DNA of 64,000 bases from Capitulum mitella. Its lineage: Eukaryota > Arthropoda > Thecostraca > Pollicipedomorpha > Pollicipedidae. A program made the position numbers and the translations under genes. The notes under the pieces were generated by a model, which worked only from the letters and a program-made list of their open reading frames with translations, made no database searches and had not been told where the DNA came from. Positions 1 to 64,000 of the stretch are shown in pieces (the first letter of the stretch is position 1; each line of letters starts with the position of its first letter). The stretch spans positions 42,023,891 through 42,087,890 of the forward strand of contig CP099839.1 in the NCBI GenBank assembly GCA_030062745.1, in the 5' to 3' direction.

Positions 1-290
1 TGATAAATGGGTTCCTCCACCCATCCAGCGTATCAACTATCCAAATGCATCCGGCAGTCTTAAACAGAAGTAAAGTCGTGAACTGACATGGTGCACAACC
101 CCATCACCCAGAACGATTCTGCACATTCGCATCATGAAGTCACCCCACAGAGACCAGCAGTGATCCGCGGCAAAGCTGCGAGTATAGATCCGGTGGAGGA
201 TCCAACCCCACCGATGGTCAGATCGCCTCCCGTCCCGGGCGGCGCTCCGCCAGTTCCGTCCCGGTCGCGGCGCCCGCTCCGACCTCTGAC

Positions 291-3200
291 CTGCCCTGGC
301 GACTGGCAGCGCCGCCGCCCGCCGGCGACAGCGACTCGAGCCGCACGTGTCGGTAGGAGACGGCGGGCCGCGGCGGCGCGCCGGCGGCCCTGTACCGCTG
401 CAGCAGCCAGCTGCGGCCGGCGCCGTTGACCCGCTCCAGCGTCAGCGGCGCGGCGAAGTTGAAGCTCTGCTTGTGAGGGCTGACGATCTCCAGCACGTCG
501 GTCGGCTGCACCTCGCCCAGGACCTCCAGCAGCAGGTCCTCGCCCAGGCCTGGGGACGCGACGGCCGCGGCGTCAGGACGAGACCGGCACAGGACGGCAC
601 CGGTGCCGCCGCTCGGCTCTCAACAGAGCGGCAGTCTGTAGTTCGTCCCACTGGCTTAGCGGCGTCAGGACGGCACCGGTGCCGCCGCTCGGCTCTCAAC
701 AGAGCGGCAGTCTGTAGTCCGTCCCACTGGTTCAGCGGCGTCAGGACGGCACCGGTGCCGCCGCTCGGCTCTCAACAGAGCGGCAGTCTGTAGTCCGTCC
801 CACTGGTTCAGCGGCGTCAGGACGGCACCGGTGCCGCCGCTCGGCTCTCAACAGAGCGGCAGTCTGTAGTCCGTCCCACTGGTTCAGCGGCGTCAGGACG
901 GCACCGGTGCCGCCGCTCGGCTCTCAACAGAGCGGCAGTCTGTAGTCCGTTCCACTGGTTTAGCGGTGCGAACCAGAGCTCAGCTATGCTAGCAACCATA
1001 TACCCTACTACCAAACACACCAGAAACTCTAGGATACTGGACAAGCACACTTCACGTATCTAGAGAATGGATGGGATATTGGCTTCATGGCACCCCCGGT
1101 CCAGGTAAATGCGCATTATTTTACTCATCTAGGTGGATTGCAGCCGTTGCCAAACGTTTCTTTCGCACATGGATCAGTGCATAATGTGCAAAGTCAAAGC
1201 TTTGCTTCATGAAAACTTGCTTCATGAAAGTCGTGAAAAACGAGTATAACATACGTCGTGACGAAGTAAGGGGTAACGCTAATATCAACATAAGGAATGC
1301 TGGTGGGGTTCCAGCTGCGCCCTCGTCCCAAAACCAAACCGACAGAGCAATCTCACGGCTCTGGGTACGGATTGCAACGGCTAGTAGCAGGACGAGACGG
1401 CGGAGGAGCCGTCCGTAACGCTGGCGGGCGGCCTGTCGGCGGCTTCACGTCTCAGTCCGCGGGGCATCCGATCGATGTCGACCATCGATCCAACGCCCCG
1501 CCGACCATCGCCACCACACTTGACCGACGGCCGCCGCTGGTGGGCTGACGCCGCGATCTGACTGTTGCTCACTGTCCGAGCGTCAGGGCGGACCATCGGG
1601 CGACCGCCACGACCCGGTGCTGACGGACCATACCGTCGCGCGGACGGCACTTCTGGTCGGCGGCGAGGCGACACGGCTGACCGCCACCGGGCGGACACGG
1701 CTGACCGCCGCCCCGGTCGGCGCCCAGCCCGCGCACCGACCGGTTCAACTGCTGCCCGTTACCAATTACCCCGGCCCGGGCGGCCACAGGTGCCGCGGTA
1801 CATCGATTTTCCCCCGCAGCGCCGGCGGCCGCCGCCGCCAGGGTATAAAGCGGCCACGGCGGCGGCGCGGACGGCCCGCTGACAGTTCCGCCGCCGCCGC
1901 CACCGCCGCCGCCTCCGCCTCCCCACACACCGGACATCATGCCCTGCGACAAGTGCTGTGACGGTGAGTGCGGCCGCCTCGGAGGGGCTCGCCGACGCTG
2001 TTCCTGTTCTGGGTGCCGGTGGCTCCGGGCGGCTGGATAGATGCCAAGGTCAGGGTGCCACCAGGGCGGATCAATATGGTCTGGAGGAGTTAACAGCTGG
2101 CCGTGATCACCGCGCGAGATGCGCGCACATGAAGAGCTGCACTACTGTCACCATAATAAGCATTATAATCACTCATTCTTGCTCAAATTGCTACGGGATG
2201 TTCGTCGCGTGCGACTGCAAAAAAAGATTCTTAAAACGTGCACCACGACGTTTCCAGGATGGTAAGCAATGATAAAAAATGATCCTGTACATGACAAAAC
2301 GTTACTGATCTACAATGCACATTAAATCGCCGAGTGTGCTGACCGACGATCAGGCCAAGCACTCAGTGACTGCGACACTTCATTGTGGGTTCCGGACATC
2401 TGTGTAAACGTGTGCAGCTGGATGCCTTGAAAAGAGCGACCACTAATGAATTAAAGAACCAATGACCAGGGTCATCAATCAAACCACCAGGGTCCATGGC
2501 GCGAAAAGACATTTTCCTTTCAACCCTTCCAATATATTTTGTTTGGGTGATTGGAGCAGACGACGATTACGAGGAGTGCCGTGTTATGCAGGCGTGCTCG
2601 TCTGGAGCTGATAAGGACCGACACATGCCGTGTGTTTCCCAGGCAAGACCTGCTGCGCCGGCGGCGACTGCTGCAAGGACGGCGCCTGCACGTGCGCCGG
2701 CTGCGGCTGCAACACGCCGGCCGACTCGGCCGAGGCCGGCAAGGGCGCGCCGACGGCGGCCGGCAGCGAGCCGGCGGCGCCGGCCAAACCGGCCGAGTAG
2801 GTCGGCCGTGACGCCGTGACGCCGTGCTCGTGACGCGCGCGTCACGCCGCCGTCTGTCGGCGTAGCCGTGACCTGCCGCCGCCGCTGCCGCCGCCGCAGC
2901 TGTGGCCGTGACACGTCCTAGTGCAATATGTCTCGATGGTTGTGAATAAAACGCGGAAACGGACACAGTCCGGACGCTGTCGAAAAGAGCTGACGTTTCC
3001 CGCAGCAGAAACGGCGCACGGGCGCCGGGAGCTAATGTGTTCCGTCCACGTCATCCATGGCTGATCGCCGATCAGTTCGAGGACCAGATCCTCAAGTACA
3101 CGTCAGAATCATCTTTGCCAAAAATTCTCCCGTTCTTGCATGACAAGTCGTGGGTCCGCCACGGGATGGATGGTGGGGGAGTCATTCCAGTTTTTGGTAG

Positions 3201-6200
3201 CACAGGACAGTCCCCCAACTTCCGCAAGAAATTCGTCCCAACCTATCATTTCCCTCAACTTTAATCTCATGCCGGAACCCATAACAACAGTGAACGAATC
3301 AAAAACGCTGTGGGGGAAAAACAGCTTCCCGAAAAGCTACCAAGAAACAGCTGGTAACAGATCGATGCCCGTCACCACGTATTTTTTTACAGCAAAAAGC
3401 TACCCGTGATTTTAAAGTGAATGAGTCAGATACCACAAGACATCTGAATGAAACACCTGAAACATCCCCACAAGACGCCTTCAATCTGCATCCCACTAGT
3501 CTTCAAAACCCCTAATGACGGGGTTCCATGCTTGCTCCAGAGATTAAACTCTGAATATCAGATGTTATTCTCTGCACTACACATGGAGTATCTCCGTACT
3601 CAAAAACTCCTGCAATTTCACATGGCCATGTAGTGTCCTTCACGTGTGTGGCAGCCCATAAGGCAGGTATGGCAAAGGTCCTGTCGATCTGGATCAGCGT
3701 CCTTATCTCTGAATGGTTTTAAGAGTAGCTGTATGGTGTTGCAAGAAACTGCGGGAGAATACTTCTGGCCCCACCACCTTTGAAAACGCTCATATACCTA
3801 ATGTGTTCCTAGTCATATTCTGCAAAAACCCGCGAAAGCATCGGCCTCCATTTCGCAAATCGCGACAAGAGGTGGTAGGAACAAGAGACCTTCGGATTGT
3901 TCAATAAAGCCACACCTACAACCGAGTCATACTGACAATGCCGTCGTCCAATTTTCAGCCAAACACAGCTGAAGCCAACGTCAAAATTCATTTACAGAAC
4001 GAGGGAATGGAACGGCCTAAGATACGGCACAAGCCAGCTGGGTATCGGAACCTGCAGACGGCGGCTTCATCAGTGACGCCAAACTTCCCGGAGAGGGACC
4101 TGAAAGCCGTTCAGTTAGCGTCAGACTCAGGCTTCGTTCACCATGACTTTGAAAACGAGTCGTAAAACTGCCCAGAACCCGGCGCCGCCTGTTGCAAACT
4201 GTGCCAACAAACAAAGATGAGTCCGTCACAGGCTCATATTTCCAAGACTAGACCATCTCACTGCCAACAGAATCCTGAGTCGGCTAGTGGCACGAAACTG
4301 CCCTCGGTCAGCCCGTGACGCCTCAGCGCAGAACGGACAGCGTCACGGCGAAACGCCAGCAGCGCAGGTCGGCGCCTCATCACAGCCGGAGGTCAATACC
4401 CGGCCGGCTGTGGGGGAGGCAGTCTCGGCGCCGAACAAACGGCGGCCGATAAATATTTCAGAAGGGTTCGCCGTTGCCGGCGCCCGTGTCATGCCGGCAC
4501 ACGCCCGGTCCGGCCAGATGATCGGGGGACCTGCGGCGACACGGCCAGCCCGGACGGCTCCCAGCCGGATACCGGGCCGGATACCGGGCCGAGTACCGGG
4601 CCGGACACGGTAGCCAAGCGGCACCCCTACGAACGCGGCCGGCCCGCGCGGAACTGGGCGGAACGGGCCGGAACGGCGAGGAACGGGGCCCGCTCGGCCG
4701 GGCCTCCGAGGACCGAGAACGCCCTGCCGTCGTCCTCCGACAGACCGAGAGAGACGGCCGGGCCAGAGCGCATGACTCCGGGACCAGAAAGAGATGAGTC
4801 CGGGACCGGACAGCTCAGCGAGGCCGACAAGAGGCCCCAGCGTCCGCCGACCCTCGCCGAGAGGCCACTTTTTTGGCCTGAGAGGCCCGACTGTGTTCAA
4901 ATGGGCGGCGGTCGGGCGCGTGGCGCGGCGGCGGCGGCGGCCGACGGTCGATAGCGGCGCGCCGGCCGGCCGCCGTCCCGCCGGCGCGGCGGCCCGGCAT
5001 TCCAGGCCGCTGGCGTCGCTCCGTCCGGACGTGTCGGTCGCGCTCCCGCCGCCGCTCCGGCCAGCCTCGCCGCCGCCCAGCATGGCCCAGGTGAGCCCGC
5101 CGCCTACCCACGGCTGCTCAGCGCAGGCCACAGGGGCCCGGCGGCGCCCCGACGGAGCCGCAGGGGACGGCCCCGCTTGTCAGGCAGGCCGCGTGTCTTG
5201 TACTTTCCGCCACAGTAGGAAAACTCCTGATCTGTCGTTCGGCGCTCCGCTGAAAAATCACGGTCTGCAATCACACGAAATCAATCGGAATTTCAGTGCG
5301 AGTTCAACGTCGGTCGCCAGGCGGCAGCGTCTGGACGCCGGCAGACCGCACATTCCGACGGCTGACGGCAGCACAACTTCCGGCCGCGTTTCGGCGGCGG
5401 CGGCCGGTTTCCCACCGCGGGGCAGCCGCCCTGAGAACCTGGCCGCGCGGCGCGCTCACCGCGGCACGGCCGAGCTCTGGCCGGCCGCCGGAGGGACCCC
5501 GGCTGGCGGGGGCCGGGCAGGGCGGCGCCGGCTGCCGCTGACCGGCGCCCGGCAGGCGGCCGCGTGGCCGGCGACCGCACGGAGCCCGATCAATGGACGG
5601 TGTCGGCCGCAGGGGCACAACCTGTCTGGCCCCCGCCGAGTCACTACTCGGCAGGGGCCAGACGGGTGACTGGTGGCAGAGGGGCACAGCGGGTGATCTG
5701 GGGCACTGGAGTCGAGGTGTGGCACCGGTCAGGAAGGCGCAAACACCTCCTGCCGAGTGATGGATGCCTCACAAGTACGGGGCATTTCGCAACATCTACG
5801 GCTTCTTCGGACGTGCAAAACCTAGCTCGCTACGGCCAGTACTGGGAACACGGCAGCTTCAGAGCTCCCAGAATTTCCAATGAGGAAGAGCGAAATTGTA
5901 TCGTGCGAAACTGTATTGAATGCAAAGGTGTACAAAGATGTTTTAAATCTTCGGCTGCGCAATCACTGAGACATTTTAAGTCAACCGCAATGAGCACATA
6001 CAAGAGCTACAAAGAGCTACAAACCTTGCTGGAAGTTTGAATTAAACCATCCTTCACCGAACGCTGTCACGCCCAACTCGGACATTTCTGTTGGCGGCCG
6101 GCCAATTCGACTGTTCCTATTCGGCGGCAAGTCAGTTCGTCTCTATCACAGTGTCCACCTGCCTGGTAACACTGTCCAGTCTTTTGCTGATCAATGGCGC

Positions 6201-9200
6201 CATTCGTGCTGAGAATTCGAGCAATACGCCATGTAGCAATCTGCCCTGGTTTCGCCTTTTAGAGCCTGGTCGTATCCATTTTTGCAAGACGTCCTGCGAC
6301 TTCGCCCAATATTCCGAACTCTGTGTTCTCGATTCAATCCAAAATAACTCCCTGACCACAGTAAGCACTGACGGTTCATCCCAGGGTAATCCTGTGGCGA
6401 TCTGACCCCACCATAAGTCGTTTTCAATGAGCTTCAGTACGCAATAACGTCTCGGGCATCAGCGTCTCCCAGCGTAAGTCTCCGCCAATCGTTCCGAGGG
6501 TGGCAGCCTGTCGGTCTGTCTCCCGTCCCACGACCCCGCGGCGACCTCCGGCTAGCATGTCGTCCGGGTAACGCTGCGACCATCGGTCCACAGTGTACCC
6601 ACACCTCCACCGTGAAGCCGGCGCCCTCCGGCGAGATAGACGCGTACGCCTCCTGCCAGGAGTGCGGCAACAAGGACGAGAACTGGCTCTGCCTCAACTG
6701 TTACAAGGTGAGCTCACGCGCGGCAGCGGATCGGCACGCTGTCCACGGGTGGTCAGGCTCAGGTGCGCCGACAACGGCCAGCTGCTGCAGGAGAAGAGGA
6801 ACATGGAAACCAACCGGCGTGCGCCTTCAGGCCGAGCCCGTTATTCTGTTACTTTCTCATCGCGTCTGCCCATTTACCACGGCCGCCTGTAAAGTGTGCT
6901 TCTGATTTCCGTTACACCTGCGCCTAAAACCGCTGTCCGGATGACCATCGTAAAATAAAGCGATGTGTCTAAAAGTAGCCAGGAAAAACAACAGCCACGA
7001 GGCTCGGCGATGAGACAGCTCAGCGGTCACCGGTGGCAACCGAGGGAAGTACGGTGGGAGATGGACATGCCTAACCCGTCCGGTGCTACTACCCCCGTGT
7101 TAATGTGCAAACCCTGACCGTAGGGATCCCAGTTCCTGAACGACCCCTGTCGCGACGTTATTGATCCGTAAACAGAGCTCGCGGGCAGGCGGCCAGCAGC
7201 CTGCAGGATACATTTAGCCTGAGCCCTCCATACCGTCTGACACGGGTCGAGTTTGGTGGATTAATCCTGGCAGCACGACACCGTAAAAAACAGCGGACCT
7301 CCCAGCGCCAGGCCGCAACCGAGGTCCCATCACGGAATCACGGACTGGCGAGCCGACAAATCGGCAGTGAGGGCCACGAGTCGGGTGAGTCACGCACGGG
7401 GTCGTGGACCGTTCCCCCATGCCTCCCTTCCGGCGCCTGGCAGTTAATCACCACCCCATCGATCTGAACGGGGGAGGTGCCGATCGGTCACGGGGGGGGG
7501 GGGAGCGAACGGCGCCACCGCCCCGGAAGTCGCAGTGTCCACCGCGGCAGCCGCGGCCTATGAGCTCCCAGCGATGACCTGGGTGACCTAGGCAGTCAGT
7601 GCGGTCCCGACGGCACGCCCAGAGGCCGCCAGCCACTCCGGCCTCGTCCGTCACCTCCGTTTGGTGACCAGCCTGGCTGGCCTCTGAGCAGCCACGCCGC
7701 CGCGCACCGGCCGCCAGTGCCGCGGACTCCAGGCAAATGACATCACTGCTCCGGTGACCTGCAGCGGCGAGCCAGTCGGCGGCTCACACGCAGACGCCGT
7801 AACGCCGTGACGCGGGCGGGACGCTGCCACCGTTCCGGCCCGGGGGACCACGGCCAGGAAGACCGCTGCGCCGCGGCCAGCAGGGTCGTGGCGAGCGGGT
7901 CCTCGTACCCCCTGAGCGTGGCGGAAAACTGCCTCAATGCCGCCTGGTTATCGCGTCCCCATGGACGTGCCGGAAAACTGTACCCAGAGGTTCTTGTCAT
8001 CGCGTTCCCTTCCGCATCCTTGTCATCGAGTCCGGGGAAACTGCAGCAAGAGAGCCTCGCCATCGTATTCCCCCGTGCGTGCCGGAAAACTGTATTACAC
8101 GGGTCTGGCCACCACGTCTCCTGAGCGTGTCCGAAAGCTCCAATGTTAATATCAAATGCCTCCTGCGAACCGGGCGCTGCACGAAAGGAACGGTATAATG
8201 CCGTTTCGGGACGGTTCAGGAGCCCGTTCAGCAACGAAAGACGCACGCGGCAGGCGCCATTTCGCTTGTTGCACACCTGCGAACATGCCGTTCTCTAACA
8301 TAGCGTCGCTTGTTGCAGAGTCGCCCGTCATCGCCCCGCGTCGCGTGCCGCGGCCAACGCAAAACCCTCTGCCGCAGGTACTGTGCAACCGGTTCGCCAA
8401 GGGGCACATGCTGCAGCACAGTGAGCAGGCCGGCCACCAGGTGGTGCTGAGTCTGGCCGACCTCTCCTCCTGGTGTTACGGTTGCGACTCGTACGTCGAC
8501 GACGACAAAACGCAGGCAGCCAAGGACGCAGCGCACGCCAGCAAGTTCGACAAGGAGTGAGCGGGCTGGCGGGCGGCCGCGGTCGGCCGACTCCCGGGCC
8601 CAGACGGCCGCCGCCCCCCCCCCCGGCCGGCAGAGGGCCAGCGGGACAGAGGGCGCGCCTGAGACGAGGCTTCGCTGAGCAGCATCAGCGCCACACCTGA
8701 GTTCACTATGCCGTTGCTCGTATTTCCCTGCACTGGCCTGAAGGGGCGGGACGAAGTGATGTGCCGTATCCACATCCAATACAGATAATCTACAGTACCA
8801 AACATTTCTTCTGAACTTCTCAAGAGCTGCTGCAGCGTTCGCGACGGTTGCGGTCACCGTACGAACTTAGCAGCCATAAATAAACTCAATAATCTGTCAT
8901 CTCGGAACATGGCCAGAAAAGTGCGTTTATGTTCTAACGTCGCATCGCAGTAGTACAAAACTGCTGCAAGAGGACCACGAACGAGTATCGCTAGAAAGAG
9001 AATCGTTTTTACCTCAGTACACAAAAGAAAATCAAACGGCACATGGGCGCAGCAAGAACTGACAAACCGGACCTAGATGTACCTCACATATGTCCTAAAA
9101 TGGGCACATCCGGTCGTGTCGTGATGTGCTGTCTCACCTTTCGTCCCACAGATGCCAAGATAGCGACGAGCAAGCATGCAGGACCACGAGGTAATATCCA

Positions 9201-12200
9201 TCGGTGGATCTCTATTACTATTTAGCCAATACGGGATGTAGATAACGACACAGTGGATCCTACTGAAAAATATGGCCTACTAGACAAAAGGTCAACACCA
9301 TGTAACCTTTAGCTTCCACCGCAGCACACACTAAAAATGTTTCTTGCAAGTACCTTTACACTGGTCACGGGACAAAAACCACGGGCGACATCAGTTACAT
9401 GATGCGTAAGCGTGAAGCACCTGTAACAAGATCCCACACATTTCGCCACACCAGACGGCACCAGTGCCCGGCACGGACCCGTGACCGCGTAACCCGTCTC
9501 GGCCCCTCGTGCCACAGCTCGGCCACACAAAGGCCGACATGTACAATCGATGGCAGGCCGGCTGAGCGGCCGCCGGCAATCGATGGCGGCCGGACAGACT
9601 GCAGGAGTCACAGACTCCGCCCTGGTGAGTCATCGGCTGCCGCCCGGCCAGCCGCAGACTGCGCCTCAGCGAGTTGCAGACTACCTTTCGGCGAGCCACA
9701 GCTTGCGTCTGGATGCCAACGCACTGTGCCCGGCCAGAGACTGCGTCCCAGAGCTCTAAGGACTTTATGCCAGACTGCATCCAGATGGGCGATGGAACGC
9801 ATCCGGCGCAGTCTACGACTGTTACAGTCTATAACCGGAATTCATTTTAAGTCCTGGGCTGGCTCTTCAGTCACAGGCAAAGTGCGCGTAAGTCTCTTTG
9901 TGCGCGTGAGTCACATAGTCCACCCGAGTCAGTCACGGGCTGCGTCCCAGCGCCAAACACGCCGCGACGCGGCGAATCACCACACCCGAGTCTACCTGGC
10001 CACAACCTGTGTCCGGGATGAAAACAGTCCTTGCAGAACTGCCACTTGGAGACCCGAGCTTGGAACTGACAGCAATGCAGGAACCCGTAACTCATCTATC
10101 GACGGCTTGGTCCGCACCAATGAAGTGTGAGAACTGAGCGTTCAACCTTACCAACATCAAACACATACTGTCTACTGACCTTCTCCAAGAATGTGTTGAA
10201 AGCATAGCCCGTGATACGAGGCCTCCGACTTCACAAATATCCAGTTTGCAAAAAACGATTTAAGATGGAAAAAACAACTAATAAAATGGAGCTATTTTTA
10301 AAAATGGTAGCGAGACGCCTCGCAAATGTTATCGGACGCAAGGTTGGAAAGGGTATCTTTTTTTGGTACTGAAGAACACCAGCAAATACGTACTCCAAGA
10401 ACATTTTCATACTCCAACAATCTGATCTTGTGTCAACATGAAAAAGGCTCCATTATAGCCATGTTGACAAATTTATAACTCTGGAAGGCAATGACTGTGC
10501 CCGTTCATTAGGACTCGAGTATGATGTCAAAACTGACATGCCAACTTATATCAATATTAATTTTGCAAAATTTTGTACTCCAAACAAAAACTATACTCCT
10601 AAACCAAGAACAAAAACCAAATTCCCAACCTTGATCGGAAGCGAAGCTATTATGTCGTTTATTCCCAAAACTTCAAAGATCTTTAAAATTGTGTTCACGT
10701 CTCCCTCGGGTACCTGGTGCGCAAGCTCCATGAGGTGCATCAATAAAAACCTAACTCTGGTGCATTACCAGGATCAAAGCATCAAAACATCAAATGCAAA
10801 CGTAACAGAAAACAAAACGGACTAGCATTACAACACCTGCGATTCATACCACCGCCCACAGCCCAAGTAAATGCGCACAACAGAGGCAAAAAGTCGCCTG
10901 AGTTTTAGCCTCTTCCAGGCCGTTACGTACGCCACAGACGACAGACGCATCTGGGGATAAGCCCCAAGAAACCTTCAGATATCCTTTTTAACCGCTTCCA
11001 CTCCGGTTCACGAAGTTTCGTAATGAATGATTAAATAAATCACGATTGCGGCAACTCCGGTACCACGAAAACGAATAAATTCACAAGCCTCCTGGTGTCA
11101 ATTCGAGGAAGACTGCCAGCCCTCCTATTTCGTAAAACCCGGTAATGTGGATACATGTTTCATGTAACAAAACTCAGTAAACTGGAAACGACTGACTGGG
11201 CCTTGGACCCGGCATCGACACTTAACCATCCTCAAAACGAACGCCTGAACACACCGATGCCACAGCACCCGTACGCCAGCCCCCTCACCTTTAGCCCAAC
11301 CCATGGTGTTAACCAGGAGCGGCGCGTCGTCGGCACCCGCCAGCTCCTTGTAGGTCGACGTCAGCTCAGAGACAGCTTCCAGGTAGCCGGAAGGATCGTT
11401 CGCCATGGACACCTCGCCCAGGAAGATACTCCTGCCAACACACGGACGTGGTCTGGGGCCGCCCGTGCCGGACAAGCGATGGAGGGGGCGCCACCGCCGC
11501 ACGCACCATCCGACAGAGTGTCTGGAGCGACCAAGAGCTGGGACTGATGAGTGCTGGAATGAAACTCCCACTTCATAATTTGTCATTATACAAACGCCAT
11601 CTCGCAGTGTGTCTGAAACGACTAAGTGCTGGGCTTGATCTGTGTGGGGAATGACACTCCCACTCATAATTTTTTTTCGCGAAAAGAAACATTTCAAGTT
11701 TTGACGGTTTGACAAAGGTTCTTAGGCTTAATAAAATACTGACAGCGGGGGGGCCGCCGCAGCTAACACTAGGCGGCGGCCGGCGGGCGAGCAAAAACGA
11801 CCACGTATAGGAAAGCAGTACTTTCGAACGCTTTATGGAATCCATTCGCACCGGTCTGAAGTAGTCTGGGTCGTAGATTTTACCTGCGCCATATTCAGAC
11901 TGATACTCCAAACAGATCACCAATTATAGCACCACAAACATTTCCATGACAGCATCGAATTAATGGTCGGGATCTCTTGCTATAACTGCCAATGAGTTTG
12001 GTACATCAACCTGAAAATTGCACAGGTGATACATATGCATAAACAGGTGATATATGTGACAGCCCAGGAAATCGCAGCGGGAATGCGGGCAACGAACAAT
12101 GCAGAGAGCTACAATGCTGTAGCTCTTCGTCAAGGAGTACAACGGCAAGATCACACATGACGAGAAACAGCTCCAGTTGTTGCAGTTGCTGCAAGTTGCT

Positions 12201-14420
12201 ACCGAACATCGCTCGCGATTTCCTGATTTAAAGAAAACAACCATCGCTCTAAATAAGAGCCAAGAACTAAGAAAGCCTAGGGGTCTACTCGCCTTGCAGA
12301 GCAAACTGGTTTCATGTTTTTGTTAAGCACAATAAAAAGCCGGGATCGAAACAACGTCTTTTTTTAATTTCCGGTCTGATAAGGACCACCCTACTGCTAA
12401 TCTGCTCTGAGTATCAATCTGAAAATCGCACAGATGAAATCTTCGGCCCCGACTAACTCAAGACCCGAAGGAATTAATTTCTAAAGCATCCGAAAGCACC
12501 AATTTCCGGCAAGTGGTCGTTTTCGGCTGTCCGCCAGCCGACGCCTGGTGTTGCCGCGGCGGCCGACGCCACGCGACCAAAGGAGGCTGCAACGCCGGGC
12601 GTCGGTACACGCAACTTATTAGACATCCCGTTCGACACGCCGCGCAACCCCTACACAAAGAGCTACTGTCCCCAAAATTTCGTGGCGGGATTTTGTTGGA
12701 AGATACAACAGGAAAAAGGTCGGGACCAGTAATACTGCATAATTCATTTTTAATGACCACCCTAGTCAACAGCCCGGACAAACGAATCATCATCATCAAA
12801 ACGCACAGAGTAACAGGTACATGTGAAACTAACTGGGATACGTCCATCCCGTGAGGTCAAAGACAACCTCAGCATCAGGCAAAGTTCCATTTCCAAATCG
12901 ATGACAAATTACCTGATGGGCGGGCTGATGTGCGTGAAGGACGGCCCCAGGACGCGGCGGTCGACACGCAGTAGCGACACGCAGGCGCAGGGCGTGAACT
13001 CGGCCTGGCCCGGGTCAAAGTCCAACACGTACAAGTGACGGCGCGAGTTCAGCAGGGAGTTCAGCACAACGTACAGCCAGGTGGACTTGCCAACACCCTT
13101 GCCGCCCGCAAATGCCACTCGGAGCCGCTCTACGGAACACAGCAATGCGATAACACCGCTAGAGAGTCATGCCAATAACCCACGAAATCTGCACTGTTTG
13201 TTACGAGAAAATTTCAGCCAGCAGCTAACTTTTGACCATTCTGTTTGGGAAACGCAACATTTGTGATTCAGCATCCCGTCTCATCCGTCAGAACTCACAA
13301 ATACACAATGCACAATCTGCTGACAAGGTTTCAGTATAGCCGGTCACTGGATGCCGAAGACCACCCTCGACGTCATCTCACCCGGTCCGGCTGCCCGCGC
13401 TGTCAGCTGTCGCAGCTGGTCGTCCCACTGCGGGCTCGACAGCAGCGGCGCCAGCGCCAGCTGTCCCATCTCGGCGGCGTGCCGCGGCAGCCGGCAGCCG
13501 GTCAGCTCCAGCAGTCGGTCGGCCGGCGGCCGGCCGCCGCGCGGCGCGAAAATCTCGCCGTGCCGTTCGGCCAGCAGCTGCAGCAGTCGGCTGGGCAGCC
13601 GGCGCAGCAGCAGCGCGCAGCCGGGCGCCGCCCGCAGCGCGTCGGCCGCCTCGCCGGGCAGCGTCGGGAACTCGGCGCGCAGCTGGTCGACGGAGACCTC
13701 CGGCGGCGCCGACTCGGCCGCCGCCGGCCGCAGTGCCGGCAGCGACTTAACGCGCAGTGCGAACACGGGCTCGAAGCGGGCCCGGTCGGCGGTCAGGGTG
13801 GCGCCATGCAGGCTGACGGCGCCACGCAGCACGCGCAGCTGGTACGCGCCCCAGACCGGCAGGCAGAAGGCCGGCTCGGTGGTAACCAGCGCCGTGTCGG
13901 CGTCCACCGCCTCCAGCCGGCAGAGGCCGAACGGGCCGGCCGGCGCCGCGCCGCCCTCTGCTGGCGGCGGGCAGTCGTCGCCGTCGTCGAACACGGTGTC
14001 GTCGATCACTACGTCCTCGCCGCTATCGGAGGGCGGCGGCAGCCGGCCGCCGCCGCTGGCGTCGTCTCCGAGCTCGGAGGCAGCCGGCGGCGAGCCGACA
14101 CCGGTCGGACCCGGCGGCTCCGGGCCGTCCTGGCCGACAGCTCCGGCCGACGCCAGTCTGGGCTTCTTTGGCTGTCCTTCCAGTGTGTGAAGACTACCCG
14201 CAACGTGCTTTCCCTTGTTTGCTGTAATGCTTCTTTCATCATCAGCTACTGACTTCAGTTCACAACCTACAATGGCCCCATCTTTTAACCAAGGATCTGG
14301 TACTTCAGGCACTAAATGGGCATCTTCTGTTTGATCAAGCAGCCATTTGGGCATGTTGGACTGCTTGGAGGAGGCCAGCTGCTGTCTGGTCTTTTTGGGT
14401 TTTGGAAGCCTTCCAGACAT
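291..14420 (-). CDS. NOL9: NOL9/Grc3 polynucleotide 5'-hydroxyl-kinase, partial
   Basis: The family phosphorylates 5'-OH ends of pre-rRNA in the nucleolus during ITS2 processing. Four exons are seen on the minus strand: 14420-13382, 13129-12913, 11431-11289 and 549-291. Phases agree across all joins (G|AG, AG|G, G|GC), with donors GTGAGA, GTAATT, GTGAGG and GTCAGA. The start MSGRLPKPKK is followed by a low-complexity Gly/Pro/Ala/acidic segment. Exon 2 carries the Walker A motif AGGKGVGKST and DFDPGQAEFTP, matching NOL9 DLGQTEFTPPG. Exon 3 has LLVNTMGW, which is near invariant in the family. Exon 4 reads LGEDLLLEVLGEVQPTDVL, matching the next family segment. The C-terminal exons lie left of the window. 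Intron 3 is about 10.7 kb and contains two plus-strand genes. Identity is secure; exon 4 rests on phase and a short similarity. Confidence 0.85.
592..968. repeat. 76-bp tandem repeat, about five copies, in NOL9 intron 3
   Basis: A 76-bp unit is repeated almost perfectly: the marker GCAGTCTGTAG starts at 631, 707, 783, 859 and 935, exactly 76 bp apart. Each unit contains the palindrome GGCACCGGTGCC. The array ends about 43 bp from the splice acceptor of NOL9 exon 4, so on the NOL9 strand it occupies the distal end of intron 3, including where a branch point could lie. Near identity of the copies points to recent or homogenised amplification. Confidence 0.9.
969..1843. other. NOL9 intron 3 / upstream region of metallothionein
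   Basis: No gene is seen here. From about 1260 the sequence is CpG-rich and serves as 5' flank of the metallothionein. One match to the metal response element core TGCRCNC lies at 1316-1322 (TGCGCCC). Two overlapping matches on opposite strands lie in the metallothionein intron at 2120-2127. Such short matches are expected by chance, so a regulatory role is only a suggestion. Confidence 0.4.
1844..1849 (+). promoter_or_regulatory. TATA box of the metallothionein gene
   Basis: TATAAA lies in a GC-rich promoter 90 bp upstream of the metallothionein ATG, implying transcription starting near 1875 and a 5' UTR of roughly 60 nt. TATA promoters are usual for inducible metallothionein genes. Confidence 0.7.
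1939..2800 (+). CDS. Metallothionein-like protein, 60 aa
   Basis: Metallothioneins bind Zn, Cd and Cu in the cytosol through cysteine thiolates. Two exons, 1939-1963 and 2643-2800, join at G|GC, with GTGAGT donor and TTTCCCAG acceptor. The 60-aa product begins MPCDKCCDGKTCCAGGDCC and has 11 cysteines, all within the first 31 residues, in CC, CxxCC and CxC patterns (C3, C6, C7, C12, C13, C18, C19, C24, C26, C29, C31). There are no aromatic residues. Residues 32-60 form a cysteine-free tail rich in Ala, Pro, Glu and Lys, ending AAPAKPAE. Crustacean metallothioneins usually have about 18 cysteines in two domains, so this looks like a single metal cluster plus a tail. It is nested antisense in NOL9 intron 3, with TATA box at 1844 and AATAAA at 2945. 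Confidence 0.85.
2945..2950 (+). terminator. Poly(A) signal of metallothionein
   Basis: AATAAA lies 145 bp after the metallothionein stop codon, giving a short 3' UTR. Confidence 0.7.
2951..5081. other. Non-coding stretch and CpG-rich promoter region
   Basis: No exon is recognised between the metallothionein and the next gene. From about 4280 to 5090 the sequence is strongly GC- and CpG-rich and behaves like the promoter island of the zinc-finger gene starting at 5082. A short tandem of GGATACCGGGCCG, about three imperfect copies, lies at 4566-4611. No TATA box is evident near 5050, which suits a CpG-island promoter. Confidence 0.5.
5082..8560 (+). CDS. Stand-alone ZnF-UBP (HDAC6-type) ubiquitin-binding protein, 101 aa
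   Basis: Three exons, 5082-5090, 6594-6707 and 8378-8560, all joined in phase 0 with GTGAGC donors and CAG acceptors. Exon 1 encodes only MAQ; exon 2 supplies CTHT and ECGNKDENWLCLNCYK; exon 3 reads VLCNRFAKGHMLQHSEQAGH through SSWCYGCDSYV. The 101-aa product is one complete UBP-type zinc finger. All zinc ligands are present (C4, H6, C24, C27, C36, C39, C44, H51, H55, H61, C74, C77), as are the residues that in HDAC6 grip the free Gly-Gly end of ubiquitin (W34, R46, W73, Y75, Y80). No deacetylase or peptidase domain is seen. It probably binds free ubiquitin or unanchored chains. The gene is nested antisense in NOL9 intron 3. Confidence 0.85.
5624..5663. other. Perfect-looking hairpin in intron 1 of the ZnF-UBP gene
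   Basis: Two 17-nt arms (5624-5640 and 5647-5663) are inverted copies with one mismatch around a 6-nt loop, TCACTA. The GC-rich stem would be very stable in RNA. No flanking direct repeats were noticed. Confidence 0.6.
7909..8145. repeat. Degenerate ~50-bp tandem repeat in ZnF-UBP intron 2
   Basis: Five to six diverged units share GCGTGCCGGAAAACTGT and a CATCGCGT-like end (units begin near 7909, 7957, 8034, 8071 and 8121). They lie about 230 bp before exon 3 of the ZnF-UBP gene. Divergence indicates an old array. Confidence 0.5.
8879..8884 (+). terminator. Poly(A) signal of the ZnF-UBP gene
   Basis: AATAAA 320 bp after the stop codon on the same strand; the first canonical signal noticed downstream. 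Confidence 0.5.
8885..11288. other. Rest of NOL9 intron 3
   Basis: Apart from the MITE at 10339-10633, no feature is recognised. 9370-10130 is moderately GC-rich with loosely repetitive GC-rich phrases around GAGTCAC and GACTGC, but nothing in it resembles a protein family on either strand. The remainder is AT-rich. Confidence 0.4.
10339..10633 (+). mobile_element. hAT-like MITE, family A
   Basis: A 295-bp non-autonomous element with inverted ends CAAGGTTGGAAA and TTCCCAACCTTG, flanked by ATCGGACG (10331-10338) and ATCGGAAG (10634-10641), a 7/8 match to an 8-bp target duplication. It has no coding capacity. The body is shared with copies at 31884, 45299, 50110 and 58442. Confidence 0.8.
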
Positions 14421-16160
14421 TACTCATACACACCTATACTTTGTTGCTAATCCTGACTTTCTACAAAATATTGACAAACTGACTCCCATATGAAAAATGG
14501 TGGCATCTGAAATACCCAAGTGTTTAGTTAGACCAAAGCACACAGATATCACTGCATGCATGATGTCATCAAAAATCACCACATGCAACTGATGATTTTT
14601 TAGAATTGTGGTTTATCAATGACAGCAATAACACTGCCTGTGAGCTGTAACTTTCAATCCCCAAGATTTTTGGCACATTTTAAATGAACCCCATACCATT
14701 ATAACTAAAGAAAGTAACTACATATAATAATCAGTTGCCAGTTTGATGAAACTGTCATGCGGCAAAACTGTGTAATAAACACAGACAAAGAAATATATTT
14801 GGGCATCCAGAACAATATCATTAGCACAGGAAAATGCAGTTCATGTAGCAAATAAAAGTTTGCTTCTAAGCAAATCAGTCAAGGACAATTCTGATGCAGG
14901 GGATCAGCTGTCTGATGTTCATGCTGTGGCTTCAACACCACTGAGCCATATAACATTAGAAGCATATCTTACACAAGGGTACCAAATCTAATGGAGGAAG
15001 TGGCTTCCTAAAAATGACAATAAGGGTTCTTGAGCATAACTATCTAGAGAAGTATCACCTACAAAATAAGATAACTGTGTCCAATGGCCATTACATGAAG
15101 AAAATGTGCAATGAATGAGAGAGAAAAAACTAAAATAGGAACATCATTTTTCCCAGAATATGATGAGTGGCACTCATTATTCCTTCAAAACCATTCTATT
15201 ATCAGAAGCCAATCACTTCTCAAAACAGGCTCTAAATATGACATGCTGTCAGTCATGAAATCCAGAAATGGCAACAATAGCAGTCAAGATAAGGGCTCCA
15301 ACAAAACCTTGGCATCATCCAACAACATAACACATACATTAATCCTGAACTACAAGTACTGACAGATATGATCACAAAATTAAGCATTTTTTGAAGGTCT
15401 TGTCCTCTATATCAAAACTGTACTGTCTACCTGCCTGATGACTAAAGTATACTGTAACATTGGCAATTACTTGACATCCAGTTTGATGCCAAAGAAACTG
15501 CCAAGTGACCAGACTCTTGATGACACACATGGTCCCATGCAAGACTTTGGACACCTGATCACAAGAGACTGTGTGTTTCCTATTTGGGGCCCACACAAAG
15601 AAATGAGCTAACTAAGGAAAAAACAGAAGCACCATAAATTAACATTTCAACCCAATGGCACAAAAAGTGGGGGGCGGGGGCAGGAGATCACAGCCCACTA
15701 ACTTTCTGAAATTTAACATTGACCCTATGGGCAATGACTGGAAAGAACTGGCCAAAAATGCTTATTTACCCCCCAACTGAAGAGGAGTTCTGTGCCCCTA
15801 CTCCAACCTACCCATAAGGCCACTAAGAGCAAATATTGCATCTGATTCCACACAGGGCATCTCTCTCCAAATTGCTGTACCTTCATCTTGAGTCTTCATG
15901 TGCTAACTTATTTATTCACTTATAAAAACACTTGGGGGTATTTCCTGCATCAATTAACTCATGCATGGAAAACACAGGCACACAAACATAACACATATTC
16001 ATCCATCCTACTCCACCTGTTTCTCCCCATGGCATTTCAGGGGTAGTTTGAAATCGCTGTCTGACACACTACGGAGTGAAGTAGGAAGCTTGTAGATGAC
16101 CTAACAAGGGGACAGCTACCTTATGTGTCACACTAGGGTTTGCAGCCTTACCTACCCCAT
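14421..16160. other. CpG-depleted intergenic DNA upstream of NOL9
   Basis: No gene or clear repeat is seen. The stretch contains only a handful of CG dinucleotides in about 1.7 kb while TG and CA are frequent, in sharp contrast to both flanks. One phrase near 15539 (CAAGACTTTGGACACCTGA) recurs near 16697 inside the next element. Confidence 0.6.
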
Positions 16161-16163
16161 GTT

Positions 16164-16762
16164 TGTTTGCCCAAAGTTTGTTTTCAGGTTTGTTTTTCGA
16201 CGCACCTGCCACGACCGACCATTAGCGTCGCAGTCGGAAGCCGACTAGTCTTGGGTCAAGTCGTGTATCTCGTCAGGCGTCAATCGGTCATTTGTGGCCT
16301 TACATAAACCGGCTCTTTGAAAGTGCGGCGGCAGTGTTGATGCATGTGGCCAGTCTTCCACGAGCCCTTACAGAAAGGTACTCAGGCTCAGCGCCGGCAA
16401 AAAATGCGCGTTTGCGGCGCTCTCTATCGGGGTTTTGGCTAGCATATTAGCATAGCACGATTGGCACAAGGCAAATGAGACATAAGGTGTGGCTCAAGGA
16501 CGGGGTTTTGACTTACAAACAAAACAGATAAACATATCAGCATCGCCCCGATCGCCCCTAGAATCTTGCGCCCTCAATGGTGTTGATACAGCGCGCAAAT
16601 ATTAAGTGAGGAAGGGCGAGTTAGGGCTTCTCAATTATTCACTCTATAAGACCGGCAGACAACTGACTGACGCCCGACGAGACACAGGACTTGACCCAAG
16701 ACTTTGGACACCTGAGCCCAAGAGGCTGTGTGTCCTAACTCACAAACAAACAAACAAACAAA
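16164..16762. mobile_element. Fold-back element with inverted ends
   Basis: Roughly 600 bp, CpG-normal, inserted between CpG-depleted sequences. The left part, near 16240-16290, is an inverted copy of 16660-16708 (shared core GACTTGACCCAAGACT with GACGAGA nearby). The outermost parts are GTTTGTTT-rich on the left and ACAAACAA-rich on the right, also complementary. No coding capacity. Exact ends and target duplications could not be fixed. Confidence 0.5.
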
Positions 16763-16905
16763 CTCTATAAGACCGGGTCTTTCAAGGCGTTTATGGAGAA
16801 ATAAGTTCCGCGTTGTCTGGTTTATATAAACATTTATTTCATGACTGACGACGTTAACTCGCGCGACGGGCGGTATTCCACGCGGGGAATTAACGTTTCA
16901 GGCGC

Positions 16906-17201
16906 AGGCATAGCTGGTCACATCAGATCAATATTGCATTTTTCATGTTCTGGTGGTCATGGCCGGAGACCCCATGGCCATGGCCATCCTGAGCCAAACG
17001 GTGAACATTGGTATAAAGCAATTTTGCAGGAATATGTAATGGTGATGATTTATATGCTGGAAAAGCAAACATTTTCCTGTGCATTAAATATAAGGCAGAG
17101 AAATTGCAGTTTGTTCCCTACAAATCTCATTATATGGCAGTTGCATAAGATTATATATTTCAAATTCCTCCCCCCTTAGGAAAATCCTGGCTACACGACT
17201 G
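16906..17201 (+). mobile_element. hAT-like MITE, family B, diverged copy
   Basis: The ends are CAGGCATAGCTGG and GGCTACACGACTG. The right half (TTTTCCTGTGCATTAAATAT and GGAAAATCCTGGCTAC) matches the better preserved copies at 23421 and 24538. The 8-bp flanks no longer agree, so this is an old insertion. Confidence 0.5.
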
Positions 17202-17249
17202 GTAATATATATCTATATACATATATAGAGAGAGAGACAAGGGAACCTA

Positions 17250-19080
17250 TACCAGATTCCTGATCTTGCATATCTTCCTCATGGACATTATGCTGAAAAT
17301 GTTGAATCTGGTGTAGCTGACACCCTGAAGAGGGTCAAGAACTTGAACTTAAACAAGTCTCCTGTACCTGATGGCCTTCACCCTCATGTCCTGGGAGAGG
17401 GAGCAGAACAGCTTAATGGCCCATGAATTGCTCTCTTCAGACATTAATTGCTAGTTTTGCCATTATATATATACCCATTAATTGCTCTCTTCAGACTGTC
17501 AATGGAGAAGGGTCTTCTCCCTTAAGTCAGAGGCATTGTAACCCAGGCTATGGCACTGCATGTTAAGAAACGAGGTAAAAATCGCGTTTGCCCCCCCCCC
17601 CCGCATCCCCACAGAGGTTCCACGGCAGCTGTCCCAGATGAATGGAAACTGGCCAACATCTCAGCCATTTTTAAGAAGGGAAATCGGCATGAAGCAACAA
17701 ACTACTTGCCAGTCTCCTTAACATCAGTTGGCTGCTAGATGATGGAATCTGTGATTCGAGATGAGCTTAAAGACCGCCTGGTAACAGTTTGCTCAGTAAC
17801 CACCAACATGGCTTTTTTCATGGACGGTCAAGCTCCACTCAGCTTTTGCAAGTGATTGACAACCGCACCAAAATCCTAGATGGTGGGGAAGCCTTTGATA
17901 TTGTGCACTTTGATTTTGCACAAACATTCGACTCCATCCCCTATGAGCTCTTGTTCCGCAAATCGGCAGCTACAGAATTCAGGGTTAACTGTTGGCATTG
18001 ATTCAACCATTCTCTTAATGAATGACAACAAAGAATTGCAGTGAATGGGCAAGCACCACACTGGAACACAACTATAAGCGGAGTCCTTCAGGGCAGTGCA
18101 CTAGATCCTCGTATTGATTGTTCCTCGTATCAACGATCTGCCGGACGTCGTCAGATCCTCATTGAAAATCTTTGCTGATGATACAAGTCTTCTAAATGGT
18201 GGCGAACGTAAAGGATGCTCAGACTCCAGGATGACATCGAGAACCTGTAAACATGGTGTCAGAGCAGAGGAAGGCCTTTAAGTGCCAATAAATGTAAAGC
18301 ACATGGGATCCAAAACATTATGTACAAGAACAAAATGGGTGGGAATGTATTGCAAACCACGACCAGTGAAAAGGACCTTGGCATGATCATCGACAGTGAG
18401 CTTAAGTTCCATCTTCGAACTGCCCAAGTTGTAGCAGATTCCTTCATGGTGCTTGGCATGGTGAGGAAATCTTTCGAGAACCTTGACAAGAAGATTGTTC
18501 CTCTCCTGCTGAAGTCAGTTACCAGGCCCATTTTGTAGTATAGAAACTGTGCATGGAGGCCATTGTTCAGAGGTGGCCAAGACTCGGTCGAGTGTTGCGT
18601 CGCACTACAAAGCTAGTCAGTGCCATTCAAGAGCTCACATAAGAAGAAAGGCTAAGGAGTTTGGATCTTCTTTCAGTGTTGTACCGAAGACGGCGCGGCG
18701 ACATGACCATGGTTTTTCAGCTCCTAAAGGAAAGACTCGGGATCCAGCGTAAGCAGCTATTCACCCGTGCAGAAGCTCTTGAAGCACGTGGTCATGGGCT
18801 GACACTGACACTTTATCAGCTTGTTCACCACCCGTGAACAAGCTGGTAAGGCTGCAGTTTCCCAGTGCGCTTCATCAACGACCGGAACAGCCTTCCTGTG
18901 TACGTCGGCAGCGGTCCATCAGTGAACTCTTTAAAGGACGAACTCGGCTGACGTTGGAGGGACTGGAAATACAAGGTCAATACCCAAGGAAAATAAAAAC
19001 AACGAGCTTTACAGAGCGGGAGTCCACAGACTGTCCTTGCGGCCTACTTTTCCCGGATCCACTATGTCGTAAGTCCTAAG
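17250..19080 (+). mobile_element. Decayed LINE (CR1/Jockey-like) reverse transcriptase
   Basis: Fragments of a non-LTR reverse transcriptase appear in order on the plus strand: LNLNKSPVPDGLHPHVL near 17340, WKLANISAIFKKGNRHEA near 17645, QHGFFHGRSSSTQLL near 17800, FDIVHFDFAQTFDSIPYELL near 17895, KIFADDTSLLNGG (the FADD catalytic box) near 18165, KDLGMIIDSELKF near 18375, and a C-terminal NSLPVYVGSGPS near 18890. The reading frame is broken by many stops and shifts, and 17430-17600 carries extra duplicated sequence. No intact ORF1 or target duplication is seen. Clade placement is by impression only. Confidence 0.8.
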
Positions 19081-19713
19081 ACATTGAGGAACTGCTAGGG
19101 AATAGGGAATCCGTCAACACAAAGCGTTTCATCAAGTCCGGAAGGGAACCTTGAGCTTTGAAACTCGTCAAGACTGGAAGTCGTGCTGATAAGTACCTCG
19201 GCGACAGAGCAGCAAGGCCGCCTGGATGCAATGGGCGATGATGCCTCTGGATCGGGGCAGGTTTCCAATGGATGCTCCATTTAGCTGAATGTGTACAACA
19301 CATAGGTGTAGCCACGTCCAAGAAATTGGGGAGGGGTACAGATCAGAATCTGGGAAGACAGTCTGACCAAAAGTCCCGTTTTTCAGCGAAAAGGCACGGA
19401 CAAAGAGTTCACTTTCTGAACAAAACTGGGGGAGGGACAAAAGCCCATTTCGGTCAAAATTGCAGCAGACATGTCCCCGACCCCCCCCCTCCGGGCACGT
19501 GGTTTGTATAATAGGGGGTACGGCGAGGCTACCACCACTGAATTGTTCGACAACGAAACGAAGCCCACAGATGATGGCCAGACTGGTCAGAACTGGCTAA
19601 CATTCCATGAGAAAAACGGTTCGACCGAAGTGGCTGCTGGATCTCTAATGTATTGATGCTATCAATGATAAATCTACCGAGCCGATGCCTGCATACAGCG
19701 TTATCACACAGCC
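19081..19713. other. Spacer downstream of MALSU1
   Basis: No gene or repeat is recognised. A poly-C run lies near 19485. No canonical AATAAA was found on the minus strand close after the MALSU1 stop, so its 3' end is undefined. Confidence 0.4.
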
Positions 19714-20445
19714 TCAGTTTTTCGCTGATTTATCAGACGGGTCTCTCGTATCCGGCATTTCCCACGGACTGAAATCGGCCAGAGGATCGACGGCCTGCGT
19801 CAGCTCCTCTGCCTCCTGGCTCATCTCGTCATACTGTGGGCCCACCGCCCACAGCATGTCCACGTCGTACAGCGCGCGGGTGTCGCGGTCAAAAAGGTGC
19901 AGCGCAATGTTCACGAAGTCCATGGCGATCCAGTGCCGCGAGTCCTTGCCCTCGATCCGAGGCACCGGGTCGGACGACGTACGCTTCCGCTTGTACAGCT
20001 TCCTGAGAAACTGCGCCGTGGTCAGCATCTGCTGGTGCGAGCGCGCCGTCGCCAGCACCATGTGACTGACATAGGCGTGCTCCTCCGGCAGCCGGAGGAC
20101 GCAGATGTCCCGCAGGCCCTCTTCGTCCAGCACGGCCACCAGCTCGTGCACGTCGAAAACGCCGGTGCGGCCGCGCTCTGTGCTCCAGGCGTCCAGCGGG
20201 TCCCAGAGCGGCGCCTCGTCCACGGCCAGTCCGCCCTGCTCGGCCAGCTGCTCCTCCTCGTGCACGTCGCGAATGACACGCGGCCGCTCGCGCAGGCCAC
20301 GGTACCGGCTGGCCACGGAGCGCGGCAGGCGGCGCGCGCCGTCCCCGGCGTCGGCGGCCAGCGCGGCCGAGCCGGCCACGCCGCGCCACACGGACCGGCA
20401 AGGCGGAGCGCGGCCCGACAGACGCGCCAGGTGGCGCCACCACAT
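19714..20445 (-). CDS. MALSU1: MALSU1 / mitochondrial ribosomal silencing factor (RsfS family), 243 aa
   Basis: RsfS-family proteins bind uL14 of the large ribosomal subunit; the mitochondrial member MALSU1 assists large-subunit assembly. One uninterrupted frame from ATG at 20445 to the stop at 19714 gives 243 aa. The first in-frame ATG was chosen: the N-terminus MWWRHLARLSGRAPPCRSVW is Arg-rich, has no acidic residues and suits a mitochondrial targeting peptide. The RsfS domain spans about residues 96-205: FDVHELVAVLDEEGLRDICV, then RIEGKDSRHWIAMDFVNIAL, HLFDRDTRALYDVDMLW. The signature IEGKD..W...DF....H.F....R..Y....LW matches the family. A hydrophilic Asp/Glu/Ser-rich tail follows. No intron is needed. 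Flanks are a LINE relic on one side and CpG-poor DNA on the other. Confidence 0.92.
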   Translation of the reverse strand: MWWRHLARLSGRAPPCRSVWRGVAGSAALAADAGDGARRLPRSVASRYRGLRERPRVIRDVHEEEQLAEQGGLAVDEAPLWDPLDAWSTERGRTGVFDVHELVAVLDEEGLRDICVLRLPEEHAYVSHMVLATARSHQQMLTTAQFLRKLYKRKRTSSDPVPRIEGKDSRHWIAMDFVNIALHLFDRDTRALYDVDMLWAVGPQYDEMSQEAEELTQAVDPLADFSPWEMPDTRDPSDKSAKN

Positions 20446-20639
20446 GCCAGACGTTCGGCCGACAGTGGCCACTGGCAAGAGAGGAGGTCCAGTCAGCTGT
20501 CAGCGGCCGACGACACTGAGCCGATGATCGGTCATCACCTGACAGCAGACATCAGACTCAGTCAGCAGAGGGTAGTCAGCACAAAGTCAGAGGCTACATG
20601 AGTTGCCAGTGCAGAACTTTGTCAAATGTCAATCATTGG

Positions 20640-22020
20640 TACAACAAGTCAGGTATCATTAGAATCCGAATGCAACAAAGTACAACAACACCCAACTTTA
20701 TTTGTTGTTTTATATAAATTGGGAATGGAATGGGCAACACATGGCATTTGGCAGTCACCTCCCTTGTTGGGTGCATAGGCCAGAATATTTATGCCTCATG
20801 AGAGTTAAATTTTTGAACCAACCAAAAAAGGGGAGCAATGTACAACTTTTGAAGGATGTCATGTCAAACAATCTGAACTACATCAGACACAATGTGCTCC
20901 AGATGTGGGTTTATCATGTGGCAGGTCTTTCTCACATAAATGGATGGGGACACAATACACACTTACAAGAAACTGGATTTCCTCTATCACAGCCTGCCAC
21001 ATTTCAAAATATTTTCATCTTTTCATGATGTTCCTTTTGCCATTTTTCATGACATGCATCTCAAAGTGTTTTTGCCTAGTGCACTGTGTACATATGTATG
21101 TATGCATGTATGTATGTATGTATGTACTTCAAATCCTCCATATGATGAATTTTCTGGCATCCATGTCAATTTACAAAAGTCACTGTGTGAATGCAAATGA
21201 ACATTTGGAAGTGCAAATTTTTTTGGAGCATAAATTTTTTGGTCATCCTTGACACCAGAATTTTTCTTCCAACACTGGTCATGGATGATTAAAGAAGCAG
21301 CATACCGAAATCCACACTCATTTTTCAGACATACATCAGACTAGGCTGGCACTGAAAGCCACCTTCCCGTTTTTTACAAGTGCAGATCATAAATGAACAA
21401 TGTGCAAATCCAGTGCAAACTTGTGGCAGCAGCAGCAGTTCATCAGCTGTTGCCAGATTGGTGCAAGAGATGTGATGACCTGGCCATGACCAAACCATGT
21501 TAGAAAAACCTTTATGCATGGTGAGATGTTAAGCTTATTTTATGTTTCCAGGTTTTAAGTGACAGTCACTTCTGTTTAGACATGTCTGCATCAGTCTTCA
21601 AAATACAGCAGGTTTTGACAGAATCACATAGGGACAAAGTTGGGGCAAGAAGCCAGGTTTGGACAGAATATCAAAGCTGGGGCACCACAGCCCACCTTGG
21701 GGCAGCAGACTGTGCTGGGATGCAAATGAAGGTGATATTCTTCCTTAAGAACATTGTTCACCATGCAGGAGTGCATCACTGCATCAAATTTGCATCAAAT
21801 GCATCACAGATGCCATTTTACAATACGTAAAAAAGATGCAAAAACCAGCCACATTTTGGGAGATTACAAGAACTGTGGCCTACATCTAGCAAGAGCCACA
21901 TTTCAGGGATGCATCAGCTTCATGCATTTTTTCTAAGTGCATGGGGCTTGATGCACCAGTTAGGACAGAACTGAGGCTATTCAAAACATCTTGTTAACCC
22001 TTGTGAAATGGTTTGTGAAC
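20640..22020. other. CpG-depleted intergenic DNA
   Basis: No gene is seen. CG dinucleotides are very rare in about 1.4 kb. A TATG microsatellite occupies 21094-21126. 21190-21270 matches one end of MITE family A (TTTTTGGAGCATAAA through CTTCCAACACTG), so it is a fragment of that family. Confidence 0.55.
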
Positions 22021-22799
22021 TCATGTCTTCATAACTCCCAGATTACCATTGGCAGTACAACACTGCCATCAACGTGTACCGAAAAAGGACACAGCTAGGG
22101 AACAGGAAATGTCTCCCTATAGTCACCTAATTTCCTTAACCTACGCCATGACAGCATACAAGACGATACCGCTGACACTTGGAGAGCTGCCAAGATGCTT
22201 CGATTGCTGTAGTCGTCTGGTACCGTCGGTGTCAGGTGCGACCTTTTTTTATTTTGGGGGTACGATACGAAGCCTTCTTGGCTCAAGAGTCCGTCTCTTG
22301 AGTCAGGTCTCGTGTCCAGGGGCTCGTGTTCCATGGGGCGTCAGTCAGATACGGCATTTTCTTTCTTAAACACAGCTCTTGTCTGCTGTGCGCAAAAAAT
22401 GCCTCAATTTAGGCTACCAGTTTCTAAAATACCTCTCGAATATTCCTTGTACGAAAATAATTCGTCGTCGCAGAAGGCCATGCGTCAAACCAAATTTTAT
22501 CTGTTTAGGTACGTCTGCTTAGAATTAAGGTAAAGTTCACGATGTTGACCAACCAAGCGTGGCGGAAGTGGGGGGCGGGGAGGGGTATGGGGGAAAGCTG
22601 TCCCCAGTTGCGATGGATCGGAGGCAAGACTGTTTCTGCTCCCTCCCCCATTTATGATCCTAGGGGGCCTCGTAAGAAATTCAGCAGAAAAGAAAATGGG
22701 GATAATAGCGACACACAAGCTAAAAACCAAAACAAGAAAAGGAAATGCAACTTCGCAGGCAAGGAAGTAGGCACATGGCTTGCGTGTTCTTTCAAGTCT
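22021..22799. other. Spacer, nothing recognised
   Basis: CpG content is normal again and no coding similarity is visible on either strand. A short direct echo of AAGAGTCCGTCTCTTGAGTC near 22285 is internally palindromic. Confidence 0.35.
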
Positions 22800-23970
22800 C
22801 ACTTTATTACGGGCCTCAGCTTTCTTACGGTAGGGACTTCGAACAGGTTGGACCCAAATTTGGCCAGAAACTGAGAACTTACAATTTTTAACGGAACTCG
22901 CGGAATGGACCCGGCTGGCCTACCCCGACAAACAGTTCGGACCCTACTAGGGGGGCCCGGCTTCCGTTCAACAAAGGGCCTCGTGTTGATTGCACTCAAA
23001 GGTGGTCCAGCGACCAGGGCTCATAATGTTCAGGGGCCTCAGAATTAATGGGCCTGGGTGGCCTGTGCTAAACCGGGGTTCGAACTCTGTTAGGGGGTCC
23101 CGGCTTAGGTCCGAGAGAGGGCTTTGTACCGATTACATTGAAAGGTGGTCCAGCGACCAGGACCTCACAGTTTTCGGGGTGCCTCACAGAATTCATCGAC
23201 AGGGCTGGCCTGCGCTGAACCAGCGTTCGAACCCTGCTAGGGGGCCCCGGCTTAGGTCCGAATGAGGGCCTCGCACCGATTGCCCTCAAAGTTGGTACAG
23301 AAATCAGGTTTTCTGTTTTCAGGGGGCTTCACAGAATTAATGAAGGGGGTGACCTGCGCTGAACCGGGGATCGAACCCTGCTAGGGGGCCCTGACTTAGG
23401 TCCGAAAGAAGGCCTTGTATCAGAAACGTAGCCAAGGGGCCATGGGGACCATGCCCCCCCTGAGCTACTCTAGATACATGGCGATTTCGCATGAATACGT
23501 AATATATGTTGATCAGATATATGTTGCAAAAGCAAACATTATATTTTTTTCCTGTACATTAAATATTTGATAAATTGCCTAAAATTACTGCCTTTTCTTG
23601 TATATTTCGTCATATGCCTGCGGCATATGACAAAATTTGGCATCTGCCCTCCCCCCTGAGGAACATCCTGGCTACGTGCCTGCCTTGCCTTATATCAATT
23701 ATCACTCAAAAGCGAAACAGGGCCCGGGAACCTAGTCTTTCCAGAGGCCTCATAGAATGGACCAAGGGGACCCTCGCTAAACCAGTCTGGGGCTCGGGGG
23801 CGCCCCAGCATCCGTCCGTAAGAGGGCCTTGCGCGAATTACACTAAAAAATGACCCAAAGACCGGGAACTTACAGCTTTTAAGGAGTCTCGCGGAATGGA
23901 CCCGGCAGGCCTCTGACAGAGTCCGCATCATGTTAGACGGCCCCTGGCTTCCATCCGAGAGCGGAAGTTG
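22800..23970. repeat. Tandem repeat with ~145-bp period
   Basis: The marker CTAGGGGGCCCGG or its variants recurs at about 22948, 23091, 23238 and 23382, with spacings of 143, 147 and 144 bp. Diverged units extend to both sides (22800-22945 and 23700-23970). Each unit holds a GCGCTGAACCGGGGTTCGAA-like core that resembles a tRNA B box, then GGTCCGARNGAGGGCCT. The array is split by a MITE at 23421-23682. Confidence 0.8.
23421..23682 (+). mobile_element. hAT-like MITE, family B, inserted in the 145-bp repeat
   Basis: A 262-bp element whose ends CAGAAACGTAGCC and GGCTACGTGCCTG are inverted copies. It is flanked by CCTTGTAT (23413-23420) and CCTTGCCT (23683-23690), 6 of 8 bases matching. The body contains the inverted motif CATATGCC.GCGGCATATG. 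No coding capacity. Confidence 0.7.
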
Positions 23971-24537
23971 ATTCGTTTGCGTCATCCTCCATTTTTAACA
24001 TTGTATCGGTTCGTGAAGGCTCCCCCACACAATGGGTCTTAGAGCCCAGTCAGTACAATGTTAGCATACCAAACACATCATTGTGTTATATGTCGTTATA
24101 TATTATCGCAAGAATATTGCGTTATGTGCTCAGTTGATGTAAGGGTTTTCTTAATTTTTGTATCAAGTCGTAAGATATTTAAACTTCGATTCCGTTGCCA
24201 CCGCGCCAGTTGCCTCAGCTTCCGACCAGCTGTCTGGCTGTGGACGTCAGTTCACGGTGGGACCAAGCTGTGCCGCACATGCCGAGTTTAGCGAATGAAT
24301 GCCACAGTCCGCACAACGCACGACTGGATCGTGGACCTACCCCGGTCGGGCGAAATACCACTCTCATTACGTGAAACATGGGCTTTTTTGGGGACGAGGG
24401 CCCTTCGTAGGGAAGGGAGCCTCTCAAGATCAAGGGGCCTCGGAATTTTGCTTTGCCCCCCATGATCAAATATCATCCGCCGCCGCTGTGACCAGCAGTC
24501 CTCCAAACCTCCTTTGACAATTGTCGAGTCATGTAAC

Positions 24538-24813
24538 CAGGCACGTAGCCAGGATTTTCCTGGGGGGGGGGGGCAAACATTAAATTTTGTCATATGCTAC
24601 TGGCATATGACGAAATTTACAAGAAAAAGCAGCGATTTTATATAATTTACCTCATACTTAACGCACAGGAAACCATATGATGTTTGCTTTTGCAAAGTGC
24701 ATATGATCACTATTATATATTCCTGCAAAATCGCCACATATCTAGTGTAGACCGCTTGGCTCAGGAGGGGGGAGGGCATGGCTCCCCCATGGCTCCCCTA
24801 GGCTACGTCCCTG
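24538..24813 (-). mobile_element. hAT-like MITE, family B, intact copy
   Basis: A 276-bp element with terminal inverted repeats CAGGCACGTAGCC and GGCTACGTCCCTG, flanked on both sides by an identical 8-bp target duplication CATGTAAC (24530-24537 and 24814-24821). An 8-bp duplication with CAGG-type ends is the hAT hallmark. Orientation is opposite to the copy at 23421. Confidence 0.88.
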
Positions 24814-24821
24814 CATGTAAC

Positions 24822-26078
24822 AGAAAAGTGAGTGACTGGTCAGTTTCCAACACACATCGTGACCGCCTAACTTCGTTCAGAGACCCGCGTGATTTCGTTG
24901 TGATGAAATGATGACCAGTGCATTGTTTGTAGTTACGCGCGCAGCAAATGCCGTTTCTAGTGTTCATTGTTCATTTGCGTTCTCACGGAGATCCGAACTT
25001 TACGACACAGAATGTTCAGTATTTTAATCTGATCTCATTCCTCGAGTGAGAAAGACTCGTCTGACGCCAAGGCCGGAACGCACTGCCAACCGGGTCCAGC
25101 ACATTAACAACACAACAGACCGCACAGATCCATGTCCACATTTCCAGCCAGCCCATGAGTTGACCGTGGCTCCACGCAGCGCCTCGTTGCGCTATGAGCG
25201 CGGCGAAAACACGGTAGCTCACCTTTCTCTGCTGAGGAGCGCTTTTGTCCCCTTGGCTTCGGTCCAGATGGCTGAAATGATCTGAAGATACGTGGGTTCA
25301 CACCTCAAGCAGGGGAGTACCTAAGATTTTGTCAGAGAGGGAGCCAAGATAAACCCAACCCATTCCAAAAATGAAAAGTTTTTGGATTTCGGCCAATTTG
25401 AGTTTCGGATATTTTTATTTATTTTCGCTTTTGGTGCGTAAAAAACGTTACATTTTCATGAGGCGGGTGTGTGTGAAGGTATTGCCTCTCGGCTCCCCCA
25501 GCTACGCCCCTGGGTCCACGCCCCAGGGTCAGGCGGACTGGGGAAGACGTTCCGTTCCGTGGCACGTATCGTAGAAGATGGAACGTGTTATCTTGTGTTG
25601 TATTGTGTTATCAGCGAGCTGTAAGATGCCCGAGGTAACCCTGCATAGAAACGCACCATGACCTGTTACTTATTTCACCTGCCGATGCCATCCGTCTATC
25701 CTATCCGTTTTCCAGGGATGCCATTAGTTCTATTAACGGGAAATTGGCATGCGGAAAACTTTTACGTACCTACAGTCGTACAACATTATGTCTAACTGCT
25801 ACGAGTCGGACACATGAATAGAGCTAATTTGTTTCAACGGCTTTCACGAAGCTGTTACACGAGTTTCTGTAACAGAATGAAAACTGGCGATTTTTGTGGC
25901 CATATTTCGAACTCTTACCGTGAAGATGTAAAACCAAATGGCAACATTTAGAATAGCAAAGCAATGGTGACTGAACTGGGCTCAAAGTGCTGCCAACACA
26001 AACGGCCGTTTCTGTACCACTCGTAACTTTTGAAGTCAAAATCTGCAAATAAACATTTCTACACCACCGACGGCATTA
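24822..26078. other. Spacer with one further MITE-like piece
   Basis: 25310-25512 is bounded by CAGGGGAGTACCTAAG and CAGCTACGCCCCTG, which resembles the ends of hAT-like family B, but its 8-bp flanks do not match. Nothing else is recognised. Confidence 0.4.
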
Positions 26079-26084
26079 TTTATT
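26079..26084 (-). terminator. Probable poly(A) signal of striatin
   Basis: AATAAA on the minus strand, about 560 nt after the striatin stop codon. No earlier canonical signal was noticed in that 3' flank. Confidence 0.45.
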
Positions 26085-26640
26085 GATTACACTTTTAGAG
26101 CACAGATAGGACACGTTAGGCTCGTTCCCGACCGTTTGGCATGCATATAATTAAAGCAACAATTTGTCCATAATTTACAGACGCATCATTCTACGAATCA
26201 CCTCTACCCGGAGAAACAGGATGGAGACGTCTCTAGGACATGGGTAGCGCATTCAACGGGCCATCGGCGGTGTACTCTATCCAAAATAATCAGTCAGTCA
26301 TGCATCACACACACCAAACAGGTTGTCTGCCAAGGTGGGCATGTGGGGACTGATGAGAACACTCACTCGCGCGCAAATGAGATGTTTGCAGAGAGCAAGA
26401 CGTCATCGCCGCCATAACCAGCGCAATAGTTCATATAATCTCCGTGTCTCCATAAAATCCAAGCGCTCAATAATTCTACCAAATGGACACTACCGCTGAA
26501 ATTCATCGGCCAACGGACTGACATAAAAAGAAACGGACGTTCGCTGTTACACTTGCACAATGACTTACGAGTGCGCCAGCTCCTGGTCACCGCACGAGTG
26601 TTCACCAGTCGCCGGCCGATCCGGTCCCGGCCGACCTTCT

Positions 26641-28731
26641 CTAGACGAACACCTTGGCAAGCGCGTCCGCCCCGGCCGACGCGATGTACGGCTTTGTGGG
26701 GTGGAAGCCCACGCAGTGGATGCTCTCGTCGCACTTTTTCCGGTGCGCCGTGATCTCCTGGACGCACTGTTTGTTGTCGAGGTTCCACAGCCGGATGCTG
26801 CAGTCGTGGCTACCCGAGAGCAGGTACAGACCGTTGGGATCCACCGCCAGGCTGGTGACGGAGTCCTGATGCGCCACCATCGCGTGCATCACCTTGCCGG
26901 TGACGTTGTCGTAGAAACGGATGTGGCGGTCCTCGTGGGCTGCCATCGTGACCGGCATGGTCGGGTGCGAGACGACGCAGTTGATCTGGTCGCGCGGCGC
27001 GCCGTCTGAGTTCTGGTCCGACTCCAGCTGCACCACCAGCTTGGAGGTCTCCAGGTCGTAGATGGACGAGCGGCCGCTGGTATAGGCCACTACCATCTGG
27101 CTGCAGTCCTCGTGGACAAAGTCCACTGAGGTGGGCAGACCCATGGCTGGGTCGGCCGTGTACGACTGCAGGAGTGGGGTCTTGCTGCCAGGATTCCACA
27201 GCTTCACAGTGCCATCTGTTGAGCATGACAGCAACTGTGTCTTCTGTGTGTGGAAAGCCAGTCCCCAGACAGCATCAGTGTGTTCTGCCAGCGTCTGACT
27301 CAGGACGTCCGGGTCATACGCATCATAGGGGTCTATGTTGGAGTTTGGCAGATTCCACACTCGCACTGTACCATCCAGGCCACCAGAATAGCACTGTTCA
27401 CCAGTTGGGTTCATGCTGACACACAAGACAGCACCCAAGTGCCCCCGGAACGTGTAGATCGGTTCCACGTCCAAGAAGGCTGACTTTTTGGCAGGAATAG
27501 TGCGCTTCAAGTTCCAGAGCTTCATTGTGTGATCCTCACTTGCCGTCACTAGCACAGGCTCAATGGGATGAAAGGCCAAGGCCCTTATGCCATCAAAATG
27601 GGAGCGGAGAGCATACTTTGCATTCCACATTTTTGAGTATGACTCTTTGTTTGCTACAACATCCTCATATGTCCCATCTGCCTCATTGGTAACTGTTAAC
27701 TGTGCTAGTTCTCCCAGGCCCATTTGTTCCAAGGCCTCATCATTGACCCCTACACCATACTGTCCAGAGTTGGTTCTGGCAGAAGAATGTTGATCTGTAT
27801 CAACCATACGCACACCACTATCTTCCCATGGATTTACCATGTTGCCAATGTTGATGTTGCTGAAGTTGAAGTCCAGGGACTTCAGAGCCATCACCATGCT
27901 TGATGCATCTGTTTCATCATCATTTGCACCCTTTTCCTGTTTGACAGTGTTGATTTCTTCACTTTTCCAGTCCTCATCATCATCATCCCCCTCATCCACC
28001 TCACCACCATCATTGAGGAAGTCAAAGTTCTCTAAAACAGCCTGTTCAGCTTCTCTAAGCATGTTTTCAGCTAAAATGCCAGCTCTGCTCTGATTAGTGG
28101 TCTTGTTCTGACCATCTGCCTTCACAGCTGCAGGCTCACTGTTTGCAGGAGGTGGACTGCCATTCTTCTCTTTCAATCCCAGCAAGGACCGCACCCTGTT
28201 TGATCTGACATCAATCACGGTGTCTGTGTACCCAATCTCATGCAAGTACTGCCTTAGAAGTTGTCTTCCTTGTCTCCACGAGATGTTGCTATTGGATGTT
28301 ATTAGCTGATCTCCCTCCATGATGTCTTCCTGGCTACCTTCATCAAAAACAGGAGGCTTCAAATCACCTTGAGAAAGTTCTGCACCATACTTCAATTTGT
28401 GGTACCTAGCACGCTCCTGCTTCAGAGCATGCTCCAACATCTTGATTCTCCTGACCAAATCATTCTTCAAATTTTCTTGGCCTTTTCGTTCACCCTGAAG
28501 GAAAGCGATCTTTGCTTCCAGTTCTGCTCTCTCCACATCCCACTTTGAACGTTCTAGCTCAAATTTGGCCCATTCATGCTGTATGTAGTGCAGAATTCCT
28601 GGGATTGAATATGCGTGTCTAGGATTCTCGTCTTGCTTGGATCCTCCAGCAGGCATTCCATCGGCCATGCCCCCAGCCTGACCGTTATGGTTTTGAACTG
28701 ACATGTCTGCCTCCCCAGTTGCTACTGTCAT
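26641..28731 (-). CDS. STRN: Striatin, full length, intronless (696 aa)
   Basis: Striatins are the scaffold of the STRIPAK phosphatase-kinase complex, binding PP2A-A/C, Mob4 and GCKIII kinases. The CDS is a single uninterrupted frame of 696 codons. Residues 41-120 hold the striatin N-terminal block: YSIPGILHYIQHEWAKFELE (caveolin-binding-like), then a coiled coil with LQGERKGQENLKNDLVRRIK and QERARYHKLKYGAELSQGD. Around 150-185 is SNISWRQGRQLLRQYLHEIG. Residues 185-370 are low-complexity and acidic, including a DDDDEDWKSEE stretch. Seven WD40 repeats fill 373-696. Drosophila Cka is the closest remembered homolog. Start choice: the first ATG; a second in-frame ATG is at residue 10. The lack of introns is odd for this family. 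Codons up to about residue 520 are AT-leaning and CpG-poor, while the remainder is GC- and CpG-rich. Confidence 0.95.
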   Translation of the reverse strand: MTVATGEADMSVQNHNGQAGGMADGMPAGGSKQDENPRHAYSIPGILHYIQHEWAKFELERSKWDVERAELEAKIAFLQGERKGQENLKNDLVRRIKMLEHALKQERARYHKLKYGAELSQGDLKPPVFDEGSQEDIMEGDQLITSNSNISWRQGRQLLRQYLHEIGYTDTVIDVRSNRVRSLLGLKEKNGSPPPANSEPAAVKADGQNKTTNQSRAGILAENMLREAEQAVLENFDFLNDGGEVDEGDDDDEDWKSEEINTVKQEKGANDDETDASSMVMALKSLDFNFSNINIGNMVNPWEDSGVRMVDTDQHSSARTNSGQYGVGVNDEALEQMGLGELAQLTVTNEADGTYEDVVANKESYSKMWNAKYALRSHFDGIRALAFHPIEPVLVTASEDHTMKLWNLKRTIPAKKSAFLDVEPIYTFRGHLGAVLCVSMNPTGEQCYSGGLDGTVRVWNLPNSNIDPYDAYDPDVLSQTLAEHTDAVWGLAFHTQKTQLLSCSTDGTVKLWNPGSKTPLLQSYTADPAMGLPTSVDFVHEDCSQMVVAYTSGRSSIYDLETSKLVVQLESDQNSDGAPRDQINCVVSHPTMPVTMAAHEDRHIRFYDNVTGKVMHAMVAHQDSVTSLAVDPNGLYLLSGSHDCSIRLWNLDNKQCVQEITAHRKKCDESIHCVGFHPTKPYIASAGADALAKVFV

Positions 28732-29400
28732 GACCAGACCTTGCAGTCTTTAATTCGTCGAGGATGGGTTTACCTCGGTTTGCAAACGACGCATGAATTT
28801 CAATTGTCCATTAACTAGGTACCACTCAGTCCCCCACGAACATACGAACACATCACAGATTCGTCACTGTACTCGCTGGTTTCTTATAATCCAAAATTCC
28901 TGTTCTTTCGTTACGTAGGAAAGATCACACACCGACGGAGGAAATCCACGTAACCCTGCCAGGGCGATGACAGACTGCTTAACCCACCCGTGAGAAATAA
29001 ATGCGCAAACGCACTCAACCATTAAGTGGCGCACAACACCACCAATCGTCGCCAAAGCTCCGTCGCCAGGACGGGACTTCAGTGTGTATGAATATCTGAA
29101 CATGAACGTTTCCCTATTTGTTTGGATGTTCCCTTAGTTTTAGAGGGCGGGGTCGAGGTTCTAGGGTTCTTATTCCTGTGTAATACCCCAGGAATGGGAC
29201 AAGGCGTCATCGTTTTAAGTGCTTAGGCACCAGCGAGTCTAAAAGAAGAGAATGGAGGAAACGCTGCCTGGTAAGTTGTCTGCCGAAGAGACTGGGGCTT
29301 TGAGTCCAAGTCGATCCGAACATGAGTCCCAGGTGTTTTGGCCTTGGACTTCGGTGAACTAATTCATAATTCTTTATTTTAAGATCAGGCTCACAAAAGC
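28732..29400. other. Striatin upstream region
   Basis: CpG content is normal here, unlike both neighbours, which fits an unmethylated promoter region for striatin. No TATA box is obvious. No other gene is recognised. Confidence 0.4.
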
Positions 29401-29489
29401 AAAGTGACAAAGTAATGACTTGACTTGCAATCAGACTCAGATTTGTGAACTGTGAAATATTAAACTCATGTTCAGTGATGATGTCCCTG

Positions 29490-29795
29490 GGGAAGGGGTT
29501 GGCAGGAGCAGTGGTAATGGTGGGGCAGGTGGCATCTCATCCTAATAACCCATTGCCTGCAACTGGAGCCCAGGACATGATTGGCTAAAATATGAAATGG
29601 TCTGCTTGCTCATGCATTGAAATTTGTGGCATAACTTCCACATCAACACATCCTGGAAAGTTTTTACCCACTCCATGAGAGTAAGACAGCTCTAGATTTT
29701 TACATGCCATGGTGAGCAAAAATCCTAGTTTTGCTTCTTTGATGAGTAAAGAACACTACCCAACAACAATAGGTAAGGTAAGGTAAGGTAAGAAG
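29490..29795 (+). repeat. Dispersed repeat family C, copy 1
   Basis: Parts of this stretch (GTGGCATAACTTCCACATCA, GAGTAAGACAGC, TGAGTAAAGAA) match the reverse complement of 62810-63110 in the same order. No inverted ends or coding capacity were recognised. It is followed by TAAGG repeats at 29772-29790. Confidence 0.5.
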
Positions 29796-29808
29796 GGAAT
29801 AGTGTAAT

Positions 29809-29965
29809 CAGGTTGGAAATATGTTTTGTATGTCTTGGTTTTGGAGTATAATTTTTGTTCCAGAGTACCATATTTTGCAAAGAGTAATACTGTTTTCACA
29901 TGGCATTCTTGGTGTAAGTCAGTCATGACATCATACCTGCTGGGCTAAAGACAAGTTTCTGATGG
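29809..29965 (-). mobile_element. MITE family A, partial copy
   Basis: Begins CAGGTTGGAAA and continues with GTTTTGGAGTATAATTTTTG, GAGTAATACTG and CATTCTTGGTGTAAGTCAGT, as in the inverted copies at 31884 and 45299. The other end is not found, so it is truncated. Confidence 0.65.
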
Positions 29966-30750
29966 ACTGAATTCCAAATAACCATCTATACGATTACCAC
30001 AATGGTAAAGGACATATCATCCTGTATCTAACCATACTTCTGACTGCCTGAATTTCCAAAAAATAGCAATAAAATTATAATGATAACATACCATATAGTA
30101 CTACCATGCTGGTATCAGCAGACAGAGGATAACATTATTCCACAGTGCAAAATGTAATGCCTCCAAGGTTATAGTTGCTGACACTAAGGATGTGTGAAGA
30201 CTTGCAGACATCTTCAAATGGTAAATGATGTCATATATATGAAAATTTGATGTTGCCACAAATTGAATTTAAAGCAATGCCTGAATTATTAAATCATTAT
30301 ATTATTGTATTAGATGACTGTTGGAATATCTCCAGTATTATTACAATATTGCATTGCATGCTCTGTGGCAGTTAGATATGTCTAATACAGCGATGTTGCT
30401 GGGAACAATTTTGGGTGGGATGTTATCACCATTATGCTCATATCATTGTTATGGTGTCTTGCATGATTGCTATTATGATGGTACATGACAGTATTATTGA
30501 ATTATATCATTGCAGTATCAAATACAAGTATTTGGGATGCTCCCTGGACAGAGGGGGGTCATTTGCCATAGATGTACCTGGAAATAAGGGACAGAAATGT
30601 TGTGCCAAAGGCACAGTGGCATGCCGCAGGTGCGGCATAGGATACCAGAGACCACAGGCCAATAAAGGGTGCAACTGGACTTAGCTGTGTCCAATAGAGT
30701 TTGTGCGAAGCATGATATTAGGTAATACCTAAATAGGGGCTGTGTGCTGA
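29966..30750. other. AT-rich CpG-poor spacer
   Basis: Nothing recognised beyond low-complexity AT-rich sequence. Confidence 0.35.
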
Positions 30751-30908
30751 TTAGGTTAGGTTAGGTTAGGTTTGGCTAGGTTAGATTAGGCTAGGCTAGG
30801 CTAGGCTAGGCTAGGCTAGGCTAGGCTAGGCTAGGCTAGGCAAGGCTAGGTTGGCAAGGCAAGGTTAGGTTAGTTTAGGTTAGGTTAGGTTAGGCTAGGT
30901 TAGGTTAG
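30751..30908. repeat. Interstitial telomere-like tract (TTAGG)n/(CTAGG)n
   Basis: About 158 bp of pentanucleotide repeats. TTAGG units flank a central run of about a dozen CTAGG units, with a few AAGG and TTTAGG variants. TTAGG is the ancestral arthropod telomere repeat, so this is an interstitial telomeric tract, and it supports an arthropod source. Confidence 0.85.
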
Positions 30909-31064
30909 CTGATTTTTTTATTTATTGTTTTATTCCACTTGCTAATATTTTCTGATTTTGTTCCGTGATTCTTTTTCAGATGTTTCATTTCACCATCTTT
31001 TAAAATATTTCCTTTTTGTATTTTCTAATTACAGTTTCACCCTTGCATATTTGTGACTATTGTT

Positions 31065-31132
31065 CTTCTTCTTCTTATTATTATTATTGTTATTATTATT
31101 ACTATTATTATTGCTATTATTATTATTAGTAC
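31065..31132. repeat. TTA trinucleotide microsatellite
   Basis: TTATTATTATT runs with occasional G and C interruptions, preceded by CTTCTTCTT. Confidence 0.8.
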
Positions 31133-31883
31133 TAACTTTTTTATTTTGGAGATAGCTTATGTCACATATTAGTTACTCTGAAGCCTTTTTCATTACTCTT
31201 GATCGGACCTTGCGTCCGACCGACGGTCAATCAGCATTGAGATCTCAGGTAAACCAACCATTCAACACAAAAATGTCAAAAATTCCTATGCCAGCATGTG
31301 GCTGGCTGGCACAGCAGTGTTGACACAATCTGTTTCAGTGGGAAATAATGTGTTTCACTTTTTTGGGGGGCCAAAATCGTAAGAAGTGGTATCAATATTG
31401 CATTCTAAGTGCAATATAACCACTATTACAATTATTCTCCCTCAATGTAAGTGCCCGGTAAAAATCTTAATGTTGACCTCTTGCTGGCCATACAACACAT
31501 TTCCATTACATGCTTATCTTCTTGGGAAAACAGTATAAATGGTACGAAAATTATTTTAGATTTTATATATACATATAATAAATTATTAAATTGTTATTCT
31601 GTGCTGCATAATATAATTCCGAGACCAAGAATGGGGAATACTACGGAAAGATGAGATTAACAAGATACCTAATCCAGTTTAACTTAACCAAACCTTACCT
31701 GATTAGACATGCAACCTAACCTCTGTTGAACAGAGGAAAATTTGAGCACACTATTGGCATGCAGCCTCTAGGGTCTTATATTGGGCTTCGGGTGAGAGAT
31801 TATGCCTCCGATGCAACATGATACCCCATGTAGTATCTGTATCCGTATTATCCTACGCACCTTTTCCAGTCTTGGGTGTGTCC

Positions 31884-32196
31884 CAGGGTTGGAAATTGTT
31901 TTTTTGTTTTGTTCTTGGTGCCTGAGCATAATTTCTGTTTCGTAGAACAAAATTTTGGAAAGAGTAATAGTGGTTTAAGCTGGTCTTCTTAGTGTAAATC
32001 AGTTATGACATCATACTCACTTCTTACTGAATGGAAACAGCTTCCTTTGCTTGCATAGTTAGAAATTTGTCAACATGGTTATAATGTAGCTTTTGATGGC
32101 GGTGCAAGGATTAAACTTTCGAAGCATTAAGTGTTTTTGGGACACATATTTTCTGGTATTCTTCAACACCAGAAAGCAGCACCTTTTCCAAACATG
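31884..32196 (-). mobile_element. hAT-like MITE, family A
   Basis: A 313-bp copy in inverted orientation, from CAGGGTTGGAAATTG to CCTTTTCCAAACATG. The flanks GTGTGTCC (31876-31883) and GTGTTGCC (32197-32204) agree at 6 of 8 positions. Few CpGs remain, fitting the CpG-depleted surroundings. Confidence 0.7.
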
Positions 32197-32345
32197 GTGT
32201 TGCCATACATTATCTCAAGCAGAAAATGGGAAAGCAAAGGGAAAGTGGAAAGCCAGAAAGTGGGATGCTGCCAAAAAAGCAAATAAATTTTAGGCAGTGA
32301 ACCATATGGCACAGTATGGCAGTGGCCATTTTGTTGCATGTCCAT
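32197..32345 (+). repeat. Dispersed repeat family C, copy 2 (other half)
   Basis: CATACATTATCTCAAGCA, the GCCAAAAAAGCAAAT region and GGCCATTTTGTTGCATG match the reverse complement of 62735-62870 in order. Confidence 0.5.
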
Positions 32346-33099
32346 AATATATAACATATAAACAAGTTATTACTACATGGCCAACACAGCACATGATTGC
32401 CATTTTAGGTCTAATCTAGTACTGTGTTTCATGTTACCTAATCTCTGTTGGACAGAGCCAGTCTGGTCCCACTCTTTATTGGCCTGCAGCCTCTAACACC
32501 CTGTGTGCAACTAGAGGTCTGCAGTCTCTAGCTGCATCCTTTGGCACTCCATTATGCCCTGTAAATGGCCCTCTCCCAAGTCAGTGAAAGGTTGTGGAAT
32601 ACCCCAGTCCATTTTGGGTGTAATCAGGTAAAAGATTGCATGGCGAAAAATTGCATGACAAAGGATCAATGGCATGTCATATAGCATAAGCATATCACAA
32701 TCATCACAAGCATAAGCAATCAAAAGATCATATGACATAAGATTGTACAGGATAAAGGTGTTCCAGTTACTTGCCAGGTAATCCCACCTGGTTAGTGCTG
32801 GAAGCAGATTTACAATTCCTGTAGTTTCACGGCCACCAACCATGATTCCGCTGTCATGGGTGACAAGCTATCAAGGTGAGTCGACACCTACCCAACCAGT
32901 ACCGGAGCAACTGCCCCCTAGCTAAGGAAAATCTGAAATTATCCCAATGGTGATATGTGGAGAGAAAGGACTTGAAAATGCTGCTTGCCCTGCTGTCTTG
33001 AAAACGTAACACCACCATTGATTAGACCCAGACTGGAACTAAAGCAAGTGTGACTCGGGCTCAAACTAAGGAAAGTCATAACTGGACATGACTTAGACA
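32346..33099. other. AT-rich spacer
   Basis: No gene is recognised. 32850-32930 (GTCATGGGTGACAAGC, then CTACCCAACCAGTACC) resembles 63040-63110 in the same orientation, another dispersed repeat fragment. Confidence 0.35.
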
Positions 33100-34200
33100 A
33101 GTTTGCTCTGAATTCTATTAGGATTCAGACCTATGAGACCTCAGAAAAGAGCAGGAACTGAGGAACTTCAACCCCACTGAAAGGTCTACAAGTTCATCCT
33201 AGTTATCATCATGAGCTTTCATACTGAAAGAAAAAAATTAACTACTTATTCAGAAAAATAACAGGAAGCAGAAAGCATGGCTTGAACCACATTGATAGGT
33301 CATGTCTCATTCATCTCAGGACTAATGATTGATAATGAAATTTTATCATTGGAGACTTGAGCCAGGAATGTTTTAATTGTGATTGCAATGACAACCTGGA
33401 TATATATCAACAAAATATAGCTGAATGATATAGAACAGCAGGTCTGGAAAAGGAAGGCTTGAAAGGAACTGAAGGGTCATAGTCAGTGCTGTTCCTGGAG
33501 GTAACCTGGTGCAGTTTGTTCAGGCATCATGCTCCTCCACAGATTTAATATTTATTTGATGTGATGTCCCTATCCGATCTGGCTATCCAGGATCTGTCAA
33601 ACAAGCTCTAGAACATAGTTCCAATGGTAGAGATGACTGTCCCAGATGATAGAATGTTCAACTGTCACCACCCAGATGCAGAATGAGTGAATATAGGGGA
33701 CTATCTACAGTCAGCTTTTTCAGCTGGAATGGTGCCCTTAGGTTTGGTCTGGGGTGTCTCACTGGAAGACACCCTCCAGATTGGTTTTCAGTTTCATCAT
33801 GACGATCTTTTGCACTTTCAGCCCCATTACCTGTGCAAGAATGTGGCAGAGAACGTGAGGATTTAAAGCCAGTCTTTGTGACTCAGATGGGTTGCACTGC
33901 AGACAAACCTAGTTTCTCTCATCATCACTTCACTATGTCCTGGTCACCATGGAGCATATGGTCCCATATATGACATCCCTGTTCTAGGTGTGGCTTGACT
34001 TAAGACTTAACATAGATAGGCTGGGTCTTGCATTCTAATGTGATAAAAGATGATGTAATTGTGCCTGGGTTGATCTGGCCACTGTGCTTGCAATCTGTTA
34101 ATCAGAATCTGGAACTTGGTCTGTCCAGACATCTAGGTCCTTTTCATTTTTAACAGACTGCCCTTCTCTGCTATGTTGCACTTGGTGTGGGGTATCCTGG
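33100..34200 (-). mobile_element. Heavily decayed LINE relic
   Basis: On the minus strand near 33990-33930, VKPHLEQGCHIWDHMLHGDQ resembles the VKPHLEYG..VWSP segment near the end of Jockey/CR1 reverse transcriptases, and the bases around it are CpG-depleted. Other parts are not readable. The extent is approximate, and the family link to the LINE at 17250 is not established. Confidence 0.4.
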
Positions 34201-35006
34201 CTGAGGTTTAGTGCTTCACATTTCTGTTGATGAAATGGAAGCTGTCACCTACTCGAGCACTTTGTCTATGACAATGCTGCTAGTTGTGCAGCAACACAAT
34301 TGCACCTTGCACAACCCAACTACATCAGTGGCAGTGCACATACTTTTACAACAGTTGGCACTGTCAGTTAATGGCAGCAGTATACCTGTATGTGTAGCAG
34401 TTTGACTGCATTCACAACAGAACATGTCTGTGAGAACTGCTACACCTGCATCATCATTTGTATTCCTATTATGTACAATGCAATTACCCCAACAGCAGTG
34501 TTAGTTATCCATCATGTAAATAAAAGAAACCTCTGCTTCTTGCAGTGTGATTTGAGTTCTTTTTTTGAATGAGTTCTCTCTTTTATTTCACCCCATTTTC
34601 ATTTAATGACTACATCATCTCCAGAATAATGATAGCCATATTATATCTAAGCATTTTCCTGATATAGTCTTTAATCAGTAATTGATGTAGTTAAGAACCT
34701 TGCATATGTGTCACAATGACTGGATTACATACATGGGAAAATTCAACTGTCATCACATGTAAGGCCAATCACCGTATTCAAGGAGATTTGCACGTAAGCA
34801 CATTACAGCCATGTGGGATTACAAAGACCTTACATCTACCTTGAACAGTAACGACTCAACTAATGTAGAGTAATTGCTTAGCTTACAAACTCATATATAG
34901 CAGAGAACGTACACAAAATTTGGGCACTCGGTTTCACATAAAGACTTTTGCAGAGCCCAAGAACTGAAGTGATCACAAAGGGCACATCAGGAGCAGACTC
35001 ATTGTG

Positions 35007-35134
35007 CAAGTGATACCTTATCTTTTAGGCGTATCTGTGGTCAAGTCCCAGCCAGAGTCTGCTGTTCTTGCAAGTGATACATCATCTCTTAGGCGTATCT
35101 GTGGGCAAGTCCCAGCCAGAGCATGCTGTTCTTG
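35007..35134. repeat. 64-bp tandem duplication
   Basis: Two copies, 35007-35070 and 35071-35134, share CAAGTGATAC, TAGGCGTATCTGTGG and CAAGTCCCAGCCAGAG with a few differences. Confidence 0.8.
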
Positions 35135-36038
35135 CAGAGCGGTGCTGGACCATGTCCACCTCACAGGTCTAGTCCAAAGCCACCCTCATCACCTGCATCT
35201 CCTTTGCACTTCTATTGCAGAGGATTTAGCTGTACTTTTCAGCCACTCTTAATCGCGTGTCTTGTCCTCCCCCGTTCTTGTTTGCATTCTTCACGTGGTT
35301 AAACGACGATGTTTTTCATTGTGGTCATTCCTCATGCACTGTGTGACATTGGATATAATATGCATTACTCGGTTGCTGTTTGCCAGTGAATCCCAGCTCG
35401 TCCATCCATCTAACCAGCATCCCCTTTCACAGCATGCTGACGGCCACCTTTGGCCTTTCACATTGTCATGAAAAATCGAAGGTACCAGTGTATTAGATAT
35501 ATTTGCAATTCATTTTGCCTGTTAGATATCAGGAACACATGTGCTTTGGTTTGCCAAATACAGTAGATAATATCACTGATAGGACATTTCCTGACCGCGG
35601 CAGACATGCGAGCTTCGTGCGATTTCGCGGACGGACGCCAACCCAGGTGCGTTCCGTTTGCGGTCGCAGATGCGCGCCAGTCTGGCGGAACACGTGTGTC
35701 CGACCGCTGGACAGTTGGCCTCGTGTCCGGACGCTCCTCCGCTGTCTGCGGTGGGCGGCTCGACAGTCTGCGGCAGGCGGCTCGGTGTCTGCTGTGACCG
35801 GCCGATCCGCCGTCGACGGCTCCTGGGCTGGTCGGACCGCCGGCAGTCTGGGAAACACCAGCGTAGCCCGAGAACTGTCGCTGCCTGATGACCTAGGGTG
35901 GCAGCAGGGCCGTCGCGGCCAGAGAACGGTCCACTTTTGGCGACCTCGCGCTGGTCTCTGAAGGTCTCAGCTGCGATGGCTGGCCGCTCTGACTCTCCCG
36001 CAGTCCGTGACGGGCGGCGCCCCCCGGCGTCCCCGCGG
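35135..36038. other. Downstream region of the CLIP-like gene
   Basis: 35,590-36,040 is CpG-rich, with a short duplicated phrase (GTCTGCGG.GGCGGCTCG) near 35745-35785. If the CLIP-like gene is spliced, its next exon should be here or further left, but none was recognised. Confidence 0.3.
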
Positions 36039-36428
36039 TCACCTGACGAAGCCGGGCGGCATTGCGATCTCAAACTCCTGTGGCAGCTCGGGCCGCGCCG
36101 TGTCTTTTGTCGTTCGGGCCGGCTCGAAGGCTGCCAGTCGCAGCAGGGGCCGCGGCGGCGGCTCGAGCGGCGCCGTGTCGGGCCGGCTGCGGACCGGCGG
36201 GCCGCCGCGCGCCGCCCCGCGCTCCAGCTCGGCCACCGGCAGCGGACAGCAGACGTGCGGCGCGCGGCCGGGATCGGCCCGGCACGGCGCCGCGCCGCCC
36301 GACCGCGCCACCACCACCGGCTGGCCGCAGCGGCCGGCCGGCACGCAGCGGCTGGTCGGGCCGCAGTCGGCCGCCGGAGCAGGCACACCGCCGGCCACCG
36401 CCGCCAGGCACAGCAGCAGGCTCAGCAT
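36039..36428 (-). CDS. Secreted CLIP-like domain protein (129 aa or first exon)
   Basis: The start MLSLLLCLAAVAGG is a clear signal peptide, cleaved near residue 20. Residues 22-62 carry six cysteines spaced C-x5-C-x5-C-x14-C-x10-CC-P, the order found in arthropod CLIP domains, the regulatory knots of serine proteases and their homologs in clotting, Toll and melanisation cascades. The rest is Pro/Arg/Ala-rich with no protease domain. Either the stop at 36039 ends a short CLIP-only protein, or splicing uses the donor TTCGTCAG|GTGACC just before it (GT at about 36046-36045). A TATA-like box and a CACGTG element lie immediately upstream. No family member was recognised precisely. Confidence 0.5.
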   Translation of the reverse strand: MLSLLLCLAAVAGGVPAPAADCGPTSRCVPAGRCGQPVVVARSGGAAPCRADPGRAPHVCCPLPVAELERGAARGGPPVRSRPDTAPLEPPPRPLLRLAAFEPARTTKDTARPELPQEFEIAMPPGFVR

Positions 36429-36464
36429 GGCTGCAGAAACTGGCCCCGCCGCCGCCGGCCCGCC

Positions 36465-36498
36465 AGATATACCCCCGCCCGCTCAGGTGGTCACGTGA
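36465..36498 (-). promoter_or_regulatory. TATA-like box and palindromic E-box
   Basis: On the minus strand TATATCT lies about 37 bp before the ATG of the CLIP-like gene. The palindrome TCACGTGA at 36491-36498 is a perfect CACGTG E-box of the type bound by bHLH-zipper factors (USF, MITF/TFEB, Myc/Max). TATA so close to the ATG implies a very short 5' UTR, or that transcription starts elsewhere. Confidence 0.4.
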
Positions 36499-36823
36499 CC
36501 CGTTTTACCGGGCACGTCACCGGGTCTGGCGGCCTGAGCCGGCTGCCGGCCATTGCTGACCGCGATACGGGCCAGTGAAAATGCGTCTCAGACCTGTTGG
36601 GCCCGCTCTGGAACATTCGATGTTCGTGTTTCCCCACGGTGTGTCGAAACACACGCACTTCCGCGGGAACTGCGAGTCTTTGTGCGTTCGCACCCCTTTA
36701 CTTTCACCTCCACCAGAAAGCAGTCGTCGGACCTGTGAAACCAATTAGTATTCCTGAAACATTGCACTGTTTGCTATTAGAGACGTGTTGCAACCGAATT
36801 GCAGTTCAGGCACTGTAAATCTG

Positions 36824-37195
36824 GACGCTGACGGCGATATCTGACGGCGACTCGTTCCTGGAAATTTTCCGCCTGGCCATTGTATGCAATCGTTCTGGCA
36901 GATATACTTCATATGTAATGAAATCGATGGAAGCGCACTCCACACCTTGTTCTCATACTTTGGAGAATGGGTGAAATAGGTCTTACGTCATACTTTTTCT
37001 TCGTATTTCGACGCCGACGGTAACATTTGACGGCAACTCAATCCCGAAACTTTGTCGCAAAGACAATGTGCTTGATGCAGTCCGTCTGACAGATTTATGC
37101 CATTTTGGTCTGAAATGGGCGGAAGCGTAATCCTTGTCCTCATACTGCTTTTCAATCGGAGAAATACTTCTTGCTTCATACTTTGTCTTCGTACG
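36824..37195. repeat. Diverged ~186-bp tandem duplication
   Basis: GACGCTGACGGCGATATCTG at 36824 and GACGCCGACGGTAACATTTG at 37010 start two units that stay alignable through GGAAGCG and CTCATACT to GGAGAA. The remainder to 37800 is the upstream region of rabaptin, with no other gene seen. Confidence 0.55.
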
Positions 37196-37800
37196 TCGGA
37201 GAATACCCTAAAGGTCTTGTTGGTTTTGGATTTTGTCTGGGGAAACCGAACGCCAGGCATTACGGGGAATTCATGTTTGCTTTTTGAAACTAAAAACTAT
37301 ATGGTGGCGCAGCGCCTTTTGTTTGGATGAGGTAACACTAGTCTTCATTGTTGTCCATTTTCAGTGCTGTTAGAGCGTTGGGGAGAGAGCTTCTTAGCAT
37401 GTAAAGGCACCGGCACCGGCTTGGACTGGAAATCCGGGAACATTTAACCGAGTGCTCAAAAGCTGAGTTATATCTCAGAAACAAGTCTCCTTTGGAAGTC
37501 ACGGGAGACTTTTTGGATTGGCGCCCCATTTTTGTGGAAGTATATAGCTTTATTTTGGTTAGGACAAAGAGGCAGCTTGGTATTTCGCACCATGATCTCG
37601 GAAGGTGCGATAAGCGAGAAAAAAAACTTTGGGTTTGTCCCAGACGTGTTGCGCACCAAGCCTGCGCGTCCTGTCGACTCCGCGTGATTTACGAGGAATG
37701 GTGGCGTTTCCGGCGGAGGAGACTGGAGCGATTCGTCGCGGTGCTGGTTTCCGCTCGAGCGTGACGTGCTCTTCCTTCGGCTCCAGACGAGGAGAGCAAA

Positions 37801-39362
37801 ATGGCGGAGCTGGAGAGGCAGCGTAAAGCCATGGAGGAGGACTTTGGCAAGCGACGGGCCAAGTTCAAGGAGATGTTTCTGCTGAAGGAAGGTAAATAAG
37901 TCTGCATTGACCTCGTAGACTGGCTTTTGTTTTCTTAGTTTACCTATTCCTCGTTTTTTTCTAGTTTTGTGACCCGTCACTGTTTTGTTCGTTGTGATCT
38001 TCATTCGGACAATGCTGGCTGAAGAAAAGGGATTTACCATTTGCGCAGGATTTCGTGGGAGTGTAATCGCATCCTGCGGTTTTTTGTCGCTCACGGGCGC
38101 GGTGGGGAAGCCGTGATTCGGCGGATTTCCGGGCTGCGGTAGATGCTCGGCTTGATAGTGAGACGATCTCCGACGGCAGTGGCGCCGTGTCGGCTCCTGC
38201 AGGAGAGCTGAAGCGGCCGAGGCGGGCGTTCGGTCCACCGGTGCAGGTGAACAGTGACCGACTGTGCCGCGCCGCCCGCAGAGGAGCTGAAGAAGGAGCA
38301 GGAGCGCGTGGCCAGCCTGCAGCAGGAGCTGGACGACGCGCGCACCCAGCTGGCCGTGGCCGAGGTCACGTTCGAGAACCAGCTGGACGTCGAGCGGCGC
38401 AAACACGCCGAGGAGATCGCCTCCATCCAGCACCTGGAGAAAGGTACGGCCCGTCCCGTCCCTCAGAGACGTACAGCCCCGTCTCACCCGCCACCGCGTG
38501 AAAGGTACGGAACCTTCTCACGCGTCACGGTGAGAAAGGTAGAGACTCTTCTCCTTTAGCGCCTGGAGAAATATGCCGTCCTCACGGCCGCCCGTCCAGT
38601 AGGTGGAGACAGGCACCGCCCGTGTCGCCGGCCTCATGCAGTGCGTGTTTAGGGGTCGGGCCTCACCGCGCCCGAGCGTGCGTCCGTCCATCACCTCACG
38701 AGTGCTCGCGGTCCTTCCTGCCTCACGTCGGCGCTAACTTCCATCGAACGCGTACGAAGCCATTATCACCGGTTCACATACTTTGTGGTCATCAGTTTCT
38801 CCCCAATGGGAAGTCCTCAATTTAAACATAGACGAGTAAATCACAGTAAATGATCTGTCATGATGTATCTTATCTCGTATATCGTAGTAAATCGTTTTTC
38901 GTTAGGATTTACGGACAAGTAAACTTTATTGGTCTTGGCGAAATTAGGTGATGGCCTCTCCGCTCGTTCATCATTTGCACTTAAGCCACGTCCTTTGCGG
39001 ATGATGAAACAAGCTCGGCGAAATATATTTCGTGACGCTGCCAGATGATTGGTTTGCCACATTGTCGGGGCGGATCGAGCATTCCTCATTCGAGTGGGAT
39101 GTTTGTACGCGAGTTTTCACGAATGCACAGTCGAGTGGAAAGCTTGAATGCCAGTTTTATTCGGCCTCTGAGACCGGGCCGAGGCTTCAAACGACTGTTA
39201 AGAATATCGTAGGTGATGGCCTTCTCGGTGTTGTTGTCTGTTGCAAGCTGTGAGTGGTCTCTTCCTTCATTCTGTGTGTTTTGAAATGTTTCGGAACAAA
39301 GGAAGAAAATCGACGTGAAAATGAACCATTGCAGGCAAGAATCAGGTTGCCTTCCAGCTGTA

Positions 39363-39393
<31 letters not shown>

Positions 39394-42300
39394 GCGAGCG
39401 TGCGTGCGCGTGTGCGTGTGCGTGCGCTTGCGCGATGCGCTTGCGTATGCGCGTGTGTGCGGATGTGCTTCGTTGTTCCCCGATATGTTATGCCGCTCAG
39501 TGCCTCATAAGACTTACTCAGGCAGTCGATAACAGCCGTAGGTTTCATCATTAGAATCAACAGCATCAACAGTAGAAGGCATCCTACAGTAGGTATACAA
39601 CATTTGCCATTGATCCCATCAGCCGTAGGCAGAATACAGAATGTTTACTGGGCGAACAGGGTCTTGAAGACAAGTCTCAGCCGTCTTTGTCGTCGGAGAC
39701 TTGGCTCTCTTGCACCTCGAAATGCAAAGAAGGTAAAAGTAAGTCTTAGTATGGGTAACGAATTATTGTTGGAAAATCCCATCGCATTGACCCGTGCGAA
39801 AACTGCTTAGAAGCCAGTAGAATATGAATGAGTCTTTACGAATCTTCTCTGCGTTTGAACAGATCCCGGTATTGCGTAAGTGCTAAAATGGGCTCTGTTA
39901 GTGGCTATGGATTATGTCTGCCTGTTTCGGGCATGTCTTTATGTTATCTGATTCGCTGTACCAAAACGTAATGCCTGGTCTGGCCGTCCGCTGAATGCTT
40001 GGCCCGGCCGCGCGGTTTCGTCAGAAGGGTCCGCCGTTCTTTGACGTCATCTGCGTCATCGGCGCGGGGACCTAAATCCCTGCACCTGAACTACGTCACG
40101 TGTCAGTGGCCTGGTCCGGAACCGGGCCACGGCCGGCGCCGCTGTCTGCGCTGACGTCAGCAGCGGCCGGGCTCCAGTCCGGTCCGCCTCGGCCCGCTGC
40201 GGTTTGCAGGACTGCCGGCCGTGACGTCTGACCTCGGGTGGCTTGATGACGCACGGACCGAACCGAACTGAAGCGGACCAGGCAGGACCGGACCGGACGG
40301 GACCGGACCCGGACCGGACCGGACTGAACCCGGACCAGATCAGATTAGATCAGATGACGCCAGACCAGACCAGACCAGACCAGACCAGACCAGACCAGAC
40401 CAGACCAGACCAGACCAGACCAGACCGGACCGGACGGATCGACGGACGGACGGTTTGCCGCGGCCGGCGTGGTGGACCGGCTTGTACTCCCGGTACGCTC
40501 TGTAACCGTGAATGGAGAACTGTTTTAAAAGGTGGCGTGGCAAAGGTAAGCCCGGTCAATGTCATCGATTCAGTTTTCGCTCCCCCCCCCCCAACATTAT
40601 TTTCTCACCTGGATTTCAACTACTTCATTTTCGATTTTGATGGAAATATCATAGAATAGCCTCCCGGTTTTCTCTCAGATGCAGATTTACATAACGGCAT
40701 TGTGTAAACCAGCATTGAAACGTGCAGCTAATTAAACGGCACACGCCGCACACCCTTCACATATTGTGTAGCGTGCAGGCGCGGGGACCGCTGCTCTGAA
40801 CGCCAGTCATTGAAAGGCTCACGTTTTCGGCAGCCTTCCCGCCGATGAAAAGAGCGTCCAGTGAGGCTGGTATGCATATGATGTATGTTGTAGGCCAGGT
40901 CCTATCTTGAAAGTATTTGCGGGGAGTAAGATCGATTTCATTTATTAATTTCTGAAAGATAACGTGGTAGTATGCGTGGGTAGTATTTGAATTGAAATTT
41001 GGTCGGAAGCTGCCTGAGGTAGTTTGCCGCCGGCGCCGTTGTGCATTTACGCCATTGTTTTTAGCTGAGAGGTGGTAGGGAGGTACCTACCCCCAGTCAG
41101 AGTTAGCTTGAGAGTTGCCTAGCTATTTTGGGGCCTGATGGGGCCTTTCAGGACAGAAACATCCTGAAAGGCACTGGACTGGAGCGCTGTATGATGACAA
41201 TCCATTATCTGTATGTGTCTGCCGTGCCCTTTATTTTTAATTTTGTACCTCATAACCTTGCAAAAAAGTAGAAATCATTGTTTGGATGGTTTGGTGCCAC
41301 ACCCAATTTTGGAAACACCACTGCTAAAAGTTGGTGTGGCATTCCACACCTACTTTGGAAGTTGGTGTCGCGAAGGCCATGCCCTCCACATGGCGTTGTC
41401 CACGTACGTCTGTAACGGAGGTTCTGCGTCTATTGGAAGTCGTCTGGGCCTGGTTCGCCTGGTCCGGGCGGGGCCGGAGCCAACTCGGCCGACGCGTCAT
41501 TGGACCGGCGGGACCCGGCCGCCTCACAGTGGCCAGTCGGACCGGCGGCCGTCTGCCGGTGCCGCCGGTTTCGTCCATTGTTTCGGGTCCGCGTCAATGC
41601 CGCCGAATATCTGGGCGTCGTCTGCGGCCGGATACGCCCTGCCGGGACGGCCGAAACACATTCACGGCCTGTCGGCGTGGTCTTTTCGGCGGCTGCGGGT
41701 AGTTGTATGTGTCGCTCTGATGGCTGTGATTGCTCTGCGGATGGTGGGAGGTGGGGGGATGTCCATTGTTCTGGCCAGGTGCTTTTTCACGGGACAGCCA
41801 CAGCTCTCTTTGTCGTGGTGGTCACCGGACCGTTTGCCTCTTCGCATGGCACGCGGCCGGTGTTTTCCATTACCAGACGTGGAAGAGGTTTGCGCCACCT
41901 CAGCACTCTTCAGGATCTCCAGTCGACCAGACGCGGGGCGCTCCTTGCAGGGCGGGACGCGTCGTGGCGGGGTGTTCGTGTACCAGGTCACATGACGTCA
42001 GGTCGCCCCCCGCCCGCCACGTCACTGGGCGCCACGTTGGCTCCTGTAGCGGGGCGTGAGTCGGTTTGCGAGTGGCGCATCGGGGCGCATAGGAGAGGGA
42101 ATTCGGGGCGCACAGTGTTCACGTGTCTGGACTTCAGGGCGTCAGGCCCGCCTGCTGACAGGTAGGCACACACGGTTGCCTCGATTGATACATTCTGCCG
42201 TAGGGCGTTCAAAAACTAAGCTGTAACGTCCCCCAGCTTGCCTTTATGCTTGATCGACCTTGCTAGGCACACCAGGCTACCCGCAGCGATCTCGTCCGCT

Positions 42301-45300
42301 TCGAGGGAAGTCGAGGAAGTGTGGCGGCCTCCGTCCTCCGTCCGTCCTAAACAGCCAGCTGTGATAACCTTGTAATCCGTAAGCTAATTTCATCGAGCTT
42401 CCGTCGAGGGTGACAAATGTGCAAGCCGCCCATCAGTTGACGAAGTTCAAATCGTGTTCGAGAACTAACTTACTTCGCCCCGGGGCTGACACGTTGGTTG
42501 TTCGCGAAAGGGGCTCGCGAACAGGGTTTGGGGTAACCGGCGGTCCACTTCCGGGGGCGCGGGGATGGAACGCTCCTCCCGTCAAACGTCAGAGTGGCCC
42601 TGATACCTCGTGATGCGCCGTCAGAGTGCCGTGTACAGTACTTCAGATGACACATGGGAGGACCGTGTACCACGTCCCCGGACGTCATGGTGCCCGGCGT
42701 ACCAGGTGACCTGCCTCCGCGGCGCCGGTGGGTCGGCAGCCGCTGCCGCCGCCGGGCGATCGATCGTCGGGCCGTGACGGTGCGTCACGCGCCGCCGGCG
42801 GCCGGGCCGAGCCGAGCGCGGCCCGCCCCGGCCAGAGGCCCGGCGGCGGCTGCGCGCGGCGCCCGGAGACCTGTTGCTACGGCGGCGGACGGTGCGCGCG
42901 CGGCGCTGGCTGAAAGCTGACGACCCGGGACCGCGGCCGACGAGGCACGAGGATCCAGTGTCAGCTGACCGGTGTCGGAGGGTCGTCAGTCGACTGTGAG
43001 CGCGTGAGCCGGGCTACGCGCGCCGGTTGGGTGTGGTGGGGGGCGTTTCGGTGAGCGTTCCAGGTGAGTCGTGTCGGGAAGATGGTGGTGTCATTGACCT
43101 GCTCGCCGGGCATGGCCAGAGCGTTGAGTCTCGCCGCGCGGTGAGGTGCTCTGAGCAGGGTTCGGTCGGCGTGCCGCGGTCCGTGCGTGTGTCGTCTGTC
43201 CGGTCGTCGTGCTCGGACCAGTGACACGCCGCCGGTCTGTGCGGCGCTGTCCGAGTCGGCGCCGCTCGGTGGTCGTGGCCGATCGCCGCCGGCTGCCCCG
43301 GGTGGCCGGTAACGTGCTGTGCCGGCCGCCGGCCAGCTCCGAGCTGTCCGGCTCCCCCGGGAGCTGCGGCGGCCGGTCAGAGGCGGGGCCGGCCCAGCGC
43401 GGCCCGCCGTCTCGCTGCCGGGAAATCTCGGGCGCCGACGACCGGACGAGGGGACGCCCTTTCTCATTGAGCGAGCGGCGGTTTGCCCGGCCCATATACT
43501 CCCTCCATTTTACATGGATAGTGAAATGTACGCCTCACTGTTTGGCTGCCGTGGCGGGTGCCGGTGTTTCGATTTGATTGTTCCCTGCGGTCGTGTATCC
43601 ACCTGTACCGGGCCGGGTACAGGCCCTGCTGTCCGGGGCGCGATGTCTCCGCCGCAGCCGGTGCGTCCAGCTGTAGCCGGCCGTTCACGGCCGCTCGGGT
43701 CGATCCCGCTGTGTGCCGCGACCGCCTCTGTATCGAGCCGCGGCGAACTCGATCCGCCCGACGTGCGGAGCCGCGGCCGGATCGGCGCGGCCCGTGGCGC
43801 AGTTACGGCGCGGACCCGGCCGGGCCGCGAGCCGCGAGAGCGGCGGCTTTCGTGTCCGTGACGCCGGCGGTGAATGCCGTCGGACTGTGACTGGCGGTGC
43901 CGCTCCGACCGGAGGCCACCGCCGGCGGCCGTCTGGTCCGACGCTGGTCGACATGTGCACCACGTTTACCCGTCCGTCGCGACGTTGTTCCAAAATAGGA
44001 CGTTTGGACTTCTGAGAAGCGAAAATGCTGCTCACTTCGAAACTTTGGGAAGCATCATTCCTCCGCTTAGGACCTTTGGATTGGTCTGGAGGATGTAGCC
44101 AGACTTTTCTCATTCTTATCTAAACTTGGGGCCATCTAATAGTGTCTTGGCTCTGCGGCAGTTTTCCTAGTGGCTAATCCCCAGAGTCTTTAGTCCTACA
44201 GAGATTTCGAGGGAGCCAGCCTCCCGGACCGGTGCTGTGTCGTTTCCATAACGGGTGCGGCTCGTCGTCCCACGTAATTGTCGCTGCTGAGTCGGCGGGC
44301 CTGCGGTCCTGTCACGTCACACGGTCACGCCGGCCGGCATTATTGCTGTTTTGTAGAGTTACGGCCACTGGCGACGCCGTTCGCCTTTTTGTTCGTGGGT
44401 TTCCGGTGAGGCGGCGTTATTCAGTACCGCCGCGGTAAATGGTCTCTGGAAGGCTGTTTTTCTTGTTTTGTGACAGCACTGCTGTCGTGGTTGGACGCTC
44501 AGTCGGTGCTGTCTTGTGACAAGGTCGCCGCGGACGGTCACTGGCTGTGCCGCCAGCGTTACTCTGCGGCCGCCAGCACTGCGCCGTGACGTGACGGCAG
44601 TCTCGCTGACCGCGGCGCCGGCGCCGCTGTGTTGAGGCTGTCTGGTGGCTGACGGCCGGCCGTGACTGTTCCGCAGAGCAGGCCAGCTCGTGTCTGGAGG
44701 ACCACGCGCAGCGCTACCAGGCCGAGATCCGGCAGCTGCGCGAACAGCTGCGCCAGGCCACCGAGCGCCAGCAGCAGGCAGAGGAGGCGGCCGGCTTCGG
44801 GCCGCACGTGCTCACCGCCGTCACCAAGCAGCTGGCCAAGAAGATCACCCTGGGCGGGACGGTGACCTCGGCGGCGGGCACGCAGGCCTCGCCTCACGGC
44901 AGCCAGGAGAACCTCGACCAGAGCATGAAGAGGGTACGCTCGTGCCGCGCACGGCTGCCGGCACCGGCCGACTCGCCGGCCGCTGGCCGTCGGTGGTGTT
45001 TGCGCTGTTGCAAGCCGATCTTTGTTCCTTGCTGTTGTCATCTGTGGTAGCCGTTTCCTTTTTGCTCGTTTTTAAGTGAGAAAATAATCAAATGGTGGTC
45101 AGTTGTTCTCTGAAGGGTGACGAGCTGACCGTTGACTCAGCCGTTGCACATACCTGGTCTGTCGCGGTGCCACCTGCTGACGAGGGCTCCGCGCGACATC
45201 GCTGAGTACAGCCGTGTGGTGTTGAAGAGACATTGAGTCCAGAAATAATTTGTGTATGTAGGCGTGGGAGGACGTGCAGTAATGTGGTCCCCTCCGACGA

Positions 45301-48300
45301 GTGTTGGAAATTTGGTCTTTGTTCTTGGTGTCGGAGTATATTCTTTGTTTTGGAGTGCAAGATTTTCCAACGAGTAATACTGGCTTAAATTAGCATTCTT
45401 GGTGTAAGTCAGTTATAATATCATGCCTATTACTGAAGGCAGATAGCCATTTGCTTGCAGATTTAGATATTTGTCAATATGGTTATTATGTAACTTTGAT
45501 GGGGCACAGGGTCAGTCTTTTGGAGCATAAAATGTTTTGGAGGACCTTTTTGCGTTTTTCGGCAACAAAGAACTACGCCTTTCCCAACTCTGCTTCCGAC
45601 TTTGCATTGACTTTCCCTAGCCTGACGATGAGCGATGTCCGGCAGGCCCAGGAGGACACGGAGATGATGCGCTCGCTGGTGATCCCTCTGGAGGAGGAGA
45701 TCCAGGCGCTGAAACAGAAGCTGCGCACCACGGACGCCCAGCTGCAGGTGCAGCTGACGGCGCGTGAACAGCTGATCCGCGCCGACCAGCTGCTGGCGCA
45801 GCTGCGGGAGGGCGGCCGGCTGGAGGAGGCGGCCGAGCAGCTGCGGAAACAGCTGCCGCCCGAGCTGGAGCAGGCGTCGGCCGAGCTGGCGCCGCACATG
45901 TACCTCTACATAGCCGTGCTGGAGGCGCAGAAACTGGTCCTCTTCGACGACGTCAAGTACGGCAAGTAAGTGGGAGCGCGGCACTGCAGCGCAGTGTTTT
46001 GTTTCTCGTGAGATGGGTGCGTTATGGATTTATCCATCCCTTTCAGCGCATGGCTAGTTACTTTATGCTTCCCTGAAGACTGTTTGCAATGCACGTCATG
46101 ATTCACTACCAGAACTACTTTTGCGTCTGTCCAAAATGTACGGAGACAGTGGATGGAAGATTGTGACCGGTCCTTGGTTTGAAAAACATGGGGATATACG
46201 AATACTTATGTTCGGACTCATAATATTAGTGACAGTAATTTTGGTGAAGTAGCCGTAATCCGTTGAGAATGTAATATTTTGATTAGGGCTTGCCGGAGAA
46301 GCTGCGCGCACTGTGTGTACTCCGGAATCGGTCTCCGACCCCGAATAAGTTCGTGACGGACGTCGTGTGTCCCATTCCGAGGTGATCTGTGTTTTGTTGT
46401 AATTCTCCCGTAGTGAGTCGTGTTCGGATGTGACCTGTGTGTGTGCGGTTTAACCTGGCCCCTGATTTAGCGCCGCTGCCGGTGTGTCCTGTGCCCCGTT
46501 ACGACCGGGCGGCCGGCCGGTTCGGCAGGCAGATGCAGGCCGAGCTGCGGGCCCAGGTGGAGCAGGAGCGGGCCGCCCTGGCCGAGTCTCGGCTGGCCTG
46601 CAAGCACGCCTCGGACCGTCTGCTGGAGACCCAGCGGCAACACCTGGCTCAGACGCGCCGTCTGCGGACCGCCCTGCCGGCCGAGCTGCTGCCCCTGCTG
46701 GACGCCCCGCCGCCCTCCCCGTCCGTCAGCCAGCGCAGCCTGGACACGGACCGGGTACAGGTCAGTACCGCCCCTACCCCTCCTCCCTCCGTCAGCCAGA
46801 GTAGTCTGGACACGGACCGGGTACAGGTCAGTACCGCCCCTACCCCTCCTCCCTCCGTCAGCCAGAGTAGTCTGGACACGGACCGGGTACAGGTCAGTAC
46901 CGCCCCTACCCCTCCTCCCTCCGTCAGCCAGATTAGTCTGGACACGGACCGGGTACAGGTCAGTGCCGCCCCTACCCCTCCTCCCTCCGTCAGCCAGAGT
47001 AGTCTGGACACGGACCGGGTACAGGTCAGTACCGCCCCTACCCCTCCTCCCTCCGTCAGCCAGAGTAGTCTGGACACGGACCGGGTACAGGTCAGTACCG
47101 CCCCTACCCCTCCTCCCTCCATCAGCCAGAGTAGCCTGGACACGGACCGGGTACAGGTCAGTACCGCCCCTACCCCTCCTCCCTCCGTCAGCCAGAGTAG
47201 TCTGGACACGGACCGGGTACAGGTCAGTACCGCCCCTACCCCTCCTCCCTCCGTCAGCCAGCGCAGCCTGGACACGGACCGGGTACAGGTCATTACCGCC
47301 TCTACCCCTCCTCCCCCCGTCAGCCAGAGTAGTCTGGACACGGACCGGGTACAGGTCAGTACCGCCCCTACCCCTCCTCCCTCCGTCAGCCAGAGTAGTC
47401 TGGACACGGACCGGGTACAGGTCAGTACCGCCTCTACCCCTCCTCCCTCCGTCAGCCAGAGTAGTCTGGACACGGACCGGGTACAGGTCAGTACCGCCCC
47501 TACCCCCCTCTCCCCTCCTCCCTCCGTCAGCCAGAGTAGTCTGGACACGGACCGGGTACAGGTCAGTACCCCCCTCCCCCTCCCTCCGTCAGCCAGAGTA
47601 GTCTGGACACGGACCGGGTACAGGTCAGTACCGCCCCTGCCCCTCCTCCCTCCGTCAGCCAGAGTAGCCTGGACACGGACCGGGTACAGGTCAGTACCGC
47701 CCCTACCCCTCCTCCCTCCGTCAGCCAGAGTAGGCTGGACACGGACCGAGTACAGGTCAGTACCGCCCCTACCCCTCCTCCCTCCGTCAGCCAGAGTAGT
47801 CTGGACACGGACCGGGTACAGGTCAGTACCGCCCCCTACCCCTCCTCCCTCCGTCAGCCAGAGTAGTCTGGACACGGACCGGGTACAGGTCAGTACCGCC
47901 CCCTACCCCTCCTCCCTCCGTCAGCCAGAGTAGTCTGGACACGGACCGGGTACAGGTCAGTACCGTCCCCTACCCCTCCTCCCTCCGTCAGCCAGAGTAG
48001 TCTGGACACGGACCGGGTACAGGTCAGTACCGCCCCCTACCCCTCCTCCCTCAGTCAGCCCGGCGTAGGCTGGACACGGACCGGATGCAGGGATGTGGCT
48101 GTGCTATTGTGTCTTAATTGTACTAGAATTTGTTAAATGGCTGCGTCTTACTGTTGCGTTAGTTGCTGCTGATGGTCTTTCCTGGCCCCGTATACGCACC
48201 TCTCCGCGCAGTTTTGAAACGTTCAGAGGTCGGAGTATGTGGCTGGTCTGATCTCGTTCCTGTCTGTTTTGTCCGCCCAGAGTGACGCTGAAGCTGTGTC

Positions 48301-51300
48301 GGACTCGGCCTGTCGACACGTCAGCTTCCTGTCGCTGGACTCTGTCTGCTGTCTGACGCTGTCTGCGCTGTCTCCCCAGAGTGACGCTGAAGCTGTGTCG
48401 GACTCGGCCGGTCGACACGGCAGCTCCCTGTCGCTGGACGTGGCCGAGTCGTCGTCGAGCGGCAGCCAGCGGCCCCCAGAGCGCGCCGACGCCGGCTCGG
48501 GTCAGTCGCCGCTGCGCCGCCTCGTGGGGGGGGGGGGAGGAGTGGAGTGGAGTGGAGTGGAGTGGAGTGGTTTGTTGCGCCCATGGCCCTGTAATGATTA
48601 ATGCTTGGAGTTTGCCGTGTTTCTCTCATTTTTCTGTCTTTCTTTTCCTGTAAACCATCCTTTTGTCCCTTTTTGGGTGGGGAGAGAGGTTATCGATTCC
48701 TAGTTATACGTGCTGCGCAGCGTTTGATATTCGGATGAGTTGTCCAGTAAGCGTTGTTCCAAAATTCCGGATATCGGGACCACTGGTGGTATGCACAAAC
48801 CATCATCGAGACTAAACTGACATCTAGATGTATCAGTAAAGGATTTGCATCATCCTTCCGGTTTCCTTTTTTTCTCCTTTTTGTCATAAGTTTTCTGGGG
48901 GATTCTACGCATCTGTCGTCGCAATATCTTCGTCCAATCGAACTGACTCTGAGTCCACGTCTGACTGGTTCCGCTAGTCCAGGGGGCGTTTTATGGTAAA
49001 CAAATCATTCCATGTTACGTTGCAACGGGCCCAGACGTATTGCCATCCTCGCGTTGTCTCTCGAAGTTCAGGACTGTGGGATAGTACCCGTCTGCCGAGC
49101 TTTGGTTATGATGATATACCGGCTTACAGCGCGGTATCTAGTCTGTTGCCGCTTTGGGGTTGCGTCTGGTACGTACTGTTCATTACAGCGGCTGTGTCGG
49201 GGTCTGCGGTCCACCGTCACTGCTTAACCTGTCGCGTGGTGCGCCTGTTCCCTGTGCGCCAGTCCAGGGCGTGAGCTGAGGTGGGACGGGATCTGGGCAG
49301 TGTGTGACGCCTGTGTTCCCTGTGCGCCAGTCCAGGGCGTGAGCTGAGGTGGGACGGGATCTGGGCAGTGTGTGACGCCTGTGTTCCCTGTGCGCCAGTC
49401 CAGGGCGTGAGCTGTGGTGGGACGGGATCTGGGCAGTGTGTGACGCCTGTGTTCCGTGCGCCAGTCCAGAGCCTGAGCCTGGCGCCCGGGGAGCGGGTGG
49501 TCAGCGAACGCGAGTGGAGTCGGCTGTGGGACGAGTTGGCCACTAATAAAACCGGTGCAGGTGTGTGCCTCTGGCCGGACGAGCACTGCCCCGTCATTTC
49601 TCTGTCTTGTCGGCCGCGGTATGTCTGTGCGGAGCTTGCGGTCGGTGTGGTGTAAATATTTATAGTTTTTTCTGCATGCGACCTCATATCAAGCTGTGTG
49701 CTTGGAAGCTGACATTCGAGTGCTCCAGATATCGGTGATCTGGCTCATAGCATGCCGCGCATGAAGGCTACGCGGTGACCAAGTGGCCCTTGAAGGCGTT
49801 TGCACGTTCCTTGTAGAACCGTCCCAGACCTGGTGCTGAACACTCTGTTGCTTTTCTGTAGTCTTTGCGGTATATCCTCAGTCAAGAGCAGCTTATCGGC
49901 CTCAGATTACGTGATTCTGCGACGAAGCACCATATTTGCGTCTGTCGCGATGTTCATTTCGACGACGGCACCTGGCACCCATAACGATCTCCTTCTAACA
50001 AGACTGCATACCTTTTTGTTCTGTCTTGTTCGTTCCTGTCTTGCCCCCTATATTTTATCTTTTTCGCATGCATTGGGACACTTTCGTGAGTGGATATGAC
50101 CGTCGCATTCAGGGTTGGAAAAGGTGTTGATTTTTGGTGCTGAAGATCACCAACAAAAAACATGTTCTTCAAAAAGTTTGGTCTTGTGCCTCCATCAAAA
50201 AGTTTCACTGTAACCATGTTGACGAATATCTAACTCTGCAACCAAATGACTATCTCCCTTCGAATATCTAACTCTGCAACCAAATGACTATCTCCCTTCG
50301 GTAACAAGCAGGTATGATGTTATAACTGACATACACCAAGAATACCAGCGTAAACCAGTATTCCTTGCAGAATTTTGTATTCCAAAACAAAAATTGCACT
50401 CCAGCACCAAGAACAAAAAACAAATTTCCAACCCTGGTCGCATTCGATATACTTACGTAATAGTTGTACGTGTGCTGCAGCAGACGCGGTAATCGCGAGT
50501 CTTTTTGCGCGTGGCACGGAACATTTCTGCGGGCCCCGCTGCACATTACCGTCGCCCCAGTGCGCCACCGAGAGCAGAACAGTGCTCTGATCCCTTCCTG
50601 GAATATGGATGTCGTCGGCAAAGTCCTGATTTGCTTTCCGCGCCAGCCCTGATGTGCTGCGGCATCCGGCTAATTCTCTCTGGGAACAGAAGTCTAACGC
50701 TCAGTTTCGGCGTGGTGAAGCTGGGAGCCGCAGCTGCAGGAGCCGGAGGCGATGTAACCTCGTGTTTCTGCGCCATGTGGCCGGCGTGAGCGCTGCGACA
50801 GCTGTGAGTCGCAATTGCAGCAGCCGCAAGCGGTGTAACCCTGTGATTCTCACAGACGGCCGGTGTGAGCGCTGCGCCAGCTACGAGTCGCAGCTACAGC
50901 AGCTGCAGGCGGAGCTGAAGGCGGCCGAGAAGCGGCGCGCTGAGCTGGGGCGGGCGCTGGAGCGGCACCAGCAGGACCTCGGCCGTGAGGCGCGCTACCG
51001 CAAACAGACAGAGGAGGAATGGCAACGACAGGCCGAACACTACGAAAAACAGGCACGTCGGCGCCCACCCAGGTCCGGTCCACCCCGGCCCGGCTGGTGC
51101 CGCCTCCCCTCCTGCCGACCGACACACTTCCAGGACATTGCGGGCCGCACGCGAGGATTACGTTGCACAGTAATGGGCCTTGGTCATATACGACCCTGTT
51201 ACGTAGTCTCCTGTAGCCTGTTGTAGCTCGCTGTACGTAGCCTGTTGATGCTTTTTATGGATAAGTACTGGAAGGTTTGGGAAGGATATTTAATTCGGGC

Positions 51301-54300
51301 TACTTTGACTGCTCCTGTCATGCGCACGACGGCGTGGTCGAGACAAGCCACGGTGACGGCAGCGGATCCCAGTCGCTGTACGGCACGTGCCGTTCCGACG
51401 CGCTGTGTCCGCGCCTCAGATCAGCGAGCTGTACAAGGCGGTCGAGACGGGCGAGAAGCGCTACCACGAACTGCAGCAGAAACACAAACGGTTCGTCTCG
51501 GAGATCCAGGACAAGCTGCGTCGCCTTACCGCGGACAGACACGTCGTGCAGCAGGAGCTCAACAGGTGATGCATCAGCAACAACCGACCCCAGCTTTGCT
51601 GAGAGTCGCGTTGGTACGGACTTGGGAATGGTGGATTGGTCGGAGGGGAAAAGGGAAACTGAAAACGCCAGGGTTATGAGTTCACGGGTATTAGAGTTCA
51701 AGGGAAAATAAGAAATCGAAGCATAACAGAAGAGTCTGAGTGTCAGGTTTCTAACAAGAAAGATGAAGAAGAAAATAGTTGTCTCCCTGGTTGTGTTCTC
51801 GTCCTCCATTTAGCACCGGTGTGTCATGTTTGTTCGCTTTACGCCTTGTCGCACCGGTTGGAGTCGTCTGAGGTGCCGTGCCCGTGTGGAGTCGCATCTG
51901 ACCTGTTAACCGCCGTCTGGCCTGTGGTGGTGCGGCGTGATAACTGGCCGCCTGTGACTGTCTCAGGCTGCAGTCGGAGAACGACACGCTACTCGGGAAG
52001 TACAGCGCCTGCTCGGGCGAGCTCCAGAACGAGTTCATTAACCTGCCCGACCAGGTGGAGGTCAGTGGATGGCTCCGCGGGCAGGCGGACGCCGCTTCTT
52101 CTCTCGAGCACTGGCCTTTGTCTCCCCTGCCTCCTCCTGGGGGGCGAGTGTCGGCCGCCCCAGGGGCAGTTGGGCGGCCGACATTACCACAAACCGACAG
52201 GGCTTGTGGTATCGCTTGTCTTGTCATCAACTATAGCCTCATGACGGGATAACGGCAAGACCTGTCCGTACGTATCGACGACATGTGTTTTTTGGGCAGA
52301 GCTTGTTTCAGTGTCTCGGACAGCGTGAACCCGCAATCTGGGACCGGATGTAGCGAGAGGGCTCAGCGTGCTCCGTTCGTTCCCGAACAGCATCAGCACT
52401 CTGCGCTTCTTCGATGCAGATGGAATTTGGAATGCATGCGTTTGCTCTCTGCTTCCGCATGTTTAACATGTGGCCAGGGCAGGCGGTGTCGAAGTGGTCC
52501 CTGAGCTTACAAACGTTCGGACGTCACGGGCTCATCTGTCTGTGGCTTGTTACCAGCTCTGTTTGATGTTGGCCCTCCGGCGAACTGGATGACTGCTCCG
52601 ACTGACCGGAACCAATCACCAGGAGCTTCACCTGATGCTACTCCGGTACAAGGAGGAGTTGATCTCCGCCAAGATCGCGCGCGAGCACGTGGAAGAGACG
52701 CTCCGGAACCAGCTGGCGTTCATGAAGAACGAACAGGATGCGCTGCAGCACGAGAAAGACGCTCTGAACGACGAGCTGGTGGCGGAACTGACTAAGCTGA
52801 GGTCAATTGAGGGATCATTGTAGAGATCGCAAGGGTCATGGATTTATCCGTCCACATAGAGATGACGTGTCTTTTTTTTGCCGCATGAATTTATCAGCCT
52901 GGTAAGTTGCAGCAGGGCGCGGACACCTGCGGCAGGGAGCAGGTGTCCCTGATGAGTCGCCTCTGCGTCAGAGAGATGGTGGCGTTGAGCTGCCTTTGCG
53001 GCAGTGAGGTGACCCTGATTAGTTATCAGTGCAGCAGGGAGGCAGCGCGGGGCTGACGCTGATGAGATGTTTCTGCGGCAGGGAGGAGGTGACGCTGATG
53101 GACAGCGTCAGCTCCGAGCTGCAGGCCGAACAGTCGCGCCGTCAGGAAGCCGACAGTCAGCTGACGGCGCTGCGTGAACAGCTGAGCCAGCAGACGGCCA
53201 TGAACCGGCAGATGGTGGCCGCCCTGCAGACCCAGCTCGAGGATCAGAGCTCAGCCAAGGTGGGCGGCCGGCACCCGCTCCCCCTCCCCTCTCGTGCACT
53301 CAGCTGCTGATCGCTTTGGAGAAAACTCCTTTTGAATATGAAACCGTGGTCTCTGAAGTGCGTATGTATTTGGTGAGCCGAAAGTCATGCTGTGAACGAT
53401 GAAATCATGCCGCGAAATAGGAATTTATCTTTTAAATATTTCTTTGTTTTCCTGGTCTTTACTGTTGCATTCACCTCCAACACCATGATCTTGACAGCGG
53501 CAGTGATGAAAACCGATGAATAGTACCATGGATTAGAAGAATTTAGTCTTTTCTCGATCAACTGTTCACCGCATTTTTCATTATGGAGTCAGGTTTTAAG
53601 CTCTGTGCTAATTCTGTTGAGACATTCGCCTGCCACCAGTCGTCTCTCCAAGAGGAGGTGTCTAGACTGAAGACCAAGGTGGCCACCTTGCAACTAGACT
53701 TGGATAACTCCGAGGCGGTACAGAGGGATTTCGTCAAGCTCTCACAGTCACTACAGGTTAGTGCGTGGCGCGGTCGGCTGTGAAAGCCGGCCAGATGCTG
53801 TCTGGTACCAACGAAGCCCATTGTGTGCGCGGGACGTTTTTGTGACTTTGTTACGTATGGCTGCTCTTTGGCAGACGTCGGTGTTCACAGACTTATCGAG
53901 AACGGATTGAGCCCGTACAACATGAAGCGTAATAAAACAGATGATCCACGTTTGCAGAAGGAAAGCTTATCGGTCGTTCCTCGTCCTTGGACGCGATTGT
54001 GGTAGCGCTGAGGGGAATTCCTCTTCAAAGGCTTTGATTTCATTGCAGCTTTGCCGTTTACAAAATATTATCCGGATACCTGGATACAAAATATGGATAT
54101 CTGGATAAAATATCCATGATATTCATGGATATCATGGATACAGAATAAGTCTGGGATGCTTGGTCACTATTACTGACCATTATTATTTAAATGTCTTGAG
54201 GTACGTGAAAAGCCTCAACTTTTCGAGATGACTTGGAGATCTTTTGTGTTGCGTATTTTTGCGCTTGGCGTGCCGCCCTACGTGCTGTGGTCGATTACGG

Positions 54301-54868
54301 ACGGCGGCTGGTGTCGTGCTGTGTACAGATGGAGTTGGAGAGGATCCGCCAGTCGGACACGGAGGTGCGCTGGCAGCACGAGGACGACGTGGACGAGTGC
54401 AGCCGCTGCCAAGTGCGCTTCTCGGTCAGCAAGAGGAAGGTAGGCGCTGCCGCCGTGGCCGGTCCATGGGGTCAGATCATCGATGCAGGTGCGCGGAGTC
54501 GTATCGTGTCTTCGAGTTTTGTAATTTCTCAGACTGCACGGACATGGCTCGTGTCATGTAATTCTGCCACGTTGGCGTGCGCGCTGTCTTTGGCGCCGGG
54601 TTCGGTTTCGTAGCCGACATCGTTGACGCGCGGTATCGCTCCAGATGTCGGTGCTGTCACGGCCCGGTGCAGCCAGTGACCACTGTCGACGCTATTTCAG
54701 CACCACTGCCGCCACTGCGGCAAGATCTACTGCGCCGACTGCGTCAACAAGACCGTGCCGAGCGGGCGCAGCGGCACCATGAGCCGGGTGTGCGAGGTGT
54801 GCCACACACTGCTGAACCGCGAGTCGGCGCCCTACTTCAGCAGCGAGCCGCCGTCGACGGCCGACTGA
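37801..54868 (+). CDS. RABEP1: Rabaptin (Rab5 effector) with C-terminal FYVE finger, 822 aa
   Basis: Rabaptins are coiled-coil effectors of Rab5/Rab4 that work with Rabex-5 in early endosome fusion. Fifteen exons: 37801-37891, 38282-38443, 44677-44933, 45646-45965, 46529-46760, 48380-48500, 49465-49560, 50856-51052, 51420-51565, 51967-52060, 52623-52801, 53082-53259, 53640-53756, 54329-54439, 54701-54868. All phases agree (2469 nt). Family marks: KRRAKFKEMFLLKEEELKKE near the start, AQEDTEMMRSLVIPLEEEI, RCERCASYESQLQ, and VQRDFVKLSQSLQMELERIR (Rab5-binding region, about 718-737). A complete FYVE domain follows: W745, eight zinc cysteines (C754 to C801), RKHHCRHCG and RVC. Vertebrate rabaptin-5 lacks FYVE. 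Odd points: splice-site tandem repeats at several exon edges, and intron 8 needs a GC donor (CAG|GCACGT). Exon 5 and 7 starts have weak pyrimidine tracts. Confidence 0.9.
39361..39440. repeat. TG/CG microsatellite in rabaptin intron 2
   Basis: A pure (TG)n run of about 14 units grades into alternating GTGCG/GCGTGC sequence, all alternating purine-pyrimidine and therefore able to form Z-DNA in principle. Confidence 0.85.
40356..40428. repeat. (CCAGA)n pentanucleotide array in rabaptin intron 2
   Basis: About 13 perfect CCAGA units, flanked by related GGACCGGACC-type repeats from 40255 to 40440, from which it appears to have grown. Confidence 0.9.
41400..44000. other. CpG-rich block inside rabaptin intron 2
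   Basis: About 2.6 kb of very GC- and CpG-rich sequence without recognisable exons; open frames here are a side effect of composition. It may be an internal CpG island or alternative promoter. A smaller CpG-rich patch lies at 39960-40260. The rest of the 6.2-kb intron shows nothing. Confidence 0.4.
45299..45592 (-). mobile_element. hAT-like MITE, family A, next to rabaptin exon 4
   Basis: A 294-bp element in inverted orientation, from GAGTGTTGGAAATTTGG to CCTTTCCCAACTCTG, flanked by CCTCCGAC (45291-45298) and CTTCCGAC (45593-45600), 7 of 8 bases alike. It ends 53 bp before exon 4, so only 53 bp remain for polypyrimidine tract and acceptor unless MITE sequence supplies the branch point. Confidence 0.85.
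46722..48090 (+). repeat. 66-bp minisatellite carrying the exon 5 splice donor, about 20 copies
   Basis: The end of rabaptin exon 5, GACACGGACCGGGTACAG followed by donor GTCAGT, is reiterated downstream. The GTCAGT-type donor starts at 46761, 46827, 46893, 46959, 47025, 47091, 47157, 47223, 47289, 47355, 47421, 47487, 47562, 47624, 47690, 47756, 47822, 47889, 47956 and 48023. The first eleven spacings are exactly 66 bp (22 codons); later ones are 75, 62, 66, 66, 66, 67, 67 and 67. One copy (47289) has GTCATT. Each unit also has a pyrimidine tract (CCCCTACCCCTCCTCCCTCC) ending in GTCAG, acceptor-like. Units have no stop codon in at least two forward frames. A final degenerate unit ends near 48090. 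Confidence 0.95.
48281..48379 (+). repeat. Extra in-frame copy of rabaptin exon 6 start
   Basis: AGTGACGCTGAAGCTGTGTC follows a CAG acceptor both at 48280 and at 48379; the two copies are 99 bp apart (33 codons) and nothing between interrupts the frame. Using the first acceptor would insert 33 residues beginning SDAEAVSDSACRHVSF. Confidence 0.8.
48541..48570. repeat. (GGAGT)n microsatellite after exon 6
   Basis: Six to seven GGAGT units follow a poly-G run, about 30 bp downstream of the exon 6 donor. Confidence 0.85.
49253..49464 (+). repeat. 68-bp tandem repeat carrying the exon 7 splice acceptor
   Basis: GTGCGCCAGTCCAG occurs at the exon 7 acceptor (AG at 49463) and in upstream copies with AG at 49261, 49329 and 49397; spacings are 68, 68 and 66 bp. 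The units between are nearly identical. Each copy therefore offers the same CAG|TCCAG acceptor. Confidence 0.9.
50110..50436 (+). mobile_element. hAT-like MITE, family A, in rabaptin intron 7
   Basis: A 327-bp element with ends CAGGGTTGGAAAAGG and AATTTCCAACCCTG and a perfect 8-bp target duplication GTCGCATT (50102-50109 and 50437-50444). It contains its own later 38-bp tandem duplication (50224-50261 and 50262-50299), which explains its extra length. Confidence 0.92.
50720..50855 (+). repeat. Two decayed copies of the exon 8 start
   Basis: The phrase GAGTCGCAGCTACAGCAGCT inside exon 8 (50885) has relatives at 50806 (GAGTCGCAATTGCAGCAGCC) and 50725 (GAGCCGCAGCTGCAGGAGCC), 79 and 81 bp apart. 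The 50806 copy also keeps GGCCGGCGTGAGCGCTGCGA, which is the first coding part of exon 8. Confidence 0.75.
52909..53073 (+). repeat. Decayed ~33-bp repeats of the exon 12 acceptor
   Basis: The exon 12 acceptor phrase TGCGGCAG|GGAGGAGGTG (53074) has diverged relatives at 52928, 52964, 52997 and 53030, spacings 36, 33, 33 and 44 bp, several followed by an echo of the coding phrase GACGCTGATG. Confidence 0.65.
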
Positions 54869-55162
54869 GCAGCGGGCGCCGCGCCGCGGGACGGCGGGCG
54901 TCAGAGCGCTGACGGCCCGGGCCGGCACGCTGGCCCCCCATTCCACGGACGTCCTCGACCGCGCGGCGGGACGTCCGGACGCGGAGCTGTTTTCGAGCTT
55001 TCCGGCGGCGGCGCTGTCGGCGCGAGCGGTGAGGCGGGACCGCGCCCGACAGGTCCGGCTGTTCAGTGGCGGATCTCTGCCGCGCGATCCTAGTCCTAGA
55101 GCTGGGGCAGCTGGCCCGCCGCGGCCCGGGCGGGCTGAAACCGGCGGCCGTGGGTCGCAGTA

Positions 55163-55168
55163 TTTATT
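55163..55168 (-). terminator. Poly(A) signal of UFD1
   Basis: AATAAA on the minus strand, 134 bp past the UFD1 stop codon and lying beyond (to the left of) the rabaptin poly(A) signal. Confidence 0.6.
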
Positions 55169-55192
55169 CGGGGTGGTTCCGATCTGTGACGG

Positions 55193-55198
55193 AATAAA
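55193..55198 (+). terminator. Poly(A) signal of rabaptin
   Basis: AATAAA on the plus strand, 325 bp after the rabaptin stop codon. Confidence 0.65.
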
Positions 55199-55301
55199 TA
55201 TACAAACTTGAGAAATGTCCCTTACACAAAGACACCGGGTAGCACAGCGGATGGGGCGCGGCAGCAGCGGCGGCCGCGGCGGCGCCGGTCGGGCGGCGAG
55301 A

Positions 55302-58300
55302 TCACGGCCGCCGGTGTTTGGGCTGCCGCAGCTTCCTGCCCTCGCCGGAGAACGAGCTGAACACGGCCGCCTCCGAGCTCACCTGCAACACAGCGCCGGA
55401 CACGGTCAGGCGCGCCGCTCCGGCAGCTCCGGAAACCCGCCATCGCCATCGCCTGGAACTGCTATACCGAGCACAACGTGGGACCATCAGACGGTCGTCG
55501 AGCTAAACTGCGCGCAAAACGCCATGAAAATGGGACCATTCGAGACGATTATCAGAGTGGGTGGTTTCAACTCAGTGCAAGCTGCGTCGGGCCCACTGTG
55601 CACGTGCAGTGCCTCCACTGTGCAGTATGCCGTCGGTGACCGAAATGCGACCACCACTGACCGGTGCGGGCTTCGGCGCAGCATTCCTGAGAAAGCGCAG
55701 GTAGCCGATCTGGTAGTCGTAGTCGGGAATTCCCCGCACACGAGGTCCATTCGACGTGCTCGCCTTGGGCGCGTCCAAATTCTTCTGTTTGCCATCCAGT
55801 CTGCGAAAACGTCCGTTTACAGAAGTTCGCGGAATACAACATGACACGAACAGCGGCAGGTGGTAACGCGATTCTCGCACGATATCTACTGTCGTAGCTT
55901 AACAGAACAAAAGCCACACGCCATCGAACAGGTGTTATTTGCCCGAAACCGTGGCTTTTTCTGTCGTGTATCCCGGACGTTTGTCGTCATTCGTCTGACT
56001 ACTTAACAGCAGGAACAACAGCGCGTGCGGTCAGGCACGGTAACACGTGACACCCACCGGAGACCTGAGCCTTGGAATGGTACGAAGCCGGTCGGCTCTG
56101 GCATCTCGTGCTCCTCGACTGGAGCCTGCTGGGCGGGCAGCGGCCGTTCCGGCTCCTGGTAGCCGACAGGAGCAGCAAACTCCACCTGGTGGCGACAAAG
56201 GTAACGTCAACAGCACAGGACGCCGACAGGCGGCGCTGTAGTCCCGGCTCTCCGGCGGATATCATACCTCGCTACATGTGTTTGGAACAACCATTCGCAG
56301 AACGTACGAAGCCCACGTATCCGCCTGACAATGCAAATTTGTTCCTTCGAAACAAGAAGCAACCGCCCCTTCTGGCAATGTGAATTTTGAAGGATTGCCA
56401 CTGTACACGATTTCCCGATAACCAATACATGACCACTTTGGTGCGCAAACTCGCAGCTACTTGTCTAATTAGCATTTTTCAGTTGAAATCAGCCTCCTTG
56501 GACCCAACAAATGAGAGGGGATTCCCATTTGCGTGATCTAACTAGAATCCCGATGTCCCGTCACACGCTGCTCACATTCATGTCGCATTCGATGATGCTG
56601 ACGGCGCGGCCTGGCTTGGTCTCCTGCACGCAGAACTCGTACACCTTAGCGTTGTACGGGATAGCGATGACGTCGCCCGTCGTCAAGCAGGCGAAGTTGC
56701 GCAGCGCGTTCTCCAACACCGCCTTGGGGTTGGTGATGTCCAGGAAGTCGGGCGACTGCGGCTGGAACTTTGAGAAGGTGGCCACCGGCAGCGACACGCT
56801 CTCGACCGTCAGCAGCGCGCCCTCCTCCAGCAGCAGGTTCCGCATCATCTGCACCAGGCCGCACGTTGTCAAGCTGGCAACAGCTGAGTCAACGGGGACG
56901 GTGTGCACTATGACGAACGGTGGCTACAACCGCAGCACACGCTACGGTACGCTACGGTCAATGCGGCCAGGCGGACGAGGACCTGGATGGGAGAATCTAG
57001 TACGTGACACACACTGGCTTTACGTCGCAGGTCGAGTGACAAACTCTGGGCCGAGACCCAAGGGACCCGCTCGTCTGCGTGGCGCAGACGAGTTGGGCGG
57101 CAAAACAAAGATCCTTTGGTGCCATCTGGCTCGATACCGAGGCAAACTGCTTCGCGTTTGGAAACATACGGGTACTGGTCAGGGTCTGCACAACACGATC
57201 GGGACAGCATGGACTTGAATCCCAGCACTACCCAATTCCGCACGCTTGTCCAAATTTACGCACAGAAAAATGTGGTGTAGTATACTTCTAACAAAAGCAA
57301 ATGGGAAAAACGTCCCATCAATCACGAAAAAAGGATGCCATCGCATAAATCGACATGGAGCTTCCGCATAGCATGGCGCCTGGTCGCCATCTAGCAGCTA
57401 TATGGAACCCCCATTACTAATGTTGTCGCATCAATTCGCTTTACAGACGGCACTACCGCAATCAACAACACAACCCGAAAGGGACAGTCAGCCAGTTCAT
57501 TCAGCACCAACACAAGCCGATATCTGGTGTTGCTGCGTGCCCGGGGACCCCGCCGGGCCACGTACCCAGTACGGCAGGTACACCTTGCCCTCGTCGGCGA
57601 CAAATTCCAGCACGCCGCAGTGGGTGACGCGGTCCGCCCGCCGGTTCGTCAGCTTGAACAGCATGGGGTAGACGACGTTGAGCCGCGTCAGCTGGTCCAG
57701 TGCCGACGGCGGCATAATAACTAGGAAGGCAGAACGAATGGTGTCACGCCCCTGCTCCGTGCAAACGCTCCATGCGATCACGAAGCCTGGTTTCATGTTG
57801 ACGAACGCTTGACACTCACACTGCACAATCACGCCAGGTCACTGGTAATTGCGTATCCGGCACTGGAATGGTCGCTTATTACATGCAAGGTGAAAGTGGA
57901 GCGAAGTTTAGTGTACGCTGAGCATACAAGCCGGCAGTATTTGATGACCACTGATCATTTTTCGGGATTACAGGAATAAGTGGAATTAAAATAAAATTCA
58001 CGTACCAAAAAACAAAAACCATCCATATACAATGCCTCTGTCCTGTATATAACTTGATGTTAAACACATCATACACTGGGTGTTTAAACTTCACAATAAC
58101 ATGGCGAGGGCAACAACGACATGACGAGCGGAACAACACGGTACAGCAGTTGTACTGGAAAAGTCTAGGAGTTGGTGTCACATGAATTCAGATGGAATTC
58201 CGCTTTATCCATTCCTTGTCACATGCACAGCGGTCGGATCTGAGAAGTACAATACTGACCGGCCTAAACAAAGAACAACTTAACCAAACAGGACTGCAAA

Positions 58301-59311
58301 TCAGAGACAAACAAAACGGCGCACCATCTACTACCACCCTATGCACCCACAGTTGGTTTCGAAAAAATTAGGCCCCATTCTTGGTTGGCCAAGGTTGGCC
58401 ACATGACATCAATTTATCGGAAATTTTGTAACGCTGCCCAACAGGGTTGGACAAGTTGCTGTTTTTTTTTTTTTGTGTTAAAAAGCACCGGAAAATATGT
58501 GCTCCAAAAGGCATTTTATACTCCCAAAGTCTGATCTTTTGCGTTCATCAAAAAGCTACATTATAATCATGCTCACAAACTGATAACTTTGCAAGGAGAG
58601 ACTGTGTCTACATTCAGTAAGAAGCAGGTATGATGCTATCACTAACATACACCAAGAACGCCAGCTACCATTACTACTCTTTGCAAAATGATGTACTCCA
58701 AAACAAAAATTAAACTCCTGACACCAGGAACAAAAACAGAATTTCCAACCCTATTGACAAGGGTTACAAGACGCAAATCAGGACGTAGGTGTTGCGTGAT
58801 TAGTTTCTTGGCTGCGTTAGGAGCTATGGATGGAATTTTGATCAGTGATACTGCAGCAGCCGATAAGCTACGCTGATCTGTGAATGTAAGCATCCCAGCG
58901 ATGTATGGCTCCACTTAGCAATGAATGCTTGCGCACTTTTATTATTAATTCCACGACTTTCGTTGGCCAAGACAATCCGCCAAACAGAGCAACCCTTTCC
59001 AAAACAAAACGCACATGGAAAATTCCCAGGCGCAAAAAACTGCTGGAAAACCACGCTTTTTTCACCGAAGTATAAATACAACGCAACACTAACTGCAGTC
59101 ACATACATCCCGCACAACCTTGAACTCGCGAGCCACGACCAAAAAGCGACTTCCACTCGAGCCCCAGTAAAGGCGTGTCGGGTGCGCCAGACTCACTTTT
59201 GCCGCCCTTCTCGACATCGGTGCGCTCCTGCCCGGGCAGCATCGACACCGAGTAGCACCTGTACTGGGTGTTGAACGGCCGCAGAGCGTCCGGGAACATC
59301 GGGTATCCAAA
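55302..59311 (-). CDS. UFD1: UFD1, p97/Npl4 ubiquitin-recognition cofactor (start exon not found)
   Basis: UFD1 with NPL4 recruits polyubiquitinated clients to the p97/VCP unfoldase in ER-associated and other degradation. Six exons on the minus strand: 59311-59197, 57720-57566, 56848-56576, 56185-56058, 55800-55662, 55382-55302, phases consistent, 296 residues. Conserved blocks: [48 protein letters not shown], then [12 protein letters not shown] and [20 protein letters not shown], and [11 protein letters not shown]. Both p97-binding SHP boxes are present (FQGSGLRL near the exon 4/5 join and FSGEGRKL near the C-terminus). Human UFD1 has 307 aa, so only a few N-terminal residues are missing. 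They must lie in a small start exon upstream of the acceptor at 59312, which I could not identify. Confidence 0.93.
58442..58752 (+). mobile_element. MITE family A in UFD1 intron 1
   Basis: About 311 bp from CAGGGTTGGACAAG to GAATTTCCAACCCT, sharing GAAGCAGGTATGATG, CATACACCAAGAA and CTCCAAAACAAAAATT with the copy at 50110. The flanking 8-mers match poorly (4/8), so this is an older insertion. Confidence 0.75.
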
Positions 59312-59850
59312 CTGCGGACAGGCCACACGGACGTCACACCGGGCACACACGGCCCGTCAGGTGACGCGGCGGCTAAGCTAGCGGTCAGCGGCCTCTGTCG
59401 TGTGGGACTATGTCTTTCCGGCTGTGGGTGAAAGTGATCACAGTCACAGATGAATCAAATGAACGACTGACTGTTTAACGAGCATCGAAAAACAGTCCTA
59501 CGTTACAGATTTTCGAAAGACGGCGGAGTACGGCCGATTCTTTCTCCTCCATATTTTCACTTTGTTGTTTTAAATACCTCGCGTTATTTCGACACAATCA
59601 ACCTCATAATTACGCCCCGTACCTCCACAAAGTTCTTTCAGCAATCCCAGTTCGTAAGTTACATTTCAGACATGATAAGTATCCTACTTCTGTATGAAAT
59701 AAGCATGACAATCTATTTCAACTATCTGCAATTCGTCAAACTCTGCCTTCCAAGTAGAAAAAAAGAATGAACTGCCAAAGAACATGCGCCTAAACATGCT
59801 ATGACTGGTAGGCTTTCAGCATCTGCAAAGGCCATATCCAGCCCCCCCCC
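59312..59850. other. UFD1 upstream region
   Basis: CpG content is normal. It should contain the UFD1 promoter and the missing start exon, but no ATG with a fitting donor stood out. Confidence 0.35.
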
Positions 59851-62800
59851 CCAATGGCTGAGTTAGGAAAATGATTTAGTAGAGCATGGGTTAATGCACA
59901 TCTGAGGACACCAAATTTAAGGCAATTCAGCAAAAATGAGTACAAGAGCTGTTTCCATTACTATACATCCCTTTGTTGTGCACTGGGTCATGCCAAAGCT
60001 ATTGCATGTACACATCAGGGATGCTTAGCTGTTCAATGGAGTATACATCACTAATTGGTGCAGCAACATGCTGCACTGATATATTGTCATAGGAGTCTAC
60101 CACAGTTTGCAGTCTGGTAGTGAGAGACACAGCTTACAACAGCTTTCAAAAACTATGAAGAGAACAAAACATATACCATACAAAACAATCCATAAAGCAT
60201 TCATAATCACAAGACTTGCCACCAATCATTACAGCACCAAAATAAAATTTAAAAATGGTTCATCTCAATGTCCAAGCAATCTGTGCCACACTGAAAAAGA
60301 ACAAAGGCAGGAATGTGTCAACAAGAGGTTTCATATTACTGATCTGGCTACAAGCAAAAAATGATAAATGACAGTGTTTTTATCATATTTCACAACAATC
60401 GAGGTAATACATGATACATTTCCTACCATTTAAATATACTTTTACACTGTTTCTTTACCACAGAAACAGCAACAATCACTTTATTCAGAAGCATAGCATG
60501 CAATGATGGATGGACTTGGGCAAACATGGTTGGGGAGAAAGCTCAGTGAATGATATTGAAATTTTAATTTAAATATTTAAATATCTAAATATTTAATAAA
60601 AAAATTAAATATTTGAAATTTGTTTTGAACAGTAAAATGTATTGTACAAAACATGAACTAGTCTAGTCTAGTCTCATTTTGCAGATCACATGAGGCCTAT
60701 CCTTGGGCATCAATCATTCTAGTGCCAGCCAAGGCCAAAAGAACCTATGTTCAGTACAGCACTCTACCTGGTCACACAAAGCATTTCATAGCATGCTTCA
60801 TCTGCAGTTTTTACAGAATACCCATGCTACTTATGAAGCAATGCTTCTGGAGGTTGCTATGGACTGCAATTTCCATGCAAAAAGGATATCAGTAATACAC
60901 TGCTGGACCATCCTGGACCACTCTTAAAAACCATTACTGCAACTGTCCTAGTGAAAACAGTGATTTATCACCAGCTCCAAATTCTTCATTGCGTGGCATT
61001 AATATACATGGCAGAAACATTTTTTGCATACCAAAACCTAGCAAATCCAAGAAATGGTATATAACAGTAAACATGAAACAAAACAAGCATATTAATAACA
61101 GTGAAAAATAAATAATTGGAATCTAAACACAATGAACAATAAGAAAATGCTCCAGAAACAGGAAATACATATAACTTGAAAGTAAACAATAAAATACAAA
61201 GGACATACAAAAAAATCATGTAATAATTAAAAATAATAGGGAAAGGTTCTTTGTCCCACCAGATTTTGCTCAAATCTTATTAAATTCACCATTTCCTCAT
61301 GGAATTCATCAATCACCTCACAATTTCTGATCATACCACACCTTTTCTGAATGTACTGTGTTGTCATATATCAACAAGCTACTCATCCACTCACCAAAAT
61401 TGATCATCTGAATAATGGAATCACTCACTGCTGGCCTTTAAGTGTGACCTCAGTACTGCAAACACCCATCAAACAACCCAGCACATTGAGTTTTGCATAC
61501 TGACATGGACACTACAATGACAGAATAGTAATTTCCCTGAGTATGTAACAGTTTGTTCAGTTATCTTGCCATGTGCTAGGAAATTGGGTACATTGTCAGC
61601 CTTGCAGCCAGTGGTGTAGCCACCAGGAAGGGGAGGGGCAGGGCAGCAGGGCCATTTGCTCCTAGCTGAGAGAAATGTACCATTCCCAGTGGCAATGCAA
61701 GCATAAGTCTTGAAAATTATGTCTTCACAATGGTCCAAATACACAATACTGTCACTGCTGGTGACCATGAAAACATGTAGTTCAAATGCCGTGTGAAAAG
61801 TAAAATATGTTTCAAATGGCTCATTTAAATCAAAATCTTCTCAGATAGAAAAACATATCTCCTTCCTGCCCCTGCCCCATTCACTAATGCTGTCAGTACT
61901 TCATGGAGACACAGTTTCAATGCCAGCCTGTTCCCATTACAAAGAGTATAGAATAAGTCATACCAGTATTTAGAGGGGTACCACAAATTAACCTAACACA
62001 GCTGGAAAATTTTTCAATGGGGCCAAAAGGACAAAAAAAAACATTACAAATGAATACTTTGAGGTTTATGAGAAAAACTGTTGGACTTCAGCAAAACAAG
62101 TGTGTTGAGCAAACATCACAGGACAGATGTAAAACCTGATATGCCAAGAATCATTGTGTGAAACAAGCCAAAAGGAAATTCACAAAACAAAACATGTGAT
62201 CAGTTGACAGTATGAATGCAAATATCCCACCTCCATACCTCACCACCAACACAACAGGTCAGCCAACCAGCATTACATGATATCACAATCAATATGGCAT
62301 CTACAAGACCTTCAACTTAAAGAAGCAGGATCAGCCACCAAAAGTGCTGCCAAAACACAGGTAATCTTTGATGGATACTGAATATGTAATGGCTGGACAA
62401 GCATCAACTTGCCCCAGTGCTCTGCCATCCAAAACAGTGGTGCCACAGATGGTGGGCATGAGACTATAGGAATTGTAAATTTACTTTACACACTAACCAG
62501 AATGGGGCATTTCACTACCTTACCCTGATTGCAAAAGGCATCTGTGGGGCATAACGCTGCACCGAAGGCCATAATATGATACTTCAGGCGGAAGGTGATA
62601 AAAGGTGCCATCAGACTTCATTCTGTCCAACAACCAGGTTACGTTGTGCAAAGAGCAGTGTAAGGTTATATCTCAATGAGGACCATGTGCTGGGCTGACC
62701 ATTTAGTAATAAATTGTACATGTGTACTAAACATTACAGCCATACCACAAAATGGCCTCAGCCACATTGGTTCCTTGCCTTTAATTTGTCTATTTTTTTG

Positions 62801-63600
62801 GCAGAATTACACTTGTGGCTTGCTTGAGATAATGTATGGTTGCCTAATCCTTTCTTTACCCACCAATGATGTGTAACTAAGATTTCTGCTTGCCAAAGCA
62901 TGCAAAAATTCAATGCTGTCTTACTTTCAGGGGTTAGAAAAAACTACAGAACATGCTGATGTGGAAGTTATGCCACAAACTCCCATGCAACAGTGAGAAG
63001 ACCATTTCACATTTTCCCCAGTCACTGTCCAAGGCCCCATTGTCATGGATGGTAGGTGATTAGGGTGAGTTGATGCCTGCCCAACTGTTACCCACTGAAT
63101 TGTAGTGTTTTTCCACTTACTACTGAAGCAAAAGACCTGAAAAGACTTCCAATTTACTTTGCCATTTTTCCCTACCTAGAGGTGCTGTGGTATCTTAATG
63201 CATGCAACTGTTGAAACAAAATTGGAACCACAAATATGAACCAAATATTATTTTGAAGCTCAGGAGCCTATTTTCCTGAATTGAAAATCATGAACAATGC
63301 TAAGTGCTACAAAACCAGATAAGTTCAGTTCAGCCAACCAAGATAACAGACTTACACAGAAGAATAATAGGATACATATCTGGAGTATAAAACCAAATCA
63401 CTGTATAAGGACTTGGACAAGACAAATAGATGCCAGCCCATTATATCATAAGCAATTCAGACAGGCTGAAATACCTGTATATTTATCAGGAAAATCCAGC
63501 CTGTTGCTTTTTCTGCACTTGTTACCTAACCTGAAGAATGCCTTCTGAGCTTTACATATACATACATACCTGGGGACTGAAATAAAATTCACTTCCAAAT
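59851..63600. other. CpG-depleted intergenic block
   Basis: About 3.7 kb with only a handful of CG dinucleotides and abundant TG/CA. No gene is recognised. It includes an AT-rich patch at 60555-60640 and a possible further hAT-like piece beginning CAGTGGTGTAGCC near 61609. Confidence 0.5.
62735..63110 (-). repeat. Dispersed repeat family C, copy 3
   Basis: Read on the minus strand, this aligns first with 29490-29795 (GTGGCATAACTTCCACATCA) and then with 32197-32345 (CATACATTATCTCAAGCA), so it is the longest copy and joins the two partial ones. Type unknown. Confidence 0.5.
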
Positions 63601-63866
63601 GCATTCAGGTTAATCATTTTAGGCACCTCGAAAATACCGCCTCCAAATGGACAGAAAATCGAGATATATTCAGAACATGCTTACCATATCTAAAGCAGTA
63701 ATTAAACGCCTCGTTGGTAAGTAGGTGAGCAAACAGCGGTTAGTTATTTCACAGCTATTAACCAGTATTCCGCCAAAAAAATGAGTCCAAAGTTCTATGA
63801 ATACTTTTCAGACGGGGCAATCGAATGGATTTGGTTGCGAAAAAAATCAAACCACGAAAACTTTAC

Positions 63867-63998
63867 ATATTGCAACCAAAGTCCAGCGTCCGCCTGCCTA
63901 TCCTTCACAATATCTTCATAGGCCGCGGAGTCGTCGTCGCCGTGACTCCGCAGTAAATGGTGCGGCGGGTTTGAAGCAGCGTAAAAGTGCAAAACAAC
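63867..63998 (-). CDS. Possible exon of an unidentified gene at the window edge
   Basis: CpG content rises again from 63620. On the minus strand an open stretch encodes HLLRSHGDDDSAAYEDIVK and QADAGLWLQY, ending at a plausible donor TAT|GTAAAG (GT at 63866-63865). GLWLQY resembles the W..Y core of HAT/TPR-like helices, but the match is too short to name a family. The upstream exon boundary is not fixed and may lie beyond the window. Confidence 0.25.
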
Positions 63999-64000
63999 AC

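Follow-up and report, generated by a model that had tools for sequence, protein, structure and literature searches.

A mirage-type minisatellite repeats the exon 5 splice donor about twenty times in a rabaptin gene of Capitulum mitella

When the end of an exon and its splice donor are repeated some twenty times in tandem, which copy is joined to the next exon, and does the protein lengthen with the choice? This question is raised by a minisatellite of Capitulum mitella, analysed here in a window of 64,000 nucleotides, the whole stretch of DNA examined (assembly GCA_030062745.1, contig CP099839.1, positions 42,023,891 to 42,087,890 of the forward strand; all positions below are those of the window).

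The gene carrying the array is rabaptin, as an earlier sequence-only reading had named it. A model of 15 exons, set by eye and then checked by script, gave 826 uninterrupted codons with consistent phases and with every acceptor ending in CAG; its start is partial, four residues before the first Met. The 826-residue model matched the entire profile of Rab5-bind (PF09311; E 3.1e-54, 185 bits against a curated cut-off of 33.6), together with Rabaptin (PF03528; E 3.1e-15, 56.3 bits against a curated cut-off of 26.7) and FYVE (PF01363; E 6e-16), while a match to ATG16 remained below threshold; exons 1–8 read by hand gave a Rabaptin match with E 6.9e-18. Thirteen of the 14 donors are GT, intron 8 being a predicted GC-AG intron (CAG/GCACGT at 51053), and the smallest intron of the model measures 261 nt. 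GC content is 0.524 for the window, and GC3 of rabaptin is 0.889. A literature search combining rabaptin with barnacle returned no paper, a search of Rfam at its gathering threshold gave no match, and a tRNA scan found nothing. The other genes placed in the neighbourhood are as follows.

11289-14423, minus strand: CLP1_P gene (domain match), which we take to be NOL9-like
19714-20499, minus strand: open reading frame with an RsfS domain (domain match)
55305-59312, minus strand: UFD1

No solved structure matched the CLP1-like open reading frame. An uninterrupted frame of 702 residues with Striatin and WD40 matches (26641-28749, minus strand) may be a retrogene, since genes for striatin are usually rich in introns. 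Elsewhere in the window, a 76-bp minisatellite of 5.0 copies (590-966, 98% matches) seems not to reach a possible acceptor on the minus strand, located by eye near 551 and about 40 bp away; a TAGGC pentanucleotide repeat of 31.6 copies (86% matches) occupies 30752-30908, and short repeats of CGGAC and CCAGA type are found at 40253-40439 in rabaptin intron 2.

The features at the end of exon 5, all on the plus strand, are listed below.

46529-46760, plus strand: rabaptin exon 5 up to donor 1 (exon model, consistent phases)
46713-48091, plus strand: boundary-spanning 66-bp minisatellite, 20.8 copies (Tandem Repeats Finder)
46761-46766, plus strand: donor 1, GTCAGT (motif scan and exon model)
46827-47567, plus strand: donors 2-13, each sharing the phase of exon 5, with GTCATT at donor 9 (47289)
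47624-48028, plus strand: donors 14-20, with exon 5 phase only in donor 18 (47889)
48050-48096, plus strand: diverged final copy, its donor position without GT
48380-48500, plus strand: rabaptin exon 6 (exon model)

Tandem Repeats Finder reported a single array with a period of 66 and 94% matches, in keeping with the ladder of about 20 donors described earlier. Specifically, ACAG/GTCA followed by G or T and then T occurs 20 times inside the array, from 46761 to 48023, and nowhere else in the 64-kb window. The repetition of the exon 5 end together with its GTCAGT donor was confirmed at 19 of the 20 sites, which share one 9-mer (CAG/GTCAGT); donor 9 has CAG/GTCATT, and the final copy reads GCAG/GGATGT at the donor position. 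Exons 6 and 10 also end at a predicted GTCAGT donor. The first twelve donors are exactly 66 bp apart, as had been claimed (eleven intervals of 66 bp, then 75, 62, 66, 66, 66, 67, 67 and 67), and the pyrimidine-rich tract ending in CAG, also part of the earlier claim, is present in every donor-to-donor unit. The length differences among these 19 units fall, by eye, in the C-rich tract, and in 14 of the 20 donors the preceding 31 nt are identical to those of donor 2. The array starts and finishes on the exon-like part of the unit. A duplicated segment made of the exon end and 27 nt of intron should leave an array that finishes on the intron part; the sequence after the last copy, with at most 9 of 27 positions matching the unit start, disagrees. 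The original segment may have stopped close to the junction, or the array may have lost its end or had it replaced.

Some further ideas on the unit were considered and set aside. A potential donor hairpin (CGGGTAC-AGGTCA-GTACCG at 46752-46770 and in the following units) is intact in 16 of the 20 donors and, being common to most of them, is unable to tell one donor from another; it appeared in the lowest-energy 60-nt fold of just one of five folded donors, a competing stem being preferred in the other four. Instability driven by quadruplexes was dropped, the minus strand of the array having 22 looser two-G motifs but a single strict G4 motif. An origin of the unit in phages or prokaryotes is unsupported, since a 24-mer from it had no exact match in viral and prokaryote collections.

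As to the reading frame, the exon 5 frame runs without a stop across 46434-47933, and 14 of the 20 donors (1-13 and 18) keep the exon 5 phase, both as in the sequence-only reading. Each of these 14, joined to exons 6-15, gives a complete frame of 826 to 1202 residues; translation would end early from donors 14-17, 19 or 20, and at residue 748 if intron 5 were retained. Over the ladder, exon 5 would range from 232 nt to a maximum of 1494 nt, with intron 5 shrinking from 1619 to 357 nt. Added units would sit between the matches to Rabaptin (residues 164-336) and Rab5-bind (434-744), as exon 5 ends at about residue 358.

The open frame is weak evidence of coding. The 66-bp unit is open in four of its six frames, and among dinucleotide-shuffled units (n = 2000) any one chosen frame was open in 43.5%, while 92% had at least one open frame out of three; a single open founder makes the whole array open. 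Openness as a sign of coding was dropped for this reason. Of the 19 donor-to-donor units, the 14 with a length of exactly 66 bp were used to count substitutions, and the five of other lengths were excluded. Fifteen changes from the consensus were found (5 synonymous, 10 not; 3 and 9 when distinct changes are counted) against an expected synonymous share of 26-31% (p 0.77 and 1.0), and the nine donor positions hold one of the 15, a shortage that is not significant (p 0.37). The changes among copies look neutral, neither the peptide nor the donors giving a sign of selection, at low power. Fifteen changes in 924 bases correspond to about 1.6% divergence from the consensus in these exact 66-bp units, which suggests that the array is young.

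Copies of splice junctions are not confined to exon 5. The additional copies, all on the plus strand, are as follows.

38424-38618, plus strand: weak, degenerate copies of the region around the exon 2 donor
48260-48340, plus strand: in-frame copy, 99 bp upstream, of the region around the exon 6 acceptor, with an acceptor at 48281
49246-49478, plus strand: 68-bp repeat of 3.5 copies over the exon 7 acceptor
50779-50833, plus strand: copy of the exon 8 start, 79 bp upstream, the aligned part without AG
52927-53100, plus strand: degenerate copies of the region around the exon 12 acceptor

At acceptors 6, 7 and 12 the aligned copies cross the junction; the acceptor 8 copy begins just inside the exon, and no copied splice site could be placed for exon 8. 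The one copied acceptor of exon 6 gives a full frame, as does one of three each for exons 7 and 12, the other two in each case leading to stops; both copied donors of exon 2 lead to stops, and one lacks GT. Spacings of 66 and 99 bp are divisible by three and those of 68 and 79 bp are not, a mixture expected of a frame-blind process.

Each junction was aligned to its neighbouring intron and compared with 4000 control positions. Five of the 29 rabaptin junctions passed the 2.5% control level (donor 5 and acceptors 6, 7, 8 and 12), donor 2 joining them at 5% (six of 29), and none of the 13 junctions of UFD1 and the NOL9-like gene passed the same levels. With GC-matched controls, taken on one strand and in donor orientation only, five junctions passed at 2.5% (binomial p 0.0007) and five at 5% (p 0.014), donor 2 falling short of the latter at 0.062. 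A separate repeat search over 37.5-55 kb found 11 families, merged to nine footprints, six of which contain a junction, where a shifted gene structure gave 2.9 on average (p 0.017). With junctions as the unit of counting, the result was six of 29 against a mean of 5.0, which is not significant (p 0.43). The enrichment of repeats at rabaptin junctions depends on the measure used. As selection keeps the exon half of one copy, old junction duplications may also stay visible longer. Regarding the proposal that rabaptin gains steps of 22 residues, such steps are possible by phase and spacing, but openness, substitutions and the other junctions lend them no functional support.

The array is a mirage-type repeat, a kind already known, with an unusually long and mostly frame-keeping ladder of donors. 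It includes the exon boundary at 46760/46761, its copies carry AG/GT splice signals at 20 sites, and further boundaries are affected within the same gene, at acceptors 6, 7 and 12. Amphioxus mirages (Adh3, the globins BflGb6 and BflGb9, TnC and PGBD5) are likewise boundary-spanning tandem repeats with splice signals in many copies, as described in PMC3087553 and PMC3902484. They are reported on either side of introns at several loci (PMC3087553, PMC3902484), whereas here several junctions of one gene are concerned. In amphioxus both 5' and 3' boundaries are duplicated and copy number varies between haplotypes (PMC3087553), two BflGb6 haplotypes having 6 and 3 units according to that account as against about 20 in rabaptin. 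By analogy, the copy-number polymorphism anticipated for the rabaptin array is likely (PMC3087553). Unlike the amphioxus repeats, the array keeps its frame through 13 donors, and it is known here from one genomic sequence.

On balance, we consider it moderately probable that the array is a young mirage in which donor 1 is mostly used and later donors yield at most minor in-frame isoforms. A segment with the exon 5 end and its donor would have been duplicated in tandem and spread by unequal exchange or slippage. The spliceosome would mostly use donor 1, the one next to exon 5, for the join to exon 6, the other copies leaving with intron 5, and occasional use of later in-phase donors would give minor isoforms with added 22-residue steps rich in Ser, Thr and Pro, for which VSTAPTPPPSVSQSSLDTDR is the predicted peptide. 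Duplication of a junction would be nearly harmless provided that the exon-adjacent site remains used, and the array may be tolerated because both splicing outcomes do little harm. The predominance of donor 1, itself somewhat probable, is argued from amphioxus, where Adh3 data and globin RT-PCR are reported to suggest regular splicing despite mirages (PMC3087553), and the TnC and Adh mirages are likewise said not to disturb splicing (PMC3902484). As 19 of the 20 donors share one 9-mer, donor 1 has no advantage in site strength, and predicted accessibility does not single it out (0.45, against 0.26-0.67 for the array donors and 0.07-0.55 for the 14 rabaptin donors). Against it, the resulting intron 5 of 1619 nt compares with a median of about 562 nt for the gene, and a preference for the intron-proximal site when two donors are comparable, described in PMC6002489, would favour late donors of the array.

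The shared 9-mer and the intron-proximal preference, together with IFI6 and human paralogs, make it plausible that several donors are used at appreciable levels, giving a mixed set of nested rabaptins differing by 22 residues; we regard this as rather unlikely. In IFI6 (6-16, G1P3) an exon-end repeat similarly supplies multiple donors, in units of about 12 bp and four-residue steps, as against 66 bp and 22 residues per unit here; Turri is said to have described this minisatellite with multiple splice donors in 1995. Two downstream repeat units of IFI6 are reported to serve as donors and to give isoforms (PMC4526556), so that donor use there is real, whereas the rabaptin array is known from genomic sequence. 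Human boundary repeats likewise stay exonic or turn intronic, with alternative splicing, and, according to PMC2812944, 66% of repeat-linked intron modifications in human paralogs also had transcript support for the repeat in an exon, a backing by transcripts that sets them apart from the array. The full frames from 14 donors and the 31 nt shared before most of them fit such use as well. However, the substitutions carry no protein-level constraint on the unit, six of the 20 donors lead to stops, and amphioxus mirages are reported to splice normally (PMC3087553).

It is quite improbable that a late donor such as donor 18 is the main one, which would make most of the array exon and an ordinary coding VNTR in a linker; a cDNA or peptide with VSTAPTPPPSVSQ would then be expected. 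The frame open over 46434-47933 and the array's exon-like start and finish agree with this, as does the donor 18 intron of 491 nt, close to the median of the gene. Yet the substitution pattern is neutral, exon 5 would reach 1360 nt, and donors 19 and 20, closer to exon 6, yield stops. A homology between the unit's pyrimidine tract and the Pro-rich codons of exon 5 was dropped, the likeness being not significant (p 0.12 and 0.36).

Small exons and introns formed by the units of the array are very improbable. The potential introns of about 35 nt noted earlier are present (35 nt if they end at GTCAG/, 39 nt if at CCAG/, only the latter keeping the frame), but their size by itself is insufficient against mini-exons, because intervals across at least two units are available (39 + 66 = 105 nt and up). 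Each unit has a donor with CCAG/ 39 nt on (13 codons), and intervals of 39 and 105 nt keep the frame. The process would resemble intron gain by tandem duplication, in which duplication across a boundary copies the splice signals, as in the AGGT model and the potato RdRp case (PMC4974935), although the interval within a unit here is a mere 35-39 nt. The exon-like piece measures 27 nt, the 39-nt interval contrasts with the 261 nt of the model's smallest intron, and by eye no clear branch point was seen in the unit. Zhuo reportedly traced human introns to tandem arrays in 2007. That the copy number is affected by an assembly artefact is likewise highly improbable: such arrays are difficult to assemble, but the units carry private variants and the gene holds more repeat families.

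The main value of the array is as a natural test of donor choice by position only, 19 identical 9-mer donors at near-regular spacing making position testable at constant sequence; how the intron-proximal of equal donors gets favoured is, according to PMC6002489, not known. More speculatively, and in our estimate unlikely, the 20 donors may act as a natural ruler in which position alone sets the choice, yielding graded rabaptin lengths that depend on copy number and are multiplied by the in-frame acceptors at exons 6, 7 and 12. Repeat copies are shown at several junctions of one gene, and a host other than lancelet, if true, would widen the known range of mirages.
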